Shown: one piece after another, positions 1 to 64,000 of the stretch
Position numbering within the stretch: the stretch's first letter is position 1
Layout of the letters: every line of letters starts with the position of its first letter
Source: Pyrinomonadaceae bacterium
GTDB lineage: Bacteria > Acidobacteriota > Blastocatellia > Pyrinomonadales > Pyrinomonadaceae
Assembly: GCA_030841085.1 (NCBI GenBank)
Contig: JAVEDP010000004.1
Location: 62,001-126,000 of the forward strand
Direction of reading: 5' to 3'
DNA length: 64,000 bases
Notes under the pieces: generated by a model
The model's database searches: none
What the model was told of the DNA's origin: nothing
Seen by the model: the letters and a program-made list of their open reading frames with translations, nothing else
Made by a program: the position numbers and the translations under genes

Positions 1-1592
1 ATGCCTAACATCGCAAAGCTGGTGACCAGGCTGAATCCTCCATGACTAACGAACGGCAGCGTAATTCCGGTCATCGGCAAAGCGCGCAAGATGCCGCCGA
101 TATTAACCAGTGCCTGGAAACCTATGAAAGCTGTCAGGCCGGCCGCGCAAAGCTTGGTAAACATATCACGCGCGTCGAGCGAAGTACGAACTCCGGCCAC
201 CACCAAAATAATCACGGCCAGCAGCACGATCGCGCCGCCAGTCAAACCCAGCTCCTCGCCAATTGCGGCGTAAACGTAATCCGAATCGGCGATTGGTATA
301 ACTTCCGGAAAACCAAGTCCCAGCCCGCGTCCAGTGCTCTTGCCTGAAGCAATCCCAAAAATCGCCTGGGCCGGTTGGAAAGCCAGCTTATCAAACCAGA
401 CATCGACGTTAACAATATTTTGCATCGCCGGACTCTGTTCCGAAAGTTGCTTGAGTTCAGCATCACCGTTGACCGCCTCCTGGTAATCTTTTTTCCACCA
501 GGAAACTTCCGGCGACGGCGGATCGAAACCGTCGAGCCACAAATGGAAGCGCTGTTGAATGCGCGACGGCAGCATCGTCTGAACCGGACGAGCGATGGTC
601 GGCAGCAGCGGCACCTTCTCCTGCACGTCTCGCGGCAACGCGCCCACAACGAGAATCCCTATGACCAGCAGCAGCGAACCGACGAACAAGAGCAACTGCG
701 GCCAACGTCTGACGGCGACGAGATAAAGCGTCGTGTAAGCGCCGCTGAAGATCAACATCTGCCCAAAGTCTTTCAGCGCGAAGAAGGGAACGAACGGCAA
801 CATCCCCATCACGACCAGAGGGACCACATCGCGCGCGCGCGGAATGCCCCAATACGTTTCAGCCAGATCTTTGTAACGTGCCGTTAAGATTCCGGCGAAG
901 CCGAGCAGGAAGGGAATCTTCGACGGTTCCCACGGCGTCATGTTTCCCAGCGCTTTGCCGGCGCTGGACGTGACCACGGCCGCCGCCAATGGCAGCAGCG
1001 TCAAAAGCACGACGACGAAACTGTTCCGTTGCAGCCAAAGCAGAAAGCCATCGCGAACACAAAACATGTAGGCCACACCAAAGGCAAGAAACGAGAAGAT
1101 AGGAATCCAGGTATAGCTTGAGGTCAAGGCGTCGCCGATGGAATAGTTTGCTTCACGCCGCGGCAACTGATTGATATCGATGGACGAAGCAGGCGTGGCC
1201 GGCAACCCCATCATCTGTTTCTTGGCCGCGTCGTAGTTCTCGATGATGTAGCGTGTGCGCAGCGCTTCCATCTTTTGCGCGCGCGCGGCCGATTTGTTGC
1301 GGGCGTTGTATTCAGGATCGCTGTAGAGCCGGTATTGGACCAGCATGCCGATTGAGAAGAGAAGGACGGCGGTCGTAAACAGAATCCACTGGCCACTGTA
1401 ATTATTCACGCGCGACAGCCAGACGACCATCGCTAACAGCGGCACAAACATCAGCAGGTCCCGGACGGCGCCGATGGTGGACGTTTCATAACCACGCAGC
1501 AAACCACTGCGGTGAATGGCCCAATAACCCGCAATCTCAAAAAGGAAGATCAGCAGGATTATTAGGAGATGTGATGATGCGCGATTCTTCAT
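1..1592 (-). CDS. FtsW/RodA/SpoVE (SEDS) family protein, 3' end beyond window edge
   Basis: Manual minus-strand translation from ATG at 1592 ([36 protein letters not shown]...) stays open to the window edge; multi-TM, ends in SEDS-like ...[27 protein letters not shown]. Not in the ORF track because it lacks a stop in the window. Confidence 0.85.
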   Translation of the reverse strand, partial: [530 protein letters not shown]

Positions 1593-1662
1593 AGACCAGA
1601 GATCAGAAGTCAGAAGTCAGAAGTCAGAAAAACATATTCTCCATTCGAACGTTGATGCTATT

Positions 1663-3615
1663 TCAAGGGATCGGTGTCGCTGCCGGTCGCGGCCGTTGTT
1701 GCGTCGGCGCTTGTCGTTGACCTGGGGGCGGATTAACCGGCTGACTTCTTACGCCATTGAAATAGCCAAGGTCCTTCGCTTTCAAAACCAAAGCCGCCGC
1801 TATCGGCGCAGCGGATTTTGAGCCGTAACCACCGCCTTCTACGATGACGGCAATTGCGAGCTGCGGCCGCTCGAGCGGGGCAATGCACAGGAACCAGGCG
1901 TCAACGCGTGGGTTTTCCTCATCCATGATCGTCTCTTCGTATTCACGAATGATGTTGCCCTTGTTGTCCTTTTCAACGCGGTGGCGGGTTTTAGGCTCTC
2001 CAGTTTTCGGATCGTAAACCGGAACGACTTTCTGCGCGGTTCCCGTTTTGCCTCCCGTGTTAACGCCGGCCGCTTGCACTGGAGCAAACACTCCACGGGC
2101 TGTGCCACGGTCGCCGCCTGTCACACGGCCCATGATGCTGCGCAGTGTCGCGGCAGTTTGCGGCGTCATCACCTGCTTGAACATTTCCGGCGGCCGATCA
2201 AATTCAATCTTGGGCTTCATCAAACGCCCATCCATGTTGGCGATTGCTGCCGCTGCCAGCGCCATCTGAAACGGCGTCATCTGCCCGGCGTATCCCTGGC
2301 CATAACCCATCAGGGCCAGGTCGTACTTTGTCACGCCCTTTCCGGTAACGATAGTGGCTTCGCGCGGCGCTAGCGCGCGCTTGACGGCGTCGCTGCTGGC
2401 ATTCCAAATTTCGGGTTCCTTGCGACCGCGCAAGGCTTCAATGGGCGTGTCGTAAGTGCCGATACCCAGGAGTTGCGCGGCAACTTTCAACCGCGCGGCG
2501 CCGAGCTTCACGCCCATCTGCGCGAAGTATTGATTACACGAAACTTCGAAGGCAGTGTCGATGCCGATCCGCCCATGAACTTCTCCCGCGCCGCCGTCGT
2601 CGAAAATAGCGTTTGCGCCCGGCGCTGCGACATAGCCGCCGCCGCTACAGGTAAACTGCGTGTTCTGTTCACCCGCAAGAAACGCCGCAGTCATCGTCAC
2701 GGTTTTAAAAGTCGAACCGGGAATGTAGTAAGCGCCAAGCGCGCGGCTCACCAATGGACGATCACGCTGGTTCGCTTCAAGCCTGATCCAGGTGGCTTCG
2801 TCTTCAACTTCTTTCAAGCTATAGGACGGTTCGCTGTAGAGGGCCAGCACTTCGCCCGTTTGCGGATTCAGCACGACAACGGCGCCGTGCTTTCCTTTCA
2901 ACTGGTCCATCGCCGTCTGCTGCAGATCGCGATCAATCGTTAAGCGAACGTCGGTGTTCCCTTTGATGTTGATCGTGTGGCCCTCGGCAACCTCCAGCGC
3001 TTCGGGAAGCGCGCCGCTTTGCGTGCCAAAAAGCGCGCGTTCGAGACCCGGATCGCCGCGGTCGGAGCCGAAGATTTGGGCCATCGCCTGGTCCATCGGG
3101 TAATCGCGGTAGATGTTGCCGCCGGAATCACGGCGATATAACGCCAATGCATTTTCGAGTTTGCCGCTGCGATCCAATAGCCAGCCGCGCAATGTCGATT
3201 CCGAAAGACGCCGGTTGCGCAAATCTTTGTAGCTTAGCTCCTGAAACTTTTCATTATTTTCCGCCGCGTAGTGCGCCCAATAAATGTGAAAACCAAACAC
3301 ACCGAACGCTAACAAAACGAATACCCAACGCAATGCGCGCAGGCCGCGGTTGGTTGAGGTCGACCCGAGACGGCGCTTGACTGCTTTTGGTAAATCTTCG
3401 GCAACGGCCAGCGGGGTGATGACGCCGCGGCGCCGGTTGCGGAAAAGCGAAACCAGCAACAGCAAAGCGAGCAGAGCTAGTCCGGCTAGATAAATGAGCG
3501 TCAGTATTGCCGGCATTCTTTCCGGCACGTTGACAGATGGGGCTGGAGCAGCCGACTGAAGGAATAGAAAGAGTGTCATCGTTAGTCGTCGTGAATCGTA
3601 AATCGTGAATCGCAA
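1663..3615 (-). CDS. Penicillin-binding protein (PbpA/FtsI-like transpeptidase)
   Basis: 650 aa with N-terminal TM; transpeptidase motifs STFK, SCN and KTGT (GGKTGTAQK). Confidence 0.9.
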   Translation of the reverse strand: MRFTIYDSRRLTMTLFLFLQSAAPAPSVNVPERMPAILTLIYLAGLALLALLLLVSLFRNRRRGVITPLAVAEDLPKAVKRRLGSTSTNRGLRALRWVFVLLAFGVFGFHIYWAHYAAENNEKFQELSYKDLRNRRLSESTLRGWLLDRSGKLENALALYRRDSGGNIYRDYPMDQAMAQIFGSDRGDPGLERALFGTQSGALPEALEVAEGHTINIKGNTDVRLTIDRDLQQTAMDQLKGKHGAVVVLNPQTGEVLALYSEPSYSLKEVEDEATWIRLEANQRDRPLVSRALGAYYIPGSTFKTVTMTAAFLAGEQNTQFTCSGGGYVAAPGANAIFDDGGAGEVHGRIGIDTAFEVSCNQYFAQMGVKLGAARLKVAAQLLGIGTYDTPIEALRGRKEPEIWNASSDAVKRALAPREATIVTGKGVTKYDLALMGYGQGYAGQMTPFQMALAAAAIANMDGRLMKPKIEFDRPPEMFKQVMTPQTAATLRSIMGRVTGGDRGTARGVFAPVQAAGVNTGGKTGTAQKVVPVYDPKTGEPKTRHRVEKDNKGNIIREYEETIMDEENPRVDAWFLCIAPLERPQLAIAVIVEGGGYGSKSAAPIAAALVLKAKDLGYFNGVRSQPVNPPPGQRQAPTQQRPRPAATPIP

Positions 3616-3690
3616 ATCGTTGTGCTGACTAAGATCGGCTCGCTCAGGCGCATGTCTATTTACGATTTACCATTTACGATTTACTTCCTG

Positions 3691-4518
3691 TTATTCACTT
3701 CTGCGAAACCGAACCTCAACGTCGCCAAAGCCGACCACGTCGCCGTCTGCAATTTGTCTTGCTTCGCCGTATGAAATGCGGCGGCCATTTATAAAAGTTC
3801 CATTTGTCGATCCCGTGTCGGCAACCAGCAATGTTCCTTGTTGATTCATCAGCAGTGTGGCGTGAATCTTGGACACGCTCGTGTCATGCAAGGCAAGTTC
3901 GTTGTCAGTCGCGCGACCGACATTCAGGCGCCGTCCGCCAGGCTTGAATACCAGTTGTGCCTCGCTTGTGCCATTGCTCATCGTGACGCGGGCAATCACG
4001 CCAACGTCGGGAATTTTTGGCGCCCCTTTTGGCGGCGCAGGCAAATGCTGGGCGCGCTTTTCTTCGTCTTCGCGGCGCAACTTTTCTTCAAATTCGCCAA
4101 ACGTCGGATCGACCGTTATGCCGCTGGTGAAAATATCAACTTCCGTTTCAATTTTTACCGGCGCCAGCGTGCGGTACCGATGATCGTTGATGTGGTCGAT
4201 GGCCGCGGCCAGAACTTCCGTTTCCAGGTCCTTGATTATTTCGGTTGGCGCTTCGGAATGCGTGCCCCATTCAACCTTGAGTTTTAGAAAATGCGGCGCG
4301 ATGCGGCCGCTGCTTCCTTCGTCGCGCACGCGATCGTCGATAAGCTTTTTCATGCGGTCGATGAGTTGCGAAGTTGTCAGGCCGCCTTTCGGCGCGATGG
4401 TGCGGCCAAACTTGCGGTCAACAACTTCGCCCATGCTTTCCAGCACGCGCCGCATCAAACGCTCGGGCAGGGCCTCTTCGCGTTTCTTTTTCTTGGGCTG
4501 GTCGACTTGATCTGCCAT
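3691..4518 (-). CDS. FHA-domain protein with FhaA-like N-terminal (DUF3662) region
   Basis: C-terminal FHA signature (LNVGRATDNELALHDTSVSKIHATLL...STNGTFINGRRI); N-terminal region resembles the mycobacterial FhaA N-domain. Confidence 0.85.
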   Translation of the reverse strand: MADQVDQPKKKKREEALPERLMRRVLESMGEVVDRKFGRTIAPKGGLTTSQLIDRMKKLIDDRVRDEGSSGRIAPHFLKLKVEWGTHSEAPTEIIKDLETEVLAAAIDHINDHRYRTLAPVKIETEVDIFTSGITVDPTFGEFEEKLRREDEEKRAQHLPAPPKGAPKIPDVGVIARVTMSNGTSEAQLVFKPGGRRLNVGRATDNELALHDTSVSKIHATLLMNQQGTLLVADTGSTNGTFINGRRISYGEARQIADGDVVGFGDVEVRFRRSE

Positions 4519-4854
4519 TGTTGCAAAAAACGCAGCTCGGTCACGCTGCGCTAAAAACGGGAACTAAACTTCTGAGGGGAACGAGGGGTATTCTACTTTA
4601 AACTGGGACTTCGACAATAGTGTGGGCGAATAGGTAGAGAAAAATATTGAGGGCTGTTGTGACTTTGCAGATAAATGATTCTGGCGCGCAAAAGAGCGGG
4701 GGCAAGCCCGCCTTCCTAACCTTGAGCTAACCACAGTTGACGCGTAATCGCCGTCGAAATCTTTCAACGTGGGACAATCGCACTAGTGAAGGAATCTCGA
4801 GGTCTGGAAGGGTGGCTTGCCCCCGCTCTTTCCTGGGCGTTCCTACCTGCACTT

Positions 4855-5667
4855 TCATCTGGTGGCCAGGTGATCGCGCTGGCGCGCAGCCTCGTAAAGT
4901 AATACCCCCGCGGCTACTGAAACATTCAAACTTTCAACCGGTGCTCGCATGGGAATTCTGGTGGCTTCAACAGCCGCTTCGATTTCAGCGCGTGAAAGGC
5001 CGCTTGTTTCCGGACCAAGAATCAAGGCACGCGGGATGGTCCAATCCATTTCGGTATAAACGGTAGGCGCATCAAGGTCTGCGCAAACCGTCTTGACACC
5101 ATGTCGCGCGCACCAGTCAATCACCTCTTGATAGCTCGGCCGAAACCAGATTGCCAGGCGAAAGGCCGCGCCCATTGCTCCCCGTAATGCTTTGGGGGAA
5201 AACGGATCGGTGGCGTTTTCAGTTGCGATGGCGCCGGTCACGCCGGTCGCTTCAGCGGTGCGGAGTATGGCGCCGACGTTTACCGGGTTCGTGATTCGAT
5301 GCATCACCACGATCAAGGGCGTGCCGGTTTGCTGACTAACGAAATCTTCTTCCGTCATCGCGGGACGTGATGCCAACATCACGATGCCCTGCGGTGTTTT
5401 GCTGTAGGAGATTGAGGCCAGCAACTTTTCGCTAACTGACACGACGCGTTCGCTGGCCGAGGCAAATCTTTCGATTAGTTCGGCCGGCTTTGGCTTCTGC
5501 GCAAGCTCTTCCGAGAAAATCAGCGTGTGAAGGGGGATGCGCGAGTTCACCGCTTCTTCGCAAAGACGCAGCCCTTCGACGAAGATCAGTTCCTCGATTT
5601 TGCCGTCGCGAACGGCGCGCGCTTCGCGTAGCAGGGAATTGTCTTTACTGGTGATTCTTTCGATCAT
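4855..5667 (-). CDS. TrmH/SpoU-family RNA 2'-O-methyltransferase
   Basis: NPVNVGAILRTAEATG, ILGPETSGLS and SLNVSVAAGVLLYE motifs. Confidence 0.9.
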   Translation of the reverse strand: MIERITSKDNSLLREARAVRDGKIEELIFVEGLRLCEEAVNSRIPLHTLIFSEELAQKPKPAELIERFASASERVVSVSEKLLASISYSKTPQGIVMLASRPAMTEEDFVSQQTGTPLIVVMHRITNPVNVGAILRTAEATGVTGAIATENATDPFSPKALRGAMGAAFRLAIWFRPSYQEVIDWCARHGVKTVCADLDAPTVYTEMDWTIPRALILGPETSGLSRAEIEAAVEATRIPMRAPVESLNVSVAAGVLLYEAARQRDHLATR

Positions 5668-5847
5668 GTTTTCAGACGATCGAAGCGGCGACCGAATAAC
5701 AACTCAAGCAAGCAAGCTCGGGGGTCGGAAGGGTGGCTTGCCACCGCTGCGGTTGGGTGCCACTCAAGAGCGGGGGTAAACCACCCTTCCCAACCTCGAG
5801 GTTATGCAGCTTGAATGGTTTCTCATTTCTTTGTGTTTCTTTTCGTT

Positions 5848-6780
5848 TCATTCAACAGCGATCCTGGCCCAGATGGGCCAATGATCGGAAACATTCAATG
5901 GCCGTGCGACTCCCCAGTTCAAGATCTTAAGGTCGCGATAGAAAATCCAATCCGCATGCAAGCGAATACCCGCACCCCGCCACGTTGGCGTGCCGGTCGG
6001 AATTGGTGTTTGAAATCCGCGGGCTTCCATGAAACCTCTTGTCTCCGCACACTTGCGTCTTGATAACGTATTGAAATCTCCCACCACCAAAGTTGGCCCA
6101 GAATGCTTTTTCGCTTCTGCTGCCAGTACTTCGAGTTGTGCCAGCTGTCCGCCAACCGCCGCGTGTGGATCGACATGCGCGTTGAGAATTCGCAGCTTGT
6201 GATTTCCCAGCGCAATCGTCGCAGCCATTGCCAGCCTCGGACGCCAGGGACATTCGTGCCATGGCAAATCGATTCGGGTCACGTCTTCGAGCGAGAACCG
6301 ACTCAACAACGCAACGCCGGTATCGCCTGTGTCGTGCAATCCGATCTGTTCCTCAAAATCCAACCACCATTGGCGCGCAACAGGCGCTTGTCCACGCGGG
6401 ATGCCGGCAGGCGCATGCACCCATGAAACTCGCAGCGCCTCCGCTAGTTCGCGCGCCACATGATGCCCACCGCTGCGCGTCGTTTGTTTGTCCGCTTCCT
6501 GCAAAGCGACGACATCCGGGATCGGCATTAGTTTAGCTGAATTGAAAACTTCCGCGACCCGGCGAATATTTTCACCAACTTTACGCGCGCGCTTGCTGCT
6601 GCCGCTGATACCAAGCTTGCGCAGCAATCCGCTTGAGATCAAAAAGCGACCGACGGCATAGCGAATGTTGTATGATGCGACTACGAGTTTGGAACTCGTT
6701 CGACCGGCGCTCGAGTGATCTTTAGGATCACCAAACTCGAGTTTCTCAGAATCCTGCAGTGGGGGAATCGCGGTCACCAT
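5848..6780 (-). CDS. Endonuclease/exonuclease/phosphatase-family protein
   Basis: SYNIRYA, ALQEAD, GDFNT and SDHWPI motifs. Confidence 0.85.
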   Translation of the reverse strand: MVTAIPPLQDSEKLEFGDPKDHSSAGRTSSKLVVASYNIRYAVGRFLISSGLLRKLGISGSSKRARKVGENIRRVAEVFNSAKLMPIPDVVALQEADKQTTRSGGHHVARELAEALRVSWVHAPAGIPRGQAPVARQWWLDFEEQIGLHDTGDTGVALLSRFSLEDVTRIDLPWHECPWRPRLAMAATIALGNHKLRILNAHVDPHAAVGGQLAQLEVLAAEAKKHSGPTLVVGDFNTLSRRKCAETRGFMEARGFQTPIPTGTPTWRGAGIRLHADWIFYRDLKILNWGVARPLNVSDHWPIWARIAVE

Positions 6781-6906
6781 GGCAACGTATCATTACGCGA
6801 AATTATTCTGAACGACAAATCGCGACTGCCGCTGATACGATTTACCCGGTTTCGCCCAGACCGCTATTAGACGCAAGCAAGACCAACCCGACGGTTCTAC
6901 AAAAAT

Positions 6907-7278
6907 ATGGTTCGAACGGTAATAGCAGTAATTGACGACTTATTCCTGGCCTCGAAAGTTCGGGCCACGGCGAAAGCTTTGGGAATGATGGCTGTCTTTC
7001 CGCGCAGCCTTGAGGCCTTGCGGCACATCATTGATGACAGCGTGGTGGACATCGTCGTTGTTGATTTACAACATGCGAAATTCGACGCTGTGGCGCTCGG
7101 CACGGAATTGAAAACAAACGCCAAGCTGTCCGGGATTTCCGTCATCGGCTTCTTCGCTCATGTCGAAGCGGAATTGCAAAGGAAGGCCGTCCAGGCAGGA
7201 TACGATCAGGTAATGCCGCGTTCTGTGTTCTTTGGCGAGTTGGCAAACATTCTTTCGGGCGAGACTAAGAAAACCTGA
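6907..7278 (+). CDS. Stand-alone receiver-like (CheY-like) protein
   Basis: 123 aa, alternating beta/alpha pattern, VVDL acidic site; C-terminal lysine motif not evident. Confidence 0.6.
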   Translation: MVRTVIAVIDDLFLASKVRATAKALGMMAVFPRSLEALRHIIDDSVVDIVVVDLQHAKFDAVALGTELKTNAKLSGISVIGFFAHVEAELQRKAVQAGYDQVMPRSVFFGELANILSGETKKT

Positions 7279-7281
7279 CCC

Positions 7282-8301
7282 TCAACCAACCGGCGCCGGC
7301 GCGATCACTTCGTGGATGGCCCGCACTTCGCTAACCAGTCCCTCATATTGATCCAAAGTCAGTGCTTGCGCGCCATCGGAAAGCGCGTTATTTGGTTGGT
7401 CATGCACCTCAATAATTAGCCCATCGGCGCCGACCGCGACCGCCGCGCGAGCCAACGGCGTCACCATATAATTCTTTCCCGTACCGTGCGATGGATCGAC
7501 GATGACTGGTAAATGCGAGATGCGCCGGACGGCCGGTATCGCGGCCAGGTCCAGGGTATTTCTGGTGTGTTGCGAAAAAGTGCGAATGCCGCGCTCGCAT
7601 AGAACAACCTGATAGTTGCCCTCAGCCATTATGTATTCAGCCGCAAGCAGCCATTCGTCGAGTGTCGCCGACAATCCGCGTTTTAGTAGAACAGGCAAAC
7701 TGGATTTTCCCACTCGCCGCAACAGCGTGAAGTTTTGCATGCTGCGCGCGCCAATCTGAATCATGTCCGCATAGCGCTCAACCAAATCGACACTTGGTTC
7801 GTCCAACGCCTCGGTAACGATTTTCAGTCCATAGGCTTCGCGAATCTCCGCAAGAATTTTCAATCCGTCTTCGCCCAAACCCTGAAACGCGTAAGGCGAG
7901 GTGCGCGGTTTGAAAGCGCCACCGCGAAAGAAGCGAGCACCGCTGCGCCACACAACTTCGGCGACTGTGAAAGCTTGCGTCCGGCTCTCAACCGCGCAGG
8001 GACCAGCAATGATTGCTAAGTCGTCACCGCCGATGGACGCATCGCCGACGCGCACGATCGTCGGTTCCTTGCGCATGTCGCGAGTGACCAGTTTGTATGG
8101 TTTGCTGATGCGAATTGCCTCGGCGACGCCGGGCAGATTCTCGAAATTCGCGGGATCGATGGCGCCAGGATTTCCTGTAATACCAATAGCGGTTCGGGCA
8201 GCGCCTGCCATCGGGTGCGCTTTGTAGCCGAGCCCTTCAACGACGCGCACCACAGCCTCGATCTGCCCGTCCGTGGCATCAGCTTTCATTACGATCAGCA
8301 T
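7282..8301 (-). CDS. aroF: 3-deoxy-7-phosphoheptulonate synthase (AroF type)
   Basis: [43 protein letters not shown] motifs plus N-terminal ferredoxin-like domain. Confidence 0.93.
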
Positions 8302-8408
8302 GTTGCTTTTATACTCTGAGCACTAAATAAAAGTACAGTTAGGGCGGCTCGCGGTGGCCATAGAGTTTTGAACTGGATCAGTGCCTATCAAGTTTCGAAC
8401 GCTCCAGA

Positions 8409-8571
8409 CTGCGGCTTTGCCGCCTTCCGTGCGGAAAGGCTTTGCCCTTCCGTTCGCTGTTCTCTTATCGAGGCTACGCCTCCGAGAGCTTTGAGGCATA
8501 GCCTCAAAAAGGAATCGAACGACTTGCCGGAAAGGCACAGCCTTTCCGCACGGAAGGCGGAAAAGCCGCAG
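8409..8571. repeat. Large fold-back intergenic repeat
   Basis: Arms ctgcggctttgccgccttccgtgcggaaaggctttgcc / ggcacagcctttccgcacggaaggcggaaaagccgcag. Confidence 0.85.
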
Positions 8572-8585
8572 ACTCGAAAACCTGT

Positions 8586-10643
8586 CTACATTCTTTCAGG
8601 CACTTTGATCCCGAGCGTCGCCAGCGCCGAAGTCAACCGCTGCCGAGTAATGTCGGCCACAGCAATCAATACCGCTTTCTTTATTTCATCTTCTTCGGCA
8701 ATGATGCGATGGCGGTGATAGAACAGATTAAACCCGCGCGCAAGTGTGAACGCGTACTTCGCCAGATTCGCCGGCTCGGCTGACGCTGCGCATTGTGCAA
8801 TCGCTTCTTCCAAACGCTCCGCCAACATCAACAACGACCAGACTTCGGTTCCGGCTTCGCCGCCCAAAACTTCCGAAACGCGCGCTCCGGTTTGCGAATC
8901 AGTCGTCGCCTTCCGGAGCAACTCTGCCGCCGCTTCGATCGCGGTCTCATCGAGTTTGCGGAAAATCGAATTCGCGCGCACCGCCGCATACTGGCAATAA
9001 GGTCCCGTCTCACCTTCGAAAGATAGCGCTTCATTAAAGTCGAATGCGATGACCGAATTTCGCGTGAACTTCAAAAGAAAATAGCGCAAAGCCCCGACTG
9101 CTATTTCGTGTGCAGTTGCGCGGCGCTCGTCCGTCGACAACTCAGGATGCCGCGCCTCGACTTCTTTCAGCGCGTCTTTTTCCAAACGATCGATTAGATC
9201 GTCAGCCTTCACGCCGAGACCCTTGCGCCCGCTCATCTCGATGTAAGGCCGCGCGCGATCTTCTTCGCTCAACTCAATACCTAACTCGGTGCAAGCGGCC
9301 GGCGACAGCGCCACCATCTCATAACCAAAATGAACGCTGGCGTCCGCGCCGATTTCAGGCACGAGCGCAACGACGCCGCGCGCAACAATTTCCTGCGGGT
9401 ACGCCTGGCGGGAATCGATGACGTTATAGACCTTCACGCCGCCGCCGAAGTTGGGGCGCGGCAATTCCGGAAGAATCTCGGCGTTCGGTTCCGTAGTCGT
9501 AACCCAGGCGACGTGCCCGTCCGGATAAGAACGAAAGGGTTTGTAGTTGAAATCCAGCCCGAGCCGACCAAGTTTCCACAACTGATACGCGATGTCCTTG
9601 CCGGTGTAGGTTACCGTGCCGTTTGAGCGCACGATTATCTTGTCGGATTCGTGTTCGTCAGTGCCGGTGTGCGATTCAAACGGCATCACCCAACAACCCG
9701 CATGCTTGCCTTGCGATTCGAGCCTAATAACGCCGGCGCTCTTCATCAGCTCAAAAGCGCGATCCCAAAAATGCAGATGGAGAATGTCTGACTCGCGCGC
9801 CAGAAGATCATAACGAATGTCGAGCCGCTCCATCGTATCGAGAATGCGTTCGACATTGCGTGTGGCGACGTAGTTCGCCAGTTCGGCCGTCGGATTATTT
9901 CCAGCTTCGATCGCATGCAGTACGTCGCTACGCAACCTCAACCGGGCGGACTTTGTTTCTTCATCGGCGCCTTCGCGATAAAACACTCCCACACGCGTGT
10001 AGAGGTCCCAGCAATAATAATCAAACGGAACGTCCGCGGGCAGGGAAGCGTCGAGGGCTTTGATTTGGTCGAGCGTCATCTTCTCGAGTTCGGTAAAGCC
10101 GACGACTACGTCCGCTACCTGAACGCCGGTGTTGTCAATGTAGTTCTGCACCTCGACGCGTTCACCGGCGGCTTTGAGCACGCGCACGAACGTGTCACCG
10201 AGAACAGCGTTGCGCACGTGACCAATATGTGCGGCCTTGTTGGGATTGATGCTGGTGTGCTCGACCATCTTTTTTGGACGGTCCGGGATGGGCGGGGCTT
10301 CAGCAACCGCACCAGCGTGTTTTCCCGCAAACAGCGAGAGTAGTTTGGCGCGATCGAAAAAAACATTTACGTAGCCGGCGCCCGCGACGTCGACGCGTGC
10401 AACTTCCGCTGCGGCTTCGAGTTTTGTTTTCAGCTGTTCGGCGATTGTGCGCGGCGGCACCTTCGCGCCGGTGCCTTGCTTAATAAGTTTCGCCAGTTCA
10501 AATGAGACGGGAAATGCCAGGTCGCCAAGCTCCGGCCGCGGAGGGGTTTCTGCGCCGATCTGATCGAGCTCGATGCCGAAAAGTTCCAGTGCCGCGCTGC
10601 GAACGGCTTCCTTTAGTTGATTCTGAAGTTGTAGAAGAGCCAA
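8586..10643 (-). CDS. argS: Arginyl-tRNA synthetase
   Basis: HTSINPNKAAHIGHVRNAVLGD signature; 685 aa. Confidence 0.95.
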   Translation of the reverse strand: MALLQLQNQLKEAVRSAALELFGIELDQIGAETPPRPELGDLAFPVSFELAKLIKQGTGAKVPPRTIAEQLKTKLEAAAEVARVDVAGAGYVNVFFDRAKLLSLFAGKHAGAVAEAPPIPDRPKKMVEHTSINPNKAAHIGHVRNAVLGDTFVRVLKAAGERVEVQNYIDNTGVQVADVVVGFTELEKMTLDQIKALDASLPADVPFDYYCWDLYTRVGVFYREGADEETKSARLRLRSDVLHAIEAGNNPTAELANYVATRNVERILDTMERLDIRYDLLARESDILHLHFWDRAFELMKSAGVIRLESQGKHAGCWVMPFESHTGTDEHESDKIIVRSNGTVTYTGKDIAYQLWKLGRLGLDFNYKPFRSYPDGHVAWVTTTEPNAEILPELPRPNFGGGVKVYNVIDSRQAYPQEIVARGVVALVPEIGADASVHFGYEMVALSPAACTELGIELSEEDRARPYIEMSGRKGLGVKADDLIDRLEKDALKEVEARHPELSTDERRATAHEIAVGALRYFLLKFTRNSVIAFDFNEALSFEGETGPYCQYAAVRANSIFRKLDETAIEAAAELLRKATTDSQTGARVSEVLGGEAGTEVWSLLMLAERLEEAIAQCAASAEPANLAKYAFTLARGFNLFYHRHRIIAEEDEIKKAVLIAVADITRQRLTSALATLGIKVPERM

Positions 10644-10744
10644 TTGATTCCTGCGCTGAAGATTTGCTTGTCCGGAAAAGCGGAAAGTATAGCTTAGCGG
10701 GTTTGCAATGCGCTATTCACCCCTTTCGGCACTGGCTCGGTTCA

Positions 10745-10950
10745 CTCATCATCCCGCATTAGGTCCGAAGGACCAGAAGTCAGTAGCCCCGCCGTCAGGG
10801 CGGGGATTCGTACTCTCGATAGTTCATAGGCCCGAAGGGCCGATACAAATCGTGTCGCACCTTCAGCGCTTAGGCTCAACCGGTGACATCTACCCCGCCC
10901 TCCGCTAAGCGCCGGACCGGCTACTAACTGCCGGTCCTTCGGCCCTAAGA
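10745..10950. repeat. Intergenic palindromic repeat cluster
   Basis: gtccgaaggac, ccccgccgtcagggcgggg, cccgaagggcc and ccggtccttcggccc palindromes clustered between argS and larC. Confidence 0.6.
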
Positions 10951-11029
10951 ATTAAACTGACCCGCTCCTCATTTGTGGCTCGCAACCCACGTTTGGCGTT
11001 TTCTGACCGCGCTCTGTTACCATCTTCGT

Positions 11030-11115
11030 AAATCGAAAATCGTGAATCGTAAATAGACGGACCGGGCCGTGCGTTCGCTTTACTATTTACGATTTACGAT
11101 TCACCATTCACGCTC
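11030..11115. repeat. Inverted pair of 7-bp-periodic A/T-rich heptamer arrays
   Basis: gtaaatcgaaaatcgtgaatcgtaaat ... atttacgatttacgattcaccattcacg. Confidence 0.75.
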
Positions 11116-11117
11116 TT

Positions 11118-12293
11118 ATGAAGACGCTCTATTTCGATTGCTTTGCCGGGGCCAGCGGCGACATGATCCTTGGCGCGCTGGTTGCCGCGGGAGTTCATCC
11201 GCAAGAGTTGAAAGATCAACTTTCGCTGCTGGGCGTTTCAGGGTATGCAATCGATTTTGAAACAGTGAATCGTTCCGGAATCAGCGCCACTTATGCGCGC
11301 GTCGAGACCGCTCACGAACGCGCGCATCGACATCTTTCCGACATTCTAAAAATCATTTATGACTCGCGGTTGTCCGAAAATGTTAAGGAGCGCGCAGCGA
11401 AAATCTTTTCACGTCTGGCCGAAGCCGAAGCGCTCGTCCATAACGAACCTATCGAAAAGATTCATTTCCACGAAGTCGGCGCCCTGGACGCCATCATCGA
11501 CGTTGTGGGCGCGGCAATATGTTTTGACTTGCTCGGCATTGAGCGCTTCGTATCGTCGGCGTTGCACGTCGGCAGCGGCATGGTTGATATGGACCATGGT
11601 CGTTTTCCAGTGCCACCACCGGCAGTGACCGAGTTGTTGAAAGGGGCACCGTTTTATTCGACTGAGGTCAAGGGTGAACTACTGACACCCACGGGCGCTG
11701 CGATCATCACCACCGTGTGCTCGGAATTCGGCGCCTTGCCGCATTTGAAACTAGAACAGACCGGTTATGGCGCCGGTACGCGCGAATACGAAAAGTTTCC
11801 GAACGTGCTTCGAGTGTTGATTGGGGAAACGGCGGACGCTGAGCGCCACGACGCGAAACTTTGGATGCTGGAAACAAACGTCGACGACATGTCGCCGCAA
11901 GTTTTTGGTCACGTGATGGAACGAGCATTTGAGCTCGGCGCGCTGGATTGTTACTTCACTCCCATTCAGATGAAGAAGAACCGTCCGGGCGTTTTGTTGT
12001 CAGTACTCTGCGGCGAAGCGGAGCGCGAAAAGTTGCTCGACCTGCTTTTTTCAGAGACGACGACTTTGGGAATTCGCAGTTACCTGGTTGAGCGTCGCGC
12101 GCTTGAACGCCGCACGGTGCGAGTGGAAACGCAGTATGGACCGATTGATGTTAAAGTAGCGCAACTCAATGGCCACATAGTTAAGGAGATGCCGGAATAC
12201 GAGCAGTGCCGGCAAGCGGCGCGCGATGCGAATGTGCCGCTGCGGATTGTGGAAGACGCGGCGCGAAATGCCTTCGCCAAAAGCGCTAAATAG
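11118..12293 (+). CDS. larC: Nickel pincer cofactor biosynthesis protein LarC
   Basis: MKTLYFDCFAGASGDMILGALV N-terminus; full-length LarC-like (DUF111) sequence. Confidence 0.9.
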   Translation: MKTLYFDCFAGASGDMILGALVAAGVHPQELKDQLSLLGVSGYAIDFETVNRSGISATYARVETAHERAHRHLSDILKIIYDSRLSENVKERAAKIFSRLAEAEALVHNEPIEKIHFHEVGALDAIIDVVGAAICFDLLGIERFVSSALHVGSGMVDMDHGRFPVPPPAVTELLKGAPFYSTEVKGELLTPTGAAIITTVCSEFGALPHLKLEQTGYGAGTREYEKFPNVLRVLIGETADAERHDAKLWMLETNVDDMSPQVFGHVMERAFELGALDCYFTPIQMKKNRPGVLLSVLCGEAEREKLLDLLFSETTTLGIRSYLVERRALERRTVRVETQYGPIDVKVAQLNGHIVKEMPEYEQCRQAARDANVPLRIVEDAARNAFAKSAK

Positions 12294-12299
12294 CGGAAG

Positions 12300-12440
12300 A
12301 AAGAGCGGGGGCAAGCCACCCTTCCCGACCGCGAGATTGATAGAGTTGCGGGTCTGTCGGTGAGGGAATGAATCTCACAAAGTTAACGAGCGAGACGGAA
12401 TGTCTCTCAGGTCGGGAAGGTGGGCTTGCCCCCGCTCTTC
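12300..12440. repeat. REPIN-like fold-back element (aagagcgggggcaagcc family)
   Basis: Termini aagagcgggggcaagccacccttcccgacc ... ggtcgggaaggtgggcttgcccccgctctt; ~140 bp. Confidence 0.8.
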
Positions 12441-12456
12441 GTACCAATAGAAAAAG

Positions 12457-13065
12457 ATGGCGACGAATCTAACCAAGCAGTCGGAAAACGAACGTCCGGC
12501 TGTTGATCTTGAGCTGATCGCGCAAGGCGTGCGCCTGATTCTTGAAGGCCTCGGCGAAGATCCGAGTCGTCCGGGCTTGCAGGAAACACCGCGGCGCGTC
12601 GCCGAGATGTATGCCGAGCTGACTTCCGGGATGCGCGAAGACCCGGCGCAGCACGTGGTGCCTTTACCGGGCGATAAGCATGACGAGATGGTGATCGTCA
12701 AAGACATCAGCATTGCCTCGATGTGCGAACATCATCTGGCGCCGTTCGTCGGCAGGTGTCACATCGCGTACATCCCGCGCGACGGACGCATTCTCGGAAT
12801 CTCGAAACTCGCACGTCTGGCTGAAACATTTTCACGCCGCCTGCAACTTCAAGAGCGCTTGACAACCGACATTGCCAACACCCTTTTCGAAGGATTGAAA
12901 CCGATTGGCGTGATGGTGGTGATCGAAGCATCGCACACGTGCATGACCCTGCGCGGAGTGAGAAAAGCCGATGCCAAGACAATCACGTCGGCGGTACTCG
13001 GCGGTTTTCGTAACGACCCACGCACGCGCGCTGAAGCGATGGCGCTTATTACAGGCAAGGAGTGA
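12457..13065 (+). CDS. folE: GTP cyclohydrolase I
   Basis: SMCEHHLAPFVGRCHIAYIP and SHTCMTLRGVRK motifs. Confidence 0.95.
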   Translation: MATNLTKQSENERPAVDLELIAQGVRLILEGLGEDPSRPGLQETPRRVAEMYAELTSGMREDPAQHVVPLPGDKHDEMVIVKDISIASMCEHHLAPFVGRCHIAYIPRDGRILGISKLARLAETFSRRLQLQERLTTDIANTLFEGLKPIGVMVVIEASHTCMTLRGVRKADAKTITSAVLGGFRNDPRTRAEAMALITGKE

Positions 13066-13072
13066 TATTCAC

Positions 13073-14746
13073 ATGCAGAGCTTATCGACGACGTTTCGAA
13101 CCCTCATCGTTGCCACGCTAATCAGCGCGGTCGCTTTTAGCAGCTATTCCCAAACGCGAGCCCGAACGAATATCGCTCTTAACGAAGACGGAATGCGCGC
13201 CCATGTCCGTTACCTCGCGAGTGATTTGCTGGAAGGCCGCGGCACCGGCGCGCGCGGTGGTGAGCTCGCGGCCGGCTACATAGCGGCGCAGATGGAAGCA
13301 CTCGGATTAAAAGGCGCCGGCCCGAATGGCAGTTTCTTTCAACCAGTCTCGCTGGTAGGCGTCAAGGCCGATCCAAACATGAAATTGCTTGTCTCGGGAC
13401 GGAACGGCAAAGAGACTTTCAAGTTTGCCGATGACTATGTCGCGTTTACCGGCGCTCAAACGGAAGACGTCGATGTCGATGCAGATTTGGTTTTCGTCGG
13501 CTATGGCATCAACGCGCCGGAGCAGAAGTGGAACGACTACAAAGGCGACGCAGCAGATTATCGTGGCAAGATTTTGGTGATGATGGTGAACGATCCGCCG
13601 GCAACCGCGGCTGAGCCAAATCTTTTCGGCGGCAAAGCGCTGACCTATTACGGCCGTTGGACATACAAGTTTGAAGAAGCTGCGCGTCGCGGAGCTGCGG
13701 GCGTGATTCTTCTGCATACTGACGAGTCCGCCGGGTATCCCTGGAGCGTCGTGCGCACTTCCAACGGTTCCTGGCGTTTTGATATTGCACGCACCGCCGG
13801 TGACCCGACGCCGTTTTTGAATATGCGCTCGTGGATAACTAATGACACCGCGCAAAGGATTATGAAGCTGGCCGGTTACGACCTCGCCGACATGCGCGCG
13901 AAGGCAGCGTCGCGTGATTTCCAACCGGTCAAACTAAACCTCAAGGGAAAGATAAATCTCAAAAGTGAACTAAAACGCGTGCAGGCGCCAAATGTTGTTG
14001 GCATTTTGCCAGGCCGCGATCCGAAACTGCGCGACGAGTATGTCGTCTACTCGGCGCATTGGGATCATTTCGGGGTGGGCGCTCCAGACAAAACCGGCGA
14101 TACGATTTACAACGGCGCGGTAGACAACGCAACCGGATGCGCGGCGATCCTCGCGATTGCGGAAGCGCTGGCCAAGCTGCCGCCGGCGCAGCGGCCGCGG
14201 CGTTCTAGTTTGTTTTTATTTCCGACCGCGGAAGAGCAAGGGTTGCTGGGTGCTGAATGGTATTCAAGACATCCGCTGGTGCCGGTCGATAAGACTGCGG
14301 CCGATGTGAATCTGGATTCGATGAACATGCTCGGGGTAACTCGCGATTTCACGCCGCTCGGCGCCGAGCGCTCTACTCTTGAAGCGGTAGTCCAGGCCGT
14401 GGCGCGCGAACGAGGACTGCACATCTCGCCGGACTCGCGACCGGAACAGGGTTCATTTTACCGGTCCGATCACTTTCCTTTTGCGAAAGTTGGCGTGCCG
14501 TCAATTAGCTTGAAAGAGGGTGACGATTTTGTGGGCCATCCAAAGGGTTGGGGCGCGCAGGAGTTCAAGGTGTACAACACCCAGCACTATCATCAGCCGT
14601 CCGACGAATTCGATCCGAACTGGAACTACCAGGGCATGATTCAGGAGACGGAGATTGCAATGGCGATTGGGATGCGAATCGCGAACGATCCGGCGATGCC
14701 ACGCTTTAAGCCGACGGATGAGTTTGCGAAGAATAGTAAACGGTGA
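13073..14746 (+). CDS. Secreted M28-family metallopeptidase
   Basis: Signal peptide from ATG 13073 (MQSLSTTFRTLIVATLISAVAFSSYSQ); SAHWDHFG, NGAVDNATG, TAEEQGLLGAEWY. Confidence 0.88.
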   Translation: MQSLSTTFRTLIVATLISAVAFSSYSQTRARTNIALNEDGMRAHVRYLASDLLEGRGTGARGGELAAGYIAAQMEALGLKGAGPNGSFFQPVSLVGVKADPNMKLLVSGRNGKETFKFADDYVAFTGAQTEDVDVDADLVFVGYGINAPEQKWNDYKGDAADYRGKILVMMVNDPPATAAEPNLFGGKALTYYGRWTYKFEEAARRGAAGVILLHTDESAGYPWSVVRTSNGSWRFDIARTAGDPTPFLNMRSWITNDTAQRIMKLAGYDLADMRAKAASRDFQPVKLNLKGKINLKSELKRVQAPNVVGILPGRDPKLRDEYVVYSAHWDHFGVGAPDKTGDTIYNGAVDNATGCAAILAIAEALAKLPPAQRPRRSSLFLFPTAEEQGLLGAEWYSRHPLVPVDKTAADVNLDSMNMLGVTRDFTPLGAERSTLEAVVQAVARERGLHISPDSRPEQGSFYRSDHFPFAKVGVPSISLKEGDDFVGHPKGWGAQEFKVYNTQHYHQPSDEFDPNWNYQGMIQETEIAMAIGMRIANDPAMPRFKPTDEFAKNSKR

Positions 14747-14766
14747 ATCGTAGACAAGGGGCTGAA

Positions 14767-14820
14767 GGTAACCAAGAAATTAGATTTACCATTTACCATT
14801 TGCCATTTCTCATTTTTCAT
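14767..14820. repeat. 7-bp-periodic heptamer array (atttacc-type)
   Basis: atttaccatttaccatttgccatttctcatttttcattt. Confidence 0.7.
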
Positions 14821-14871
14821 TTCCGCACGGCGGGCCGGAAGATAGACCAAGGCTAGTCTTTGCAATTTTAG

Positions 14872-15339
14872 ATGAAATTCCTGATCGCAATTTGGCTGGG
14901 CGCAACATTTCTTTCAGCAACCACGGCTTCTTCCGGACCTTACAAGCCTACACCCATTTCGCCGTTTGATGAGTATGGCGAAATATCCTGGGAAGCTGAG
15001 AAGGCCCGCTTGGATAATTTCGCTATCCAGCTGCAGCAGGATTCAGATTTGGTCGGTTATATCCTTGTTTATGATGCACTGCGTGGTTGCCCGGGAGAGG
15101 CTCAAGCTCGTGCTATCCGAGCGAAGAGTTATATGGTCGAACATCGTGGCGTGCTGTGGAATAGAGTTGTTTGGAGACCAGAAGGGTATCAACCTGAGAT
15201 TCATACCGTTCTTCAACCAATGAAGCGGAATGTAATTCTTCCTCGCCCTTTTCTTGGTCCGACCTTCGCCGCGATCGACGGTCCAGCGAGCAAAGAGTGC
15301 AGAATAAAAATAAGTCGAATACGTAAGAGCAAATGGTAA
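14872..15339 (+). CDS. Hypothetical secreted protein
   Basis: 155 aa with signal peptide; no recognised family. Confidence 0.6.
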   Translation: MKFLIAIWLGATFLSATTASSGPYKPTPISPFDEYGEISWEAEKARLDNFAIQLQQDSDLVGYILVYDALRGCPGEAQARAIRAKSYMVEHRGVLWNRVVWRPEGYQPEIHTVLQPMKRNVILPRPFLGPTFAAIDGPASKECRIKISRIRKSKW

Positions 15340-15357
15340 AGTCCGCGCACATCGCCA

Positions 15358-15397
15358 AAATGACAAATGAGAAATGTCAAATGATGAATGGTAAATG
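15358..15397. repeat. 7-bp-periodic heptamer array, inverted relative to 14767
   Basis: aaaatgacaaatgagaaatgtcaaatgatgaatggtaaatg. Confidence 0.7.
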
Positions 15398-15436
15398 CTT
15401 TTGAAACTCTCCCGGTTCACTTAAAGCAACTTTCCA

Positions 15437-17608
15437 ATGAACACTTTTTACGTAACAACCCCCATCTATTACGCCAACAGCCTGCCGCATCTTGGCCATC
15501 TCTATACGATGATCGTTGCGGACACGATCGCCCGTCATAAACGCCAGCAGGGAATTGAAACGTTTTTTCTCACCGGCACCGACGAGCACGGCATCAACAT
15601 CGAGCGCGCTGCCCAGCGGAATAATCGCACTCCCAAAGAGCAAGCCGATTACGTCGTCAGTTATTTCAAGAAGATGACCGCCCAGTTTGGTTTGGACACG
15701 GAACACGGCGGCTACGATATTTTCATGCGCACCAGCGAGGCGTTTCACTACGAAGGTGTCAGCGAGTTTTGGCGGCGCGCGGCGCGGGCGAAAACTCCTA
15801 AAGGCAATTCTGCGATTTACAAAGGGCATTACGAAGGCTGGTTTTGCGCAGCCTGCGCTGCCTATAAGACCGAAGACGAATATGCAAAGCCGAAGGACGC
15901 CGGCGACCCGCCAACATGTCTGATCCACGACATGGCGCTCGATCGCATTTCTGAGGATAGCTATTTCTTCCGACTTTCTGATTACGGCGATGCGTTGCTC
16001 GAGCTGTACGAATCCCGTCCCGACTTTGTCCAACCCGAAACCCGCAAGAATGAAGTCACCAGCTTTGTGCGCGGCGGATTACAGGATCTTTCCGTCAGCC
16101 GTTTGAAGAGTTCGGTGAGTTGGGGTGTGCCGGTGCCGGACGATCCCGACCACACGATGTATGTCTGGTTTGATGCGCTGACGAACTACATAACCGCGAT
16201 CGGGTTTGGCAACGAGCAACAGAATCGTGCCGTTGGTTTTGAAAAGTTCTGGCCGGCGCTGCACTTAGTTGGCAAAGACATCCTGCGCTTTCACGCGGTT
16301 TATTGGCCCGCGTTTCTAATGGCGGCCGGCGTGGAACAACCGCGCGCGATTGTGGCCCATGGCATGTGGCTCGATCCGAACGGCAGAAAAATGTCCAAGA
16401 CCTTAGGTAACACGATCGAGCTGGATGTCCTTAGCAAACATTTCTCGGTGGACGCGATTCGTTATTTTTGTTTACGCGAAATGGTTTTTGGCCAGGACGG
16501 GCGCTTTGGTTATGAAGCCTTGATCGATCGCGCCAATAGCGATTTGGCCAGCGGCCTCGGCAATCTTTCCAGCCGCACGCTGACGATGATTGCGCGCTAC
16601 AACAGCGGACGCGTGCCTTCTGGAGTGATTTCTGAAGATAAGTTGCTGCTCGCAAAACGCGCCGGGGTAGACACCGACGCCACCACGATTGCGGGCTTCA
16701 TCGAGCACGCACGCGTACAGTATCTGCAGCAACTTGAAAGTTATTCTTTCAGCAAGGCGCTGGAGGTAACCTGGTCCATTGTTGCGCGCGTCGACAAAAT
16801 GATTAGCGAAGCGAAACCGTGGGAGCTGGCGAAAGACGTAAACCAAAGTCAGACGCTGGGTGCGGTTTTGTATCGCGCCGCGGAAGCGCTACGTTGGTTA
16901 TGCATCATGCTTTATCCGGTGATGCCGGCGGCGACCCTGGAGATTTGGCGCCAGCTAAACCTTAGCGAGAAACTAGCGGAGCTGGATCCGGCAGAACTTA
17001 AATGGGGTGAACTCAAGGAAGAGGCGCCGATTGGCGACGTCAAGCCGATCTTTCCGCGCATCGACAAAGTAAAAACTATGGAAGAGATACAGCAGAAAAC
17101 AGAAGACAGAAGGCAGAAGTCAGAAGTCGGAACGGAAGAGGCTGAAACGCATTCCGGCCAGCATGCAACCGAAGCGGATGCGGTCCCAGGCGCGGCGCAG
17201 GCCGAAACTAAACCGCCTGCGCTACAGCAGGGCGCGACTGAAGCCGATGCTGTACCCGGCGCAGAGGGCGCCGCGAACTTTATCGACATCAGCGACTTCA
17301 CCAAAGTTGAACTACGTGTGGGCCAGGTCTTAACGGCGGCGCGCATTCCCAAGTCAGACAAGCTGTTGCTGTTGACCGTAGATATTGGCGAAGAGCAGCC
17401 GCGCCAGATTCTTGCCGGCATCGCCGAGCATTACACGCCTGAAGAGATGACAGGACGCAAGATTGCCGTCGTTGCCAATCTCAAGCCACGCAAAATGCGC
17501 GGCCATGAATCGCAAGGCATGTTACTCGCGGCGTCGATTGGCGATGGCGACAAGCCGGTGATGGCCACGTTCACCGAAGATATTCCCAATGGCGCAAGGC
17601 TGAAGTGA
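15437..17608 (+). CDS. metG: Methionyl-tRNA synthetase with C-terminal tRNA-binding domain
   Basis: TPIYYANSLPHLGHLYT, KMSKTLGN; C-terminal EMAPII-like domain (DFTKVELRVGQVL). Confidence 0.95.
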   Translation: MNTFYVTTPIYYANSLPHLGHLYTMIVADTIARHKRQQGIETFFLTGTDEHGINIERAAQRNNRTPKEQADYVVSYFKKMTAQFGLDTEHGGYDIFMRTSEAFHYEGVSEFWRRAARAKTPKGNSAIYKGHYEGWFCAACAAYKTEDEYAKPKDAGDPPTCLIHDMALDRISEDSYFFRLSDYGDALLELYESRPDFVQPETRKNEVTSFVRGGLQDLSVSRLKSSVSWGVPVPDDPDHTMYVWFDALTNYITAIGFGNEQQNRAVGFEKFWPALHLVGKDILRFHAVYWPAFLMAAGVEQPRAIVAHGMWLDPNGRKMSKTLGNTIELDVLSKHFSVDAIRYFCLREMVFGQDGRFGYEALIDRANSDLASGLGNLSSRTLTMIARYNSGRVPSGVISEDKLLLAKRAGVDTDATTIAGFIEHARVQYLQQLESYSFSKALEVTWSIVARVDKMISEAKPWELAKDVNQSQTLGAVLYRAAEALRWLCIMLYPVMPAATLEIWRQLNLSEKLAELDPAELKWGELKEEAPIGDVKPIFPRIDKVKTMEEIQQKTEDRRQKSEVGTEEAETHSGQHATEADAVPGAAQAETKPPALQQGATEADAVPGAEGAANFIDISDFTKVELRVGQVLTAARIPKSDKLLLLTVDIGEEQPRQILAGIAEHYTPEEMTGRKIAVVANLKPRKMRGHESQGMLLAASIGDGDKPVMATFTEDIPNGARLK

Positions 17609-17744
17609 AGTAAAGAAAATTTTTCCTGTCGTTCACTAATCTCGCCATCATCAATAACGGCGAAACAGTCCCTGCCTGTGAGTCCGCTTGCTTTTTATGA
17701 CAGGCCTGCTTATTCGCAAGCCGGTGAAGGATAAAGGCTGACCA

Positions 17745-18377
17745 GTGAAAGTTGTGCTCGGACTTAAAGCTCATTCCGGTTGGGCGGCGCTGGTTGTAAT
17801 TGGCGCGGCTGGCAGTGAGTTTCAGGTCGTCGCTCGGCGCCGCATCGAGCTCGTTGACAGTGATTCGGCCTGGGCCAAGCAGCCTTATCACGCAGCCGAA
17901 GGCTTGGATCGGCACGATGCTCAAAAGTTGGTAAAACGAGGAACTGAGGGCGCTTACAGAAACGCTGAGCAAGAGATGCACGCTACAATCAAATCCTTAA
18001 GAGAGCAGCAGCATGAAATTGTCGCGTGCGTGGTCCTTGTTCCCAATCCCATGCCGGCTTGGAGCGTCGAGGAGATCCTGGCTGTGCACTTTCGTATGCA
18101 TCAAGCGGAGGGCGTGATGTTCCCGGATGCGCTAGCCAGGGCTGCCGATAGCTGCGGGCTGAACCTCCTCACGATCCCGGAAAAGCGGTTGAGCGAACAC
18201 GCGGAAAGAGTATTGGCAACTTCTTGTAACGACTTAACGAACCAGGTCATGAGGTTGGGAAAAACTGTTGGCCCACCCTGGGGCAAGGATCAGAAGAATG
18301 CGGCGCTAGCGGCGTTGGTAGGATTGAAAATCACGTCGAACTCTAGACTCGCCCAGCCGCGAACGAGGCCCGATTGA
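17745..18377 (+). CDS. Hypothetical protein
   Basis: 210 aa ORF, + strand between metG and 18483; no recognised family. Confidence 0.55.
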   Translation: MKVVLGLKAHSGWAALVVIGAAGSEFQVVARRRIELVDSDSAWAKQPYHAAEGLDRHDAQKLVKRGTEGAYRNAEQEMHATIKSLREQQHEIVACVVLVPNPMPAWSVEEILAVHFRMHQAEGVMFPDALARAADSCGLNLLTIPEKRLSEHAERVLATSCNDLTNQVMRLGKTVGPPWGKDQKNAALAALVGLKITSNSRLAQPRTRPD

Positions 18378-18482
18378 TCGCCGCCGTTGAGCACGAAAGA
18401 TGCTTTTCGGTTAGGATTATTTTGAACGCAAACAAACTCAACTGGAATCATCACTTACTCAAAACCCTCAAGGAGAAACATC

Positions 18483-18902
18483 ATGGACAAAATCGCAAAC
18501 ATAGTCGACACACTTCGCTATCGTGGCAGCGTCGATTCATCGGACTTCAACGATCTGCCGGCTGTTCAGGCGAGCGCGGCGCCGGCCGTTGAAAACTGGC
18601 AAATGAATTTTGAAGGAGGCACGCTCAGCGGATCGTGCCAAATCAATTCTGATCTGCCAATCCTGGGCGCCGGATTGATCGCCTACTCAGAAGACGGTGT
18701 CAAAATGTACTTTGGGACTTATTGCTCGATGTCCGATGCCAAAAACCAAACCACCGACACCGTCGCGTTTCCGACCGCGAGTACGGCGCTTTTCAACCCA
18801 GATGCCGACGGGCGGACTATCATGTCGATAGTCTATGGGGAGTTGATCGGCGCCGACGGAAAGGCAACGCCTTTTAGTCAGCAACAGAAGTTCACTGTCT
18901 GA
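18483..18902 (+). CDS. Hypothetical protein (VapA/Cyt-like fold not assignable)
   Basis: 139 aa ORF preceded by aaggagaaacatc RBS-like sequence. Confidence 0.6.
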   Translation: MDKIANIVDTLRYRGSVDSSDFNDLPAVQASAAPAVENWQMNFEGGTLSGSCQINSDLPILGAGLIAYSEDGVKMYFGTYCSMSDAKNQTTDTVAFPTASTALFNPDADGRTIMSIVYGELIGADGKATPFSQQQKFTV

Positions 18903-18913
18903 AGAAGTGGGAT

Positions 18914-19003
18914 TCTATCCACAGATTACACAGATTTCACAGATTTTGTAAAAGCATTTTTCCGTCTGTCTAATCGGTGTAATCTGCGTAATCTGCGGAT
19001 TTA
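18914..19003. repeat. Fold-back repeat (ccacagattacacagatt / aatctgcgtaatctgcgg)
   Basis: Inverted arms visible between 18483 ORF and tatD. Confidence 0.7.
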
Positions 19004-19027
19004 GTCTTAAAGTAACTTGCCTATCTA

Positions 19028-19825
19028 ATGTTCGTTGATTCGCATGCACACATCGATGGGCCGGAGTTCGACGCGGATCGTGACGAGGTCATCCAGCGTG
19101 CGCGCGACGCCTGGGTTGATCTGATTCTCAATATCGGTACCGGCGATCCTCACAGCGGTGCACTCGAGCGAACGGTTGATCTGGCATCGCGCAACGAGAA
19201 TATTTACGCGGCTCTTGGCACGCATCCTCACGATGCGCGTTTGTACGACGATGCGGCTGAAGACAAAATCAGAAAACTCATAAACGATCATTCACGTGTC
19301 ATCGCCTGGGGCGAGATCGGCCTCGACTTTCATTACGACAACTCGCCACGCGAAGTGCAAGTGCAGGTTTTCCGCCGTCAATTAAAATCCGCGCGCGAAC
19401 TAAACGTTCCGGTAATCATTCATACTCGCGAGGCGGAAGCCGAAACGATTGAAGCGCTGCGAACAGAATGGTCCGGCTCGGGATTGCCGGGCGTCATGCA
19501 TTGCTTCAGCGGCAGTCAGTCGCTGGCGGAGCAGGCAATCGACCTGGGAATGCTGATTTCCTTTTCCGGAATTCTTACTTTCAAAAAAGCGGATGACTTG
19601 CGCGCCATTGCACGTCGTGTCCCGCTGGATCGGTTGCTCATCGAAACTGATTGTCCTTACCTGACGCCCGTGCCTTATCGTGGAAAGAGAAACGAACCCG
19701 CCTATGTGGTTGAAGTTGCGCGGTGTCTCGCTGAGTTGCGCGAAATGAGTATTGAAGAAGTTGGACAACTTACCAGCGCAAATTTCGCGCGCGTGTTCGG
19801 GTTGTCAGAGCCATTTGTCCGATAA
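19028..19825 (+). CDS. tatD: TatD-family hydrolase
   Basis: MFVDSHAHIDGPEF, GTHPHDA, GEIGLDFHYDNSP, HTREAEAET, ETDCPYLTPVPYRGKRNEP. Confidence 0.94.
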   Translation: MFVDSHAHIDGPEFDADRDEVIQRARDAWVDLILNIGTGDPHSGALERTVDLASRNENIYAALGTHPHDARLYDDAAEDKIRKLINDHSRVIAWGEIGLDFHYDNSPREVQVQVFRRQLKSARELNVPVIIHTREAEAETIEALRTEWSGSGLPGVMHCFSGSQSLAEQAIDLGMLISFSGILTFKKADDLRAIARRVPLDRLLIETDCPYLTPVPYRGKRNEPAYVVEVARCLAELREMSIEEVGQLTSANFARVFGLSEPFVR

Positions 19826-19879
19826 ACTTTATTTTGTCGCCCCGATACGACAAGCTGAAGGAAGCTCTGAACAAGTACA

Positions 19880-20170
19880 TGAAAAACTTTGCCCTGAGCC
19901 CGCGAAGCGCGGCGATAGCATAGAGCCTGGGGTGAAGCGAAGCGCAACCCCAGGATCGCTCAGGGGAAAAAGTAAGAGCCCACGAAGTGGCCGACAGCCC
20001 TTTGCGAAAGGTAAATTGCCAGGGTTTGCTCTATCGCACGCTTCGCGCGCTTGGGATTTGTAACGATCGTCGTCCTGGGGTTCCGCTCCGCTCAACCCCA
20101 GGGCGGGGTCCCCGGCCGAGCATCTCGGCTGGGGTGCTAGACTTTATGCTTCCACCCGCTACGCGGGTTT
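19880..20170. repeat. Intergenic palindromic repeat cluster (cctggggt...accccagg family)
   Basis: cctggggtgaagcgaagcgcaaccccagg and cctggggttccgctccgctcaaccccagg copies plus cacccgctacgcgggt hairpin. Confidence 0.75.
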
Positions 20171-20339
20171 TGGAAATGCCTAGCCGCATTGACTTGATCA
20201 GAGCTTCCTGAAGCTTATCGGACATCACGCTGAACCCGGCACCAGCTCTAGCGACAACTTTCACATGCTCGGCTTTTGATGTTATTCTCAAACGCCCAAC
20301 AATCCATTTGATCGACGTTATTGAGCACCTAAAACCGCA

Positions 20340-20837
20340 ATGGCCCAGCAAAATTCTTTCGACATCGTCTCGGAGGTGGATCGCGCCGAGGTAACCAACG
20401 CCATCCAACAAACCATTAAAGAGGTTCGCCAGCGCTTTGATTTCAAAGGCAGCACCGCGACCGTTGTCCTGGAAAAGGACGAGTTGATACTTAGCGCCGA
20501 AGACGAAACCAAGTTGCGGAATATGAACGACATTCTGCAGCAGAAGCTGGTGCGACGCAGTGTGCCGCTCAAGGCGTTGAGTTACGGGACGGCCGATCCG
20601 GCGGCGGGCGGCAGTGTCAGGCAACGAGTGCAGATTCAACAGGGCATCCCGCAGGAGAAAGCCAAGGAAGTTGTAAAGTTCATTAAAGATTCGAAGGCGA
20701 AAGTGCAAGCATCAATTCAAGGTGACGTGGTCCGCGTTTCCGGTAAGGATCGCGACACACTTCAGGACATTATCGCCAAACTCAAAGCAAAAGATTTTGG
20801 CATTGACATGCAGTTTTCGAACTACCGCACAAACTGA
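20340..20837 (+). CDS. yajQ: YajQ-family (DUF520) nucleotide-binding protein
   Basis: SFDIVSEVDRAEVTNAIQQTIKEVRQRFDFKGS; VSGKDRDTLQ. Confidence 0.92.
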   Translation: MAQQNSFDIVSEVDRAEVTNAIQQTIKEVRQRFDFKGSTATVVLEKDELILSAEDETKLRNMNDILQQKLVRRSVPLKALSYGTADPAAGGSVRQRVQIQQGIPQEKAKEVVKFIKDSKAKVQASIQGDVVRVSGKDRDTLQDIIAKLKAKDFGIDMQFSNYRTN

Positions 20838-20859
20838 TCCTGGTTTCTAGTTAATACGA

Positions 20860-21879
20860 ATGCACGCAACTGAACAAAGCGCAGTTCTTGAAGAGGCAAG
20901 GCTTTCTGCCAAGCGAATCTTCAGTCTCATCGAAGCCGATCTGGCTCAGGTTGAGGCGGAGTTTGAGGAGCAGGCTCGTTCCAACGTTCAGGTTATCGCG
21001 TATTTGGTTGATTACCTGCGCGAGTCGGGCGGCAAACGCGTCAGGCCGGCGCTTACGATTCTTTCGAACTACGCTGTCGGTGGCGATGGCTCGAGTTACA
21101 ACTCAATTCGCATGGCGACGGTGATGGAGTTTCTGCATACGGCCACCCTGGTCCATGACGACATCATCGACAAAGCCGACACGCGCCGTAATCGTCCAAG
21201 CGTTAACGCGCTTTACGGCAACGAAACTGCGGTGCTGATGGGCGACTGGCTTTACATGTCTGCTTTTGAAACCAGCCTCGCCGAGCGATCGTTGCCGATT
21301 CTCAACATTCTGACGCGCGTCACGCGCAAGATGACTGAAGGCGAGTTGCTGCAGCTGACTACTTTGAATCGCACCGATGTTTCCGAGCAACACTACCTCG
21401 ACATCATTCAACGCAAGACCGCGTATCTCTTCAGCGCCTGTTGCGAAGTCGGTGGCATACTCGGCAATGCCGGCGAACAGGCACAGAAGGCGCTGGCCGA
21501 TTATGGTTTCAATCTGGGGATGGCATTCCAGTTAACGGATGACTTGTTGGACTTCACCTCGAGCGATGACACGCTGGGGAAGGGAGTCGGCGTCGACCTG
21601 TTGGGCGGCAAGGTTACCCTGCCGTTGATCTACTTGATGGCGGCCGATTCTTCGGCGCGCGCTTTAGTCGATACGGTTATGACTGACGGAAACTATAAGC
21701 AGGTTGAGCGGCCGCGATTGTTGGCGGCGCTGGAGCGGGCGGGCGCGCTCGAACGCGCCAGAAGTCGCGCGGATGAATACGCCGAAGCGGCAGGACGCGC
21801 GATTGGAAATCTGCCCGCTTCTGAATATTCCCAGGCCCTGGAGTCAATTCCTACCTTTGTTCTCGACCGCGACCGCTAG
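20860..21879 (+). CDS. Polyprenyl (octaprenyl-type) diphosphate synthase
   Basis: GGKRVRPAL, LVHDDIIDKADTRRNRP and FQLTDDLLDFTSSD motifs. Confidence 0.9.
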   Translation: MHATEQSAVLEEARLSAKRIFSLIEADLAQVEAEFEEQARSNVQVIAYLVDYLRESGGKRVRPALTILSNYAVGGDGSSYNSIRMATVMEFLHTATLVHDDIIDKADTRRNRPSVNALYGNETAVLMGDWLYMSAFETSLAERSLPILNILTRVTRKMTEGELLQLTTLNRTDVSEQHYLDIIQRKTAYLFSACCEVGGILGNAGEQAQKALADYGFNLGMAFQLTDDLLDFTSSDDTLGKGVGVDLLGGKVTLPLIYLMAADSSARALVDTVMTDGNYKQVERPRLLAALERAGALERARSRADEYAEAAGRAIGNLPASEYSQALESIPTFVLDRDR

Positions 21880-21892
21880 GCGTATTTGGAGT

Positions 21893-22070
21893 GCGGCGGC
21901 TTGACGCCGCTTTGTAGCACGCCGCTTTTTTGGTAACCCTGGTTATTCATACAAGAAAACACGCGACGTTTGCGCGTCAACTTCGCCGTCAAGCCGCCGA
22001 CGTCAAAAGCGGCGTCGAGCCGCCGCAATCCAGATAGGAAAAGCGGCGTCAAGCCGCCGCAGTCTAAATA
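21893..22070. repeat. GCGGCGGCTTGACGCCGC repeat cluster
   Basis: gcggcggcttgacgccgctttg ... aagcggcgtcgagccgccgc ... aagcggcgtcaagccgccgcagtctaaata. Confidence 0.8.
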
Positions 22071-22110
22071 ATATTTGTGCAAAGCGGTAAATCCCTTTAA
22101 GATTTGCGCG

Positions 22111-22695
22111 ATGAACGATCGGCCCAACGAAAATCTGCTTTCCCGGCTCGAACAAAGCCTGCGCCAGTCGCGGGCCGCGCGTATGCACCTGGCCGCACGG
22201 CTCAGAGAATTAGAAGTTGAGGCCGATGCGGTGCGTGCAGAGTTAGCGGAAATGGATACGCTCGCCAGCCAGAGTGAAGCTGCCATCTATCGGCTGTTAT
22301 CGTCGGTGCTGGCTTCAGGTAACATGTCCGTTGGCTTGCCGTCGGATGCTGAGTTGGAAGCAGCAATGCGCCAGTCGCCGGCGCCTGCGCGCATGCCGTT
22401 GGCGCATGAAGTTACTCGTCAGGCGATACCTTCGTTGCGGCCAAACACGGAAGCGATTAGCGATCGTTTTGCGGACCGCACTATTCCCCAGGCCGTGACG
22501 CTGTTGCTTCGAGAAGAAGGCGGCGCTCTGCACGTGAATGAAGTTTACAACCGGCTGCTGGAGGGTGGCTTTCGCTTCACCGGTCAGAATCCCACTATCA
22601 GCATCGCCGTCTCGCTCAATCGCAATACGCGATTCCGCAAAGTCGCGCCGGGCACTTTCGACCTCATGATCCGGGACGCGTCGAAGGCGTCATAA
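22111..22695 (+). CDS. Hypothetical protein, coiled-coil N-terminus and HARE-HTH-like C-terminus
   Basis: Start at internal M (MNDRPNENLLSRLEQSL); C-terminal winged-helix-like AVTLLLREEGGALHVNEVYNRLLEGGFRFTGQNP. Confidence 0.65.
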   Translation: MNDRPNENLLSRLEQSLRQSRAARMHLAARLRELEVEADAVRAELAEMDTLASQSEAAIYRLLSSVLASGNMSVGLPSDAELEAAMRQSPAPARMPLAHEVTRQAIPSLRPNTEAISDRFADRTIPQAVTLLLREEGGALHVNEVYNRLLEGGFRFTGQNPTISIAVSLNRNTRFRKVAPGTFDLMIRDASKAS

Positions 22696-22726
22696 CGACT
22701 GATTCCAACCAGCCAAAGCCGGAAGA

Positions 22727-22868
22727 TTTACCATTCATCATTTCCCATTTCTCATTTGTCATTTGGAGACGTTCCTAACTTGTCGTTTGAGCGTAACGCT
22801 CCAGTCTGTTTGAGCTTCGGCGTTATCTCAAATGAAAAATGAGAACTGTCAAATGATGAATGGTAAAT
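22727..22868. repeat. Inverted pair of 7-bp-periodic heptamer arrays
   Basis: atttaccattcatcatttcccatttctcatttgtcattt ... aaatgaaaaatgagaactgtcaaatgatgaatggtaaat. Confidence 0.8.
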
Positions 22869-22947
22869 CTTCTGCTCCGGGCCAGTTGGTCGGACTACCA
22901 GCTCGCGCGAGATTGGCGTTCCCCTAGCGCGCGAATACAATGCCTCC

Positions 22948-23928
22948 ATGCGTGCAATGATTCTTTCCGCCGGCTACGGCACACGACTGTGGCCGCTGAC
23001 GGAAGATCGTACCAAGCCTGCCATCCCAATTCTTGGGAAACCACTCGTCGGTTACGTCGCTGAATATCTCGCTGGTTACGGTTGCGACGAGATAGTCGTC
23101 AATCTTCATCACCGGCCTGAGTCGGTACGCCGCGCGCTGGGTGACGGCGGCACGTTTGGCGTGCGCTTGCATTACGTCGAAGAACCCGAAATCCTCGGCA
23201 CGAGCGGGGGGATTCAAAACGCGCGCGCGCTGCTCGATGACGGAACTTTCATCGTCGTCAATGGAAAGATAATCACTGACATCGACTTGAACGCCGCCCT
23301 GGAAACGCATCGGCGCGCGCGAGCGATTGCAACGCTGGTCGTTTTGCCTAATCCTTCCTGCGCACGTTTTTCGATCGTGAAAGCAAGCAATGGAATGTTG
23401 CTGGGCTTTGGCGGCATGCCGAGCAAGGACGATTTCGTAGGCAATGATCCGCCACTTATGTTCACCGGTATTCAGATACTCGAGCCGGCAATTTTTGACT
23501 ACATTCCGCGCGGCGTGTTTTCCCATTCAACTACAGATGTTTATCCCCAGGCTGTCGCAGCCGGCGAACAGGTTGCCGTTCATGTCGCCGAAGGAAACTG
23601 GTACGAGCTGTCCACGATCGAACGGTACTTGGATATTAGTTTGCAGTTAATGTCGCGGACCGGCGTTGACGTGACCATGGGCGCAGGCTGCAATATCTCA
23701 AAGTCCGCCGCAGTTAAAGAAGCAATACTTTGGGATAACGTAATCGTAGAAGATGGCGCCCGCGTCAGTCGCGCGATTCTCGCGGACAATGTTCGCGTCC
23801 CCGCCGGCGCGGTCATCACAAATGCTGCGGTTGTTCACGCTTCACTGGTCGCAGGTAAAGATCCACCCGCGAAGGCTCTGAAAGGCGAGTTTCGTGACGA
23901 CAATTTTGTTGTGTCTTTGGCTGAGTGA
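22948..23928 (+). CDS. Nucleotidyltransferase (MurU / mannose-1-P guanylyltransferase-like) with left-handed beta-helix tail
   Basis: MRAMILSAGYGTRLWPLTEDRTKPAIPILGKP signature; hexapeptide-like C-terminus. Confidence 0.85.
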   Translation: MRAMILSAGYGTRLWPLTEDRTKPAIPILGKPLVGYVAEYLAGYGCDEIVVNLHHRPESVRRALGDGGTFGVRLHYVEEPEILGTSGGIQNARALLDDGTFIVVNGKIITDIDLNAALETHRRARAIATLVVLPNPSCARFSIVKASNGMLLGFGGMPSKDDFVGNDPPLMFTGIQILEPAIFDYIPRGVFSHSTTDVYPQAVAAGEQVAVHVAEGNWYELSTIERYLDISLQLMSRTGVDVTMGAGCNISKSAAVKEAILWDNVIVEDGARVSRAILADNVRVPAGAVITNAAVVHASLVAGKDPPAKALKGEFRDDNFVVSLAE

Positions 23929-24018
23929 TACAATCGCGCGAAATTCTGAAACAAAATGGCGGGACTGAGGCTGGTCCCGCCAACGTTTAATTGACCGAAC
24001 GGCCTTGCGTTTCCCGGA

Positions 24019-25086
24019 ATGAGTTCAGCAAAACAGGTTACTGTGAACGCTTTTGAAGTTTCCCCGTCTGAGCGCCTGGTGCGTTTTCTGGAAGGGCAAG
24101 CTGCCGCCGGCAAATCGGTCGTGCCGCTGACTCCCGATGCCTCAACGCGCAGCTACTTTCGCCTGCCGTGGAAGAACGGCACCGCCGTCGCAGCCGTTTA
24201 TCCCGAGCCGTTCGATCCGGATCTTCATCCATACCTCGACGTTAGCCGGTTATTTCTTCAAAACCATATTCCCGTTCCGGAAATTTATTTCGTCGACGGA
24301 AAACAAGGCATCATCGTCCAGGAAGACCTTGGGGATCGACCCCTGTTTCGAGTTTATGACGAGGCGCCGGCCGACGAAATTGATGAGTACAAAGAACGCG
24401 CAGTTAATCTGATCGCACAAATTCAGAAAACGACGGCGAGCGCTTATGAGCAAAAGTCGATCGCCAGTCGACTTGCGTTCGATGAAGCAAAGCTTTCCTG
24501 GGAATTCGACTTTTTTCTTGAGCACTATTTCGGCAGCCTGCATCAGGAAACAATGCGTCACGCTGAAGCGGCTGAACTCAAGGCGGAGCTGAACGACATT
24601 TCGGCCGAACTCGCAGCGCGACCGCGCGTGCTTTGTCATCGCGACTTTCATGCGGCAAACCTGATGGTTGACAAGAGCGATCGCCTGCGCGTCATGGACC
24701 ACCAGGACGCGCGGATGGGACCGGTTACCTACGATCTTGTTTCGTTCCTGCTGGACCGTAGGGCGGAACCACCTTCGCTTGCCGAGTTGCGCGCGTATAG
24801 ATTGTTCCTTTTGGAAGAGCGGCGACTGCTGGGCCTGGACGCGCTCGATCCCGATGAATTCGCGCGCGAGTTTCGGCTTATGACGATCCAGCGCGGCTTG
24901 AAGGCTATCGGCACCTTCTCTTATCAAACGGCGGTGTGTGGTCGCGGCGAGACTTACGAAAGATTCATCCAGCCAACTTTCTTCATCGTGTTACAGGCGG
25001 CTGATTGGCTGGATAGATTCCCGGTCCTGCGGCGGGTCATAAGAGAGAGACTAAACACAAACGGATTAGGCGAATTGAAAAGCTAA
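24019..25086 (+). CDS. Sugar kinase of aminoglycoside phosphotransferase family (AmgK-like)
   Basis: [59 protein letters not shown]. Confidence 0.85.
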
Positions 25087-25087
25087 A

Positions 25088-26437
25088 ATGGTTACCGAAT
25101 CAACATCAATGGAAAAAGTCACCGCGGACCGCGTTTTTATCAATGAGCTTTCGCAGCACGTTGGACAGGAAGTTACTATCAAAGGTTGGCTGTACAACTT
25201 GCGTTCGAGCGGCAAGATTCTTTTTCCGCAATTGCGGGACGGCACGGGCGTGGTGCAGTGTGTGGCCGTGAAGGCTTCCGTGACGCCCGAAATATGGGAC
25301 GCGTTGAAAGGTCTGGGCCAGGAATCAGCGCTCGCAATTCGCGGGACGGTGCGGGCTGATTCGCGCGCGCCTGGCGGCTATGAGATTGATTTAATTGATG
25401 CGCAGATCTTTAGCGAAGTCCACGATTATCCAATCACGCCAAAGGAACACGGCACCGAGTTCCTGATGGACCATCGCCATCTTTGGCTGCGGTCGCGAAG
25501 ACAACATGCAATTCTGAAAGTGCGCCATACCGTAGTTAAAGCCGTTCGCGACTTTTTCGATAACGATGGCTTTACGCTTGCGGATGCGCCAATTTTTACG
25601 CCGGCGGCTTGCGAAGGCACGACCACACTTTTTGAAGTGGACTACTTTGACGGCGAAAAAGCTTACCTGACGCAGTCGGGCCAGCTTTACAACGAAGCAA
25701 CGGCGGCAGCGTTTGGCAAGGTTTATTGTTTCGGTCCGACATTTCGCGCGGAGAAATCCAAAACGCGTCGTCACCTGACTGAGTTCTGGATGGTTGAGCC
25801 TGAAATGGCTTACGCGACACTCGACGATGTGATGACGTTGGCCGAGAGAATGCTGGCATACATCGCTGGGCGCGTGTTGGTAGATCGCGTTGAAGAACTA
25901 AAAGTGCTTGAACGCGATACGGCTAAGCTTGAAGCGATTGTGCCGCCTTTTCCGCGTTTGCATTACGACGATGCCGTAAAGATGCTGCATGAAGGCCACG
26001 AAAAGGGTTTGCTTGAAACCCGTTTTGAATGGGGCGGCGATTTTGGCGCGCCCGACGAAACCTACATTTCCTCGCATTACGATAAACCGGTCATGGTCCA
26101 TCATTATCCAGCGGAAGTAAAAGCGTTCTACATGGCGCGCGATCCCGAACGCAACGACCTCGCGTTGGGTGTCGATGTATTGGCGCCGGAAGGTTATGGC
26201 GAAGTTATCGGCGGCGGTGAGCGCGCGACCTCGCTGGAGTTTCTAAAGGAACAGATCGCGTTGCATGAATTGCCGCAGGAAGCATTCGAGTGGTACCTCG
26301 ACCTGCGCCGTTACGGCAGTGTTCCGCACGCCGGATTTGGCATGGGCATCGAGCGTTGCACGGCCTGGATGTGCGGCATCGAGCACGTACGAGAAACGAT
26401 TCCGTTTCCGCGGATGCTTTATCGGTTGAGGCCTTAG
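25088..26437 (+). CDS. asnS: Asparaginyl-tRNA synthetase
   Basis: Class II aa[50 protein letters not shown]. Confidence 0.93.
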
Positions 26438-26449
26438 GCGCAATTGGTT

Positions 26450-26626
26450 TTCGCTCCAGAGGAGCGAGATGTTTATAGCCACACCGTCACCCCGTAGACC
26501 TTCGCTCCGTTAGGAGCGAGACTCGGCAAAGTAACCATTGCCTGAAGGAAAGCGTTGCGTTCCGCTGGAGCGCGGGAGTAAAGAAAGAGACCGCTGGCTA
26601 TAAACGTCTCGCCCCTCTGGGGCGAA
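26450..26626. repeat. Large fold-back repeat downstream of asnS
   Basis: ttcgctccagaggagcgagatgtttatagcca ... tggctataaacgtctcgcccctctggggcgaa. Confidence 0.85.
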
Positions 26627-26717
26627 CATACAAGGTGTTTTAACTTCAACTTGAAATCCGCCAAGCTAAATACTTAGTAGCCGCGCCCTCTTGGCTGAAG
26701 GTCTTTAAGGAACCTCA

Positions 26718-27398
26718 ATGAGCGAACGCTTGCGTTTAGAATTCAACGAATGGGCCAAGGCCGGACGTGGTCCAAGCATGGAGCGCGGCCACCGTCCTGT
26801 CGGCGAACAGGCAATCCGGTTATTGGAAATTCCGGACGACGGTCGCGTGCTTGATGTCGGTTGTGGCAATGGTTGGGCGACGCGTTTGATGGCCGCGCAA
26901 GCTCCCCATGGTCGCGTCGTCGGCATCGATATTTCGGACGAGATGGTTGACCTCGCGCGCGAGTCTTCCGGGTCGTTCTCCAATGTGGAGTTTCGCGAGG
27001 CGAGCGCGGAAAAACTTTCCTTTGCCGAAGGCGAATTTACGCACGCGTTTTCGATGGAGTCGCTTTACTACTACGGCGACATCTTGCGAGCGTTGCAGGA
27101 GATTCACCGGGTTCTCAAAGCCGGCGGCCAGTTCGCCTGCGTCGTTGACCTTTACCAGGAAAACAGCCCCTCACATCAGTGGATTGCCGACTTAAAAGTT
27201 CCGGTACAACTGTTAAGCATTGCCGACTATCGTTCGCTATTTGAAGTGGCAGGATTTGTTAAGGTGCACGACCAACGGCTTTATGATCCTACGCCGGTGC
27301 CTGAAGACTATGCGGGCGGAAGTTTCAAAACTCGTGAAGACTTTCTTGAGTACCGGGCAGCGGGCTCACTGCTAGTTACCGGCGAGGTTGCCGCATGA
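26718..27398 (+). CDS. Class I SAM-dependent methyltransferase
   Basis: VLDVGCGNGWATRLMAA; RVVGIDISDEMVDLAR. Confidence 0.88.
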   Translation: MSERLRLEFNEWAKAGRGPSMERGHRPVGEQAIRLLEIPDDGRVLDVGCGNGWATRLMAAQAPHGRVVGIDISDEMVDLARESSGSFSNVEFREASAEKLSFAEGEFTHAFSMESLYYYGDILRALQEIHRVLKAGGQFACVVDLYQENSPSHQWIADLKVPVQLLSIADYRSLFEVAGFVKVHDQRLYDPTPVPEDYAGGSFKTREDFLEYRAAGSLLVTGEVAA

Positions 27399-27946
27399 GC
27401 GATGGACCGGAGCGCATCGTCACCATCTTTGGCGGGGCCAAGTGCAGCGAGTCGGACGAGGAATACGCGCAGGCGCGCCGGGTTGGCGAGTTGCTGGCGG
27501 ATGCCGGTTACACAATTTGCACTGGCGGCTATCTCGGCGTAATGGAAGCAGCCAGCCGCGGCGCGCACGAACGCGGCGGCCGCGTGCTCGGCATCACCAT
27601 GAATCAGTTCAAGGCAGAGCCCAACCGCTTTCTCACTGACAAAGTCGCCACCGCGCATTTTTACGAAAGATTACAACTGCTCATTACGCGTTCAGTCGGT
27701 TTCATCGCCATTCGTGGCGGCATGGGAACGGTGACCGAGTTATCCCTGGTCTGGAACAAGATTCAAACAGGCGTAATCGGTCGGCGGCCGCTGGTCCTGC
27801 TGGGCGAGTGTTGGCCGCCTATCGTGCGCGAGTGGCAAAAGCATTTGGTAGTGAGCGATCAAGACGTTGCACTTCTCGATTTTGCCGGGACCGCGGAAGA
27901 CGCCGTTAGAATTATTAATGAGAAATCTCAAGGAGTAGTTTTATGA
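27395..27946 (+). CDS. LOG/TIGR00725-like Rossmann-fold protein
   Basis: IVTIFGGAKCSESDEEY; ICTGGYLGVMEAASRGA; RGGMGTVTELSLVWN. Confidence 0.82.
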   Translation: MSDGPERIVTIFGGAKCSESDEEYAQARRVGELLADAGYTICTGGYLGVMEAASRGAHERGGRVLGITMNQFKAEPNRFLTDKVATAHFYERLQLLITRSVGFIAIRGGMGTVTELSLVWNKIQTGVIGRRPLVLLGECWPPIVREWQKHLVVSDQDVALLDFAGTAEDAVRIINEKSQGVVL

Positions 27947-28086
27947 ACTGTCCCAAGTGTGGCGCTCCGATGCTTCCCGGCGCCGCGTTTTGCGGCGGCT
28001 GTGGTTATCGCGTGACGCCGGATGCTGGCGTCGCTATCTCAATGCCACGGCGAGGCGGTCCATTAAACTGCATCACAACCGGCTAA
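27943..28086 (+). CDS. Small zinc-ribbon protein (47 aa)
   Basis: Manual translation MNCPKCGAPMLPGAAFCGGCGYRVTPDAGVAISMPRRGGPLNCITTG*, RBS-like aaggag upstream; two CxxC motifs. Below ORF-track size cutoff. Confidence 0.7.
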   Translation: MNCPKCGAPMLPGAAFCGGCGYRVTPDAGVAISMPRRGGPLNCITTG

Positions 28087-28105
28087 CAAGATAGGGCGAG
28101 TCTTT

Positions 28106-29074
28106 ATGGCGGATGCCGTGGCAGCAGAAAACAGTCAGAAACTAAACGCGACCGATTCAAAAAAGGTGCGAGCCGTCGACATTGTTGGCGTGCCGCTGGC
28201 GTATGGCGCGAGCATGGCCGGCGTTGAGCTGGGTCCCGCCGCACTTCGCGTGGCGCGCCTTAAACGCCGAATCGCGCAGCTCGGTTATGTCGTCCGTGAT
28301 CTTGGTGATATCGAAGTCGAACAGTCGCAGACAAATCCTGAAGCCGGCAGCAAGTTACATTATTTAAACGAAATCAGCGCTGCTTGTATCGAGTTGGCCC
28401 AGAAGGTTGAAGGCGTCCTGGCAGCCGGCGAACTACCGTTGGTGCTTGGTGGCGATCATTCGATCGCCATCGGATCGCTTTCCGGTTTTGCATCCTATTG
28501 CCGCTCTCGCAATGAGACTTCGGGGCTCATTTGGTTCGACGCGCACGCGGACATGAACACGCCTGAAACCACGCCATCGGGAAATATTCACGGCATGCCG
28601 CTGGCTGTGCTGTTTGGCCGCGGCGCCCCGGAATTAACGAACATTGCGGGCTTTGCTCCCAAGCTTGATCCCAAATTCTGCGTGCATGTTGGCGCGCGTG
28701 ACATCGATGCCGGCGAGCGCGAATTGATCAGCGAGTTGGGCATTCGCTTTATCACTATGCGAGAGATTGACGAACGCGGCATGAACGCTTGCATGGACGA
28801 AGCTATTAATGTGGCGTCGCAGGCGAGCGGCGGCTACGCGGTTACTTTCGATGTTGACGCGCTTGATCCGGGCGACGCGCCTGGCTCAGGCACGCTCGTT
28901 CGCGGCGGACTGACTTATCGCGAAGCTCACCTTGGGATGGAAAAAATTGCGGAAGCCGGCGGCATGCGTTCGCTTGAAGTGGTGGAAATCAATACTGCGC
29001 TCGACATCAATAACAAGACCGCGGAACTCGGCGTTGAATTAATTCTTTCAGCACTTGGCAAAACTATTCTGTAG
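28106..29074 (+). CDS. rocF: Arginase
   Basis: LGGDHSIAIGS, WFDAHADMNTPETTPSGNIHGMPLA, TFDVDALDPGDAPGSGT. Confidence 0.92.
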   Translation: MADAVAAENSQKLNATDSKKVRAVDIVGVPLAYGASMAGVELGPAALRVARLKRRIAQLGYVVRDLGDIEVEQSQTNPEAGSKLHYLNEISAACIELAQKVEGVLAAGELPLVLGGDHSIAIGSLSGFASYCRSRNETSGLIWFDAHADMNTPETTPSGNIHGMPLAVLFGRGAPELTNIAGFAPKLDPKFCVHVGARDIDAGERELISELGIRFITMREIDERGMNACMDEAINVASQASGGYAVTFDVDALDPGDAPGSGTLVRGGLTYREAHLGMEKIAEAGGMRSLEVVEINTALDINNKTAELGVELILSALGKTIL

Positions 29075-29091
29075 GACATTGGGGTATTCAA

Positions 29092-30228
29092 TTGACTAAA
29101 AGACTCCGCGTCGGAGTGGTCTTTGGCGGTAAATCCGGTGAACACGAAATCTCGGCGCGTTCGGCAGCCTCGGTAATCGAAGCGATGGACAAAAAGAAAT
29201 ACGAGGTCGTTCCGATCGCTATCTCCCGGAAAGGGAAGTGGCTGGGGCCGGGAAAAGCCATTCCTCTTTTGTCAGAGAATGCCCGCTCGTTGCTCTCTTC
29301 GCGCACAGCTTCTTCCTTAAAAGACGATGTGGCCATCCTTCCGGATCCCACGCAGGTTGGCCTGATTTCTTTTGACGCTGATGGACCGGGAACGACAGAA
29401 AAGCTTGATGTCGTTTTTCCGGTGCTGCATGGACCATTCGGCGAAGATGGCACGATACAGGGACTGCTCGAGATGGCCAACGTTCCTTATGTCGGCGGCG
29501 GTGTGCTCGCGTCATCGACCGGCATGGACAAGGTGGCGATGAAGGCATTGTTTCTGCAGGCCGGCCTGCCGCTGTGTCGTTACACCTGGTTTCTTCGCAA
29601 ACATTGGCAGGCTGATCGCGCGGGGGTAACGCGCAAAGTATCGCGGGAACTTGGCTGGCCGTGTTTTGTTAAGCCTGCGAACCTTGGCTCATCGGTCGGA
29701 ATTTCCAAAGCGACTGACAAATCAACGTTTGAACGCGCCGTCGACCTGGCCGCCGAATACGATCGCAAAATAATTGTTGAAGAAGCGGTTGAGGGAAGAG
29801 AGATCGAATGCGCGGTTTTGGGAAACGATGAACCAATCGCCAGCTTACCCGGCGAGTACGTGGTCCATGACAGGTCCGCGGGCTTTCTTGACTACACGGA
29901 AAAATATGCGTCAACCGGCCACGTCGATTTCGTCGTCCCGGCGGCTCTTTCCAAGGCAGTCACTGCGCGCATTCAGCGAATGGCGATTCGCGCTTTCCAG
30001 GCGATAGATGGCGCCGGACTTAGTCGCGTTGATTTCTTTTTAAGGAATGACGGCCGGAAATTATTAGTCAGCGAAATTAACACGATGCCGGGACTGACTG
30101 AGGTATCGGGATATCCAAAGATGTGGGCCGCGTCTGGTTTAAGCTACGCGGCGATGCTTGATCGGCTAATTGAACTTGCACTCGAAAAGCACCGGGACAA
30201 ATCGCTCAACAAAACAACCCGCAGCTGA
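29092..30228 (+). CDS. ddl: D-alanine--D-alanine ligase
   Basis: [57 protein letters not shown] start. Confidence 0.93.
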
Positions 30229-30236
30229 GGCCTTGT

Positions 30237-31172
30237 TCATCGCTTCGGTGCGCGGTACGCCTTGCGCGTTCTGACCTTCACCTCGGGACGCGAAACTTTT
30301 ACTTCCAATTTTCGCCACTTGCCATCGCGAGTTTGATTCAAAGGCCGGTAAGCAATCGTGTACTGATGGGCCAACTCGTCCGCAATATTCGCGAAGGCGT
30401 CGCGCAAGGCCGGCCCCCCGGGAGTGCCGACAAATCGCCCGCCACTCTTCTCGGCAAAATTCTTCAAGACCGCGGCGCTCTGTTGATTGTTTGATCCATC
30501 TCCCGTTGCTGACATATCGACCGCGTAAATAGTCGCGCCTATTCCAAGGGCACTTTCGATCGCCTTGTCCGACGAAGCCTTGCTTGATGTATCCATGCCG
30601 TCCGAAAGAATCACGATTGCCTTTCGCATCTCCGGGCGATCGGCAAGCGCGTTTACTGCATCGACGATTGCGTCATTCAAACGGGTCATCCCTTTCGCGT
30701 GCAGCCCGAAAGCCATCGGCGCAAGATCGCGACCGGTAGAAAACTCCTGAACGCGCTCGACCTTCGAGTCAAATTTGTAAACTGCCGCGACATCCTCTTC
30801 ACGTAAGCAGTCAAGAAAACGAATGGCCGCAGATCGCGCCAGAGAAAGTCTGACCTCCATGCTGCCGGAAGTGTCCAGCAAAACTACAGAAGCGAATGGC
30901 GCTTCCTGGACGCTGAAGCTCGAGATTAGTTGAACAGGTATTTCCTTGCCGTCTTCGAACACTTTGAAATCTGAAAGTTTCAAGCCGGGCACATACTGAC
31001 CGGCGGCGTCGGTAACAGTGACGTTGAGCAAGACCAGGTCGGTGTTGACTCGTACGACGTCATCGTCCTGTTGGGACCGCCCGGTCGCAGGCGCGAGTAT
31101 TAAGAATGCGAAAAGTAGGAAGGGGACTAGATAGCTTGTTCGGCGACTGTTGGAATTCGGATTAAGCGTCAA
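30237..31172 (-). CDS. VWA-domain protein (VWFA-related Acidobacterial family)
   Basis: VVLLDTSGSMEVRLSLAR MIDAS motif; ILSDGMDTSS; signal peptide; ...YTIAYRPLNQTRDGKWRKLEVKVSRP. Confidence 0.88.
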   Translation of the reverse strand: MTLNPNSNSRRTSYLVPFLLFAFLILAPATGRSQQDDDVVRVNTDLVLLNVTVTDAAGQYVPGLKLSDFKVFEDGKEIPVQLISSFSVQEAPFASVVLLDTSGSMEVRLSLARSAAIRFLDCLREEDVAAVYKFDSKVERVQEFSTGRDLAPMAFGLHAKGMTRLNDAIVDAVNALADRPEMRKAIVILSDGMDTSSKASSDKAIESALGIGATIYAVDMSATGDGSNNQQSAAVLKNFAEKSGGRFVGTPGGPALRDAFANIADELAHQYTIAYRPLNQTRDGKWRKLEVKVSRPEVKVRTRKAYRAPKR

Positions 31173-31174
31173 TG

Positions 31175-31732
31175 TTAAGCCTTAGGCGAAAGTTCTCTAA
31201 CGAAACGAATTAGCTCAAGTAATACATTAGCCTCATCTATTACCGCCGCCGAAACCACGTGGCGAGGTGTCTTCTCAACTCGCTTAGCCAGGGAGTCGAC
31301 CACAGTTAATAACTCCTCTACGTTAACTGTGAGACTGGCTGGATGCTTATCCGAATCAGTTTCCGTGTTAGAGCCCCCGGCGGCATTACGAATGGCCTTC
31401 GCGAGCTTCTCAAGACGATCGAGTTTTTTCCAGTCTGCGCGGTCAAACTGTTGGTTCTTCTTAAAGGATGCGCCTAACTGCGAACCCAGGTCTGCGAGCT
31501 CATGGGCGCGATCGATGTTTTCGCGATATTCCCTCTGAGCGTATTTAATCGCGCTTTTGGCCCGCATCTCCTCTTCCATTGAGACGATCGGATCGGGTGG
31601 CTCACCGGGCCGCGACATTCTGGGAGGTGGTTCGGGAGTTGAGCGTGCTGCTTGCGCGCTGGCCCCGTTAGCCGCAGCCAACAAAACGGCAGCAGCGACA
31701 ATGTAGTTAAGAGTGCGGCAGGCGATCTTCAT
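31175..31732 (-). CDS. Hypothetical secreted protein
   Basis: 185 aa with signal peptide, 2 bp from the VWA gene. Confidence 0.6.
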   Translation of the reverse strand: MKIACRTLNYIVAAAVLLAAANGASAQAARSTPEPPPRMSRPGEPPDPIVSMEEEMRAKSAIKYAQREYRENIDRAHELADLGSQLGASFKKNQQFDRADWKKLDRLEKLAKAIRNAAGGSNTETDSDKHPASLTVNVEELLTVVDSLAKRVEKTPRHVVSAAVIDEANVLLELIRFVRELSPKA

Positions 31733-31796
31733 TACTTAATCTTACGATAGGGGACTGCGAAGTATGACGGACAATTTCTGTTCTCGGTTGCTTGCT

Positions 31797-32001
31797 AAGA
31801 GTGGCATAGGCTTTAGCCTGTGGCCTCTAACCTAACAAGCACCGACTGAAGTCTATGCCACTGGTTCGGGCGGCGTCGGCGCTTAGTTCAGAAACTACCT
31901 GACTTGTCGCCGCACCGACTGCTCAATGAGAACTTCAACCATGTGCCATAGACTTCAGTCTGTGCCGTGCTCGTCAACACAGACTAAAGTCTATGCTACA
32001 A
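31797..32001. repeat. catagacttcagtctgtg repeat cluster
   Basis: tggcataggctttagcctgtggcc, gactgaagtctatgcca, ccatagacttcagtctgtgcc, acagactaaagtctatgct. Confidence 0.85.
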
Positions 32002-32054
32002 CAGTCATCAAACCTGACTGCTTGCATGTTCATCGTTAACGCGAACTCCAACAC

Positions 32055-32660
32055 TCAGGGAACGCGAGCTGGGTTGTCTGGCGAGTTCAAGAATTCGGAT
32101 CGTTTGCCGGGCGCCGATTTGTCTATCTTGATTGTTTTCGTTTCCAGTTTTTCCTGCGGTCGCTTATCGCCTTGGGCAAGCGTGTAGGGAACCACGGCAT
32201 TCTCAGACCCGGTATGCAGCGCCACCACTTTGGCCGATATGTAATCTTGCGCCTTCAACTGCAGTGAATAGCGGCCCTCTTGTGACGTGTCGAGGTCCGC
32301 GGGAGTTAACGGCACCTGCTTCCGCTCGGTGGTATCGCTCCTACGCCGCTTGAGCTCGAGCTCCACCGAGAGCGCGCTGAGCTTTCCATTGCTGATGTTT
32401 CTGACGTTGCCACCAAGCACTGTATTGGTCCCCTGAAGCAATGCCTCATCCACCAGAATCAATGCCTGAGCCGGCGCTTTCGGTGAAACGATGGCCGCTT
32501 GCTGAGTCGGCGCGGCGCTCTGCGCTTGCCGCTTCCGCAAATAGGCATAACCAGCGAAAACGATTGCGGTGATCAGCAACGCCGCAACCGCAGCCGCAAC
32601 CTTCAACCCTGAAGATTCAGTCGCTTCGATAAAAACTTCTTCGCGATCTTCTGTAATCAT
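32055..32660 (-). CDS. Hypothetical single-TM protein
   Basis: 201 aa; TM VAAAVAALLITAIVFAGYAYL. Confidence 0.6.
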   Translation of the reverse strand: MITEDREEVFIEATESSGLKVAAAVAALLITAIVFAGYAYLRKRQAQSAAPTQQAAIVSPKAPAQALILVDEALLQGTNTVLGGNVRNISNGKLSALSVELELKRRRSDTTERKQVPLTPADLDTSQEGRYSLQLKAQDYISAKVVALHTGSENAVVPYTLAQGDKRPQEKLETKTIKIDKSAPGKRSEFLNSPDNPARVP

Positions 32661-32704
32661 GATGGAACGCTATTAAAGTTATACATTAAGTGGGCTGCAA
32701 CCGA

Positions 32705-33328
32705 TTATTCGCTGCGACCGGGAGGCGGCGCACCAGTAAGATTTTCAATTAGAGCGGAAAGGAATTCCTCTTCCGCCACACCCAAAGTGTTTAGCGTGAT
32801 CCACTCCGCACCGGTTGCTCCGTCAGTCCTACCTTCAATCTTTGCATTAACTGCGACGTTTGCGCTGGTGCCGTCAATCGGTTGCACTTCGACAGTTATC
32901 GTGTAGCGTCCGCGAGTCCAGCCGCGCGCGATGGCAGTAGAAATGTCGGCGTAGCGGCCGAGTTCCGATTGGCTGACGACCACTCCCTTAATGAACGTGT
33001 AAGGCTGGCTGATGATAATGCCATCGGCAGGTTTTGATGCTGCTTCGTCGACGATCAGGTTTCGATCCCGCATGACATCAGCGATGCCTTTAAGAATTAC
33101 GTCGCGTCTTGCGGTGAAGCGGTACGGATTCGGAAGTGGAGGCAAAGCCGCCGCTCTGCCGAAATCCATGCCTCTGCCCGTGCCAACGTCGGTTTTGCTG
33201 CCGTTATCACCTGCTTGCCGGATGCCGTTGTCGCGCACCCGCTCGCTCTGTTTATCGCCTCCCTTACCCTGTGACCAGGCCGGCGCGCTTAGCAGAATTG
33301 CGACTAGCAGAGCAATTGCGAATTTCAT
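32705..33328 (-). CDS. Hypothetical secreted protein
   Basis: Signal peptide MKFAIALLVAILLSAPAWSQ from internal ATG. Confidence 0.6.
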   Translation of the reverse strand: MKFAIALLVAILLSAPAWSQGKGGDKQSERVRDNGIRQAGDNGSKTDVGTGRGMDFGRAAALPPLPNPYRFTARRDVILKGIADVMRDRNLIVDEAASKPADGIIISQPYTFIKGVVVSQSELGRYADISTAIARGWTRGRYTITVEVQPIDGTSANVAVNAKIEGRTDGATGAEWITLNTLGVAEEEFLSALIENLTGAPPPGRSE

Positions 33329-33447
33329 CGTACACAACCTTTGAGAAAGAAACGATTTGCTGCAAGGGAGATACAAACTCAGAATAGATTAAGGCACAGG
33401 CAATTTCAAGATGGTACCCACGGCGGGTGGTGTCTTAGTTTGAAATC

Positions 33448-33550
33448 TTCTTTGTGCGTCCTTTGTGTTCTCTGTGCCTCAGTGGTGAATTCTTATTAGG
33501 GATTGCTCACCGCAGAGGCACAAAGCCCACGAAGGACGCACAGAGAAAAC
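33448..33550. repeat. MITE-like inverted repeat, copy 1
   Basis: tttgtgcgtcctttgtgttctctgtgcctcagtggtgaa ... ttgctcaccgcagaggcacaaagcccacgaaggacgcacagaga. Confidence 0.8.
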
Positions 33551-33597
33551 GGGAAATTAAGACACTACTCAACGGCGTTGGAGAAAACCGCACAAAT

Positions 33598-34653
33598 CTA
33601 TTTACCCGCAGCCGCATCTCGTTGAACTTCCCAGTTGCGCAGCGCTTGCACACCCACGCCAAAGTCGTGTTCGTTGCTATAAAAGTTATGGGCCCCATCG
33701 TCTCGCGACGGTTCGCGAACGTAGTACAGATAGTCTGTCGTTGCAGGATACAGCGCCGCTTCCAGCGAACTCTTTCCCGGCGCGGCAATTGGACCAGGCG
33801 GCAAACCCGCGTGCAGTCGAGTGTTGTATGGCGAACGCCGTTCGACGTCGCTTTTGTAAACCTTGCCGTCGTTTCGCCATTTTCCTTCGAGCTTCGATGC
33901 GTAGATGAGGCTCGAGTCAACTCCCAGCGCAATGTCTTTCTTCAGGCGGTTATAGATAACCGAAGCAACTAACGGCCGCTCATCGCTCAACTTTGCTTCC
34001 GTTTCAATCAGGGAAGCGATGGTCACAATTTGTCGCGGCGACATTTTCATCTCACGCGCCCGTTGCGACCACTCCGGTTTCCACTCGCGGCTAAAGCGTT
34101 TTACCATCATCTTAATTACATCCGCGGGCTTTGTATCAGGCGGAAAATCATAAGTGTCCGGAAAGATGTAACCCTCAAGATTCATCGCGGTCGGATCCAA
34201 ATCCTTAATCAAATCCACGTTGTCCATCAAGCGCAACGCCTCGTCAGCATCAGTCAGCCCGAATTCTGGGATCTTGACCATTGCATTCGCGATGTCCCAA
34301 CGCGTCCAACCTTCGATCACTGTCAAACGCAACATCCGTTGTTGGCCTTCGCGTAATCGCGCCAGGACGCCAACCGGCGAAATGGGTGAAGGGAAGTCGT
34401 ATTCGCCTGCCTTCAACTCACTGCCTTGCGACATTAGTTTCATGTACAGCGTCAAGGGCCACTTATGTTTGATGATTCCTTCACTGACCAGCCGATTCAC
34501 AACTGCGGTGGTTGATGAACCGCGGGGAATTTCGACGTACTGGCCATGCTTCGTGTGACGCGCGGGCGTGTGTAAATCGCGATAAGCCCAGGCAGTGGCG
34601 CCGCCGGCAATTACCAACAGCAGCAGGAAAACAATTAACAATATTCGTTTCAT
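33598..34653 (-). CDS. mltG: Endolytic transglycosylase MltG
   Basis: YlceG-like: IPRGSSTTAVVNRLVSEGII; IASLIETEAKLSDERPLVASVIYNRL; LPPGPIAAPGKSSLEAALYPA. Confidence 0.93.
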   Translation of the reverse strand: MKRILLIVFLLLLVIAGGATAWAYRDLHTPARHTKHGQYVEIPRGSSTTAVVNRLVSEGIIKHKWPLTLYMKLMSQGSELKAGEYDFPSPISPVGVLARLREGQQRMLRLTVIEGWTRWDIANAMVKIPEFGLTDADEALRLMDNVDLIKDLDPTAMNLEGYIFPDTYDFPPDTKPADVIKMMVKRFSREWKPEWSQRAREMKMSPRQIVTIASLIETEAKLSDERPLVASVIYNRLKKDIALGVDSSLIYASKLEGKWRNDGKVYKSDVERRSPYNTRLHAGLPPGPIAAPGKSSLEAALYPATTDYLYYVREPSRDDGAHNFYSNEHDFGVGVQALRNWEVQRDAAAGK

Positions 34654-34678
34654 TGGGAATCAGTGTAAATGAAGCGGG

Positions 34679-35155
34679 CTAGTCTGATAAATGCGGAGAC
34701 ACAAGCAGTCTTTCCTGATCCGAGGCCAGAAAGTCGCGGAGAATTAGAGCCGCCGCCTCGCTATCGATCTGCTTTCCGATGTCTTCGGCCCGGACACCGG
34801 CGGCGCGCAAGTTTCCCTCAGCCTCTGCCGATGAAAGCCGCTCGTCCTGCAGATACACAGGTAGCTTCAACGAGCGGGCAAACTTTGAAGCGGTTTCACG
34901 GGTCGCCAATGCAGCGTCTCCCGAAGAACCATTTAGTTTCAGCGGTAAACCAATTACCAGGGTTTTAGCGTCAAAGCGCAGTGCCAACTGTTCGACGTCG
35001 TGAAGCAATTGCTTCCAATTCGTCCGCTGAATGGCGTCGAGCCGATTAATTGAAATTGATAACGAGTCTGAGACAGCGACGCCGACCCGCTTGCTGCCGA
35101 GGTCGAGCGCCAGAACGGGAGCGCGAATCGGGTCTGTCACGTCGTTTTTCTTCAT
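34679..35155 (-). CDS. ruvX: Putative pre-16S rRNA nuclease / Holliday junction resolvase-like
   Basis: LALDLGSKRVGVAVSDS; LVIGLPLKLNGSSGD; YLQDERLSSAEAE. Confidence 0.9.
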   Translation of the reverse strand: MKKNDVTDPIRAPVLALDLGSKRVGVAVSDSLSISINRLDAIQRTNWKQLLHDVEQLALRFDAKTLVIGLPLKLNGSSGDAALATRETASKFARSLKLPVYLQDERLSSAEAEGNLRAAGVRAEDIGKQIDSEAAALILRDFLASDQERLLVSPHLSD

Positions 35156-35308
35156 GATGATTGCCGGCTTGAACGTGATCTCAAATTGATCGAATTACAC
35201 AGCCAGATATGGCAAAACCCAAGTTGCGCGCTTTAGCTGGCGGCCTGTATTATACGAAGTCACCAAGGCGCAGCCGCACCGCAGAATTGTTTAGACAAGA
35301 GGTACCTG

Positions 35309-36610
35309 ATGTCATTTCGCACTAAGTTTTCCCTAATTATCCTGTCATCGATGTTGGCTATTTATACCGTCGTTGGTGGCTGGATTTCCACTCGGGCCCA
35401 ACAGCCGGCCAACGATCCAAATGCCCAGCTGCGTATTTTCGAAAGCGTGCTTCAGCATATCCAGAATGATTATGTGGATGAGCCCAACATGGAAAAGGTT
35501 CGCGCGGGCGCCTTGCGCGGCCTGGCATACGGGCTGGATCCTTATTCGACTTATCTGACTCCCGATCAGGTTCGCCAGTATAACGAAAACGCGAACAGTA
35601 ACGCGGTTGGCATCGGCGCCGAGCTTTCGCAGGTCGCCTCTTATCTTTACGTAATCGCGCCGATGAAAGGCTCGCCGGCCGATCAGGTTGGTGTTCGCGC
35701 CGGCGACATCATTGAGTACATTGATGGTAAAGCCACTCGCGATATTTCGCTTTACGACGCGAAACAACTTCTGAATGGACCGGCAGGTTCGGAAGTGAAA
35801 CTTCGGATTCTGCGCGCCAACACACGCCCGCTCACGCTGACAGTCAAGCGCAGTTCGTTCCGCGCCCCGGCCGCCGAGGCGCATATGGAAGCAGGTCGTA
35901 TCGGTGTATTGCGCCTCAATAGTTTTGCTGAGGGCGAAGCGGCAGATGCGCGTGCTCGCTTGCAGGATTTGGTGAAGCAGGGCGCACAGAAAGTTGTTGT
36001 CGATCTGCGTGGGACGGCAGGCGGCTCGCTCGCCGAAGCCGTTACCGTCGCCAATCTATTTATCAAGGACGGCACACTGGCGCAGACTTCGGGTCGAGAG
36101 GGCAGAGCATTAAAAACGTTTAGCGCCGACAACAAGCTTGCGATTTTCTCGGGACCTGTCGTCGCGTTGATTGATGCGGGCACGGCGGGCGCCGCTGAAG
36201 TCGTGGCTTCGGCGTTTATCGATCGCAATCGCGGTCAGGTAGTCGGCGAAAAGAGTTTCGGCGCGGGCGCGGAGCAGCAACTGTACACTTTGCGCGGCGG
36301 AGACGGACTACTCTTGACTACGATCAAGTGGGCTTCTGCCAGCGGCAAACCTTTTCTCGGTGAGGATCGCGGTCATTCGGGCGTTGCTCCTTCAGTAGAA
36401 GTTAAGCGCCCCGAACTCGCCGACGCCGTTGACCCTGATGATTTGACCGGCAACGATGATGATCAGGTGACGAAGCCGGATCAACCGAATGAGAAGCAGG
36501 TCGCGCCGGAACCGCCGGCTGCGAAACCCGCTGTCGAAGACGTGCAAATGAAGAAGGCGCTGGAACTCCTCAGGGAAAACAAATCGGTGCAGTTGCAAAA
36601 AGCTGCCTGA
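35309..36610 (+). CDS. S41 C-terminal processing peptidase (CtpA-like) with PDZ domain
   Basis: IQNDYVDEPNMEKV; PDZ GSPADQVGVRAGDIIEYIDG; VVDLRGTAGGSLAEAVTVANLFI. Confidence 0.9.
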   Translation: MSFRTKFSLIILSSMLAIYTVVGGWISTRAQQPANDPNAQLRIFESVLQHIQNDYVDEPNMEKVRAGALRGLAYGLDPYSTYLTPDQVRQYNENANSNAVGIGAELSQVASYLYVIAPMKGSPADQVGVRAGDIIEYIDGKATRDISLYDAKQLLNGPAGSEVKLRILRANTRPLTLTVKRSSFRAPAAEAHMEAGRIGVLRLNSFAEGEAADARARLQDLVKQGAQKVVVDLRGTAGGSLAEAVTVANLFIKDGTLAQTSGREGRALKTFSADNKLAIFSGPVVALIDAGTAGAAEVVASAFIDRNRGQVVGEKSFGAGAEQQLYTLRGGDGLLLTTIKWASASGKPFLGEDRGHSGVAPSVEVKRPELADAVDPDDLTGNDDDQVTKPDQPNEKQVAPEPPAAKPAVEDVQMKKALELLRENKSVQLQKAA

Positions 36611-36636
36611 AGATCGCCGCCGATATTTATTAACAA

Positions 36637-36670
36637 AGGTCAGGGAACAATCCCTGGCCTTTGCTTTTTC
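36637..36670 (+). terminator. Rho-independent terminator after the S41 protease gene
   Basis: ggtcagggaacaatccctggcctttgctttttc stem-loop plus T-rich tract. Confidence 0.7.
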
Positions 36671-36950
36671 ACTTACTAATCCTCGGCGAAACGGACTGCG
36701 TTGGATATCGCATAGCTTGTAACTCCATATCGGGTAATCCGAATCAACGCAGGCAGCAATCAACTCGTCAGGTTCCGTTAACTGTTGAGTTTAGATTGTG
36801 AATACGTAATAAAACTGACTTTCCTTCTGCGATCCGCTCTGTTTCTGATTTAATACCCAATGCAGATGCGATGGTTGATTAATAGGAATAGCACTTGCTG
36901 CAACATCAGCCTTAGATGCTGCCTACACATTTGCGAAGGAGATAGAAACA

Positions 36951-37550
36951 ATGATTATGACTAATAAGTTGCTGCCCGTAGCCCTGGTCGCCGCCTTGAT
37001 TGGCGGTTCGGTTGGCGCTTTCGTAATGCACTCAAGAAACCAATCGACTACGGCCGACACAGCCACGACGCCGGCGTATTCGACTTCAACGAACGGCGAG
37101 ACGCAGTTTGCTCGTTATGAGCCGAACACTTCGGTAAACGATCCGTCAGTGCCCGCGCAGTTTGATACTACGCAGGAACGGACGGCTTATAAATCCGGTT
37201 TCGCTGATGGCTTCCGATCCTGCGAAGCCGGCGTTTCAGGAAATCAAGTATCGTCAAATGGCGTCCTTTATAGTCAGCCGCGAGTTGTCTACAGAAACAG
37301 TGGCCGCAGTACCGTCGCGCGCAGCTCAAGTAGTTCGCGTCGCGTTTACTACGACTATCAACGACCGCGCAGCCGCAGTTTTTGGCAGAAACATCGTGAC
37401 AAGCTGACGGTAGCAATGGGTACTGGCGGCGGCGCCCTCTTGGGCGGAATTATTGGTGGTAAAAAAGGTGCCGGCATTGGCGCGCTTGCAGGCGCCGGCG
37501 GTTCCGCTCTTTACACTTATAAGCTTCGGAATCGCAACCGACGCTACTAA
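36951..37550 (+). CDS. Glycine-zipper-like membrane protein
   Basis: GTGGGALLGGIIGGKKGAGIGALAGAGGSALYTY; N-terminal hydrophobic segment. Confidence 0.6.
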   Translation: MIMTNKLLPVALVAALIGGSVGAFVMHSRNQSTTADTATTPAYSTSTNGETQFARYEPNTSVNDPSVPAQFDTTQERTAYKSGFADGFRSCEAGVSGNQVSSNGVLYSQPRVVYRNSGRSTVARSSSSSRRVYYDYQRPRSRSFWQKHRDKLTVAMGTGGGALLGGIIGGKKGAGIGALAGAGGSALYTYKLRNRNRRY

Positions 37551-37579
37551 CGACGCTTACCGAGCAAGGCTTCGATAAT

Positions 37580-38524
37580 GTGGCGAACATGAGGGTAGTG
37601 CTCTCAATCGCGTTGAGCGTTCTGGCAGCAATCCCGTGGGCAGTCCCTGTTTCAGGGGCTGCCCATTTGTTTGCGGGCGAGCGCGCCACGCAACTGCTTC
37701 GCGCCTCGCCTCCGCCCCAACCAGCGCGCTTTCGCGTGGATGATGACCGCGGCCTTTTGATAAGCGTTTGGCTCAACGGACGCGGTCCGTATGTTTTTGT
37801 GATTGATACCGGCGCCGGTTTGAACGTGATCAGTGAACGGTTAGTTAATGCGGCAGGTCTTAGAACTGCCGAAACAAGCCAGACCCTGATTGGTGGACTG
37901 AGTGGCGTCACAACTTCTTCGAATCGCGAAGCCGCTCTCGACACGCTGGCACTTGGTTACCAAAACAATTTGTTGCCGCTGCGACAAAGCGCTTTGATCG
38001 TTAGCTATCTGCCCGCGGGTATAGAAGGGATTCTCGATCCAACCGTGGCGTTTGCTCCATACGGTTACTCGATCGATATGCCCAGCGGACGGATTGAGCC
38101 ACTCAATGATTCGACTGAGTTAAGTCATACTTCGCCGGCTGACGGCGCCACCGTTGAATGGCTGCGACGCGGCGATAGCGATCGGCCTTTCGTGAAACTC
38201 GGCGACGGCAGGCTCGCTTTAATCGACACCGGTTCTCGCTTTGGATTAGCGGTCAGCGACCGACAGGCGATAATCGTAAGCCGAGATAGAACGCGGCGCA
38301 CAATACCCAGCCTCGATTTGGGCGGCGGGACGATTAACGCGAGGCGCGTCGACCCGACTACCATAAGTATCGGTGAGCTGGTGCTCCGCGGCATTCCGAC
38401 AGACATCGTTTCCGGCGGCGCGGCCGACGCCCCGCTGATTTTAGGGCGAGACGCTTTGTATCCGTTTAAAATAAGTTTCTATCCGCGCAGGCGATTGATC
38501 GAGTTTGCCCCAATCGATCGATGA
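37580..38524 (+). CDS. Retropepsin-like aspartyl protease family protein
   Basis: FVIDTGAGLNVIS and LIDTGSRFGLAVS motifs. GTG 37580 or ATG 37589 start. Confidence 0.75.
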   Translation: MANMRVVLSIALSVLAAIPWAVPVSGAAHLFAGERATQLLRASPPPQPARFRVDDDRGLLISVWLNGRGPYVFVIDTGAGLNVISERLVNAAGLRTAETSQTLIGGLSGVTTSSNREAALDTLALGYQNNLLPLRQSALIVSYLPAGIEGILDPTVAFAPYGYSIDMPSGRIEPLNDSTELSHTSPADGATVEWLRRGDSDRPFVKLGDGRLALIDTGSRFGLAVSDRQAIIVSRDRTRRTIPSLDLGGGTINARRVDPTTISIGELVLRGIPTDIVSGGAADAPLILGRDALYPFKISFYPRRRLIEFAPIDR

Positions 38525-38564
38525 GGCATGACGACGCCCTGCGTTTTAATTTGAGCTTCGTAAA

Positions 38565-39701
38565 ATGACAGTCGTATTTCGCTTAATGGCCACTGCGCTG
38601 GCGCTCGTTATGTGCATCAGTGGTTTGCCTTTTGGACTGCGGTGGCTTGACACCGCTTTGCGGCGCGGCGGCTTGACGCCGCTTTTGGCCATCGCAAGCC
38701 ACGCCCAGGGACAACGACCGCGCGTTACTGTCCCGACCAAACCGCCGGCGCCACAAAAACCTGCAAGCGGTGATTCCGATGCCGACGCTGAAGTAGTGCG
38801 CGTCGAGACAGATCTCGTCAACACTCTATTCACAGCCGTCGATCAAAATCGCCACTTCGTCACGTCGCTGCGGTCCGAAGACGTGCGCATTTTTGAGAAT
38901 GACGTACCGCAAACCGTAAGCATGTTCCAACGCGAAACTGATCGGCCATTGTCGCTGGCGATTCTTATCGACACCAGCGAGTCACAAAGGGGCGTGATGG
39001 CCCAGGAAAAGCTGGCCGCGCGCGCGTTTGTTGAGTCGGTGATTCGGCCCAGCGTCGATCGTGCGGCAGTGCTTTCGTTCACCGGCATTCCCAAACTAGA
39101 GCAAGCGCTGACCGGCGATCCTGTCCGGCTGCGAGAGGGAATTGATCAAGTGCGCGTGGAATTGTCCGCGGAAAATGAGCGGCTGCTGGCGGCTGGCGAA
39201 GATCCGCTGCCGATTGAGCAAGACCCGAGCGGTTACACCAGTATTTGGGATGCACTGTGGCTCACCATTCAGGAACACCTGGTTAAAACTCCTGACAACA
39301 CGCGCCGCGCAATTATTCTCTTGTCGGACGGCGACGACACTGCCAGCCACAAGGATAAGCAGGAAGTGATCGACCTGGCTGTGAGGTCGGACGTCGTGAT
39401 CTATTCGATTGGAATTCGGGATGCAGATTTTCCCGAGGGAAAACTCGACGCCGGCGCTTTACGAAAAGTGTCTGATAAAACCGGAGGACGCACGTTCATT
39501 CCCGCGGGACCGGGCGACCTGACCCAGGCCTTTTCACAGATCGATCAGGAGCTTCGCTCGCAGTACTTGATTGCTTACTCACCGACGAATAAGAATCGCG
39601 ACGCAACATACCGGCGACTGCGCATCGAGATCATCAACCCCGAACTACGTAAACAAAAACTACAGTTGCTCTACCGCCAGGGCTATTACGCCAAGAAGTA
39701 G
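38565..39701 (+). CDS. VWA-domain protein (VWFA-related Acidobacterial family)
   Basis: ILIDTSESQRGVM; ILLSDGDDTASH; YLIAYSPTNKNRDATYRRLRIEI; N-terminus overlaps a repeat copy. Confidence 0.87.
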   Translation: MTVVFRLMATALALVMCISGLPFGLRWLDTALRRGGLTPLLAIASHAQGQRPRVTVPTKPPAPQKPASGDSDADAEVVRVETDLVNTLFTAVDQNRHFVTSLRSEDVRIFENDVPQTVSMFQRETDRPLSLAILIDTSESQRGVMAQEKLAARAFVESVIRPSVDRAAVLSFTGIPKLEQALTGDPVRLREGIDQVRVELSAENERLLAAGEDPLPIEQDPSGYTSIWDALWLTIQEHLVKTPDNTRRAIILLSDGDDTASHKDKQEVIDLAVRSDVVIYSIGIRDADFPEGKLDAGALRKVSDKTGGRTFIPAGPGDLTQAFSQIDQELRSQYLIAYSPTNKNRDATYRRLRIEIINPELRKQKLQLLYRQGYYAKK

Positions 39702-39851
39702 CGCTGACGTTGGCGGGATAATGTTCCTTTGGCGGTATTATCACGCAACGGGGCATATAATGCGCTTATTCCGTTATCCAGCAGCAGCGGGATAATATAT
39801 GGTTATGTTGCTTATTCTGTCGTACAACTCTCGCGAAGGGAAGTGAACCTC

Positions 39852-40220
39852 ATGCCGCGATTCGTCATCTACCCGAAGGAAGGCGACCGTCTTGAGTTGG
39901 AGTTCGAAAGGTTTGTGGTCAACGCTCAAAACCGCGAAATCGAACTCTACAACCAACATGGCGAACAATGTGGCGCGTTCGTGACGCGTGCCAACGCCGC
40001 TGTTGTTCCAACGGAACTGCGACCGACCCAACGGCTAGACATGCTGACGTTTACTGTTTACTTAGCAAACCATCATGACGAACCATTCTAAATCAACGGA
40101 ACGCATTTCGTTCGGCAGGATGATGGTTACGAATTTCGACTTAACGGCAACCGTCCTGTTCCCTCGGTTTACATTGACCCCATACAAATCGTAGGTCTAA
40201 CGTATGTGCAAACCAACTGA
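39852..40220 (+). pseudogene. Cassette A gene, unknown function, interrupted by in-frame TAA at 40089-40091
   Basis: MPRFVIYPKEGDRLELEFERF...HHDEPF*INGTHFVRQDDGYEFRLNGNRPVPSVYIDPIQIVGLTYVQTN*; frame stays open after the TAA for 42 codons. Confidence 0.6.
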
Positions 40221-40229
40221 ACGGACGCA

Positions 40230-40335
40230 ACATAACACATCGTTGGACGCGAGCGGCGGAAGCGTGTTTCGCATCATAGTTGGTCCGGCGACGCTTGATT
40301 GAATTCGCGCCGCCGCGTCAACTCAAACGTTGGGC
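40230..40335 (+). other. attC site 1 (type A)
   Basis: acataac...cgttggacgcgagcggcgg...ccgccgcgtcaactcaaacgttgggc; 106 bp. Confidence 0.88.
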
Positions 40336-40369
40336 GGCTTCACTTGCCGATGATGGAAAGGACCTAACG

Positions 40370-40678
40370 ATGCCCTGGTACGAAATTGGCGCTAGTCGCG
40401 ATCAACCCGAGCGCGGTAAAGACCGTCTGATTCGCATGACTCAAACGATCTGGGAATCGAGCGGCAAATCCGATGGCTTCGCATTGTTGGGTGCGCACAC
40501 AACATCCGACGGAAAATTTGACGTTTGTTACCTGACGCCTGCTTGCCAAGATCCAATAAATGGAAGCGGCGGCGGTTATTTCACTTTTTGGCAAGTCATC
40601 CCCATTGACAAAAAACCTCCCCGAGAGTCACTAGAGGTTCTTGTCGGAGATCCTAAAGCGTTGGCCTTGCTTGACTGA
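40370..40678 (+). CDS. Cassette B protein, unknown
   Basis: ATG 40370 with ggaaagga upstream; MPWYEIGASRDQPERGKDRLIRM..., 102 aa. Confidence 0.7.
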   Translation: MPWYEIGASRDQPERGKDRLIRMTQTIWESSGKSDGFALLGAHTTSDGKFDVCYLTPACQDPINGSGGGYFTFWQVIPIDKKPPRESLEVLVGDPKALALLD

Positions 40679-40689
40679 TTGACCGCGCC

Positions 40690-40795
40690 GCCCAACAAAT
40701 CGTTGGACGCGAGCGGCGGTAGCGTGTTTCGCATCATGACTGGTCCGGCGATGCGTTCGTGAATTCGCGCCGCCGCGTCAACTCAGACGTTAGAT
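40690..40795 (+). other. attC site 2 (type A)
   Basis: gcccaacaaatcgttggacgcgagcggcgg...cgccgccgcgtcaactcagacgttagat; 106 bp. Confidence 0.9.
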
Positions 40796-40875
40796 TGCTT
40801 TGGGTCCTATCAGGATTGAAGAAATGGGTCTTTATTCGATCATACTAGACTACTCTCTTATGGAGGCTCTAGACC

Positions 40876-41256
40876 ATGCCACCTAAATTGCTATCCCGAT
40901 ATAAAAGAATTGTTGCGAGTAGCACGCTCACCGCATTTTTGCTCGTTTATTCGAGTGCCATAGGTACAATAAATTATTTCAAATTAAGAAACATAGATCC
41001 TCCTGTGGCGGAGCAACAGAGTGAGTCCTTAGCTAGAAAGTTACTGGAAGAGCTAAGCACACACCCACCAGCCAGCGAAGAGGAGAACCGCATTTTTGCG
41101 GCGAAACTTGGCGTGATTGATCTTCGTCCGATCGCGCCTTGCTATGATTTGCGAGAAGCCGCTAAGCGAGAGTTTGACCGATATTACCGTAACTCAACGC
41201 CTGAAAACATAGAACAACTCAAGTCAATTCTCGGTTCGATAGTTAGGGACTGCTAG
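40876..41256 (+). CDS. Cassette C protein, N-terminally membrane-anchored, unknown
   Basis: MPPKLLSRYKRIVASSTLTAFLLVYSSAIG..., 126 aa. Confidence 0.7.
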   Translation: MPPKLLSRYKRIVASSTLTAFLLVYSSAIGTINYFKLRNIDPPVAEQQSESLARKLLEELSTHPPASEEENRIFAAKLGVIDLRPIAPCYDLREAAKREFDRYYRNSTPENIEQLKSILGSIVRDC

Positions 41257-41314
41257 TAATGTCGTTGCTCTATTTTCGTCGGTTCCGTCGGTTCTATAGT
41301 GTCACCAGAGCGCA

Positions 41315-41422
41315 ATCTAACAAGTCTTGCAGCTGACGGCGCGGTAGCATGCTCTTCAAGTAACCTTATTCCAGCGGGCTTGAATCCTGATCGCGCGCCG
41401 CAGCTGAAGGCCAGCGTTATGC
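41315..41422 (+). other. attC site 3 (type B)
   Basis: atctaacaagtcttgcagctgacggcgcgg...cgcgcgccgcagctgaaggccagcgttatgc; 108 bp. Confidence 0.88.
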
Positions 41423-41460
41423 GGCGGGAGTCTCTCGATGACCGCCACTTGAGCACGACA

Positions 41461-41988
41461 ATGAAAGACGATTTTCAAATCTTGGCTTGGATAGCCACCG
41501 TTGTCGCCGCGGTCTTCGCGATTTTCCAATGGCGTAAGAATCTTCGATGGAAACAAGCTGAAATGGCTAAGACTTGTTTGGACGAAATCTGGAACGACCG
41601 TTTTGCTTTTGCTGCACTCAAAATGCTCGACTGGACGGGCTTGTCCTTTCCGTTACCGGACGATGGCGGCAACACGCCTCAGATATCGCACGAACAACGT
41701 CGTGCTTCTCTACGCGTCGCTAATACTGAGTTTCCTGCCGGCGATCCGGGCCCGTTTATTCGCGACGCCTATGATCGTTTGTTTGACGGCTTCGAACGGC
41801 TCGAGCATTTCATTCGCATCAAACTAATTCGATTCGAAGATGTGGAGCCTCGGCTTAGATATTATGTTGGCAAACTTGGTACGGCTGATGAACGCCCGGT
41901 GGCCGAAATATTTCTCAGCGCGTATGACTTCAAACTGGCGTTGTCCTTTCTCGAACGATTTGCATCTTGGAACCCGGACGCCGCATAA
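41461..41988 (+). CDS. Cassette D protein, single-TM, unknown
   Basis: MKDDFQILAWIATVVAAVFAIFQWRKNLRWKQAEMAKTCLDEIWND..., 175 aa; TAA overlaps attC4 R''. Confidence 0.72.
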   Translation: MKDDFQILAWIATVVAAVFAIFQWRKNLRWKQAEMAKTCLDEIWNDRFAFAALKMLDWTGLSFPLPDDGGNTPQISHEQRRASLRVANTEFPAGDPGPFIRDAYDRLFDGFERLEHFIRIKLIRFEDVEPRLRYYVGKLGTADERPVAEIFLSAYDFKLALSFLERFASWNPDAA

Positions 41989-42088
41989 CAAATCGTTGGA
42001 CGGGAGCGGCGGGAGCGTCTTTCGCAACTAACTTGGTGCGGCGGAGGGCGCTTTGATTCGCGCCGCCGCGTCAACTCAACCGTTCGGT
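41983..42088 (+). other. attC site 4 (type A)
   Basis: gcataacaaatcgttggacgggagcggcgg...ccgccgcgtcaactcaaccgttcggt; 106 bp. Confidence 0.9.
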
Positions 42089-42115
42089 GCTTTACTGTAA
42101 CTCAGAGGAGATCAA

Positions 42116-42754
42116 ATGCGACACCTTTTCCTTGCCGGTCTCGTCATGCTTCAGGTTCTTTTAGCTGACTCAACCCTGGCCCAGTCGCCAACGCGCGCTG
42201 TAACGGAAGCCGGGCAAAGAGTGCTCCTATTTCCAGACGGGTCATGGAAACCGGACGTCAGTAAACCACCGAAGGCATCCCCGGTCGGTAAGTCACCTAA
42301 GCCGGGACGGATAACCCTCCTAGCCCGGGCGAAGTACAAAGACTATGAGAAGGCGACCTTTAGCTTCGAGCATGGAGTTCGGGATGATCCAAAACTTGAG
42401 CTCACCCTGAACGATTGGGATCTCGAGTACGGGAATGGCGGCGACGCGCTCGGAGTCACAATGGTTACCGACGATCGTAGTCGAATCAAGGATCTCGGCA
42501 CCCTGAGATGGTCCGATATCAGGAAGATTCCGGAGCTGCCGGCGCATCCCGTGCCCACACGGGAGCCCGTCGTGCCTGCCGTCGTGGGGCATATGTATCT
42601 GGTTCATACGCGTGATTCGAATTCCGACTTCTACGCACTCTTTCGCGTCGAGGAGCTCGTTCACGGCGACAGCTGCACGATCACGTGGAAGATCGTACCG
42701 AATCCCGAGCCTGACAGCGCGCCGAACAAAGCCTTGCAACTGACGGCGCGATAG
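42116..42754 (+). CDS. Cassette E secreted protein, C-terminus read from attC5
   Basis: Signal peptide MRHLFLAGLVMLQVLLADSTLAQ; ends ...PNKALQLTAR* inside attC5. Confidence 0.72.
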   Translation: MRHLFLAGLVMLQVLLADSTLAQSPTRAVTEAGQRVLLFPDGSWKPDVSKPPKASPVGKSPKPGRITLLARAKYKDYEKATFSFEHGVRDDPKLELTLNDWDLEYGNGGDALGVTMVTDDRSRIKDLGTLRWSDIRKIPELPAHPVPTREPVVPAVVGHMYLVHTRDSNSDFYALFRVEELVHGDSCTITWKIVPNPEPDSAPNKALQLTAR

Positions 42755-42827
42755 CATGTTTCCCAAGTAACCTTGCTCCTTCACTTGAATACTGATCGCG
42801 CGCTGCAGCTGAATGCCAGCGTTCGGC
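42721..42827 (+). other. attC site 5 (type B)
   Basis: gccgaacaaagccttgcaactgacggcgcg...cgcgcgctgcagctgaatgccagcgttcggc; 107 bp. Confidence 0.88.
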
Positions 42828-42869
42828 GCTTCGTTTCTACTTGCGGGCGATTTGATAAGGAATCAGAAG

Positions 42870-43418
42870 ATGGCCAGATTGATTTCGTTAGCGCTGGCGT
42901 TGCTGATAACGAACACTCCAATCGTGAGTTCCCATTGGCATGCCTACGGTTTTCAGAATAGCGCCGAGGTCATCCAGGACGACGCAGAGCATCCGGGCAT
43001 CGAACTAATGCTTACTCCTCTCGATTGGAGTCGCCAAGCCAACCAGTATGTTCGCAAAGAGAAGTTCAGGGTCGGGGAGAGAGTGCTCATTCAGGTTTCT
43101 GTGATCACGACCGAGCCAAGAGAGGCCTCGTTAACAAGTACCTTTAAACAACATCGGCCGAGGCTAATGAAGGATGGTCATTTAGTGCCACATCGACCAG
43201 GGTCGCCCACATGGGGCCAAGTTGATTGCATTCTGACCCGCGTAATCTTTGTTGGCATTCCAGCCAATCAACCAACACAATTGGCTTCTTTCAATATGGC
43301 TGATTGGTACCGGCCGCTTGAGCCCGGTGAGTATCAGCTTACTCTTTGGGTACGTTTACTTAGCTGTTCGGGGCCGTTGTACAAATCTCACTCGTTAACA
43401 TTTGAAGTGACCAAGTAG
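42870..43418 (+). CDS. Cassette F secreted protein, unknown
   Basis: MARLISLALALLITNTPIVSS signal peptide; 182 aa. Confidence 0.72.
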   Translation: MARLISLALALLITNTPIVSSHWHAYGFQNSAEVIQDDAEHPGIELMLTPLDWSRQANQYVRKEKFRVGERVLIQVSVITTEPREASLTSTFKQHRPRLMKDGHLVPHRPGSPTWGQVDCILTRVIFVGIPANQPTQLASFNMADWYRPLEPGEYQLTLWVRLLSCSGPLYKSHSLTFEVTK

Positions 43419-43432
43419 TTCATGACCACGCT

Positions 43433-43536
43433 GCCGAACAATCGTTGGACGCGAGCGGCGGAGCGTGTTTCGCAAGATAATTGGTCTGGCGATGCTTGAA
43501 TGAAATCGCGCCGCCGCGTCAACTCAGGCGTTCGAC
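43433..43536 (+). other. attC site 6 (type A)
   Basis: gccgaacaatcgttggacgcgagcggcgg...cgccgccgcgtcaactcaggcgttcgac; 104 bp. Confidence 0.9.
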
Positions 43537-43552
43537 GGCTTATTTTTGTAAG

Positions 43553-44086
43553 ATGAAGTTAACAAAATTTATAATTGCTTGTTTCTGCTTACTTGTTATC
43601 GGTGGCGATGCGCTTGGACAAACAACCGAGAGCTCTGTTTCTGAGCTTCAGCGTGTTGCAAAAGTTCTCGAAAAGTCCGCGACCGTTTTAGGCTATAAAA
43701 CCGTAAGAGGTTTTCGTCCTACGGACGAATGGGAAACAGAAGAAAAGAAAGTCTTGCTTGAAAACCATGCATATTACACTTTGTTCGGCGAAGATTCAGA
43801 CGGTTCGTGCCTTAGGACCAACGGACGCATCGGCGTAACAATCTTAATCTTCAAGAATGATGAATTAGCTCGTCGGCAAGTTGATGAAATGAAAAAGGAT
43901 CATTCAGGTAATATTGGGTTTAAGGTTACAAAGTCCGACGAAACAGGCTATCTCCTTGAAGAAGTCAACGGCTTTTATGCTGCCGTTATCCAAGACACAA
44001 AAGTTATTTTCTTTGAAGATAGAAGTCGCGCTCAAGCCGACAATATAAAATCGCTGGTTGAGTCGCTTGCGAAAGAAGCGCGTTAA
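43553..44086 (+). CDS. Cassette G secreted protein, unknown
   Basis: MKLTKFIIACFCLLVIGGDALGQ signal peptide; 177 aa. Confidence 0.72.
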   Translation: MKLTKFIIACFCLLVIGGDALGQTTESSVSELQRVAKVLEKSATVLGYKTVRGFRPTDEWETEEKKVLLENHAYYTLFGEDSDGSCLRTNGRIGVTILIFKNDELARRQVDEMKKDHSGNIGFKVTKSDETGYLLEEVNGFYAAVIQDTKVIFFEDRSRAQADNIKSLVESLAKEAR

Positions 44087-44098
44087 ATGTTACGCGCG

Positions 44099-44200
44099 AT
44101 CGAACAAATCGTTGGACGCGAGCGGCGGGAGCGTTTTCTCAACTAGCTTGGGGCGGCGAAGGGTGCTTTGATTCGCGCCGCGTCAACTCAATCGTTCGGC
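44099..44200 (+). other. attC site 7 (type A, 3-bp deletion in L' side)
   Basis: atcgaacaaatcgttggacgcgagcggcgg...cgcgccgcgtcaactcaatcgttcggc; 102 bp. Confidence 0.88.
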
Positions 44201-44230
44201 ATCTTATTGTTTTCAAATTCGAGAATAAAA

Positions 44231-44668
44231 ATGCACATCGTTTTTCTTGCCTCGGTACTTCTCAGCCACAGTATTATTCCGGCAAGTGTGAATACGTGGT
44301 TTCCTCAGTCAACATCCCTTGATAAATCTTGTCAGATTCGCAAAATATACATTGCTGAGTTTGACGAGTCAGCTGCTTCGCTGAATTTTCGACGGCGGCT
44401 GGGGAAGCGGCTCTCGAAGAAATTCGTCATTATGGCAAAGCCTGATGAGGCTGATGCAATACTGACCGGAGAATTTTCTGCACTTTCTGGTTCGGGTTAT
44501 AGTTATGTAACGTTCGAGCATGCTGAACTAAAAACTGCTAATGGACAGCTAGTTTGGCATGGTGACTTTGATCTTAAGCTCAGCAACAGCTTGTGGGGTC
44601 TCGGGAATGGTCATATCGGAAATGCCGCAATGCGCATTGCTAAAGACATACTAAACGCTTGTAAGTGA
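44231..44668 (+). CDS. Cassette H secreted protein, unknown
   Basis: MHIVFLASVLLSHSIIPASVNTW; 145 aa. Confidence 0.7.
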   Translation: MHIVFLASVLLSHSIIPASVNTWFPQSTSLDKSCQIRKIYIAEFDESAASLNFRRRLGKRLSKKFVIMAKPDEADAILTGEFSALSGSGYSYVTFEHAELKTANGQLVWHGDFDLKLSNSLWGLGNGHIGNAAMRIAKDILNACK

Positions 44669-44718
44669 TGCTCCCCTGTAAAAAGCAGAATCAATGTAGC
44701 TCTATACCTACCGGCGAT

Positions 44719-44865
44719 GCCGAACAAATAGTTGGACGCGAGCGGCGGAGGCGTGTTTCGCAACTTGATTCGTTGGACGCGAGCCGCGGGGAGGTGTTTC
44801 GCATCATAATTGGTCCGGCGCTGCTTGATTGAATTCGTGCCGCCGCGTCAACTCAGACGTTGGGC
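44719..44865 (+). other. attC site 8, hybrid with duplicated 5' half (type A)
   Basis: gccgaacaaatagttggacgcgagcggcgg...gtttcgcaacttg then a second cgttggacgcgagccgcgg...gtcaactcagacgttgggc; 147 bp. Confidence 0.82.
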
Positions 44866-44873
44866 ATCTTCTC

Positions 44874-45224
44874 ATGACTATAGTGAAGCAAGTTCTCGGG
44901 CATCACGTTACCTTCGGCGGTGAACGGCATTCTGGTTGGCTACCCCAAGGTGCCGCAATGCCTAAGCCTACGCCGACCAATGAAGTCGCTCTCAACATCA
45001 CGATTGAATCCGACGGCGCGGGCTATCTTTTGTGTTGGGTTTCATCGGACCGCACAGTCGCCGGTGATTTTGGTATCAAACGTTGGCGGACGCCGAACGG
45101 GCGGGCGCTCAAGACTTCGGCATCGCTGCCGACCAATGGCAAACTCTCGCCTGAGTCGCTCGCTTCAACGGCGATGCCCAACAAATCGTTGGACGCGAGC
45201 GGCGGGGGCGTGTTTCGTAACTAG
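44874..45224 (+). CDS. Cassette I protein, C-terminus read from attC9
   Basis: MTIVKQVLGHHVTF...; ends ...MPNKSLDASGGGVFRN* inside attC9. Alternative ATG at 44958. Confidence 0.6.
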   Translation: MTIVKQVLGHHVTFGGERHSGWLPQGAAMPKPTPTNEVALNITIESDGAGYLLCWVSSDRTVAGDFGIKRWRTPNGRALKTSASLPTNGKLSPESLASTAMPNKSLDASGGGVFRN

Positions 45225-45281
45225 CTTGGTGCGGCGCAGAGTGCTTTGATTCGCGCCGTCGCATCAGCCCAAACGTTCGAC
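45176..45281 (+). other. attC site 9 (type A)
   Basis: gcccaacaaatcgttggacgcgagcggcgg...cgccgtcgcatcagcccaaacgttcgac; 106 bp. Confidence 0.88.
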
Positions 45282-45323
45282 CGGCTTTTTAACGTTTCAG
45301 CTTGTAAACCAGGAGACACTCAC

Positions 45324-45800
45324 ATGAAGAAAACAATTTTCCTCGTACTGGTGATCTTGTCATCAACGATGGTCGTACCGCCTTATCGGCATTATGCCTC
45401 GGCACCTCCACCACCTTCAGTTTCCGGCCTCTGGGATTTCACACTCAACGTCAATCGGATGGTTGGAAGGGACGGTTTCGTTAGAAAACAGCTACGCACC
45501 TTCGAGTGGGTAATTCGGCTAAAACAGGAAGGTGGCAAGGTGACGGGTGATCTCGCTGGTGGCCGTGGCTCACGGGGCGAAAGCGTCTGTGCCGACGCTG
45601 ATGTCCGGGGCTCACTAAATGGCTCACGTATCGAGTTCGTGGTTTCGTATCAAGGGGCCTGTTGCAGCCAAGAACAAGAAAAATTTGTCGGTGAAATCGA
45701 CGACGAAGGTCGCAGAATTACCGGAAAACTTGAACCCGTCGATGTCCCGCGAACATCTTGTGATCTAGCATACGCTGACGTAACCGCCACCAAACGGTGA
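45324..45800 (+). CDS. Cassette J secreted protein, unknown
   Basis: MKKTIFLVLVILSSTMVV signal; 158 aa. Confidence 0.7.
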   Translation: MKKTIFLVLVILSSTMVVPPYRHYASAPPPPSVSGLWDFTLNVNRMVGRDGFVRKQLRTFEWVIRLKQEGGKVTGDLAGGRGSRGESVCADADVRGSLNGSRIEFVVSYQGACCSQEQEKFVGEIDDEGRRITGKLEPVDVPRTSCDLAYADVTATKR

Positions 45801-45804
45801 CGCC

Positions 45805-45904
45805 GTCGAACAATTCGATGGACGCGAGTAAAACCAGCGGGCTTGTCATAGACAACTTGGCCGTGACGCATTTGTCTCCCGCCGCGTCAACTCAAACGTT
45901 GGAT
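45805..45904 (+). other. attC site 10 (diverged type A)
   Basis: gtcgaacaattcgatggacgcgagtaaaaccagcggg...cccgccgcgtcaactcaaacgttggat; 100 bp. Confidence 0.82.
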
Positions 45905-45922
45905 GGCCTAAGGAGTAATCGT

Positions 45923-46432
45923 ATGAGTCTCGAAGGGATTTTCATCAATGGCGTTTATCCTGGAGTCCTCAGTGACATCTACCGTGTCCATAGTCTCGTC
46001 CCGGATCAAATACTTTACCTCCAACCATTTTCTGGACAGCGCATCGTAGAACTATCTGACAATCGCCCATCAGCGGATGCGTCTGTCAGATTGTTTCTGT
46101 CGTTAACCGATGACCTCCCTACAGTCCGGTATTCGTGTGAGATTGTGGGTTGGAATGATAAACGTGAGCTTACAGGCCGCAAGCGCGAAATAATCGACAC
46201 TGTCATCCGGTCGTTCCAGCCCACCGAAGAGGGGGTGTATGCAGTCGCTCGCGGTATTGAATGCGTCAATCTTCTTTCTGTTTGGCGGATGCGTGAATTA
46301 TCGAAACCGTTTTCAGTCGCTGAGTTGCGCAAAGCTGTCGACGATCAGCCCGTTTCGACCAAGCGACAAACTGCAGGCGGGTGGGTGTATGTGAAGTATC
46401 CGACTCAGGAGTGGCTGGAATCTCGCTTCTAG
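45923..46432 (+). CDS. Cassette K protein, unknown
   Basis: RBS-like aaggagt; MSLEGIFINGVYPGVLSDIYRVHSLV..., 169 aa. Confidence 0.72.
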   Translation: MSLEGIFINGVYPGVLSDIYRVHSLVPDQILYLQPFSGQRIVELSDNRPSADASVRLFLSLTDDLPTVRYSCEIVGWNDKRELTGRKREIIDTVIRSFQPTEEGVYAVARGIECVNLLSVWRMRELSKPFSVAELRKAVDDQPVSTKRQTAGGWVYVKYPTQEWLESRF

Positions 46433-46454
46433 GAGTCCTTTCTGTATGCCGGCC

Positions 46455-46561
46455 ACCCAACAAAGCCTTGCGACTGACGGCGCGATAGCATGCTTCTCAA
46501 GTAACTTCTTTCCTTCAGCTTGAATGCTGATCGCGCGCCGCAGCTGAAGGCAATCATTATG
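46455..46561 (+). other. attC site 11 (type B, degenerate R')
   Basis: acccaacaaagccttgcgactgacggcgcg...cgcgcgccgcagctgaaggcaatcattatg; R' is ATTATG rather than GTTATG. Confidence 0.8.
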
Positions 46562-46918
46562 TCAACTAAACCACAAACCATAGACGAATACCTTGCCCGG
46601 ATAAGTAGTGATAAACGGGCGGCGCTTGAGAAGCTCCGCAGGGCCATCAAAGCCGCGGCGCCAAAAGCTGAAGAGTGCATTAGCTACCAGATGCCCAGCT
46701 TCCGTCTTAACGGCAGAATGCTCGTGTCCTTTGCCGCTTGGGCAAATCATTGCGCCTTCTATCCCGGCAGTTTCCCGTTAGAGATCCACAAGAAAGAACT
46801 CAAGAAGTACGACACCAGCAAGGGCACGCTCCGTTTTCCAATAGACTCTCCTTTGCCGGCCACGCTCGTACGCAAGTTGGTAAAGGCTCGGATCGAACAG
46901 AACAGTGCTAAACAATGA
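46559..46918 (+). CDS. DUF1801-family protein
   Basis: MSTKPQTIDEYLARISSDKRAALEKLRRAIKAAAPKAEECISYQMPSFRLNGRMLVSFAAWANHCAFYP; ATG overlaps attC11 R'. Confidence 0.8.
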   Translation: MSTKPQTIDEYLARISSDKRAALEKLRRAIKAAAPKAEECISYQMPSFRLNGRMLVSFAAWANHCAFYPGSFPLEIHKKELKKYDTSKGTLRFPIDSPLPATLVRKLVKARIEQNSAKQ

Positions 46919-46926
46919 GGGACAAG

Positions 46927-47031
46927 ATGATGAAACTCTTTGGCGTCACATTTATGCTAGTCGTCGTTGGGTCGACTCGCGAGCGAAAAGCGCAACGGCA
47001 AGACGCAAGAAGTTCAGAGTTCAAGCTTTAG
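46927..47031 (+). pseudogene. Truncated signal-peptide-like ORF running into a fold-back repeat
   Basis: MMKLFGVTFMLVVVGSTRERKAQRQDARSSEFKL* ends inside the repeat starting at ~47010. Confidence 0.35.
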
Positions 47032-47079
47032 CTTGCGTGGTCCCAGCGCAACCGCAACCTGAGGGTTGAACTCTGAACT
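47010..47079. repeat. Fold-back repeat
   Basis: agttcagagttcaa ... ttgaactctgaact. Confidence 0.7.
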
Positions 47080-47134
47080 GCTTTAGTTGTACTTGTCAGT
47101 TCAATTAACAAAACAAAAATCGGAAGGAAGATAC

Positions 47135-47626
47135 ATGCAAAAAATTACGCCATTCCTGTGGTTCGACAACAACGCCGAAGAGGCAGTGAATTTTTACGTC
47201 TCTACTTTTAAGAATTCCAAGGTCGGGAACACTACGCGATACAATGAGGCAAGCGCCAAAGCTGCCGGAAGACCGGAAGGTTCGCTGATGACCGCCGAGT
47301 TTCAACTCGAAGGACAGAACTTCGTAGCAATAAACGGGGGGCCGCATTTCAAATTTACCGAAGCCATATCCTTCGTCGTCGACTGCGAGACGCAGGAAGA
47401 GGTCGATTACTTTTGGGACAAGCTGACTGCCGATGGTGGGCAAGAGTCGCAGTGTGGCTGGCTTAAAGACAAGTACGGTTTGTCATGGCAGATAACTCCA
47501 AGGGTTTTGATCGAGATGATTGGAGATAAAGATCCGCAGAAAGCGCAGAGGGTCATGGAGGCCATGCTACAAATGAAAAAGATCGATATTGCAACTCTAA
47601 AGCAAGCTTATGAGGCGAATGATTAA
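47135..47626 (+). CDS. VOC/PhnB-like (3-demethylubiquinone methyltransferase-type) protein
   Basis: MQKITPFLWFDNNAEEAVNFYVSTFKNSKVG; CGWLKDKYGLSWQITP. Confidence 0.88.
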   Translation: MQKITPFLWFDNNAEEAVNFYVSTFKNSKVGNTTRYNEASAKAAGRPEGSLMTAEFQLEGQNFVAINGGPHFKFTEAISFVVDCETQEEVDYFWDKLTADGGQESQCGWLKDKYGLSWQITPRVLIEMIGDKDPQKAQRVMEAMLQMKKIDIATLKQAYEAND

Positions 47627-47848
47627 GCGCCCTGTCTTTGCGAAATGATGTGTTGGGACCACCAAGAGCGGGGGCAAGCCCCCGCTCTTTCGTGGACGGC
47701 CGCTCGCCTATACAGGACCGCGGCTGAAGGATATAGTCTTCGCTGAATTGAGTCTCGCTCACTTTCTTTTCAGTGTCTCGGAATCCATCGAGTCATCTGA
47801 GGTTCACAGCCTGCCGACCAACCGTTCGCTCGCGTTTTAGGAGTCCAA

Positions 47849-48649
47849 ATGACAAATCGCAGAAACCTTCGCGTCTTAAGTCTCTGTCTGCTCGTTGCTT
47901 TTCTGTTGCTGGCGATCGTGCCAAAGCAAATCTTAGTCGCTCAGGAGCAACGAAGAAAATTCACGCCGGGCGAGATGGTGGAAACGGGCGGGGGTATAAG
48001 CGCGAAAATTTTGCGATGCCGCGGCGCTGGCGAAAACGAGGAGTGTGAAGTCCAATACTATCGAGGCGACGATCTGGAAAGTACACCCAGATGGGAGAAC
48101 ACTTCTTTCCTGCGAACCGCGGAAGAGCGCGTGCTCAACGGAAAGAAACGCCAGGCGGGACAGCCCGAAAACGCAGGCGCCGAAACAGCCAGGCCACAAC
48201 CGCTGCCTCCTGCTGAAGAAAACAAAACCGACAACAACGTCCAGCCAGGAGACTGCTCTTTTACTCCTCCTCCCGCTGATACTTCAAAAACCGCCAGGGC
48301 TTCGGAACAGCTTTTCAAACGCAAGATTTATGACGCCTACCATCTCAGTGTGGACGGCACGAACTCCGCGCCGTTGAAACTGGGAGTGACATTTCTAAGC
48401 TTCCTAGTGAGCAAACCGTTCACAAATATTGTGCGAGTTGATCCGGCAGTGGGCGCTTACCGCATTAATGACGCAGCTCCGGTCAATGCGATAATTTATC
48501 CGGTCAAGAGCGAGCACATTGTCTGCGAGCAGTATCGCGACCGAACATTGCGGAAACGCGTCGCTAACAAATACGCATGTTTCAAAAATAGAGATGGCGA
48601 ATGGGTATGCGGAGCGGACGGCATGCCTAAGATTACGCAGTTGAATTAA
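47849..48649 (+). CDS. Hypothetical secreted protein
   Basis: 266 aa with N-terminal signal (LRVLSLCLLVAFLLLAIVPKQILVAQ). Confidence 0.65.
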   Translation: MTNRRNLRVLSLCLLVAFLLLAIVPKQILVAQEQRRKFTPGEMVETGGGISAKILRCRGAGENEECEVQYYRGDDLESTPRWENTSFLRTAEERVLNGKKRQAGQPENAGAETARPQPLPPAEENKTDNNVQPGDCSFTPPPADTSKTARASEQLFKRKIYDAYHLSVDGTNSAPLKLGVTFLSFLVSKPFTNIVRVDPAVGAYRINDAAPVNAIIYPVKSEHIVCEQYRDRTLRKRVANKYACFKNRDGEWVCGADGMPKITQLN

Positions 48650-48700
48650 GAGTGATAAGGAATTTCGAGGTGTAGCTTCATCCCAAGTTCTGCGGATGCT

Positions 48701-48903
48701 GGTTCGGCTTTGCCGCCTGATGTGCGGCGGTGGCTATGCCCCGCCGACAGCCGACAGATTGGTTCCGGGCTATGCCCTTGGTCCAGGCGTGGCCCTTCGA
48801 ATTTATTGGACAAAGGCCGGATAAGGGCATAGCCCAAAAACGTGAAAGGGCTCTCTACGGCGGGGCATAGCCACCGCCGCACATCAGACGGCAGAGCCGA
48901 ACC
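48701..48903. repeat. Large fold-back repeat with ~45-nt arms
   Basis: ggttcggctttgccgcctgatgtgcggcggtggctatgccccgcc ... ggcggggcatagccaccgccgcacatcagacggcagagccgaacc. Confidence 0.88.
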
Positions 48904-48947
48904 GGACATGGCCCCTCTTCGGGCAAGGTTCTCGACGTGCTAGGCGC

Positions 48948-50276
48948 ATGGAGATTTCAAAGCAACGAAAGAAATTACTTTTCATCATCGCTCTCCCATT
49001 GGCTTTTCTGTTCCGGCTGGCGTTTGGTTTGTGCCTGGACTTCTGGACGCAAGTTGAAGACGAGAAGCAGATCTATTTAATTGGTCTGAAGTTTTTTACC
49101 ACCGGCGCGTGGCCTTATTTTGGGCCGGACGTTACCAACACCATTCAAGTGCCCGGAGCTCTGCAGGGCCTGGTTGTTGGCCTCCCGTTTTATGTGCTGC
49201 CGGTACCAGAAGCGCCTTACATCTTTGTAAACATTCTCTCGTTTGCCAGTCTCTGTTTCTTTGCCTGGTACTGCACGCGGCGGCTGCCGGAAATTCCAAA
49301 ATGGTTCGTTTGGTCATGGTTGCTCACCGCGCCGTGGACGCTGAACATTTCCACCCAGATTTACAACCCTTCATACGTTTTACCCGCGGCGATTTTGTTT
49401 TTCGTCTGCGCCATTGAAACTTATCCGTTCCTCAGTCGCGGCCTGGTTCCTTTGAAGTGGGCCAACTTTGCGATGGGCCTGTCGCTTTTCTGGGTTATGC
49501 AATTTCACCTGTCATGGGTGATTCTTCTTCCTTACATTCTCCTGTCGTTTTATTTTCAACTTAGGACCTCGGGTTGGAAGGCTCTTAAAGGAGTGATGTA
49601 TTTTGGCGTCGGCGCCATACCAACCGGCAGTTTTCTTATTCCAACTTTTGTTAAGTACGGACTGAGCGGAGCATTGGGAAATACGAATGAGGCTGTGCAG
49701 TTTAATTACACCAACCTTCTAAAGGCTGCGAACGTTGTGGAAGGTGTCTTGGGACGTTTCTTGTCTTTCGCCAGCTTTGAGTTGCCGCGTTTCATCGGTG
49801 GCAACACCGCGAAACGTTTGCTCTTCATGCGCGAAAATCCCTGGCTGATTCCTTTCGTCGTCTTTCTTACAGTGGTTGGGATTCTTCAACCGATAGCCTT
49901 GTTGGTCCTGTGGTTCAAAAAAAGGCACTCAGTGAAAGACTGGAAGGCGATGAAGTATTTCACGCTCGCGACTGTAGTGTTGCTGTATGTCAGCTTTTTG
50001 TTCGCGATCAGGACTCCGCTGTCCCACACTTTTTACACCACACTTCCAATCGCCATGCTATATAGCTTCTATTGTTGGAACGAGTTTCTGAAGAAACGGA
50101 GTTGGCAGAAGTTTGCGCTGGTGTTCATTATTTGCGGCATCATTTTTAATATCGGGCTGGCGATGAACAACTATTCGCGTGTGTCCATCTATCTCGAGCG
50201 CAGCAAAGTTGTGGAAGCGATCAAGGCCCGAGACTATCGCATCGTGGGTGAAAGACGCCCCGGATCTAGATATTGA
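48948..50276 (+). CDS. Polytopic membrane protein (glycosyltransferase-like)
   Basis: 442 aa, many TM segments; N-terminal acidic loop before conserved-looking aromatic region. Confidence 0.6.
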   Translation: MEISKQRKKLLFIIALPLAFLFRLAFGLCLDFWTQVEDEKQIYLIGLKFFTTGAWPYFGPDVTNTIQVPGALQGLVVGLPFYVLPVPEAPYIFVNILSFASLCFFAWYCTRRLPEIPKWFVWSWLLTAPWTLNISTQIYNPSYVLPAAILFFVCAIETYPFLSRGLVPLKWANFAMGLSLFWVMQFHLSWVILLPYILLSFYFQLRTSGWKALKGVMYFGVGAIPTGSFLIPTFVKYGLSGALGNTNEAVQFNYTNLLKAANVVEGVLGRFLSFASFELPRFIGGNTAKRLLFMRENPWLIPFVVFLTVVGILQPIALLVLWFKKRHSVKDWKAMKYFTLATVVLLYVSFLFAIRTPLSHTFYTTLPIAMLYSFYCWNEFLKKRSWQKFALVFIICGIIFNIGLAMNNYSRVSIYLERSKVVEAIKARDYRIVGERRPGSRY

Positions 50277-50290
50277 ATTGAGTGGAGTTT

Positions 50291-51862
50291 CTACAACGGA
50301 ATGTTACCGTGCTTCTTCGGCGGGTTTGTGTCGCGTTTGTTTTCAAGCAGTGAAAGTGCACGGATGAGTTTCGGTCTGGTCAATGCCGGTTCGATTACTT
50401 CATCAACAAAGCCTCGTTCGGCAGCGACGTATGGATTCGCAAACTTATCTTCCAACTCAATAACGCGCGAGCGGCGTGCCGTTTCCTTGTCCTTCGCTTC
50501 ACTAATTTCCCGCCGGTACAAAACACCGACAGCGCCTTCAGCGCCCATCACCGCGATCTCGGCGGACGGCCAGGCAAAGTTAACGTCAGTGCGAATGTGT
50601 TTTGACGCCATCACGCAATAGGCCCCGCCATAAGCTTTCCTGGTTATCACTGTCAGCTTCGGCACCGTCGCTTCGGCAAACGCATACAGCAGCTTCGCGC
50701 CGTGACGAATGATGCCGCCGTGCTCCTGCGAAATGCCGGGTAAAAAACCAGGCACATCTTCAAAGACAATCAACGGCACGTTGAAGCAATCGCAGAAACG
50801 CACGAAGCGCGCTCCTTTGACCGAAGCGTCGATGTCCAAAACTCCGGCCAGAAATGCCGGCTGGTTAGCAACAATTCCCACCGGCCGCCCATCGAGCCGC
50901 GCAAAGCCGACGCAGATGTTCGGAGCGTGATGCTGCTGAACCTCAAAAAAGTAACCGTCATCAACCACTGCCGCAATCACTTCGCGAATGTCGTAAGGTT
51001 GATTTGACGCTTCCGGAACGATCGTGTTGAGCTTCTCTTCGGTCCTGTCGGGCGAATCGGTCGGCACTACTCGCGGAGCGTCGTCAAGATTATTTGAAGG
51101 AATGAACGACAGCAGCTCGCGAACCATTTGCAGAGCATGCTCGTCTGAATCTGCGGCGAAGTGCGCGACGCCCGAGATGCGGTTATGAGTCATAGCGCCG
51201 CCGAGTTCTTCTTTGGTCACGTCCTGGTGCGTCACTGTCTTAATAACGTCGGGACCCGTAATGAACATGTACGACGTGTCTTTCACCATGATGTTAAAGT
51301 CGGTGATTGCCGGACTGTAAACCGCGCCGCCGGCGCATGGTCCAAGAATGCAACTGATCTGCGGCACGACGCCGCTCGCCAGCGTGTTGCGCAAAAAGAT
51401 GTCGGCATAGCCGCCGAGACTGACAACGCCTTCCTGAATGCGCGCTCCGCCGGAATCATTCAGCCCAATAATCGGCGCGCCCACCTTCATCGCCAGGTCC
51501 ATCACTTTGCAAATCTTTTCCGCATGCGTTTCGGAAAGGGAACCACCAAAGACTGTGAAGTCCTGCGCAAAAACAAAAACCTTACGGCCATCGATCAATC
51601 CGTGACCGGTGACCACGCCATCGCCGGGATATAGTTGCTGTTCCATGGCAAAATCTTTCGAGCGATGGACCACCAATTTATCGAACTCTTCAAAACTTCC
51701 ATCATCAAGCAGGAACTCGATGCGCTCACGCGCAGTCAGCTTGTTTGCGGCGTGCTGTTTGTCAACGCGCTCAGCGCCACCGCCGGTTTCCGCCTTCAGC
51801 GAACGCTCTTTAAGTAGCTGGAGTTTGGACTTGGATTGTTTGGGTTGTTGTTTGGAAGTCAT
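50291..51862 (-). CDS. Acyl-CoA (propionyl-CoA-type) carboxylase beta subunit
   Basis: [69 protein letters not shown]. Confidence 0.93.
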
Positions 51863-51876
51863 CTTTGAATTGAAAG

Positions 51877-51989
51877 TAGCATAGACTTTGAGTCTGTGCT
51901 TCTAAGTAGCATAGACTTCAGTCTGTGCTTACGCGCCAAACACAGGCTAAAGCCTATGCCACTCAGACACAGGCTAAAGCCTATGCCCT
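51877..51989. repeat. catagacttcagtctgtg repeat cluster, second locus
   Basis: tagcatagactttgagtctgtgcttc, tagcatagacttcagtctgtgctt, cacaggctaaagcctatgcc (twice). Confidence 0.85.
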
Positions 51990-52453
51990 AACTGAAACGG
52001 AAAAGCTCGTTGGTCGATCATGACAATCAGTTCTGCAAGCGCACGCCTGGCGTTGACACGCAGCGCGTCGTCATAGGCAAAACGTTTTGCGTTCCGTTCG
52101 AAATCTTCCTCGTCAAGGATCTGGTAAGAAAAGTCCGGCTGCACCAGAATATCCAGGTCCAAGTCTACGTAACTCAAAACTGCTCCATTGAAAGTTGGCG
52201 GCACGCTGATGTTGCAGTAATAATTTCTAAGCTTGCCGTTCGGCTGCGAAAAGCGAAAGACATTGTACCAGCGTTCCATCCAGTAGTACTCAACACTGCG
52301 CGTGCCGGCGGCAATGGTTCCGAGAAGATCGTGTTCGATGTCGGCAGTAAACGTCCCGTCGAGAACTAACAACGGCCCTTCCTGACGAACCAGCTCAGCA
52401 TTCCAAGTCCGGTGTGGCTTGCCGTCGAGTTTGAATGTCTTGATCGTAATCAA
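51974..52453 (-). CDS. DUF402-family protein
   Basis: WYNVFRFSQPNGKLRNYYCNISVPPTFNGAVLSYVDLDLDILVQPDFSYQILDEEDFE. Confidence 0.85.
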   Translation of the reverse strand: MITIKTFKLDGKPHRTWNAELVRQEGPLLVLDGTFTADIEHDLLGTIAAGTRSVEYYWMERWYNVFRFSQPNGKLRNYYCNISVPPTFNGAVLSYVDLDLDILVQPDFSYQILDEEDFERNAKRFAYDDALRVNARRALAELIVMIDQRAFPFQLGHRL

Positions 52454-52465
52454 AAGCGTTGAAAT

Positions 52466-53116
52466 CTACTTTCTTCCGCTCTTATGCCAATCGGCGAGAA
52501 ATTGCTCCTGTCCTTTGTCAGTCAACGGGTGATTGAAAAGTTGATCGATTACCTTGAACGGAATCGTGGCGATGTCCGCGCCCATGCGCGCCGCTTCGAT
52601 GACATGAATCGGACTGCGCATGCTGGCGGCAAGCACTTCAGTTTTCCAAGTGTAGTTTCGGTAAATATCGATGATGTCCTGAAGCAGCACCAAACCATTT
52701 TCACCAATATCGTCGAGCCTGCCAATAAAAGGACTGATAAACGAAGCACCGGCTTTGGCGGCCATGATCGCCTGCGCTGCCGAGAAGCAAAGCGTGACGT
52801 TGACCTTGATGCCTTCGCTCGACAACTGTTTGGTTGCCTTTAATCCAGCGCGCGTCAGCGGGCACTTGATGACAACGTTAGGCGCAATCTTCGCGTACTC
52901 GCGACCTTGTTGCAGCATGCCTTCCGTTTCTTCGCTGGTGCATTCGGCGGAAACAGGACCGCTCACGATTTTGCAAATCGCGGCGATGTGTTCCTTGAAA
53001 TCCACGTCGCCTTCTTTGGAAATCAACGTTGGATTAGTGGTCACGCCGTCAGCAATGCCGAACGCTGCTGCTTCGCGAATCTCATCAAGGTTAGCAGTGT
53101 CGAGAAAAAACTTCAT
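52466..53116 (-). CDS. Transaldolase / fructose-6-phosphate aldolase-like protein
   Basis: [60 protein letters not shown]. Confidence 0.93.
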
Positions 53117-53183
53117 AAGAACCTCCGTTGTATTAATCCTGAGAGCATATCAGCACCAGTTTGCAGGGGTGTTCTGATTTCGA

Positions 53184-53280
53184 TTTCTCTGTGCGTCCTT
53201 TGTGTTCTTTGTGACTCTGTGGTGAATTTTGTCGATTGCTCACCACGGAGACACAGAGAACACAAAGGACGCACAGAGAT
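53184..53280. repeat. MITE-like inverted repeat, copy 2
   Basis: ttctctgtgcgtcctttgtgttctttgtgactctgtggtgaa ... ttgctcaccacggagacacagagaacacaaaggacgcacagaga. Confidence 0.85.
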
Positions 53281-53309
53281 TAAAACCACCGAGCTGCCAC
53301 CTGCAGGTT

Positions 53310-54077
53310 TTAGCAGACGACATTCTGCAAAATTCCGATGCCGTCTATTTCTACTTCCACCGTATCACCTGCACTCAAGCGCGAAACGCCGGCGGGCGTG
53401 CCGGTAACAATCAAATCTCCAGGGAACAGAGTCATGATATTCGCGATGTAGCGGATTAGGAAGGGAACTGAAAACGCCATGTCAGCGGTCCGCCCACTCT
53501 GTTTCTCAATGCCGTTAACCCGAGTCTTAACAATTAGGTTTAAAGGATTCAGTTCAGTTTCAATCCATGGACCAACCGGACAAAACGTGTCGAACGATTT
53601 TGCGCGTGTAAACTGAACGTCCTGACGCTGCAAGTCGCGCGCGGTCACATCGTTTACGCAGGTGTAACCCAAAATATAACTTAGCGGGTCATCGTCTTCA
53701 CTCAGCTTGCGCGCTTGCTTTGCGATTACCACGCCCAGCTCGCCTTCATGTTCTACCTGCGTCGATTCAGGCGGCAACTGAATTGAATCACCATTACCAA
53801 TAATTGCGGAAGGCGCTTTGAGAAAGAGCAATGGCTCGGTAGGCATTTTGTTCCCGAGCTCAGCAGCGTGCTCGCGATAGTTGCGCCCAACGCACACGAT
53901 TTTGGAAGGCGTAACTGGAGCTAACAATTTGACCGCAGAAACATCGATCGGTTGATCTAAACGCGAATGCGAAACTGATTCGAGGGTTCCAGCGTGAGCG
54001 CCCCGGAGGTCGTTGCCGTCAAGTATTCCAAATTGCGCAACTGAAGTTTCGGACCTTCTAAACCGACAAATTCGCAT
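53310..54077 (-). CDS. Fumarylacetoacetate hydrolase family protein
   Basis: KIVCVGRNYREHAAELG; LFLKAPSAIIGNGDSIQLP; GDLIVTGTPAGV. Confidence 0.9.
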   Translation of the reverse strand: MRICRFRRSETSVAQFGILDGNDLRGAHAGTLESVSHSRLDQPIDVSAVKLLAPVTPSKIVCVGRNYREHAAELGNKMPTEPLLFLKAPSAIIGNGDSIQLPPESTQVEHEGELGVVIAKQARKLSEDDDPLSYILGYTCVNDVTARDLQRQDVQFTRAKSFDTFCPVGPWIETELNPLNLIVKTRVNGIEKQSGRTADMAFSVPFLIRYIANIMTLFPGDLIVTGTPAGVSRLSAGDTVEVEIDGIGILQNVVC

Positions 54078-54172
54078 ACGTTGTTCGCACTTCGTGCTCA
54101 TTGCGGGCGAGTCGAGCACCCCAACCGATAAAACACATCGGTTGGGGACCCCGCACGCCCGCGGTCCCAGTT

Positions 54173-55267
54173 TTACGGCACTACTTCGGACACAACTTCA
54201 GATTGCGGACTGAGATTGCCCGCCTGATCGACCGCAATCAGAAAATAGTAATAGCGTTTGCCGGATTCGACTTTCTCATCCTGGAACGTGGTCCGTGTCA
54301 GCAGCGCGCCATTCAGTTTTGTCCATTGACTCCTGGCCAGATCCGGATCTGTCGAGCGGAAAATGTTATAGCCGGCGATGTCCGCTTCCGGATTCGCCGG
54401 GAAGAATATCGAAAGCCGGCCCGGCGCCGCTGCTACGGTTATTGAAGTCGGAGCAGAAGGCGCAAACACATCCTTTGGCGAAACAGTTATCGAATTCGAA
54501 TTTAGACTTTCTACCTGCCCGCCTTCGCTGCCAAGCGAAACTGAGCGCACGAGGTAGCGATACGTTTCGCCAAATTTGAAATTTTGATCGATGTACCGGT
54601 TGCCGGTAACCAACGCCGCATTGATAGGCGCCGGACTGACTTCACTTTCCGTTTCTGCAACTCGATAGACGTTGTAGCCGAGCAGATTCACCGGCGTTGA
54701 GCCATCGATATTTTCAGTGGGCGGCCCCCAGGAAATTGTGATCGCGCCTTCGCTGATTTCTTTTCCTGTCGCGATTAGGGTCGGCGGCTTGGCAATTCGC
54801 GCCGCCGGCTCGAGCAACAGGAAGTTTGAAAATGCTGCGCGCTGGCCGGCCGCATTCACATAACGAACGGCATAACGCAAGCGCGCCGGCTCGCCTGCAA
54901 GTTCCAGGTTATCGGTGTAGGTCAGCGAGTCGCCTGCGTTTTTGATCTCGTCATAAGTCACTGAACCAATCAGCGTGGATCTGGCAGCGAATTCATCTTC
55001 AGTCAACGCCAGCGGCGCGCGCGGCTTTTCAGCCAACCGGTAGACGTCGATGCGGCGAATGCTTTGCACACTTGGATCCGGCGCATTCCTTCGCGGCGCC
55101 GGCCAACTAAGAATCACTTGATTGCCGCGCTGGATTCCGGAAAGGGATTCAGTTCGCTGTTGCACGCGCTCCGTCGGCGGCAACGGCGGGCTGCGTTTGC
55201 CGCAGGCAGCGCCAAAGCTCACCAGCGCCACCAACAATGCGAGTTGAAGTGCGGAATTGGTTTTCAC
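54173..55267 (-). CDS. Lipoprotein with fibronectin type III-like domains
   Basis: Lipobox-like [16 protein letters not shown]; repeated Fn3-like blocks. Confidence 0.75.
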
Positions 55268-56697
55268 AGAATGTAGCGGCTGAGGTCCTGGTCCTTCACA
55301 GTCTCCGCGAGCATTGACTCGACATAGGCCGCATCGATGCGCTGGTCCTTTGGCTCGAGGTCGGGCCCTTCGAAGCTGATCTCTTCGAGCAATTTTTCCA
55401 TGATTGTTTGCAGACGACGCGCGCCAATGTTCTCGGTATTTTCGTTCACACGCGCCGCAAAGTTCGCAATCGAATCGATCGCATCGTCAGTGAAGTCGAT
55501 AATCACTTCTTCGGTGGCCATCATCGCCTGGTATTGTTTGACCAACGCATTTTTCGGTTCGGTAAGAATTCGTTTGAAGTCATCGACCGTCAGGGATTCC
55601 AATTCGACGCGAATGGGAAAGCGGCCCTGCAACTCCGGAATAAGATCCGCCGGTTTGGAAACATGAAAAGCGCCGGCCGCGATGAACAGAATGTGGTCCG
55701 TCCTTACCATCCCGTAACGAGAATTTACTGTCGTACCTTCGACGATTGGCAGAATGTCGCGCTGCACGCCTTCACGCGAAACATCAGGGCCGTGGCCCGA
55801 TTCGCGTCCGGCAATTTTGTCGATCTCATCCAGGAAAATAATTCCTGACTGCTCGACGCGTTCGATCGCGGCGCGCGCCACCTGGTCCATATCGATCAGA
55901 CGCTCTTCCTCTTCGGCCATTAAATGCTCAATCGCTTCGTCGACTGTCATTTTGCGGTTCTTGGTGCGCCCCTGGAACATGCTGCCCAACATGTCTTTCA
56001 TGTTGATGCCCATCTCTTCGATGCCCTGGGGACCGGCGAGTTCGATGACGGGAAAATTCCGCTCGCGTATCTCCACTTCCACCAGGCGGCTGTCCAACTT
56101 GCCGTCGCGCAATTGTGCCCGGAGCTTTTCACGCGTCCGCTGAAACTGCTCGTCGCGCGTAGGTTCCTTCGCTTCTAATTGGGGCGCCTGATCGTCATCG
56201 CCCGTCGAATCAAATTCATAAGAACTCGAAGACGCGCGCGGCGGGGGCAGCAGCAAATCCAGGATTTGTTCCTCGACGTTCAGCTCGGCTTTCTCAGCGA
56301 CTTCGTCGATCTTTTCCTGCCGGATCATGTCGACTGCGATTTCCGTCAGGTCGCGAATCATGCTTTCCACATCGCGACCGACGTAGCCAACCTCGGTGAA
56401 TTTCGAAGCTTCGACTTTAAGAAAAGGAGAGTTGGACATGCGCGCCAACCGGCGGGCGATCTCTGTCTTGCCCACTCCGGTCGATCCGATCATGATCATG
56501 TTTTTCGGCATCACGTCCACCGCCATTTCCAGTGGCAGCTTTTGACGCCGAATGCGATTTCGCAGCGCAATCGCTACCGCGCGTTTCGCGTTACGTTGGC
56601 CCACGACGTGCTTGTCCAGCTCGGCCACGATCTGACGCGGCGTCATCTCATCGAGCCGAACTTCTTCGTCCACTTCGCCTTCAAGATAAATGACCAT
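55264..56697 (-). CDS. hslU: ATP-dependent protease ATPase subunit HslU
   Basis: [52 protein letters not shown]; overlaps downstream lipoprotein start (ATGA). Confidence 0.95.
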
Positions 56698-56749
56698 TAT
56701 TGCCTTACCGTTCTAATTAACTGCTCGGCTCGCGAGCATGCGACTGCGT

Positions 56750-57304
56750 CTACAATTCCTCAACGACGATATTTTGATTTGAATAAATACAAATTTCACC
56801 GGCGATGCCAAGCGCTTCGACGGCGATGTCGCGCGCTGAAAGCTGAGTGTGTTTTGCGAGCGCGCGCGCCGCGGCCAGCGCGTACGAACCTCCCGAACCG
56901 ATCGCCAGCACGCCATCGTCCGGCGCAATCACATCCCCGTTGCCCGATAGAAGAAACGAACTCTTGCTGTCGGCGACGACGAGTAACGCTTCCAGATGGC
57001 GAAGCGCTTTGTCGGTACGCCATTCCTTGCTAAGTTCGATAGACGCGCGCTCAAGATTTCCGTGGTATTGCTCGAGCTTGCTTTCGAAGCGCGTCAACAG
57101 CGCAAAGGCGTCGGCAGTGGAACCGGCAAACCCGGCCAGTATGCTGTCGTTGTACAGCCGGCGAACTTTTTTCGCGCTGCTTTTCATGATGGTTTCGCCC
57201 AGCGTTACCTGGCCGTCACCGGCGAGCGCAACTCGTCCTTCTTTACGAACGAGCAGCACGGTGGTGCTGCGAAAGCGGGGATTTTGTGATGGCATTTTTG
57301 GCAA
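56750..57304 (-). CDS. hslV: ATP-dependent protease proteolytic subunit HslV
   Basis: [39 protein letters not shown]. Confidence 0.95.
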
Positions 57305-57376
57305 ACCTCACTATAGGAAGTCGCTCGAACGCAAGTCAAGCAAGCAGCTAACCGGTAGTGGCTGAGTTTGGAATTC

Positions 57377-57512
57377 AGCCGCGGATTAACGCCAATGAAC
57401 GCGAGTCTGAAAAAGATAGACGGACTGACAACTCAGCGGACCTTTCGGGATTCATTGACACTACTTGTCTCTAATTTTCAGATTCGCGTTCGTTCGCGTT
57501 AATCCGCGGCCA
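57377..57512. repeat. Fold-back repeat (ccgcggattaacgcc / gcgttaatccgcggc)
   Basis: Inverted arms at both ends of the hslV-puuD-like intergenic region. Confidence 0.75.
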
Positions 57513-57591
57513 CATCTCTGGTTGCTTTCGAATGCCGCCAATACCACTAGCCTCGAATGGGCGCAGTAAGATCCTTTCAGAGTTTTAGGCT

Positions 57592-58386
57592 ATGATAGTT
57601 TCTGTTATGAGCAGCGATTCAAAGTCAGATCAGCGACGCCCGCGTGTCGGGATCACCATGCGGCTGGAATTGAGCACGGATCGGTTTTATCTCGCTCGCT
57701 TTTACAGCGAAGCTGTCGAAGCCGCCGGCGCCGTGCCGGTGCACATCAGCTTGATTCCAGACCCGCGATACATATCCGCAGTCATGGATTCGCTGGACGG
57801 GATCTTGCTCCCCGGAAGCGATTCCGACGTTGATCCGTTACGTTACGGCGCCCAGCCGCACCAGCAACTTGGCAGCGTCGTGCCGGTAAAGGATGAAACC
57901 GATCTGTTGGTACTGGAAGAGATCGAACAACGTAACCTACCGCTGTTTGCAATCTGTTTTGGCATGCAGATTTTGAATGTGTCTCGCGGTGGCACGCTGA
58001 TTCAGGACATTGCGACTCAATTACCAAACGCAATTAAGCACGAGCAGGGACCACCACGCGATCGTCCGTCGCACTCGATTTCACTCGATAGGAATAGTTT
58101 ACTTGCGGCAGTGGCCAAGGCTGAGGACGCGCTCGTTAACAGTCATCATCATCAGGCAATTGAAACTGTGGGTGAGAACCTGAAGGCTACGGCCTGGGCT
58201 GCTGATGGTCTAATAGAAGCCGTCGAAGATACGCGTCCTGGCCGCTTCGCTCTCGGCGTGCAATGGCATCCAGAGTTGGGTTGGCAGCGGGACCAGCTTT
58301 CCCAAGCGCTATTGAGTAAGTTTGTGCAAGCTTGCGCCGCTTACCGCTTAGACAACGTCGATTCATTCGTTGCGTCGCAAAGCTAA
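57592..58386 (+). CDS. Class I glutamine amidotransferase-like (gamma-glutamyl-GABA hydrolase family) protein
   Basis: PLFAICFGMQILNVSRGGTLIQDI; GVQWHPE. Confidence 0.9.
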   Translation: MIVSVMSSDSKSDQRRPRVGITMRLELSTDRFYLARFYSEAVEAAGAVPVHISLIPDPRYISAVMDSLDGILLPGSDSDVDPLRYGAQPHQQLGSVVPVKDETDLLVLEEIEQRNLPLFAICFGMQILNVSRGGTLIQDIATQLPNAIKHEQGPPRDRPSHSISLDRNSLLAAVAKAEDALVNSHHHQAIETVGENLKATAWAADGLIEAVEDTRPGRFALGVQWHPELGWQRDQLSQALLSKFVQACAAYRLDNVDSFVASQS

Positions 58387-58392
58387 TCGCTG

Positions 58393-59163
58393 ATGGATCT
58401 TGAAGAGTTATCACTGACTGGACGCGTCGCGGTTGTCACCGGAGGGTCGAGAGGGATCGGCCGCGCGACCGTTGAACTGCTTGCGCAACTCGGCGCCAAG
58501 GTAGTTATCAATTATTCCAACGACGACGACGCCGCAGCTGAGGTTCTAGCTATTGTTAGCGCGGCGGGCGGGGAAGCGTTCTCATTCAAGGCAAACATCG
58601 CCAAGGTAGATGAAGCCGAACGTTTGCTTAATGCAACGCTCGAACGTTTCAAACGCGTCGACATCATTGTTTGCAACGCAGGTATCTGGGAAGGCGCAGC
58701 GGTCGAGCAAATTTCCGAAGCGATGTGGGACCAAACCATGGACATAAACCTTAAGGGCGCCTGGACCGTATGTCGTGCGGCTGTTCCCATTCTGAAGAAG
58801 CAGCGGTCCGGCAAGATCGTGCTGGTCACATCGACCGCAGGACAGCGAGGCGAGGCCGGTTACTCGAATTACGCGGCATCAAAAGGTGGATTGATTGCTT
58901 TCACGAAATCGCTCGGAAGTGAACTGGGAGAGTGGGGAATCAATGTTAACGCAGTTGCGCCAGGTTGGGTGGACACGGACATGACCGAAGACGCTCTGGG
59001 TGATCGCGAACAGCGGCAAGCGATAGCCTCAGCGATCCCGATTGGCGCCATAGCGACGCCGGAAGACATTGCCGGACCGATCGCCTTTTTGTGCACACAG
59101 TGGTCGCGTCACATCACGGGAGAAATTCTGAATGTAAACGGCGGCGCGGTGCTCTGTGGTTAA
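58393..59163 (+). CDS. Short-chain dehydrogenase/reductase (FabG-like)
   Basis: AVVTGGSRGIGRATVELLA; NAGIWEG; YSNYAASKGG. Confidence 0.92.
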   Translation: MDLEELSLTGRVAVVTGGSRGIGRATVELLAQLGAKVVINYSNDDDAAAEVLAIVSAAGGEAFSFKANIAKVDEAERLLNATLERFKRVDIIVCNAGIWEGAAVEQISEAMWDQTMDINLKGAWTVCRAAVPILKKQRSGKIVLVTSTAGQRGEAGYSNYAASKGGLIAFTKSLGSELGEWGINVNAVAPGWVDTDMTEDALGDREQRQAIASAIPIGAIATPEDIAGPIAFLCTQWSRHITGEILNVNGGAVLCG

Positions 59164-59211
59164 CGCTAAGGTTTCACTTTAACTTCGACAGACCAATTCT
59201 TAGCTGGTTCA

Positions 59212-60390
59212 ATGGCTCGCAAACAAATCCGACTGGGAGTTGAGAGATTACTTGAAGGCGACGCGCAACTGGTTAAAGGTGCGCGGCTCGGCCTCGTGTG
59301 TAATCAAGCATCAGTTGATCATCGTTTGCATCACGTTGCCGATATTTTAAAAGAGCATCCGTCGGTGGATTTGCGCGCCCTGTTTGGTCCGCAGCACGGC
59401 ATCCGCGGCGACGTCCAGGACAACATGGTTGAGACTGAACACGCGACTGATCGCGAAACAGGGCTGCCGATTTATTCGCTCTACAGCGAGACGCGCGAGC
59501 CGACGGAGAACATGATGCGCGAGCTCGATGTGCTCGTGTTCGATATGCAGGACGTCGGCTGCCGCATCTATACCTTCGCCTACACAATGGCGAATTGCAT
59601 GTTGGCAGCGCGCAAGTTTGGAAAGAAGGTCATTGTTTGCGACCGGCCAGACCCAATAAATGGCCGCGATGTAGCCGGCAACGTGCTCGAAAAGGGACAC
59701 GAATCTTTCGTTGGTCAATACTCCATCCCGACTCGACATGGCATGACGCTCGGCGAGTTGGCGAAGATGTTCAATGAGCATTTCGAGATCCAGTGCGAGC
59801 TTGAAGTCGTGCGAATGGACGGCTGGGATCGGAACTGCTGGCACGATGAAACCGATGCGCCGTGGGTTATGCCTTCGCCAAACATGCCAACCATCGACAC
59901 CGCGACAGTGTTTCCCGGCACGGTGCATTTTGAAGGCACGCAGTTATCGGAGGGCAGAGGAACGACCCGGCCGTTTGAACTCGTGGGGGCGCCTTACATC
60001 GTTTCTGAAGACTTTGCTGCCGAGCTTAACAAGGCGAATTTGCCAGGCGTTTACTTTCGCAGTTGCATCTTTCGGCCAACGTTTCAGAAGCACGGCGGTG
60101 CAAGTTGTGAGGGTGTGCAGCTTCATGTGATTGATCGGAACAATTTTGAACCGGTGATTACCGGTCTCACGATGGTTAAGGTTGCACAAGATTTGTATTC
60201 CGATCAGTTTCGCTGGAAGGAACCGCCATACGAATATGTTTTTGATCGAAACCCTTTTGACGTCATTGCCGGCACGACAAAAGTCCGGGAGGGATTTGAG
60301 CAGGGAACGACGATCGCTGAGCTTCAGAAAAGTTGGGAGCCTGAGCTGGGCGAGTTTAAGAAGTTACGTGAACAGTTTCTGTTGTACTGA
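59212..60390 (+). CDS. DUF1343/NamZ-like exo-beta-N-acetylmuramidase family protein
   Basis: GLVCNQASVDHRLHHVADIL; LFGPQHGIRGDVQDNM; FDMQDVGCRIYTFAYTMANCM; PSPNMPTIDTATVFPGTVHFEGTQLSEGRGTTRPFELVGAPY. Confidence 0.9.
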   Translation: MARKQIRLGVERLLEGDAQLVKGARLGLVCNQASVDHRLHHVADILKEHPSVDLRALFGPQHGIRGDVQDNMVETEHATDRETGLPIYSLYSETREPTENMMRELDVLVFDMQDVGCRIYTFAYTMANCMLAARKFGKKVIVCDRPDPINGRDVAGNVLEKGHESFVGQYSIPTRHGMTLGELAKMFNEHFEIQCELEVVRMDGWDRNCWHDETDAPWVMPSPNMPTIDTATVFPGTVHFEGTQLSEGRGTTRPFELVGAPYIVSEDFAAELNKANLPGVYFRSCIFRPTFQKHGGASCEGVQLHVIDRNNFEPVITGLTMVKVAQDLYSDQFRWKEPPYEYVFDRNPFDVIAGTTKVREGFEQGTTIAELQKSWEPELGEFKKLREQFLLY

Positions 60391-60526
60391 CCGGTCTAGT
60401 TAAGGTGGACTGTTAGAGGTCGGCGCGCCGATGCTTAAAGTCCGAACTGAACAACTCTCGACCTTGAGCGACAGCGCACCGCTAAAGCTAAACTGAAATC
60501 TTAAGGTTCTAAGTTAGCAGATTCTA

Positions 60527-60988
60527 TTGATTGGGGTTTGGAGGACAAATTTGAGCAGCGCTGAAATTGAACGATTACGTAATCATGAGAGTGCTCCCGC
60601 ACGCGCCTGGACGATGGGGCTTGCCGCTTGGTTAGTGCCAGGCCTCGGGCATTTACTGCAGGGGCGATGGGTGCGCGCACTACTTTTGGGCGCCACTGTT
60701 TGGATTTGCTTCCTCAGCGGACTCGGGATGGGCGGCCACCTGTTTAGCGTCGGCGGAAACGAACAAGGATTGTCCGCACTGCTCCAACTGCCGCCGATGA
60801 TTGCCAACCTCGGTTCCGGCATTCTTTATATCGTGTCGTGGCTTTTCGGCGTGGGCTTCGCCGATGATCCGGCACATGCGGCGCGCGCGACCTACGAGTA
60901 TGGAAATACCTTTCTACTAGTCGCCGGCTTGTTGAATTATCTTGCGATGCTGGACGCCTTTGATATCGCGGCGGGGAGGAAGGCGTGA
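60527..60988 (+). CDS. Small membrane protein (DUF6677-like)
   Basis: MGLAAWLVPGLGHLLQGRWVRALLLGATVWICFLSGLGMGGHL. Confidence 0.65.
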   Translation: MIGVWRTNLSSAEIERLRNHESAPARAWTMGLAAWLVPGLGHLLQGRWVRALLLGATVWICFLSGLGMGGHLFSVGGNEQGLSALLQLPPMIANLGSGILYIVSWLFGVGFADDPAHAARATYEYGNTFLLVAGLLNYLAMLDAFDIAAGRKA

Positions 60989-61155
60989 GACACTTTTTAG
61001 TTATGACAGCCTTTGCCGTAATGGCAGCAGTAGTGTTCGGCACCGTTGCCAAAGACAACCCGCATGAGCGTCTGACCTATGGACTTAAAGTATTCCTTGA
61101 GTTCATGGCTATCGGTCTGGTTTTGAGCTGGGTGCTTTATTTCCTTCCCTTCTAG
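60985..61155 (+). CDS. Small two-TM protein (56 aa), GTG start overlapping upstream stop
   Basis: Manual translation MRHFLVMTAFAVMAAVVFGTVAKDNPHERLTYGLKVFLEFMAIGLVLSWVLYFLPF*; translational-coupling overlap gtga. Confidence 0.6.
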   Translation: MRHFLVMTAFAVMAAVVFGTVAKDNPHERLTYGLKVFLEFMAIGLVLSWVLYFLPF

Positions 61156-61177
61156 TGCCCGGACGGTAAGGTGATCA

Positions 61178-61936
61178 ATGGCGACTGTTGAGACTGAGGC
61201 GCTGGTGCTGCGGACTTATAACTTCGGCGAAGCAGATAAGATCGTTGTTGTTTTAACTCAGTCCGCGGGTGTCGTTCGCGGTGTTGCTAATGGCTGCCGA
61301 AAACTAAAAAGCAGATTCGGCGCCGCCCTCGAGCCCTTCACCCTAATCAAACTTACCTGGTACGAAAAAGAAAACAAGGAACTTGTGTCGCTGCGCCAGG
61401 CCGAGATCATTAAGTCTCATTTCGATCTTTCAAGTCAGGCCGAAACGCTCACCGGTTTATCGTACATGGGCGATCTGATAATAGAGTTCTCGCCGCCGCA
61501 TGAAGCTAATGACAATCTCTTCCGCATGGTCAAGGCGTGTTTGGAAGCGATCGATCAAGCGCCAGGCGACATTCAACTGGTGTTGCGTTACTTTGAAATT
61601 TGGCTGTTGAAGCTTCAGGGATATCTTCCGGACATTCGCCGTTGTGGTGAGTGTCATCAGGAATTCAGCGACACGAGCGGCATCTTCTTGAATCTCGATC
61701 TCGTCCTGCGATGTCGGCGGTGCAGCCAAGGTCAGGGAAGCGCGGTTTCACGCAAGGTTCAGATTCAGTTGCGAGCGACGCAAAAGCTCGCACCGCAAGT
61801 CTTTGTTCAAGCATCACATGAGGTTTCGGAAACGGTGCGCCGGGACCTCGCCGCTTTTACCCAACAACTTATCGGCCGTGTGCTTGAGAAGCAGCCGCGT
61901 TTGCGTTCAACTTTTCAATCGTCCGCCGCTTCGTGA
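61178..61936 (+). CDS. recO: DNA repair protein RecO
   Basis: ETEALVLRTYNFGEADKIVVVLTQSAGVVRGVANGCRK; CxxC zinc motif. Confidence 0.92.
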   Translation: MATVETEALVLRTYNFGEADKIVVVLTQSAGVVRGVANGCRKLKSRFGAALEPFTLIKLTWYEKENKELVSLRQAEIIKSHFDLSSQAETLTGLSYMGDLIIEFSPPHEANDNLFRMVKACLEAIDQAPGDIQLVLRYFEIWLLKLQGYLPDIRRCGECHQEFSDTSGIFLNLDLVLRCRRCSQGQGSAVSRKVQIQLRATQKLAPQVFVQASHEVSETVRRDLAAFTQQLIGRVLEKQPRLRSTFQSSAAS

Positions 61937-61954
61937 GTTTTGAGCACCATAGAT

Positions 61955-64000
61955 ATGACTGCCAAAAAATTAATCACGAAGTCCGTCATTCTTGAAGCGA
62001 TACCTTACGTATTGCTTTCAGCGGTGCTGCTGACTGCGATCCTCTTCACACAACAAGCAGGACGGTTTTCCGAACTGGCGGTTTATGCCGACTTGCCCCT
62101 GGACCTCGTCGCCGAGATCGCCGCTGCTTTACTTCCCAACGTTTTGATCATGGCAGTACCGGTTGCAGTTCTGGCCGGAATTGTTATCGGCTTTTCGCGG
62201 CTCGGCAGCGATAGCGAGATAGTCGCTATGCGCGCGGCGGGAGTTGGTACCTGGACACTACTTTGGCCGGCGTTGCTTATCGGCGTAATTGGAACCGGAG
62301 CTGCGGCGTATCTGCATATGAAGGAGGCGCCGCAAGCTGCTCGCGACTTGCGCCGGGTTGCTATTCAGGGAGCGCTGAAGAAACTCGAGTCACCGGTCGA
62401 ACCGCGCACCTTCAACACAGAAATTCCCGGCTATGTTATCTACGTTCGAGACGGCGACAAGGCCCAGGGCACGTGGGGACGCGTGTTCATTTACGCGCAG
62501 CAGCCTGACGGCTCGACGCGGATTGTGACTGCCCGACAGGGACGAATCGATTCTTCCGCTGACAAATCGGAATTGGTGTTGACCGATGCTGTGGCCTTGA
62601 AACTACCGCCGCCGAACAGCACCGACCGCTCCAACGTAGTCGAGCATCTCGAACAGTTAAGGCTCGCGGTGAACACTGGCCGTGCGGAGTTGCTTGAGAC
62701 ACTCAGCCAAAAAGAAGTTCAGTCTGAGGAAAAAGATTGGACCGATCTGCAACAACAAATTCATTCAGCCTCGGTTAGCGAAAGAAGGGAAGGGGAAAGG
62801 ACTTTGCATCGCCGCCTGGCGCTTTCAGTTTCTCCATTACTCTTCGCTTTTTTTGGCGGCCTGATCGGTTTGCGCATCAGACGTGGCGGGCGCGGTGCCG
62901 GCGTTCTGCTGACGCTAAGTATCGTTGTTGTTTACTACCTGATCTCGCTGCTCGGCGAATCGATCGCGAGAAATAGCGCCGGGCACGTGGTGTTTGGCGA
63001 ATGGCTGGCGTCGGCTGTAGTTCTAATTTTCAGTTTGCTTTTATTAATTTTCAACCGTTTGCCGGCGCTCAACTTGAAGAACAGGCTGCGAGGTCGCGGG
63101 CGCGATGTCAGCGCACAGTCTGCGGCAATCAACGATCACACCGTCGGCGCCGGTCGTTCCGGATTCCCAAGCCTGCTGGACACGAGCCTCTTTCGCACTC
63201 TAACGTCCAGCTTTGTGGTCGCCTTTGTCGCTTTGGTTTTCATTTTTCTCATTTTCACGCTCTTTGAACTGTGGCGTTTTATCGGCACCAACCACGTTCC
63301 GGCTGTAGTCATCGCCAGGTATTTACTGTACCTGTTGCCGCTGGTCGCAGTTGAATTGTTTCCCGCTACGATGCTGATTACGGTGTTGATAACTTATGCG
63401 CTGCTGGCTCGCCGCAGCGAAGCCGTCGCCTGGTGGGCGTCGGGACAGAGTGTCTATCGCCTAATGCTTCCCGGGTTGTTGTTTGCGATCGCCGCGGCGG
63501 CCGGGGCCTGGTTGGTCCAGGAACACTTGATGCCGTCAGCTAATGTAAAGCAGGAGGCGCTGCGTGCTCGCATTCGCGGTGGCCAACCACGCGCAATGAC
63601 AGGCACCGGTCGCCAGTGGTTGGCGTCAGTAGAAAGCAGGCGTTTGTATTCTTACGAGTTTGATGAGCAGCGAGAAGTGTTACGGGAGCCGAGCATCTAC
63701 GAGCTGGACGAGGAAGCTGTGCACCTGAATCGCGTCATAATTGGCAAGACAGCCGTTTGGGCCAATAACAAATTGCTGGTGAAGGAAGCGGAAACGGTTA
63801 GCGTGCGCGGTATGATCGTCGAACGACAAGCTCCGACCGACGTCGCCCTTAATCAAATCGAAGCGCCTGCCGTGTTCAGACCTACGGTTGACAAGCCCTC
63901 GCAGCTGAGTGTGACCGCGCTCGCCGGCTATTTGCGCGCCGCGCGGCAGCGGGGTAGCGATACAGCGGCGCTAGCGTTGGCGCTGCAACGCAAGTACGCG
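61955..64000 (+). CDS. LptF/LptG-type permease, apparent two-module fusion, 3' end beyond window
   Basis: Manual frame trace from ATG 61955 (MTAKKLITKSVILEAIPYVLLSAVLLTAILFTQQAGRF...) to window end with no stop; two LptF/G-like modules. Confidence 0.8.
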   Translation, partial: MTAKKLITKSVILEAIPYVLLSAVLLTAILFTQQAGRFSELAVYADLPLDLVAEIAAALLPNVLIMAVPVAVLAGIVIGFSRLGSDSEIVAMRAAGVGTWTLLWPALLIGVIGTGAAAYLHMKEAPQAARDLRRVAIQGALKKLESPVEPRTFNTEIPGYVIYVRDGDKAQGTWGRVFIYAQQPDGSTRIVTARQGRIDSSADKSELVLTDAVALKLPPPNSTDRSNVVEHLEQLRLAVNTGRAELLETLSQKEVQSEEKDWTDLQQQIHSASVSERREGERTLHRRLALSVSPLLFAFFGGLIGLRIRRGGRGAGVLLTLSIVVVYYLISLLGESIARNSAGHVVFGEWLASAVVLIFSLLLLIFNRLPALNLKNRLRGRGRDVSAQSAAINDHTVGAGRSGFPSLLDTSLFRTLTSSFVVAFVALVFIFLIFTLFELWRFIGTNHVPAVVIARYLLYLLPLVAVELFPATMLITVLITYALLARRSEAVAWWASGQSVYRLMLPGLLFAIAAAAGAWLVQEHLMPSANVKQEALRARIRGGQPRAMTGTGRQWLASVESRRLYSYEFDEQREVLREPSIYELDEEAVHLNRVIIGKTAVWANNKLLVKEAETVSVRGMIVERQAPTDVALNQIEAPAVFRPTVDKPSQLSVTALAGYLRAARQRGSDTAALALALQRKYA

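Follow-up and report, generated by a model that had tools for sequence, protein, structure and literature searches.

The locus and its attC sites

The window, that is, the whole stretch of 64,000 nucleotides of DNA from a soil-type acidobacterium (Pyrinomonadaceae) analyzed here, contains a series of 11 attC-bounded cassettes, which follow a chromosomal gene for a VWA-domain protein and are followed by genes for a DUF1801 protein and, further to the right, a carboxyltransferase (Table 1). The cassettes are arranged in a single orientation, range in size from 416 to 739 bp, and contain approximately one ORF each, invariably on the forward strand. An earlier note on this DNA had given the extent of the array as 40230–46461; its heptamer coordinates proved accurate, but the array already starts at 39802, and the last attC site ends near 46561.

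Table 1. Features of the cassette array, its flanks, and attI-like array heads at other loci (window coordinates unless a locus is named).
Feature	Position	Strand	Remarks
VWA-domain protein gene	38565–39701	+	chromosomal left flank; Pfam PF00092, 1e-9
attI-like site	39712–39804	+	heads the array; its GTT (39802) is the opening of cassette 1
Cassette 1	39802–40328	+	R' gttatgt, R'' acataac; 10-bp match
attC 1	40230–40335	+	R'' to R'
Cassette 2	40329–40788	+	ORF 40370–40678; 10-bp match
attC 2	40690–40795	+	
Cassette 3	40789–41415	+	ORF 40876–41256; 10-bp match
attC 3	41315–41422	+	second stem type
Cassette 4	41416–42081	+	ORF 41419–41988; 11-bp match
attC 4	41983–42088	+	
Cassette 5	42082–42820	+	ORF 42116–42754; 6/7 pair
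attC 5	42721–42827	+	second stem type
Cassette 6	42821–43529	+	ORF 42870–43418; 7/7 pair
attC 6	43433–43536	+	
Cassette 7	43530–44193	+	ORF 43553–44086; 6/7 pair
attC 7	44099–44200	+	
Cassette 8	44194–44858	+	ORF 44231–44668; 10-bp match
attC 8	44719–44865	+	147 bp; tandem 41-bp duplication of left arm
Cassette 9	44859–45274	+	ORF 44874–45224; 10-bp match
attC 9	45176–45281	+	
Cassette 10	45275–45897	+	ORF 45324–45800; 7/7 pair
attC 10	45805–45904	+	divergent
Cassette 11	45898–46561	+	ORF 45899–46432; 6/7 pair
attC 11	46455–46561	+	second stem type; degenerate right core (R') ATTATGT
DUF1801 gene	46562–46918	+	Pfam PF08818, 1.3e-17; start codon in or adjoining degenerate attC 11 core
Carboxyltransferase gene	50291–51862	−	right flank; Pfam PF01039
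Further intI-less attI-like array heads, this genome and G094	L048:11134–11208; L049:7435–7533; L255:3594–3657; L248:2179–2239; L249:1983–2038		

All 11 attC sites of the window show the box order R''-L''...L'-R' with AAC/GTT cores, and all except one are about 100–108 bp long. The mean column identity among them is 72%, and on the top strand two stem families can be distinguished, one starting with TTGGACGCGAGCGGCGG and the other with TTGCAGCTGACGGCGCG. On the L'' side of the bottom strand, a pair of extrahelical bases with the spacing T-N6-C could be read directly from both stem types. The boxes, the extrahelical bases, the GTT/AAC cores, and a pairing that continues past 7 nt to about 10 are shared with the attC sites of known integron cassettes (Bouvier et al, 2009; PMC2727003); among the attC types described previously (PMC3053210), G is the commoner second extrahelical base, whereas it is C here. 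The unusual length of attC 8 is accounted for by its left-arm duplication (44731–44771 and 44772–44812), the two copies of which are 80% identical. As DNA folding z-scores neither separated the attC sites from shuffled sequences nor the bottom from the top strand (z between −0.6 and −1.4 for ordinary sites), the assignment as attC rests on the anatomy of the sites. The window contained neither an Rfam match nor a tRNA.

When the genome was searched with a model derived from ten of the attC sites, 49 places matched at E ≤ 0.001. Misalignment of the two stem types left no more than 8 pairs in the structure model generated with MAFFT and RNAalifold, yet sites were found well with it. Besides the group in the window, on contig C2, attC groups were present on C41, C43 (two groups), C22, and C9, that is, at five loci beyond the window. 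The same attC family adjoins intI in relatives, for example on contig C12 of G094 (intI at 148802–149743, attC at 151261–151368). In relatives, draft contigs frequently terminate no more than about 250 bp from an attC site (e.g., G098 C454, G097 C516, and G094 C12). Because contigs break within arrays, the array counts for G094, G097, and G098 are lower bounds.

Pairing of R' and R'' within cassettes

The earlier note had reported that the heptamer opening each cassette (R') is the reverse complement of the heptamer closing it (R''), and had taken this as a sign of past excision and integration as circles. Upon recounting, the 11 pairs matched at 7/7 positions in eight cassettes and at 6/7 in the remaining three. 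Shuffling R'' among the 11 cassettes, the null that the note had proposed, lowered the number of matching positions from 74 of 77 to 56.7 ± 3.35 (P = 5e-6) and that of perfect pairs from eight to 1.36 (P = 1e-5). Because GTT/AAC is invariant, all information in the heptamer resides in positions 4–7. The strongest control was a physical one, in which each R'' was compared with the R' at the far end of its attC, where the next cassette opens. Only 50 of 70 positions matched in this way, with a single perfect pair, compared with 68 of 70 positions and eight perfect pairs when the same ten cassettes were paired internally. The match is thus a property of the cassette and not of the repeat copy.

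The match over seven positions is real, but the heptamer does not delimit it, as pairing continues to 10 bp. When shuffling was restricted to cassettes within each of the two attC stem types, 67 of 77 matches were observed at positions 4–10, compared with 43.3 ± 5.3 (P = 4e-5). Across the genome (42 cassettes on five contigs), positions 4–7 gave 148 matches, compared with 90.9 ± 5.6 after shuffling, and positions 8–10 gave 95, compared with 50.8 ± 4.8, or with 64.6 ± 5.0 when the exchange was limited to cassettes having identical R'' heptamers. At positions 11–16, the number of matches (58, compared with 64.9) was at chance level; per-position agreement in these 42 cassettes exceeded the shuffled level by far up to position 10 and had fallen to chance by position 12. 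The same picture emerged for 63 cassettes from related genomes (151 matches at positions 8–10, compared with 75.0 ± 6.2; positions 11–16 at chance). Cassettes of class 1 integrons from plasmids likewise pair beyond position 7 (30 matches at positions 8–10, compared with 18.0 ± 3.0), these counts being a lower bound, as some pairs span two cassettes because the simple attC finder missed sites. The extension to 10 bp was considered as a novelty and discarded as such, since self-pairing over 9–11 consecutive nucleotides has already been published for most cassettes (Bouvier et al, 2009; PMC2727003).

That the copies resemble each other, with GTT/AAC common to all, would also be expected of a plain dispersed repeat lying between genes, the end matches being coincidences of a common heptamer, but this explanation has practically no standing left, as the match was destroyed by shuffling R'', even within a stem type or heptamer class, and the pair sits within the cassette and not within the repeat copy, in agreement with the earlier note, according to which such a repeat would not give per-unit matching.

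By the standard definition, the attC belonging to a cassette is that carried by its circular form (PMC2674596), and the crossover falls between G and TT (PMC3518468; PMC12901181). Pairing of R' and R'' within each cassette, irrespective of the neighboring one, is what closed circles and a G^TT crossover predict, which supports the proposed movement as circles. Each cassette would accordingly be a unit that moved as a circle, and the cassettes would have been inserted successively at attI by an integron integrase working on folded bottom-strand attC. On the folded bottom strand, IntI would cleave the core between G and TT; the terminal bases of the cassette's attC, at least six of them, would then form the beginning of the cassette upon insertion. 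This would explain why R'' pairs with the R' at the start of its own cassette and not with the adjacent R'. Per-cassette pairing is a known consequence of the G^TT crossover; the observation is correct but textbook, as both its length and its per-cassette nature are already in the literature. For a phylum that has received little study, it does confirm textbook integron chemistry; the Acidobacteriota had already been listed among the integron-bearing phyla (PMC8618304).

An attI-like site at the head of the array

The array starts at an attI-like site. Its 93-bp head shows homology to the stretch that separates intI from the first cassette in an integron on contig C29 of G094: with the attI of that integron as a single query, the window head was found at E = 2.1e-6, and a profile from which the window sequence had been left out found 39712–39804 at E = 1.6e-9 over all DNA examined. 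The attI sites adjoining intI in Pyrinomonadaceae (G094 C29, G094 C12, and G090 C154) are, like the window copy, about 75–100 bp long and end in ...GGATAATATATRGTT or ...GGTATAATACKTAGTT at the first cassette; the difference is that no integrase gene adjoins the window copy.

As an alternative, the array could be an ordinary CALIN (cluster of attC sites lacking an integron integrase), created when an integrase acting from elsewhere inserted cassettes off target, at a site other than attI; no intI adjoins the array, and CALINs, for which off-target insertion has been proposed as one origin, are common (PMC8618304). The homology of the head to the attI beside intI on G094 C29, together with the agreement between other array heads of the genome and the two attI types described below, makes this origin improbable. 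The array does have at least two attC sites and no adjacent integrase, as CALINs do, and with chromosomal integrons and CALINs, it shares attC-bounded cassettes with one ORF each, one orientation, and no adjacent intI; it differs from a CALIN in its attI-like start, a feature on which the common definition is silent because IntegronFinder does not search for attI outside class 1 (PMC9024848). Compared with a complete integron, attI is present at the head, as judged by sequence homology only, and intI beside it is missing.

A second attI type adjoins intI in G090 C154 and G094 C12. In the genome of the window, it heads one of the two arrays on C43 (C43a) and that on C9, and it is also present at the VWA locus of G090 and, in degenerate form, of G094. 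The head of the other C43 array (C43b) is of the same type as that of the window. Four array groups of this genome thus start at recognizable attI-like sites. In G094 (about 30 contigs), which has two complete integrase genes, on C12 and C29, attI copies followed by attC sites are located on C5, C9, and C3. The intI-less heads comprise two sequence types, both of which also adjoin intI in sister species, and none of the intI-less attI copies examined had an integrase match next to it. Further attI-like matches, on C12 of the window genome and C7 of G094, had no attC nearby. No description of dispersed attI heads was found in searches of open-access papers. What is new here is that the window array starts at an attI-like site homologous to the attI beside intI in a sister species; that several arrays in the genus start at attI-like sites without an adjacent integrase is a modest extra.

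No intact integrase gene found in the genome

In the genome (98.9% complete, 43 contigs), no intact integron integrase was found, none of the matches exceeding the NCBIfam family cut-off, and no IntI match adjoined the window array. The best TIGR02249 matches reached 77 bits (cut-off, 265), originated from genes elsewhere, and left out the middle of the model (about 183–240), the region by which IntI is told apart from XerC/D-like recombinases. An integrase above the cut-off was present in 38 of 120 genomes of the family. At the head of the C41 array, the largest one (L047:8507–8557), a stretch of 17 residues shares 82% identity with the N-terminal part of the integrase from G094 C12 (E = 6e-4 over 21 loci), lies in the orientation expected for intI, and is followed by stop codons; this single short match probably represents a decayed integrase gene.

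With the assembly in 43 contigs, a short integron contig could be absent, and an integrase gene might be hidden in an assembly gap, the integron being still active. The frequent ending of relatives' contigs at attC would fit this scenario. On the other hand, the window array is embedded in a contig of 240 kb and flanked left and right by chromosomal genes, no attC match of the genome lies near the end of any contig checked, and the intI-like remnant at the C41 head suggests decay. We therefore regard a hidden integrase gene as unlikely, if less so than off-target insertion. As no intact integrase was found in the genome, the wording of cassette movement as "past" was right, and as no integrase gene exceeded the family cut-off, current activity is unproven.

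Interpretation of the array

Considering the attC architecture, the extrahelical bases, the complementarity of R' and R'' within the same cassette, the approximately one ORF per cassette, and the single orientation, the region is almost certainly an integron gene-cassette array of 11 cassettes with an attI-like start and no integrase gene beside it. The integrase would later have been lost, or would have worked from another locus; deletion of intI from once-complete integrons and one integrase acting in trans are both possible. A wider proposal, which we put forward tentatively and hold to be somewhat less than an even bet, is that of a dispersed family of integron arrays in the genus, in which intI-less attI loci head arrays that one integrase encoded elsewhere fills in trans, the window genome having kept its attI-headed arrays after the loss of intI. 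With attI-like starts in four array groups of this genome, not every array without an integrase can be put down to random scatter. Should a single integrase serve several arrays headed by attI, the integron content could be distributed across a chromosome, and would then be missed by current software, which ignores attI outside class 1. The finding as such is ordinary integron biology, to which the dispersed attI heads are a modest addition.

The locus in relatives and the cassette products

The VWA gene has an orthologue at the same locus in G090 (85%) and G094 (68%). The gap between the VWA and carboxyltransferase genes spans about 10.6 kb in the window genome, about 8 kb, with attC sites, in G094, and about 4.3 kb in G091; in G098, the two genes are only 28 bp apart (blastn coordinates), and the locus is empty. 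The array locus is thus empty in one relative (G098) and used in another (G094). Relatives of the carboxyltransferase at 81–86% identity occur in Pyrinomonadaceae, Blastocatellia, and other Acidobacteriota. In the family sample, no relative shared these cassettes at the DNA level, the only exceptions being attC stretches and a single match at 84% over about 285 bases, the end of which was an attC; recent exchange of these cassettes was therefore not seen.

None of the proteins encoded by cassettes 1–10 had a Pfam match over the cut-off (best E = 0.001, for cassette 7) or a match in a PADLOC search, so no defense function is claimed; the protein of cassette 11 had no Pfam match either. The DUF1801 gene is possibly a former 12th cassette without a recognizable attC. 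The ATG within the ATTATGT of the last attC is its likely start (window 46555–46918). As read by eye, the products of cassettes 5, 6, 7, 8, and 10 (window 42116–45800) carry apparent N-terminal signal sequences.

Follow-up and report, generated by a model that had tools for sequence, protein, structure and literature searches.

Two interleaved attC families in a Pyrinomonadaceae CALIN, and attC bodies that are not stably linked to their cassettes

An array in which gene cassettes end in attC sites of two types raises the question of whether each type records the source of its cassette. The array considered here lies in a window of 64,000 nt (the whole stretch of DNA analysed) from a Pyrinomonadaceae genome. 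An earlier note on this DNA described two attC subfamilies, A and B, and, taking sedentary integrons to be homogeneous as a rule, read the mixture as cassettes drawn from two source arrays or lineages. As a generality the premise stands (PMC8352920), but mixed clades were already known in Vibrio, whose chromosomal integrons combine species-biased attC (59-be) families with mixed clades (Boucher et al. 2006, PMC1382264), and gene conversion was proposed in 2006 as a homogenising force on Vibrio attC sites (PMC1382264).

Rereading of the letters confirmed both attC consensus sequences as well as the assignment of sites 1, 2, 4 and 6-10 to type A (n=8) and of sites 3, 5 and 11 to type B (n=3). 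The eleven sites are on the forward strand at 40230-46562 and read A A B A B A A A A A B from 1 to 11, and the array as a whole spans about 39.8-46.56 kb (Table 1). The extent first given for it, 40690-46561, does lie in the array but starts too late, omitting site 1 and its cassette (39803-40329). The 5' end of this cassette, GTTATGTTGC (39802-39811), was found by direct reading to be the exact reverse complement of GCAACATAAC at 40227-40236. Site 10, with 69% identity to the nearest other A site in the window, is best described as A-like and aberrant.

Table 1. Cassettes and attC sites of the array, in window coordinates
Feature	Coordinates	Strand	Details
Cassette 0	39803..40329	+	ORF 39852-40091, no Pfam match; leftmost cassette, beyond the range given in the earlier note
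attC site 1, type A	40230..40335	+	R2 124 bits; R'' ACATAAC, R' GTTGGGC
Cassette 1, ends in site 2	40330..40789	+	ORF 40370-40678, no Pfam match; ends GTTGGGCGGC / GCCGCCCAAC
attC site 2, type A	40690..40795	+	R2 124 bits
Cassette 2, B site after A site	40790..41416	+	ORF 40876-41256, no Pfam match; ends GTTAGATTGC / GCAATCTAAC, 10-nt run
attC site 3, type B	41315..41422	+	R1 124 bits
Cassette 3, A site after B site	41417..42082	+	ORF 41461-41988, no Pfam match; 11-nt complementary ends
attC site 4, type A	41983..42088	+	R2 121 bits
Cassette 4	42083..42821	+	ORF 42116-42754, no Pfam match; runs into its own B site, with the C-terminus ...NKALQLTAR
attC site 5, type B	42721..42827	+	R1 122 bits
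Cassette 5	42822..43530	+	ORF 42870-43418
attC site 6, type A	43433..43536	+	R2 114 bits
Cassette 6	43531..44194	+	ORF 43553-44086; homologue in G033 with type C attC
attC site 7, type A	44099..44200	+	R2 105 bits
Cassette 7	44195..44859	+	ORF 44231-44668, no Pfam match; 10-nt complementary ends
attC site 8, type A, fused	44719..44865	+	two L'' arms 41 nt apart, one L' arm
Cassette 8	44860..45275	+	ORF 44874-45224 runs into A site
attC site 9, type A, weakened L'	45176..45281	+	R2 117 bits
Cassette 9	45276..45898	+	ORF 45324-45800, no Pfam match
attC site 10, aberrant A	45805..45904	+	R2 41 bits
Cassette 10	45899..46556	+	ORF 45923-46432, no Pfam match
attC site 11, type B, final site	46455..46562	+	R1 130 bits; degenerate R' (CATTATG instead of GTT)

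Alignment revealed a common plan for A and B, R''-spacer-L''-loop-L'-spacer-R', with an unpaired G and an unpaired A on the L'' arm and a shared loop motif. The L'' arms themselves read GTTG-G-ACGCG-A-GCGGCG in A and CCTT-G-CAGCTG-A-CGGCGCG in B. Measured against R'' RYYYAAC and R' GTTRRRY, the AAC and GTT are in place at 10 of the 11 sites, the exception being the R' of site 11 (ATT), and the outer R''/R' bases are degenerate at several window sites (CGAAC, GTTCG). The L''/L' arms of the window sites are imperfectly palindromic with unpaired bases on one arm, and single-strand folding yielded a stem with two bulges in most of them; sites 4 and 9 folded poorly. Cassette ends in the window pair as those of an excised circle would, with 60 of 70 positions complementary where 38 are expected (permutation p = 2e-5). 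Across 41 junctions genome-wide the mean was 5.66 of 7 against 3.36, and the maximum of 20,000 permutations was 4.07. Such pairing is as good across A/B borders as between A sites (A-B 5.5, B-A 6.6, A-A 5.4 of 7). Since A and B share one architecture and stand in one array with proper cassette ends, we infer that an integrase probably acts on both.

The host genome (G000) is a 98.9%-complete MAG of a soil bacterium of the Pyrinomonadaceae (Acidobacteriota), in which about 47 attC sites were detected over five contigs, 27 of them strictly A and 15 strictly B. The attC sites of the window served to build covariance models, which were run on the other contigs of G000 and on relatives, and on the former they recovered the same families at E-values of 1e-20 to 1e-33, so the window sites are not chance resemblances. 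A stem-only attC finder without constraints, when used alone, was too unspecific and was set aside after giving many matches in shuffled sequence. No match to the integron integrase model TIGR02249 exceeded the family cut-off in this genome, and no intI with attI adjoining an array, as in a complete integron, was found there; several congeners carry IntI. The arrays were therefore filed as CALINs (at least two clustered attC sites without a detected integrase), the eleven attC sites bounding the cassettes of the window. Where a textbook sedentary array is near-homogeneous, however, G000 holds two attC families in comparable numbers.

Within G000 the two types are clearly bimodal, with identities of 0.76 for A-A, 0.84 for B-B and 0.60 for A-B pairs (A-B maximum 0.68). 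Their 60% identity, against 46% for shuffled sites, indicates that A and B are homologous, and we weighed whether they might be one drifting family cut arbitrarily into two classes. More than half of the 529 sites from relatives belong to other families, some of them mosaic and in between A and B, as such drift would predict. This reading is nonetheless hardly tenable given the bimodality in G000 and the fact that none of the 529 sites is at least 72% identical to both A and B. A search for sites with the 5' arm of one family and the 3' arm of another returned one weak case. The continuum of intermediates that would have merged the types is thus absent from G000 and partly present among relatives, as further families and mosaic sites. 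A and B are, as judged from their sequences, two discrete members of a larger, diversifying attC family.

Clustering sites from related genomes, as the earlier note had proposed, did separate hosts. A predominates in AA24 (A/B counts 15/0), G029 (6/0), AA26 (33/1) and UBA11740 (17/1), B in G014 (0/20), G012 (2/22) and MAG42 (1/5), and both are frequent in G000 (27/15) and G006 (7/21), so that A-only, B-only and mixed hosts all occur (chi2 p = 9e-21, a test that overstates independence because the genomes are related). At the orthologous chromosomal locus of G014, a congener of G000, an array in the same orientation contains B and other sites and no A. Together with the bimodality, this uneven spread upholds the view that two distinct attC lineages share one array. 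Strong A sites were also seen in single MAGs labelled Planctomycetota, Bacteroidota, Chloroflexi and Terriglobia.

If A and B cassettes had been imported whole, gene and attC together, from two source lineages, the attC would be a faithful tag of origin. The existence of A-only and B-only hosts beside the mixed G000 fits such import, yet within G000 the A and B cassettes do not differ in GC (p = 0.33), which speaks against two source arrays, or in clustering, and the types are interleaved no less than at random (20 boundaries against 16.3 expected). A more direct view came from cassettes found in more than one genome, which were compared by nucleotide homology and counted only where the homology reached R'', because matching sites through the protein of the longest ORF upstream of each produced spurious cassette pairs (window site 1 and G014 L148, for example, were joined through a flanking chromosomal gene). 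Shared 110-123-nt ends of G006 contigs were excluded as assembly branch points. The resulting sample is small, about twelve cross-genome cassette families, all from MAGs.

In about 8 of these 12 families the attC bodies were no more alike than random pairs from the same two genomes, with cassettes 71-98% identical up to R'' and mostly agreeing in the 8 nt before AAC. Among the ranked discordant pairs, attC identity ranked between the 5th and the 81st percentile when set against every attC pair that the two genomes can form. The cassette shared by AA26 and RYN_26 is 98.0% identical over 714 nt with an attC identity of 0.66, although a shared AACAAC may place the breakpoint slightly further right. 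Between G012 (B) and G029 (A), a cassette identity of 87.6% over 676 nt collapses directly after GCGTCTAACAAA (attC 0.62). Cassette 6 of the window matches G033, a member of another genus, at 85.8% over 260 nt up to CGAACAAAT, after which the attCs are 0.56 identical, type A in the window and type C, the type of that host, in G033. In a single-protein search of 118 family genomes its gene was present only in these two, and its attC body has evidently been exchanged. Further discordant pairs were G005-G014 (cassette 89.4% over 160 nt, attC 0.67), G012-G014 (83.7% over 504 nt, 0.57), G000-G011 (72.6% over 296 nt, 0.54), G002-G009 (81% over 116 nt, 0.57) and G006-MAG42 (71.2% over 146 nt, 0.53). 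The least clean family, G000-AA24-AA26 (94.8-95.5% over about 691 nt, attC 0.66-0.76), has less well matched R'' ends and attCs with A-like arms, and loop divergence could explain part of its discordance.

About a third of the families were concordant (attC identity 0.84 for AA24-AA26, 0.81 for G012-G016 and 0.81 for G000-G016), so the method is able to see linkage between attC and gene, and the two do travel together for a time. These families are what whole import would predict, whereas the majority, at cassette identities of up to 98%, are not. As a general rule whole import is refuted by the discordant pairs unless they are assembly errors; for misassembly the sequences would have to share a word as long as the assembler uses, and the alternative attCs share few bases beyond R''. 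We regard the faithful-tag reading as quite unlikely. Cassettes keep their 5' R' end, gene and R'' but have no stable link to the attC body on the right of R'', and because near-identical cassettes with the same R'' carry unrelated sites, attC type does not serve as the tag of cassette source that the note had taken it for, nor attC family as a reliable tracer of gene origin. The same boundaries bear on repeated cassette genesis, in which one chromosomal gene would be made into a cassette on separate occasions and receive the host's own attC family on each. That genesis might supply a host-typical attC is an idea still under discussion (PMC8352920), but independent packaging would be expected to give different ends, and the inspected pairs share both (the 5' GTT end and 8-10 nt of R''), which already disfavours this origin and leaves it very improbable.

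Ordinary IntI recombination at R' cannot alter the attC body of a cassette. We consider it probable that two attC families reside in the CALIN host and that bodies have been replaced to the right of R'' through recombination or deletion between neighbouring attC repeats, a mechanism that we infer from the discordant pairs. A transferred cassette would acquire an attC body from the array of its new host, transfer preceding replacement, by recombination or deletion between adjacent direct-repeat sites, and a junction near R'' would join the first gene and its R'' to the body of the second site, deleting the gene between. Within the conserved AACAA(A) adjoining R'' such a junction would produce a clean swap, and inside the loop a fusion or an unpaired hairpin; only junctions to the left of L'' would keep L''/L' pairable and so survive. 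Breakpoints would thus lie next to R'' whichever enzyme acted, because AACAA(A) is common to all attC types and only pairable stems would survive. For the former reason the observed breakpoints resolve only to about 6 nt. The A/B mixture would then reflect two resident attC families as much as imported cassettes. Mixed hosts weaken the view that attC bodies track the host, since a similar site is often present in the partner genome too.

Site 8 is a candidate scar of such an event, of a less tidy kind. Here one A site contributes R'', spacer, L'' and a portion of its loop, and another A site, missing its R'', continues from a junction around TTGATTCG/TTGGACG, with 41 nt of the first site retained and the join made through a few shared bases. 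The fusion, the sole one among the loci examined, is plausibly a by-product of attC replacement, as a single event of A onto A and not of A to B.

The position of the breakpoints also suits an integron integrase whose cut falls at R'' (AA^C) and not at R', with attCs thereby swapping everything to the right of R''; it might act, for instance, on the top strand when folded or on double-stranded sites. There is precedent in class 1 and 2 integrons, where attI pieces replace attC by 'a rearrangement at the R'' site' and recombination between the attI1 L box and R'' has been proposed (PMC12901181). On our analysis integrase action at R'' deserves to be treated as a serious alternative, though we judge it on balance improbable: no integrase is detectable in G000, selection for pairable stems predicts the same breakpoint without special chemistry, and the junction of site 8 lies inside the loop and not at R''.

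Replacement between neighbouring sites resembles the Delta-attI-type cassettes of class 1 and 2 integrons (Partridge 2009; PMC12901181) in that the attC body is replaced from R'' on with gene and R'' kept; there an attI piece takes its place, whereas in the present sedentary arrays a different attC family does. With Vibrio (PMC1382264) the present genomes share species-biased families and mixed clades, but mixed clades were read there as cassette transfer, and here the same cassette carries different attC bodies. We found no report of the latter for sedentary integrons in the open-access literature that was searched. Ghaly et al. (2021, PMC8352920) assigned the origin of cassettes with taxon-specific attC covariance models, and our approach, like the structuring of attC families by host, is the same; in this clade, however, the discordant pairs limit origin assignment by attC. 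Families of attC alone are accordingly a poor tracer of cassette origin, resistance cassettes included. How sedentary integrons keep a host-typical attC despite gene import, and how cassettes gain an attC, are open questions, for which homologous cassettes with unrelated attC bodies offer direct test cases. Tentatively, and with rather more doubt than confidence, attC replacement at R'', by integrase action there or by hairpin-driven deletion between neighbours, may be a regular integron reaction that re-equips imports with the attC of their host and so keeps sedentary integrons homogeneous.

The chromosomal locus orthologous to the array region of the window was identified in a congener (L148, contig C9 of genome G014), with matching flanks and the same orientation. 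The array at this locus comprised attC sites of type B and other types, and no A-type sites were found in it. Site 8 of the window array, a type A site, consisted of two A sites fused together, with two L'' arms and a single L' arm, and was the sole case of its kind among the loci examined.

Three contigs of another relative, G006 (L119, L120 and L123), had approximately 110 nt of cassette end in common up to the attC, past which each ran on with a different A site. This divergence may reflect strain variation, a repeat, or further attC exchange, whereby the attC body right of R'' is replaced and the cassette gene kept.

Coordinates of features in the window and in L166 (contig C28 of genome G043)
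Sequence	Position	Strand	Feature
Window	34000-50430		Locus orthologous to L148
Window	39715-39802		TTATCC/GGATAA motifs in repeats, left end of array
Window	42116-42754		ORF extending into B-type attC; C-terminus ...NKALQLTAR
Window	44719-44865		Site 8
Window	44874-45224		ORF extending into A-type attC; C-terminus ...NKSLDASGGGVFRN
Window	47007-47083		Imperfectly palindromic stretch (GTTCAGAGTTCAA/TTGAACTCTGAAC), located downstream of DUF1801 gene
Window	48701-48903		Two 46-nt arms, separated by 111 nt and 96% complementary, forming a near-perfect inverted repeat
L166	3404-4342	+	IntI
L166	8167	+	attC
L166	9487	+	attC

The TTATCC/GGATAA repeats are possibly an attI remnant; similar motifs were observed upstream of intI in G019 (L116). 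In L166, the attC sites lie downstream of IntI on the same strand, in contrast to the divergent layout usual in integrons, and the integrase is perhaps inverted. Right of the array, the palindrome does not represent an attC, and a separate inverted repeat was also present. For the two cassette ORFs that run into attC sites, such attC-derived C-terminal tails of predicted proteins may be a telltale of attC sites.
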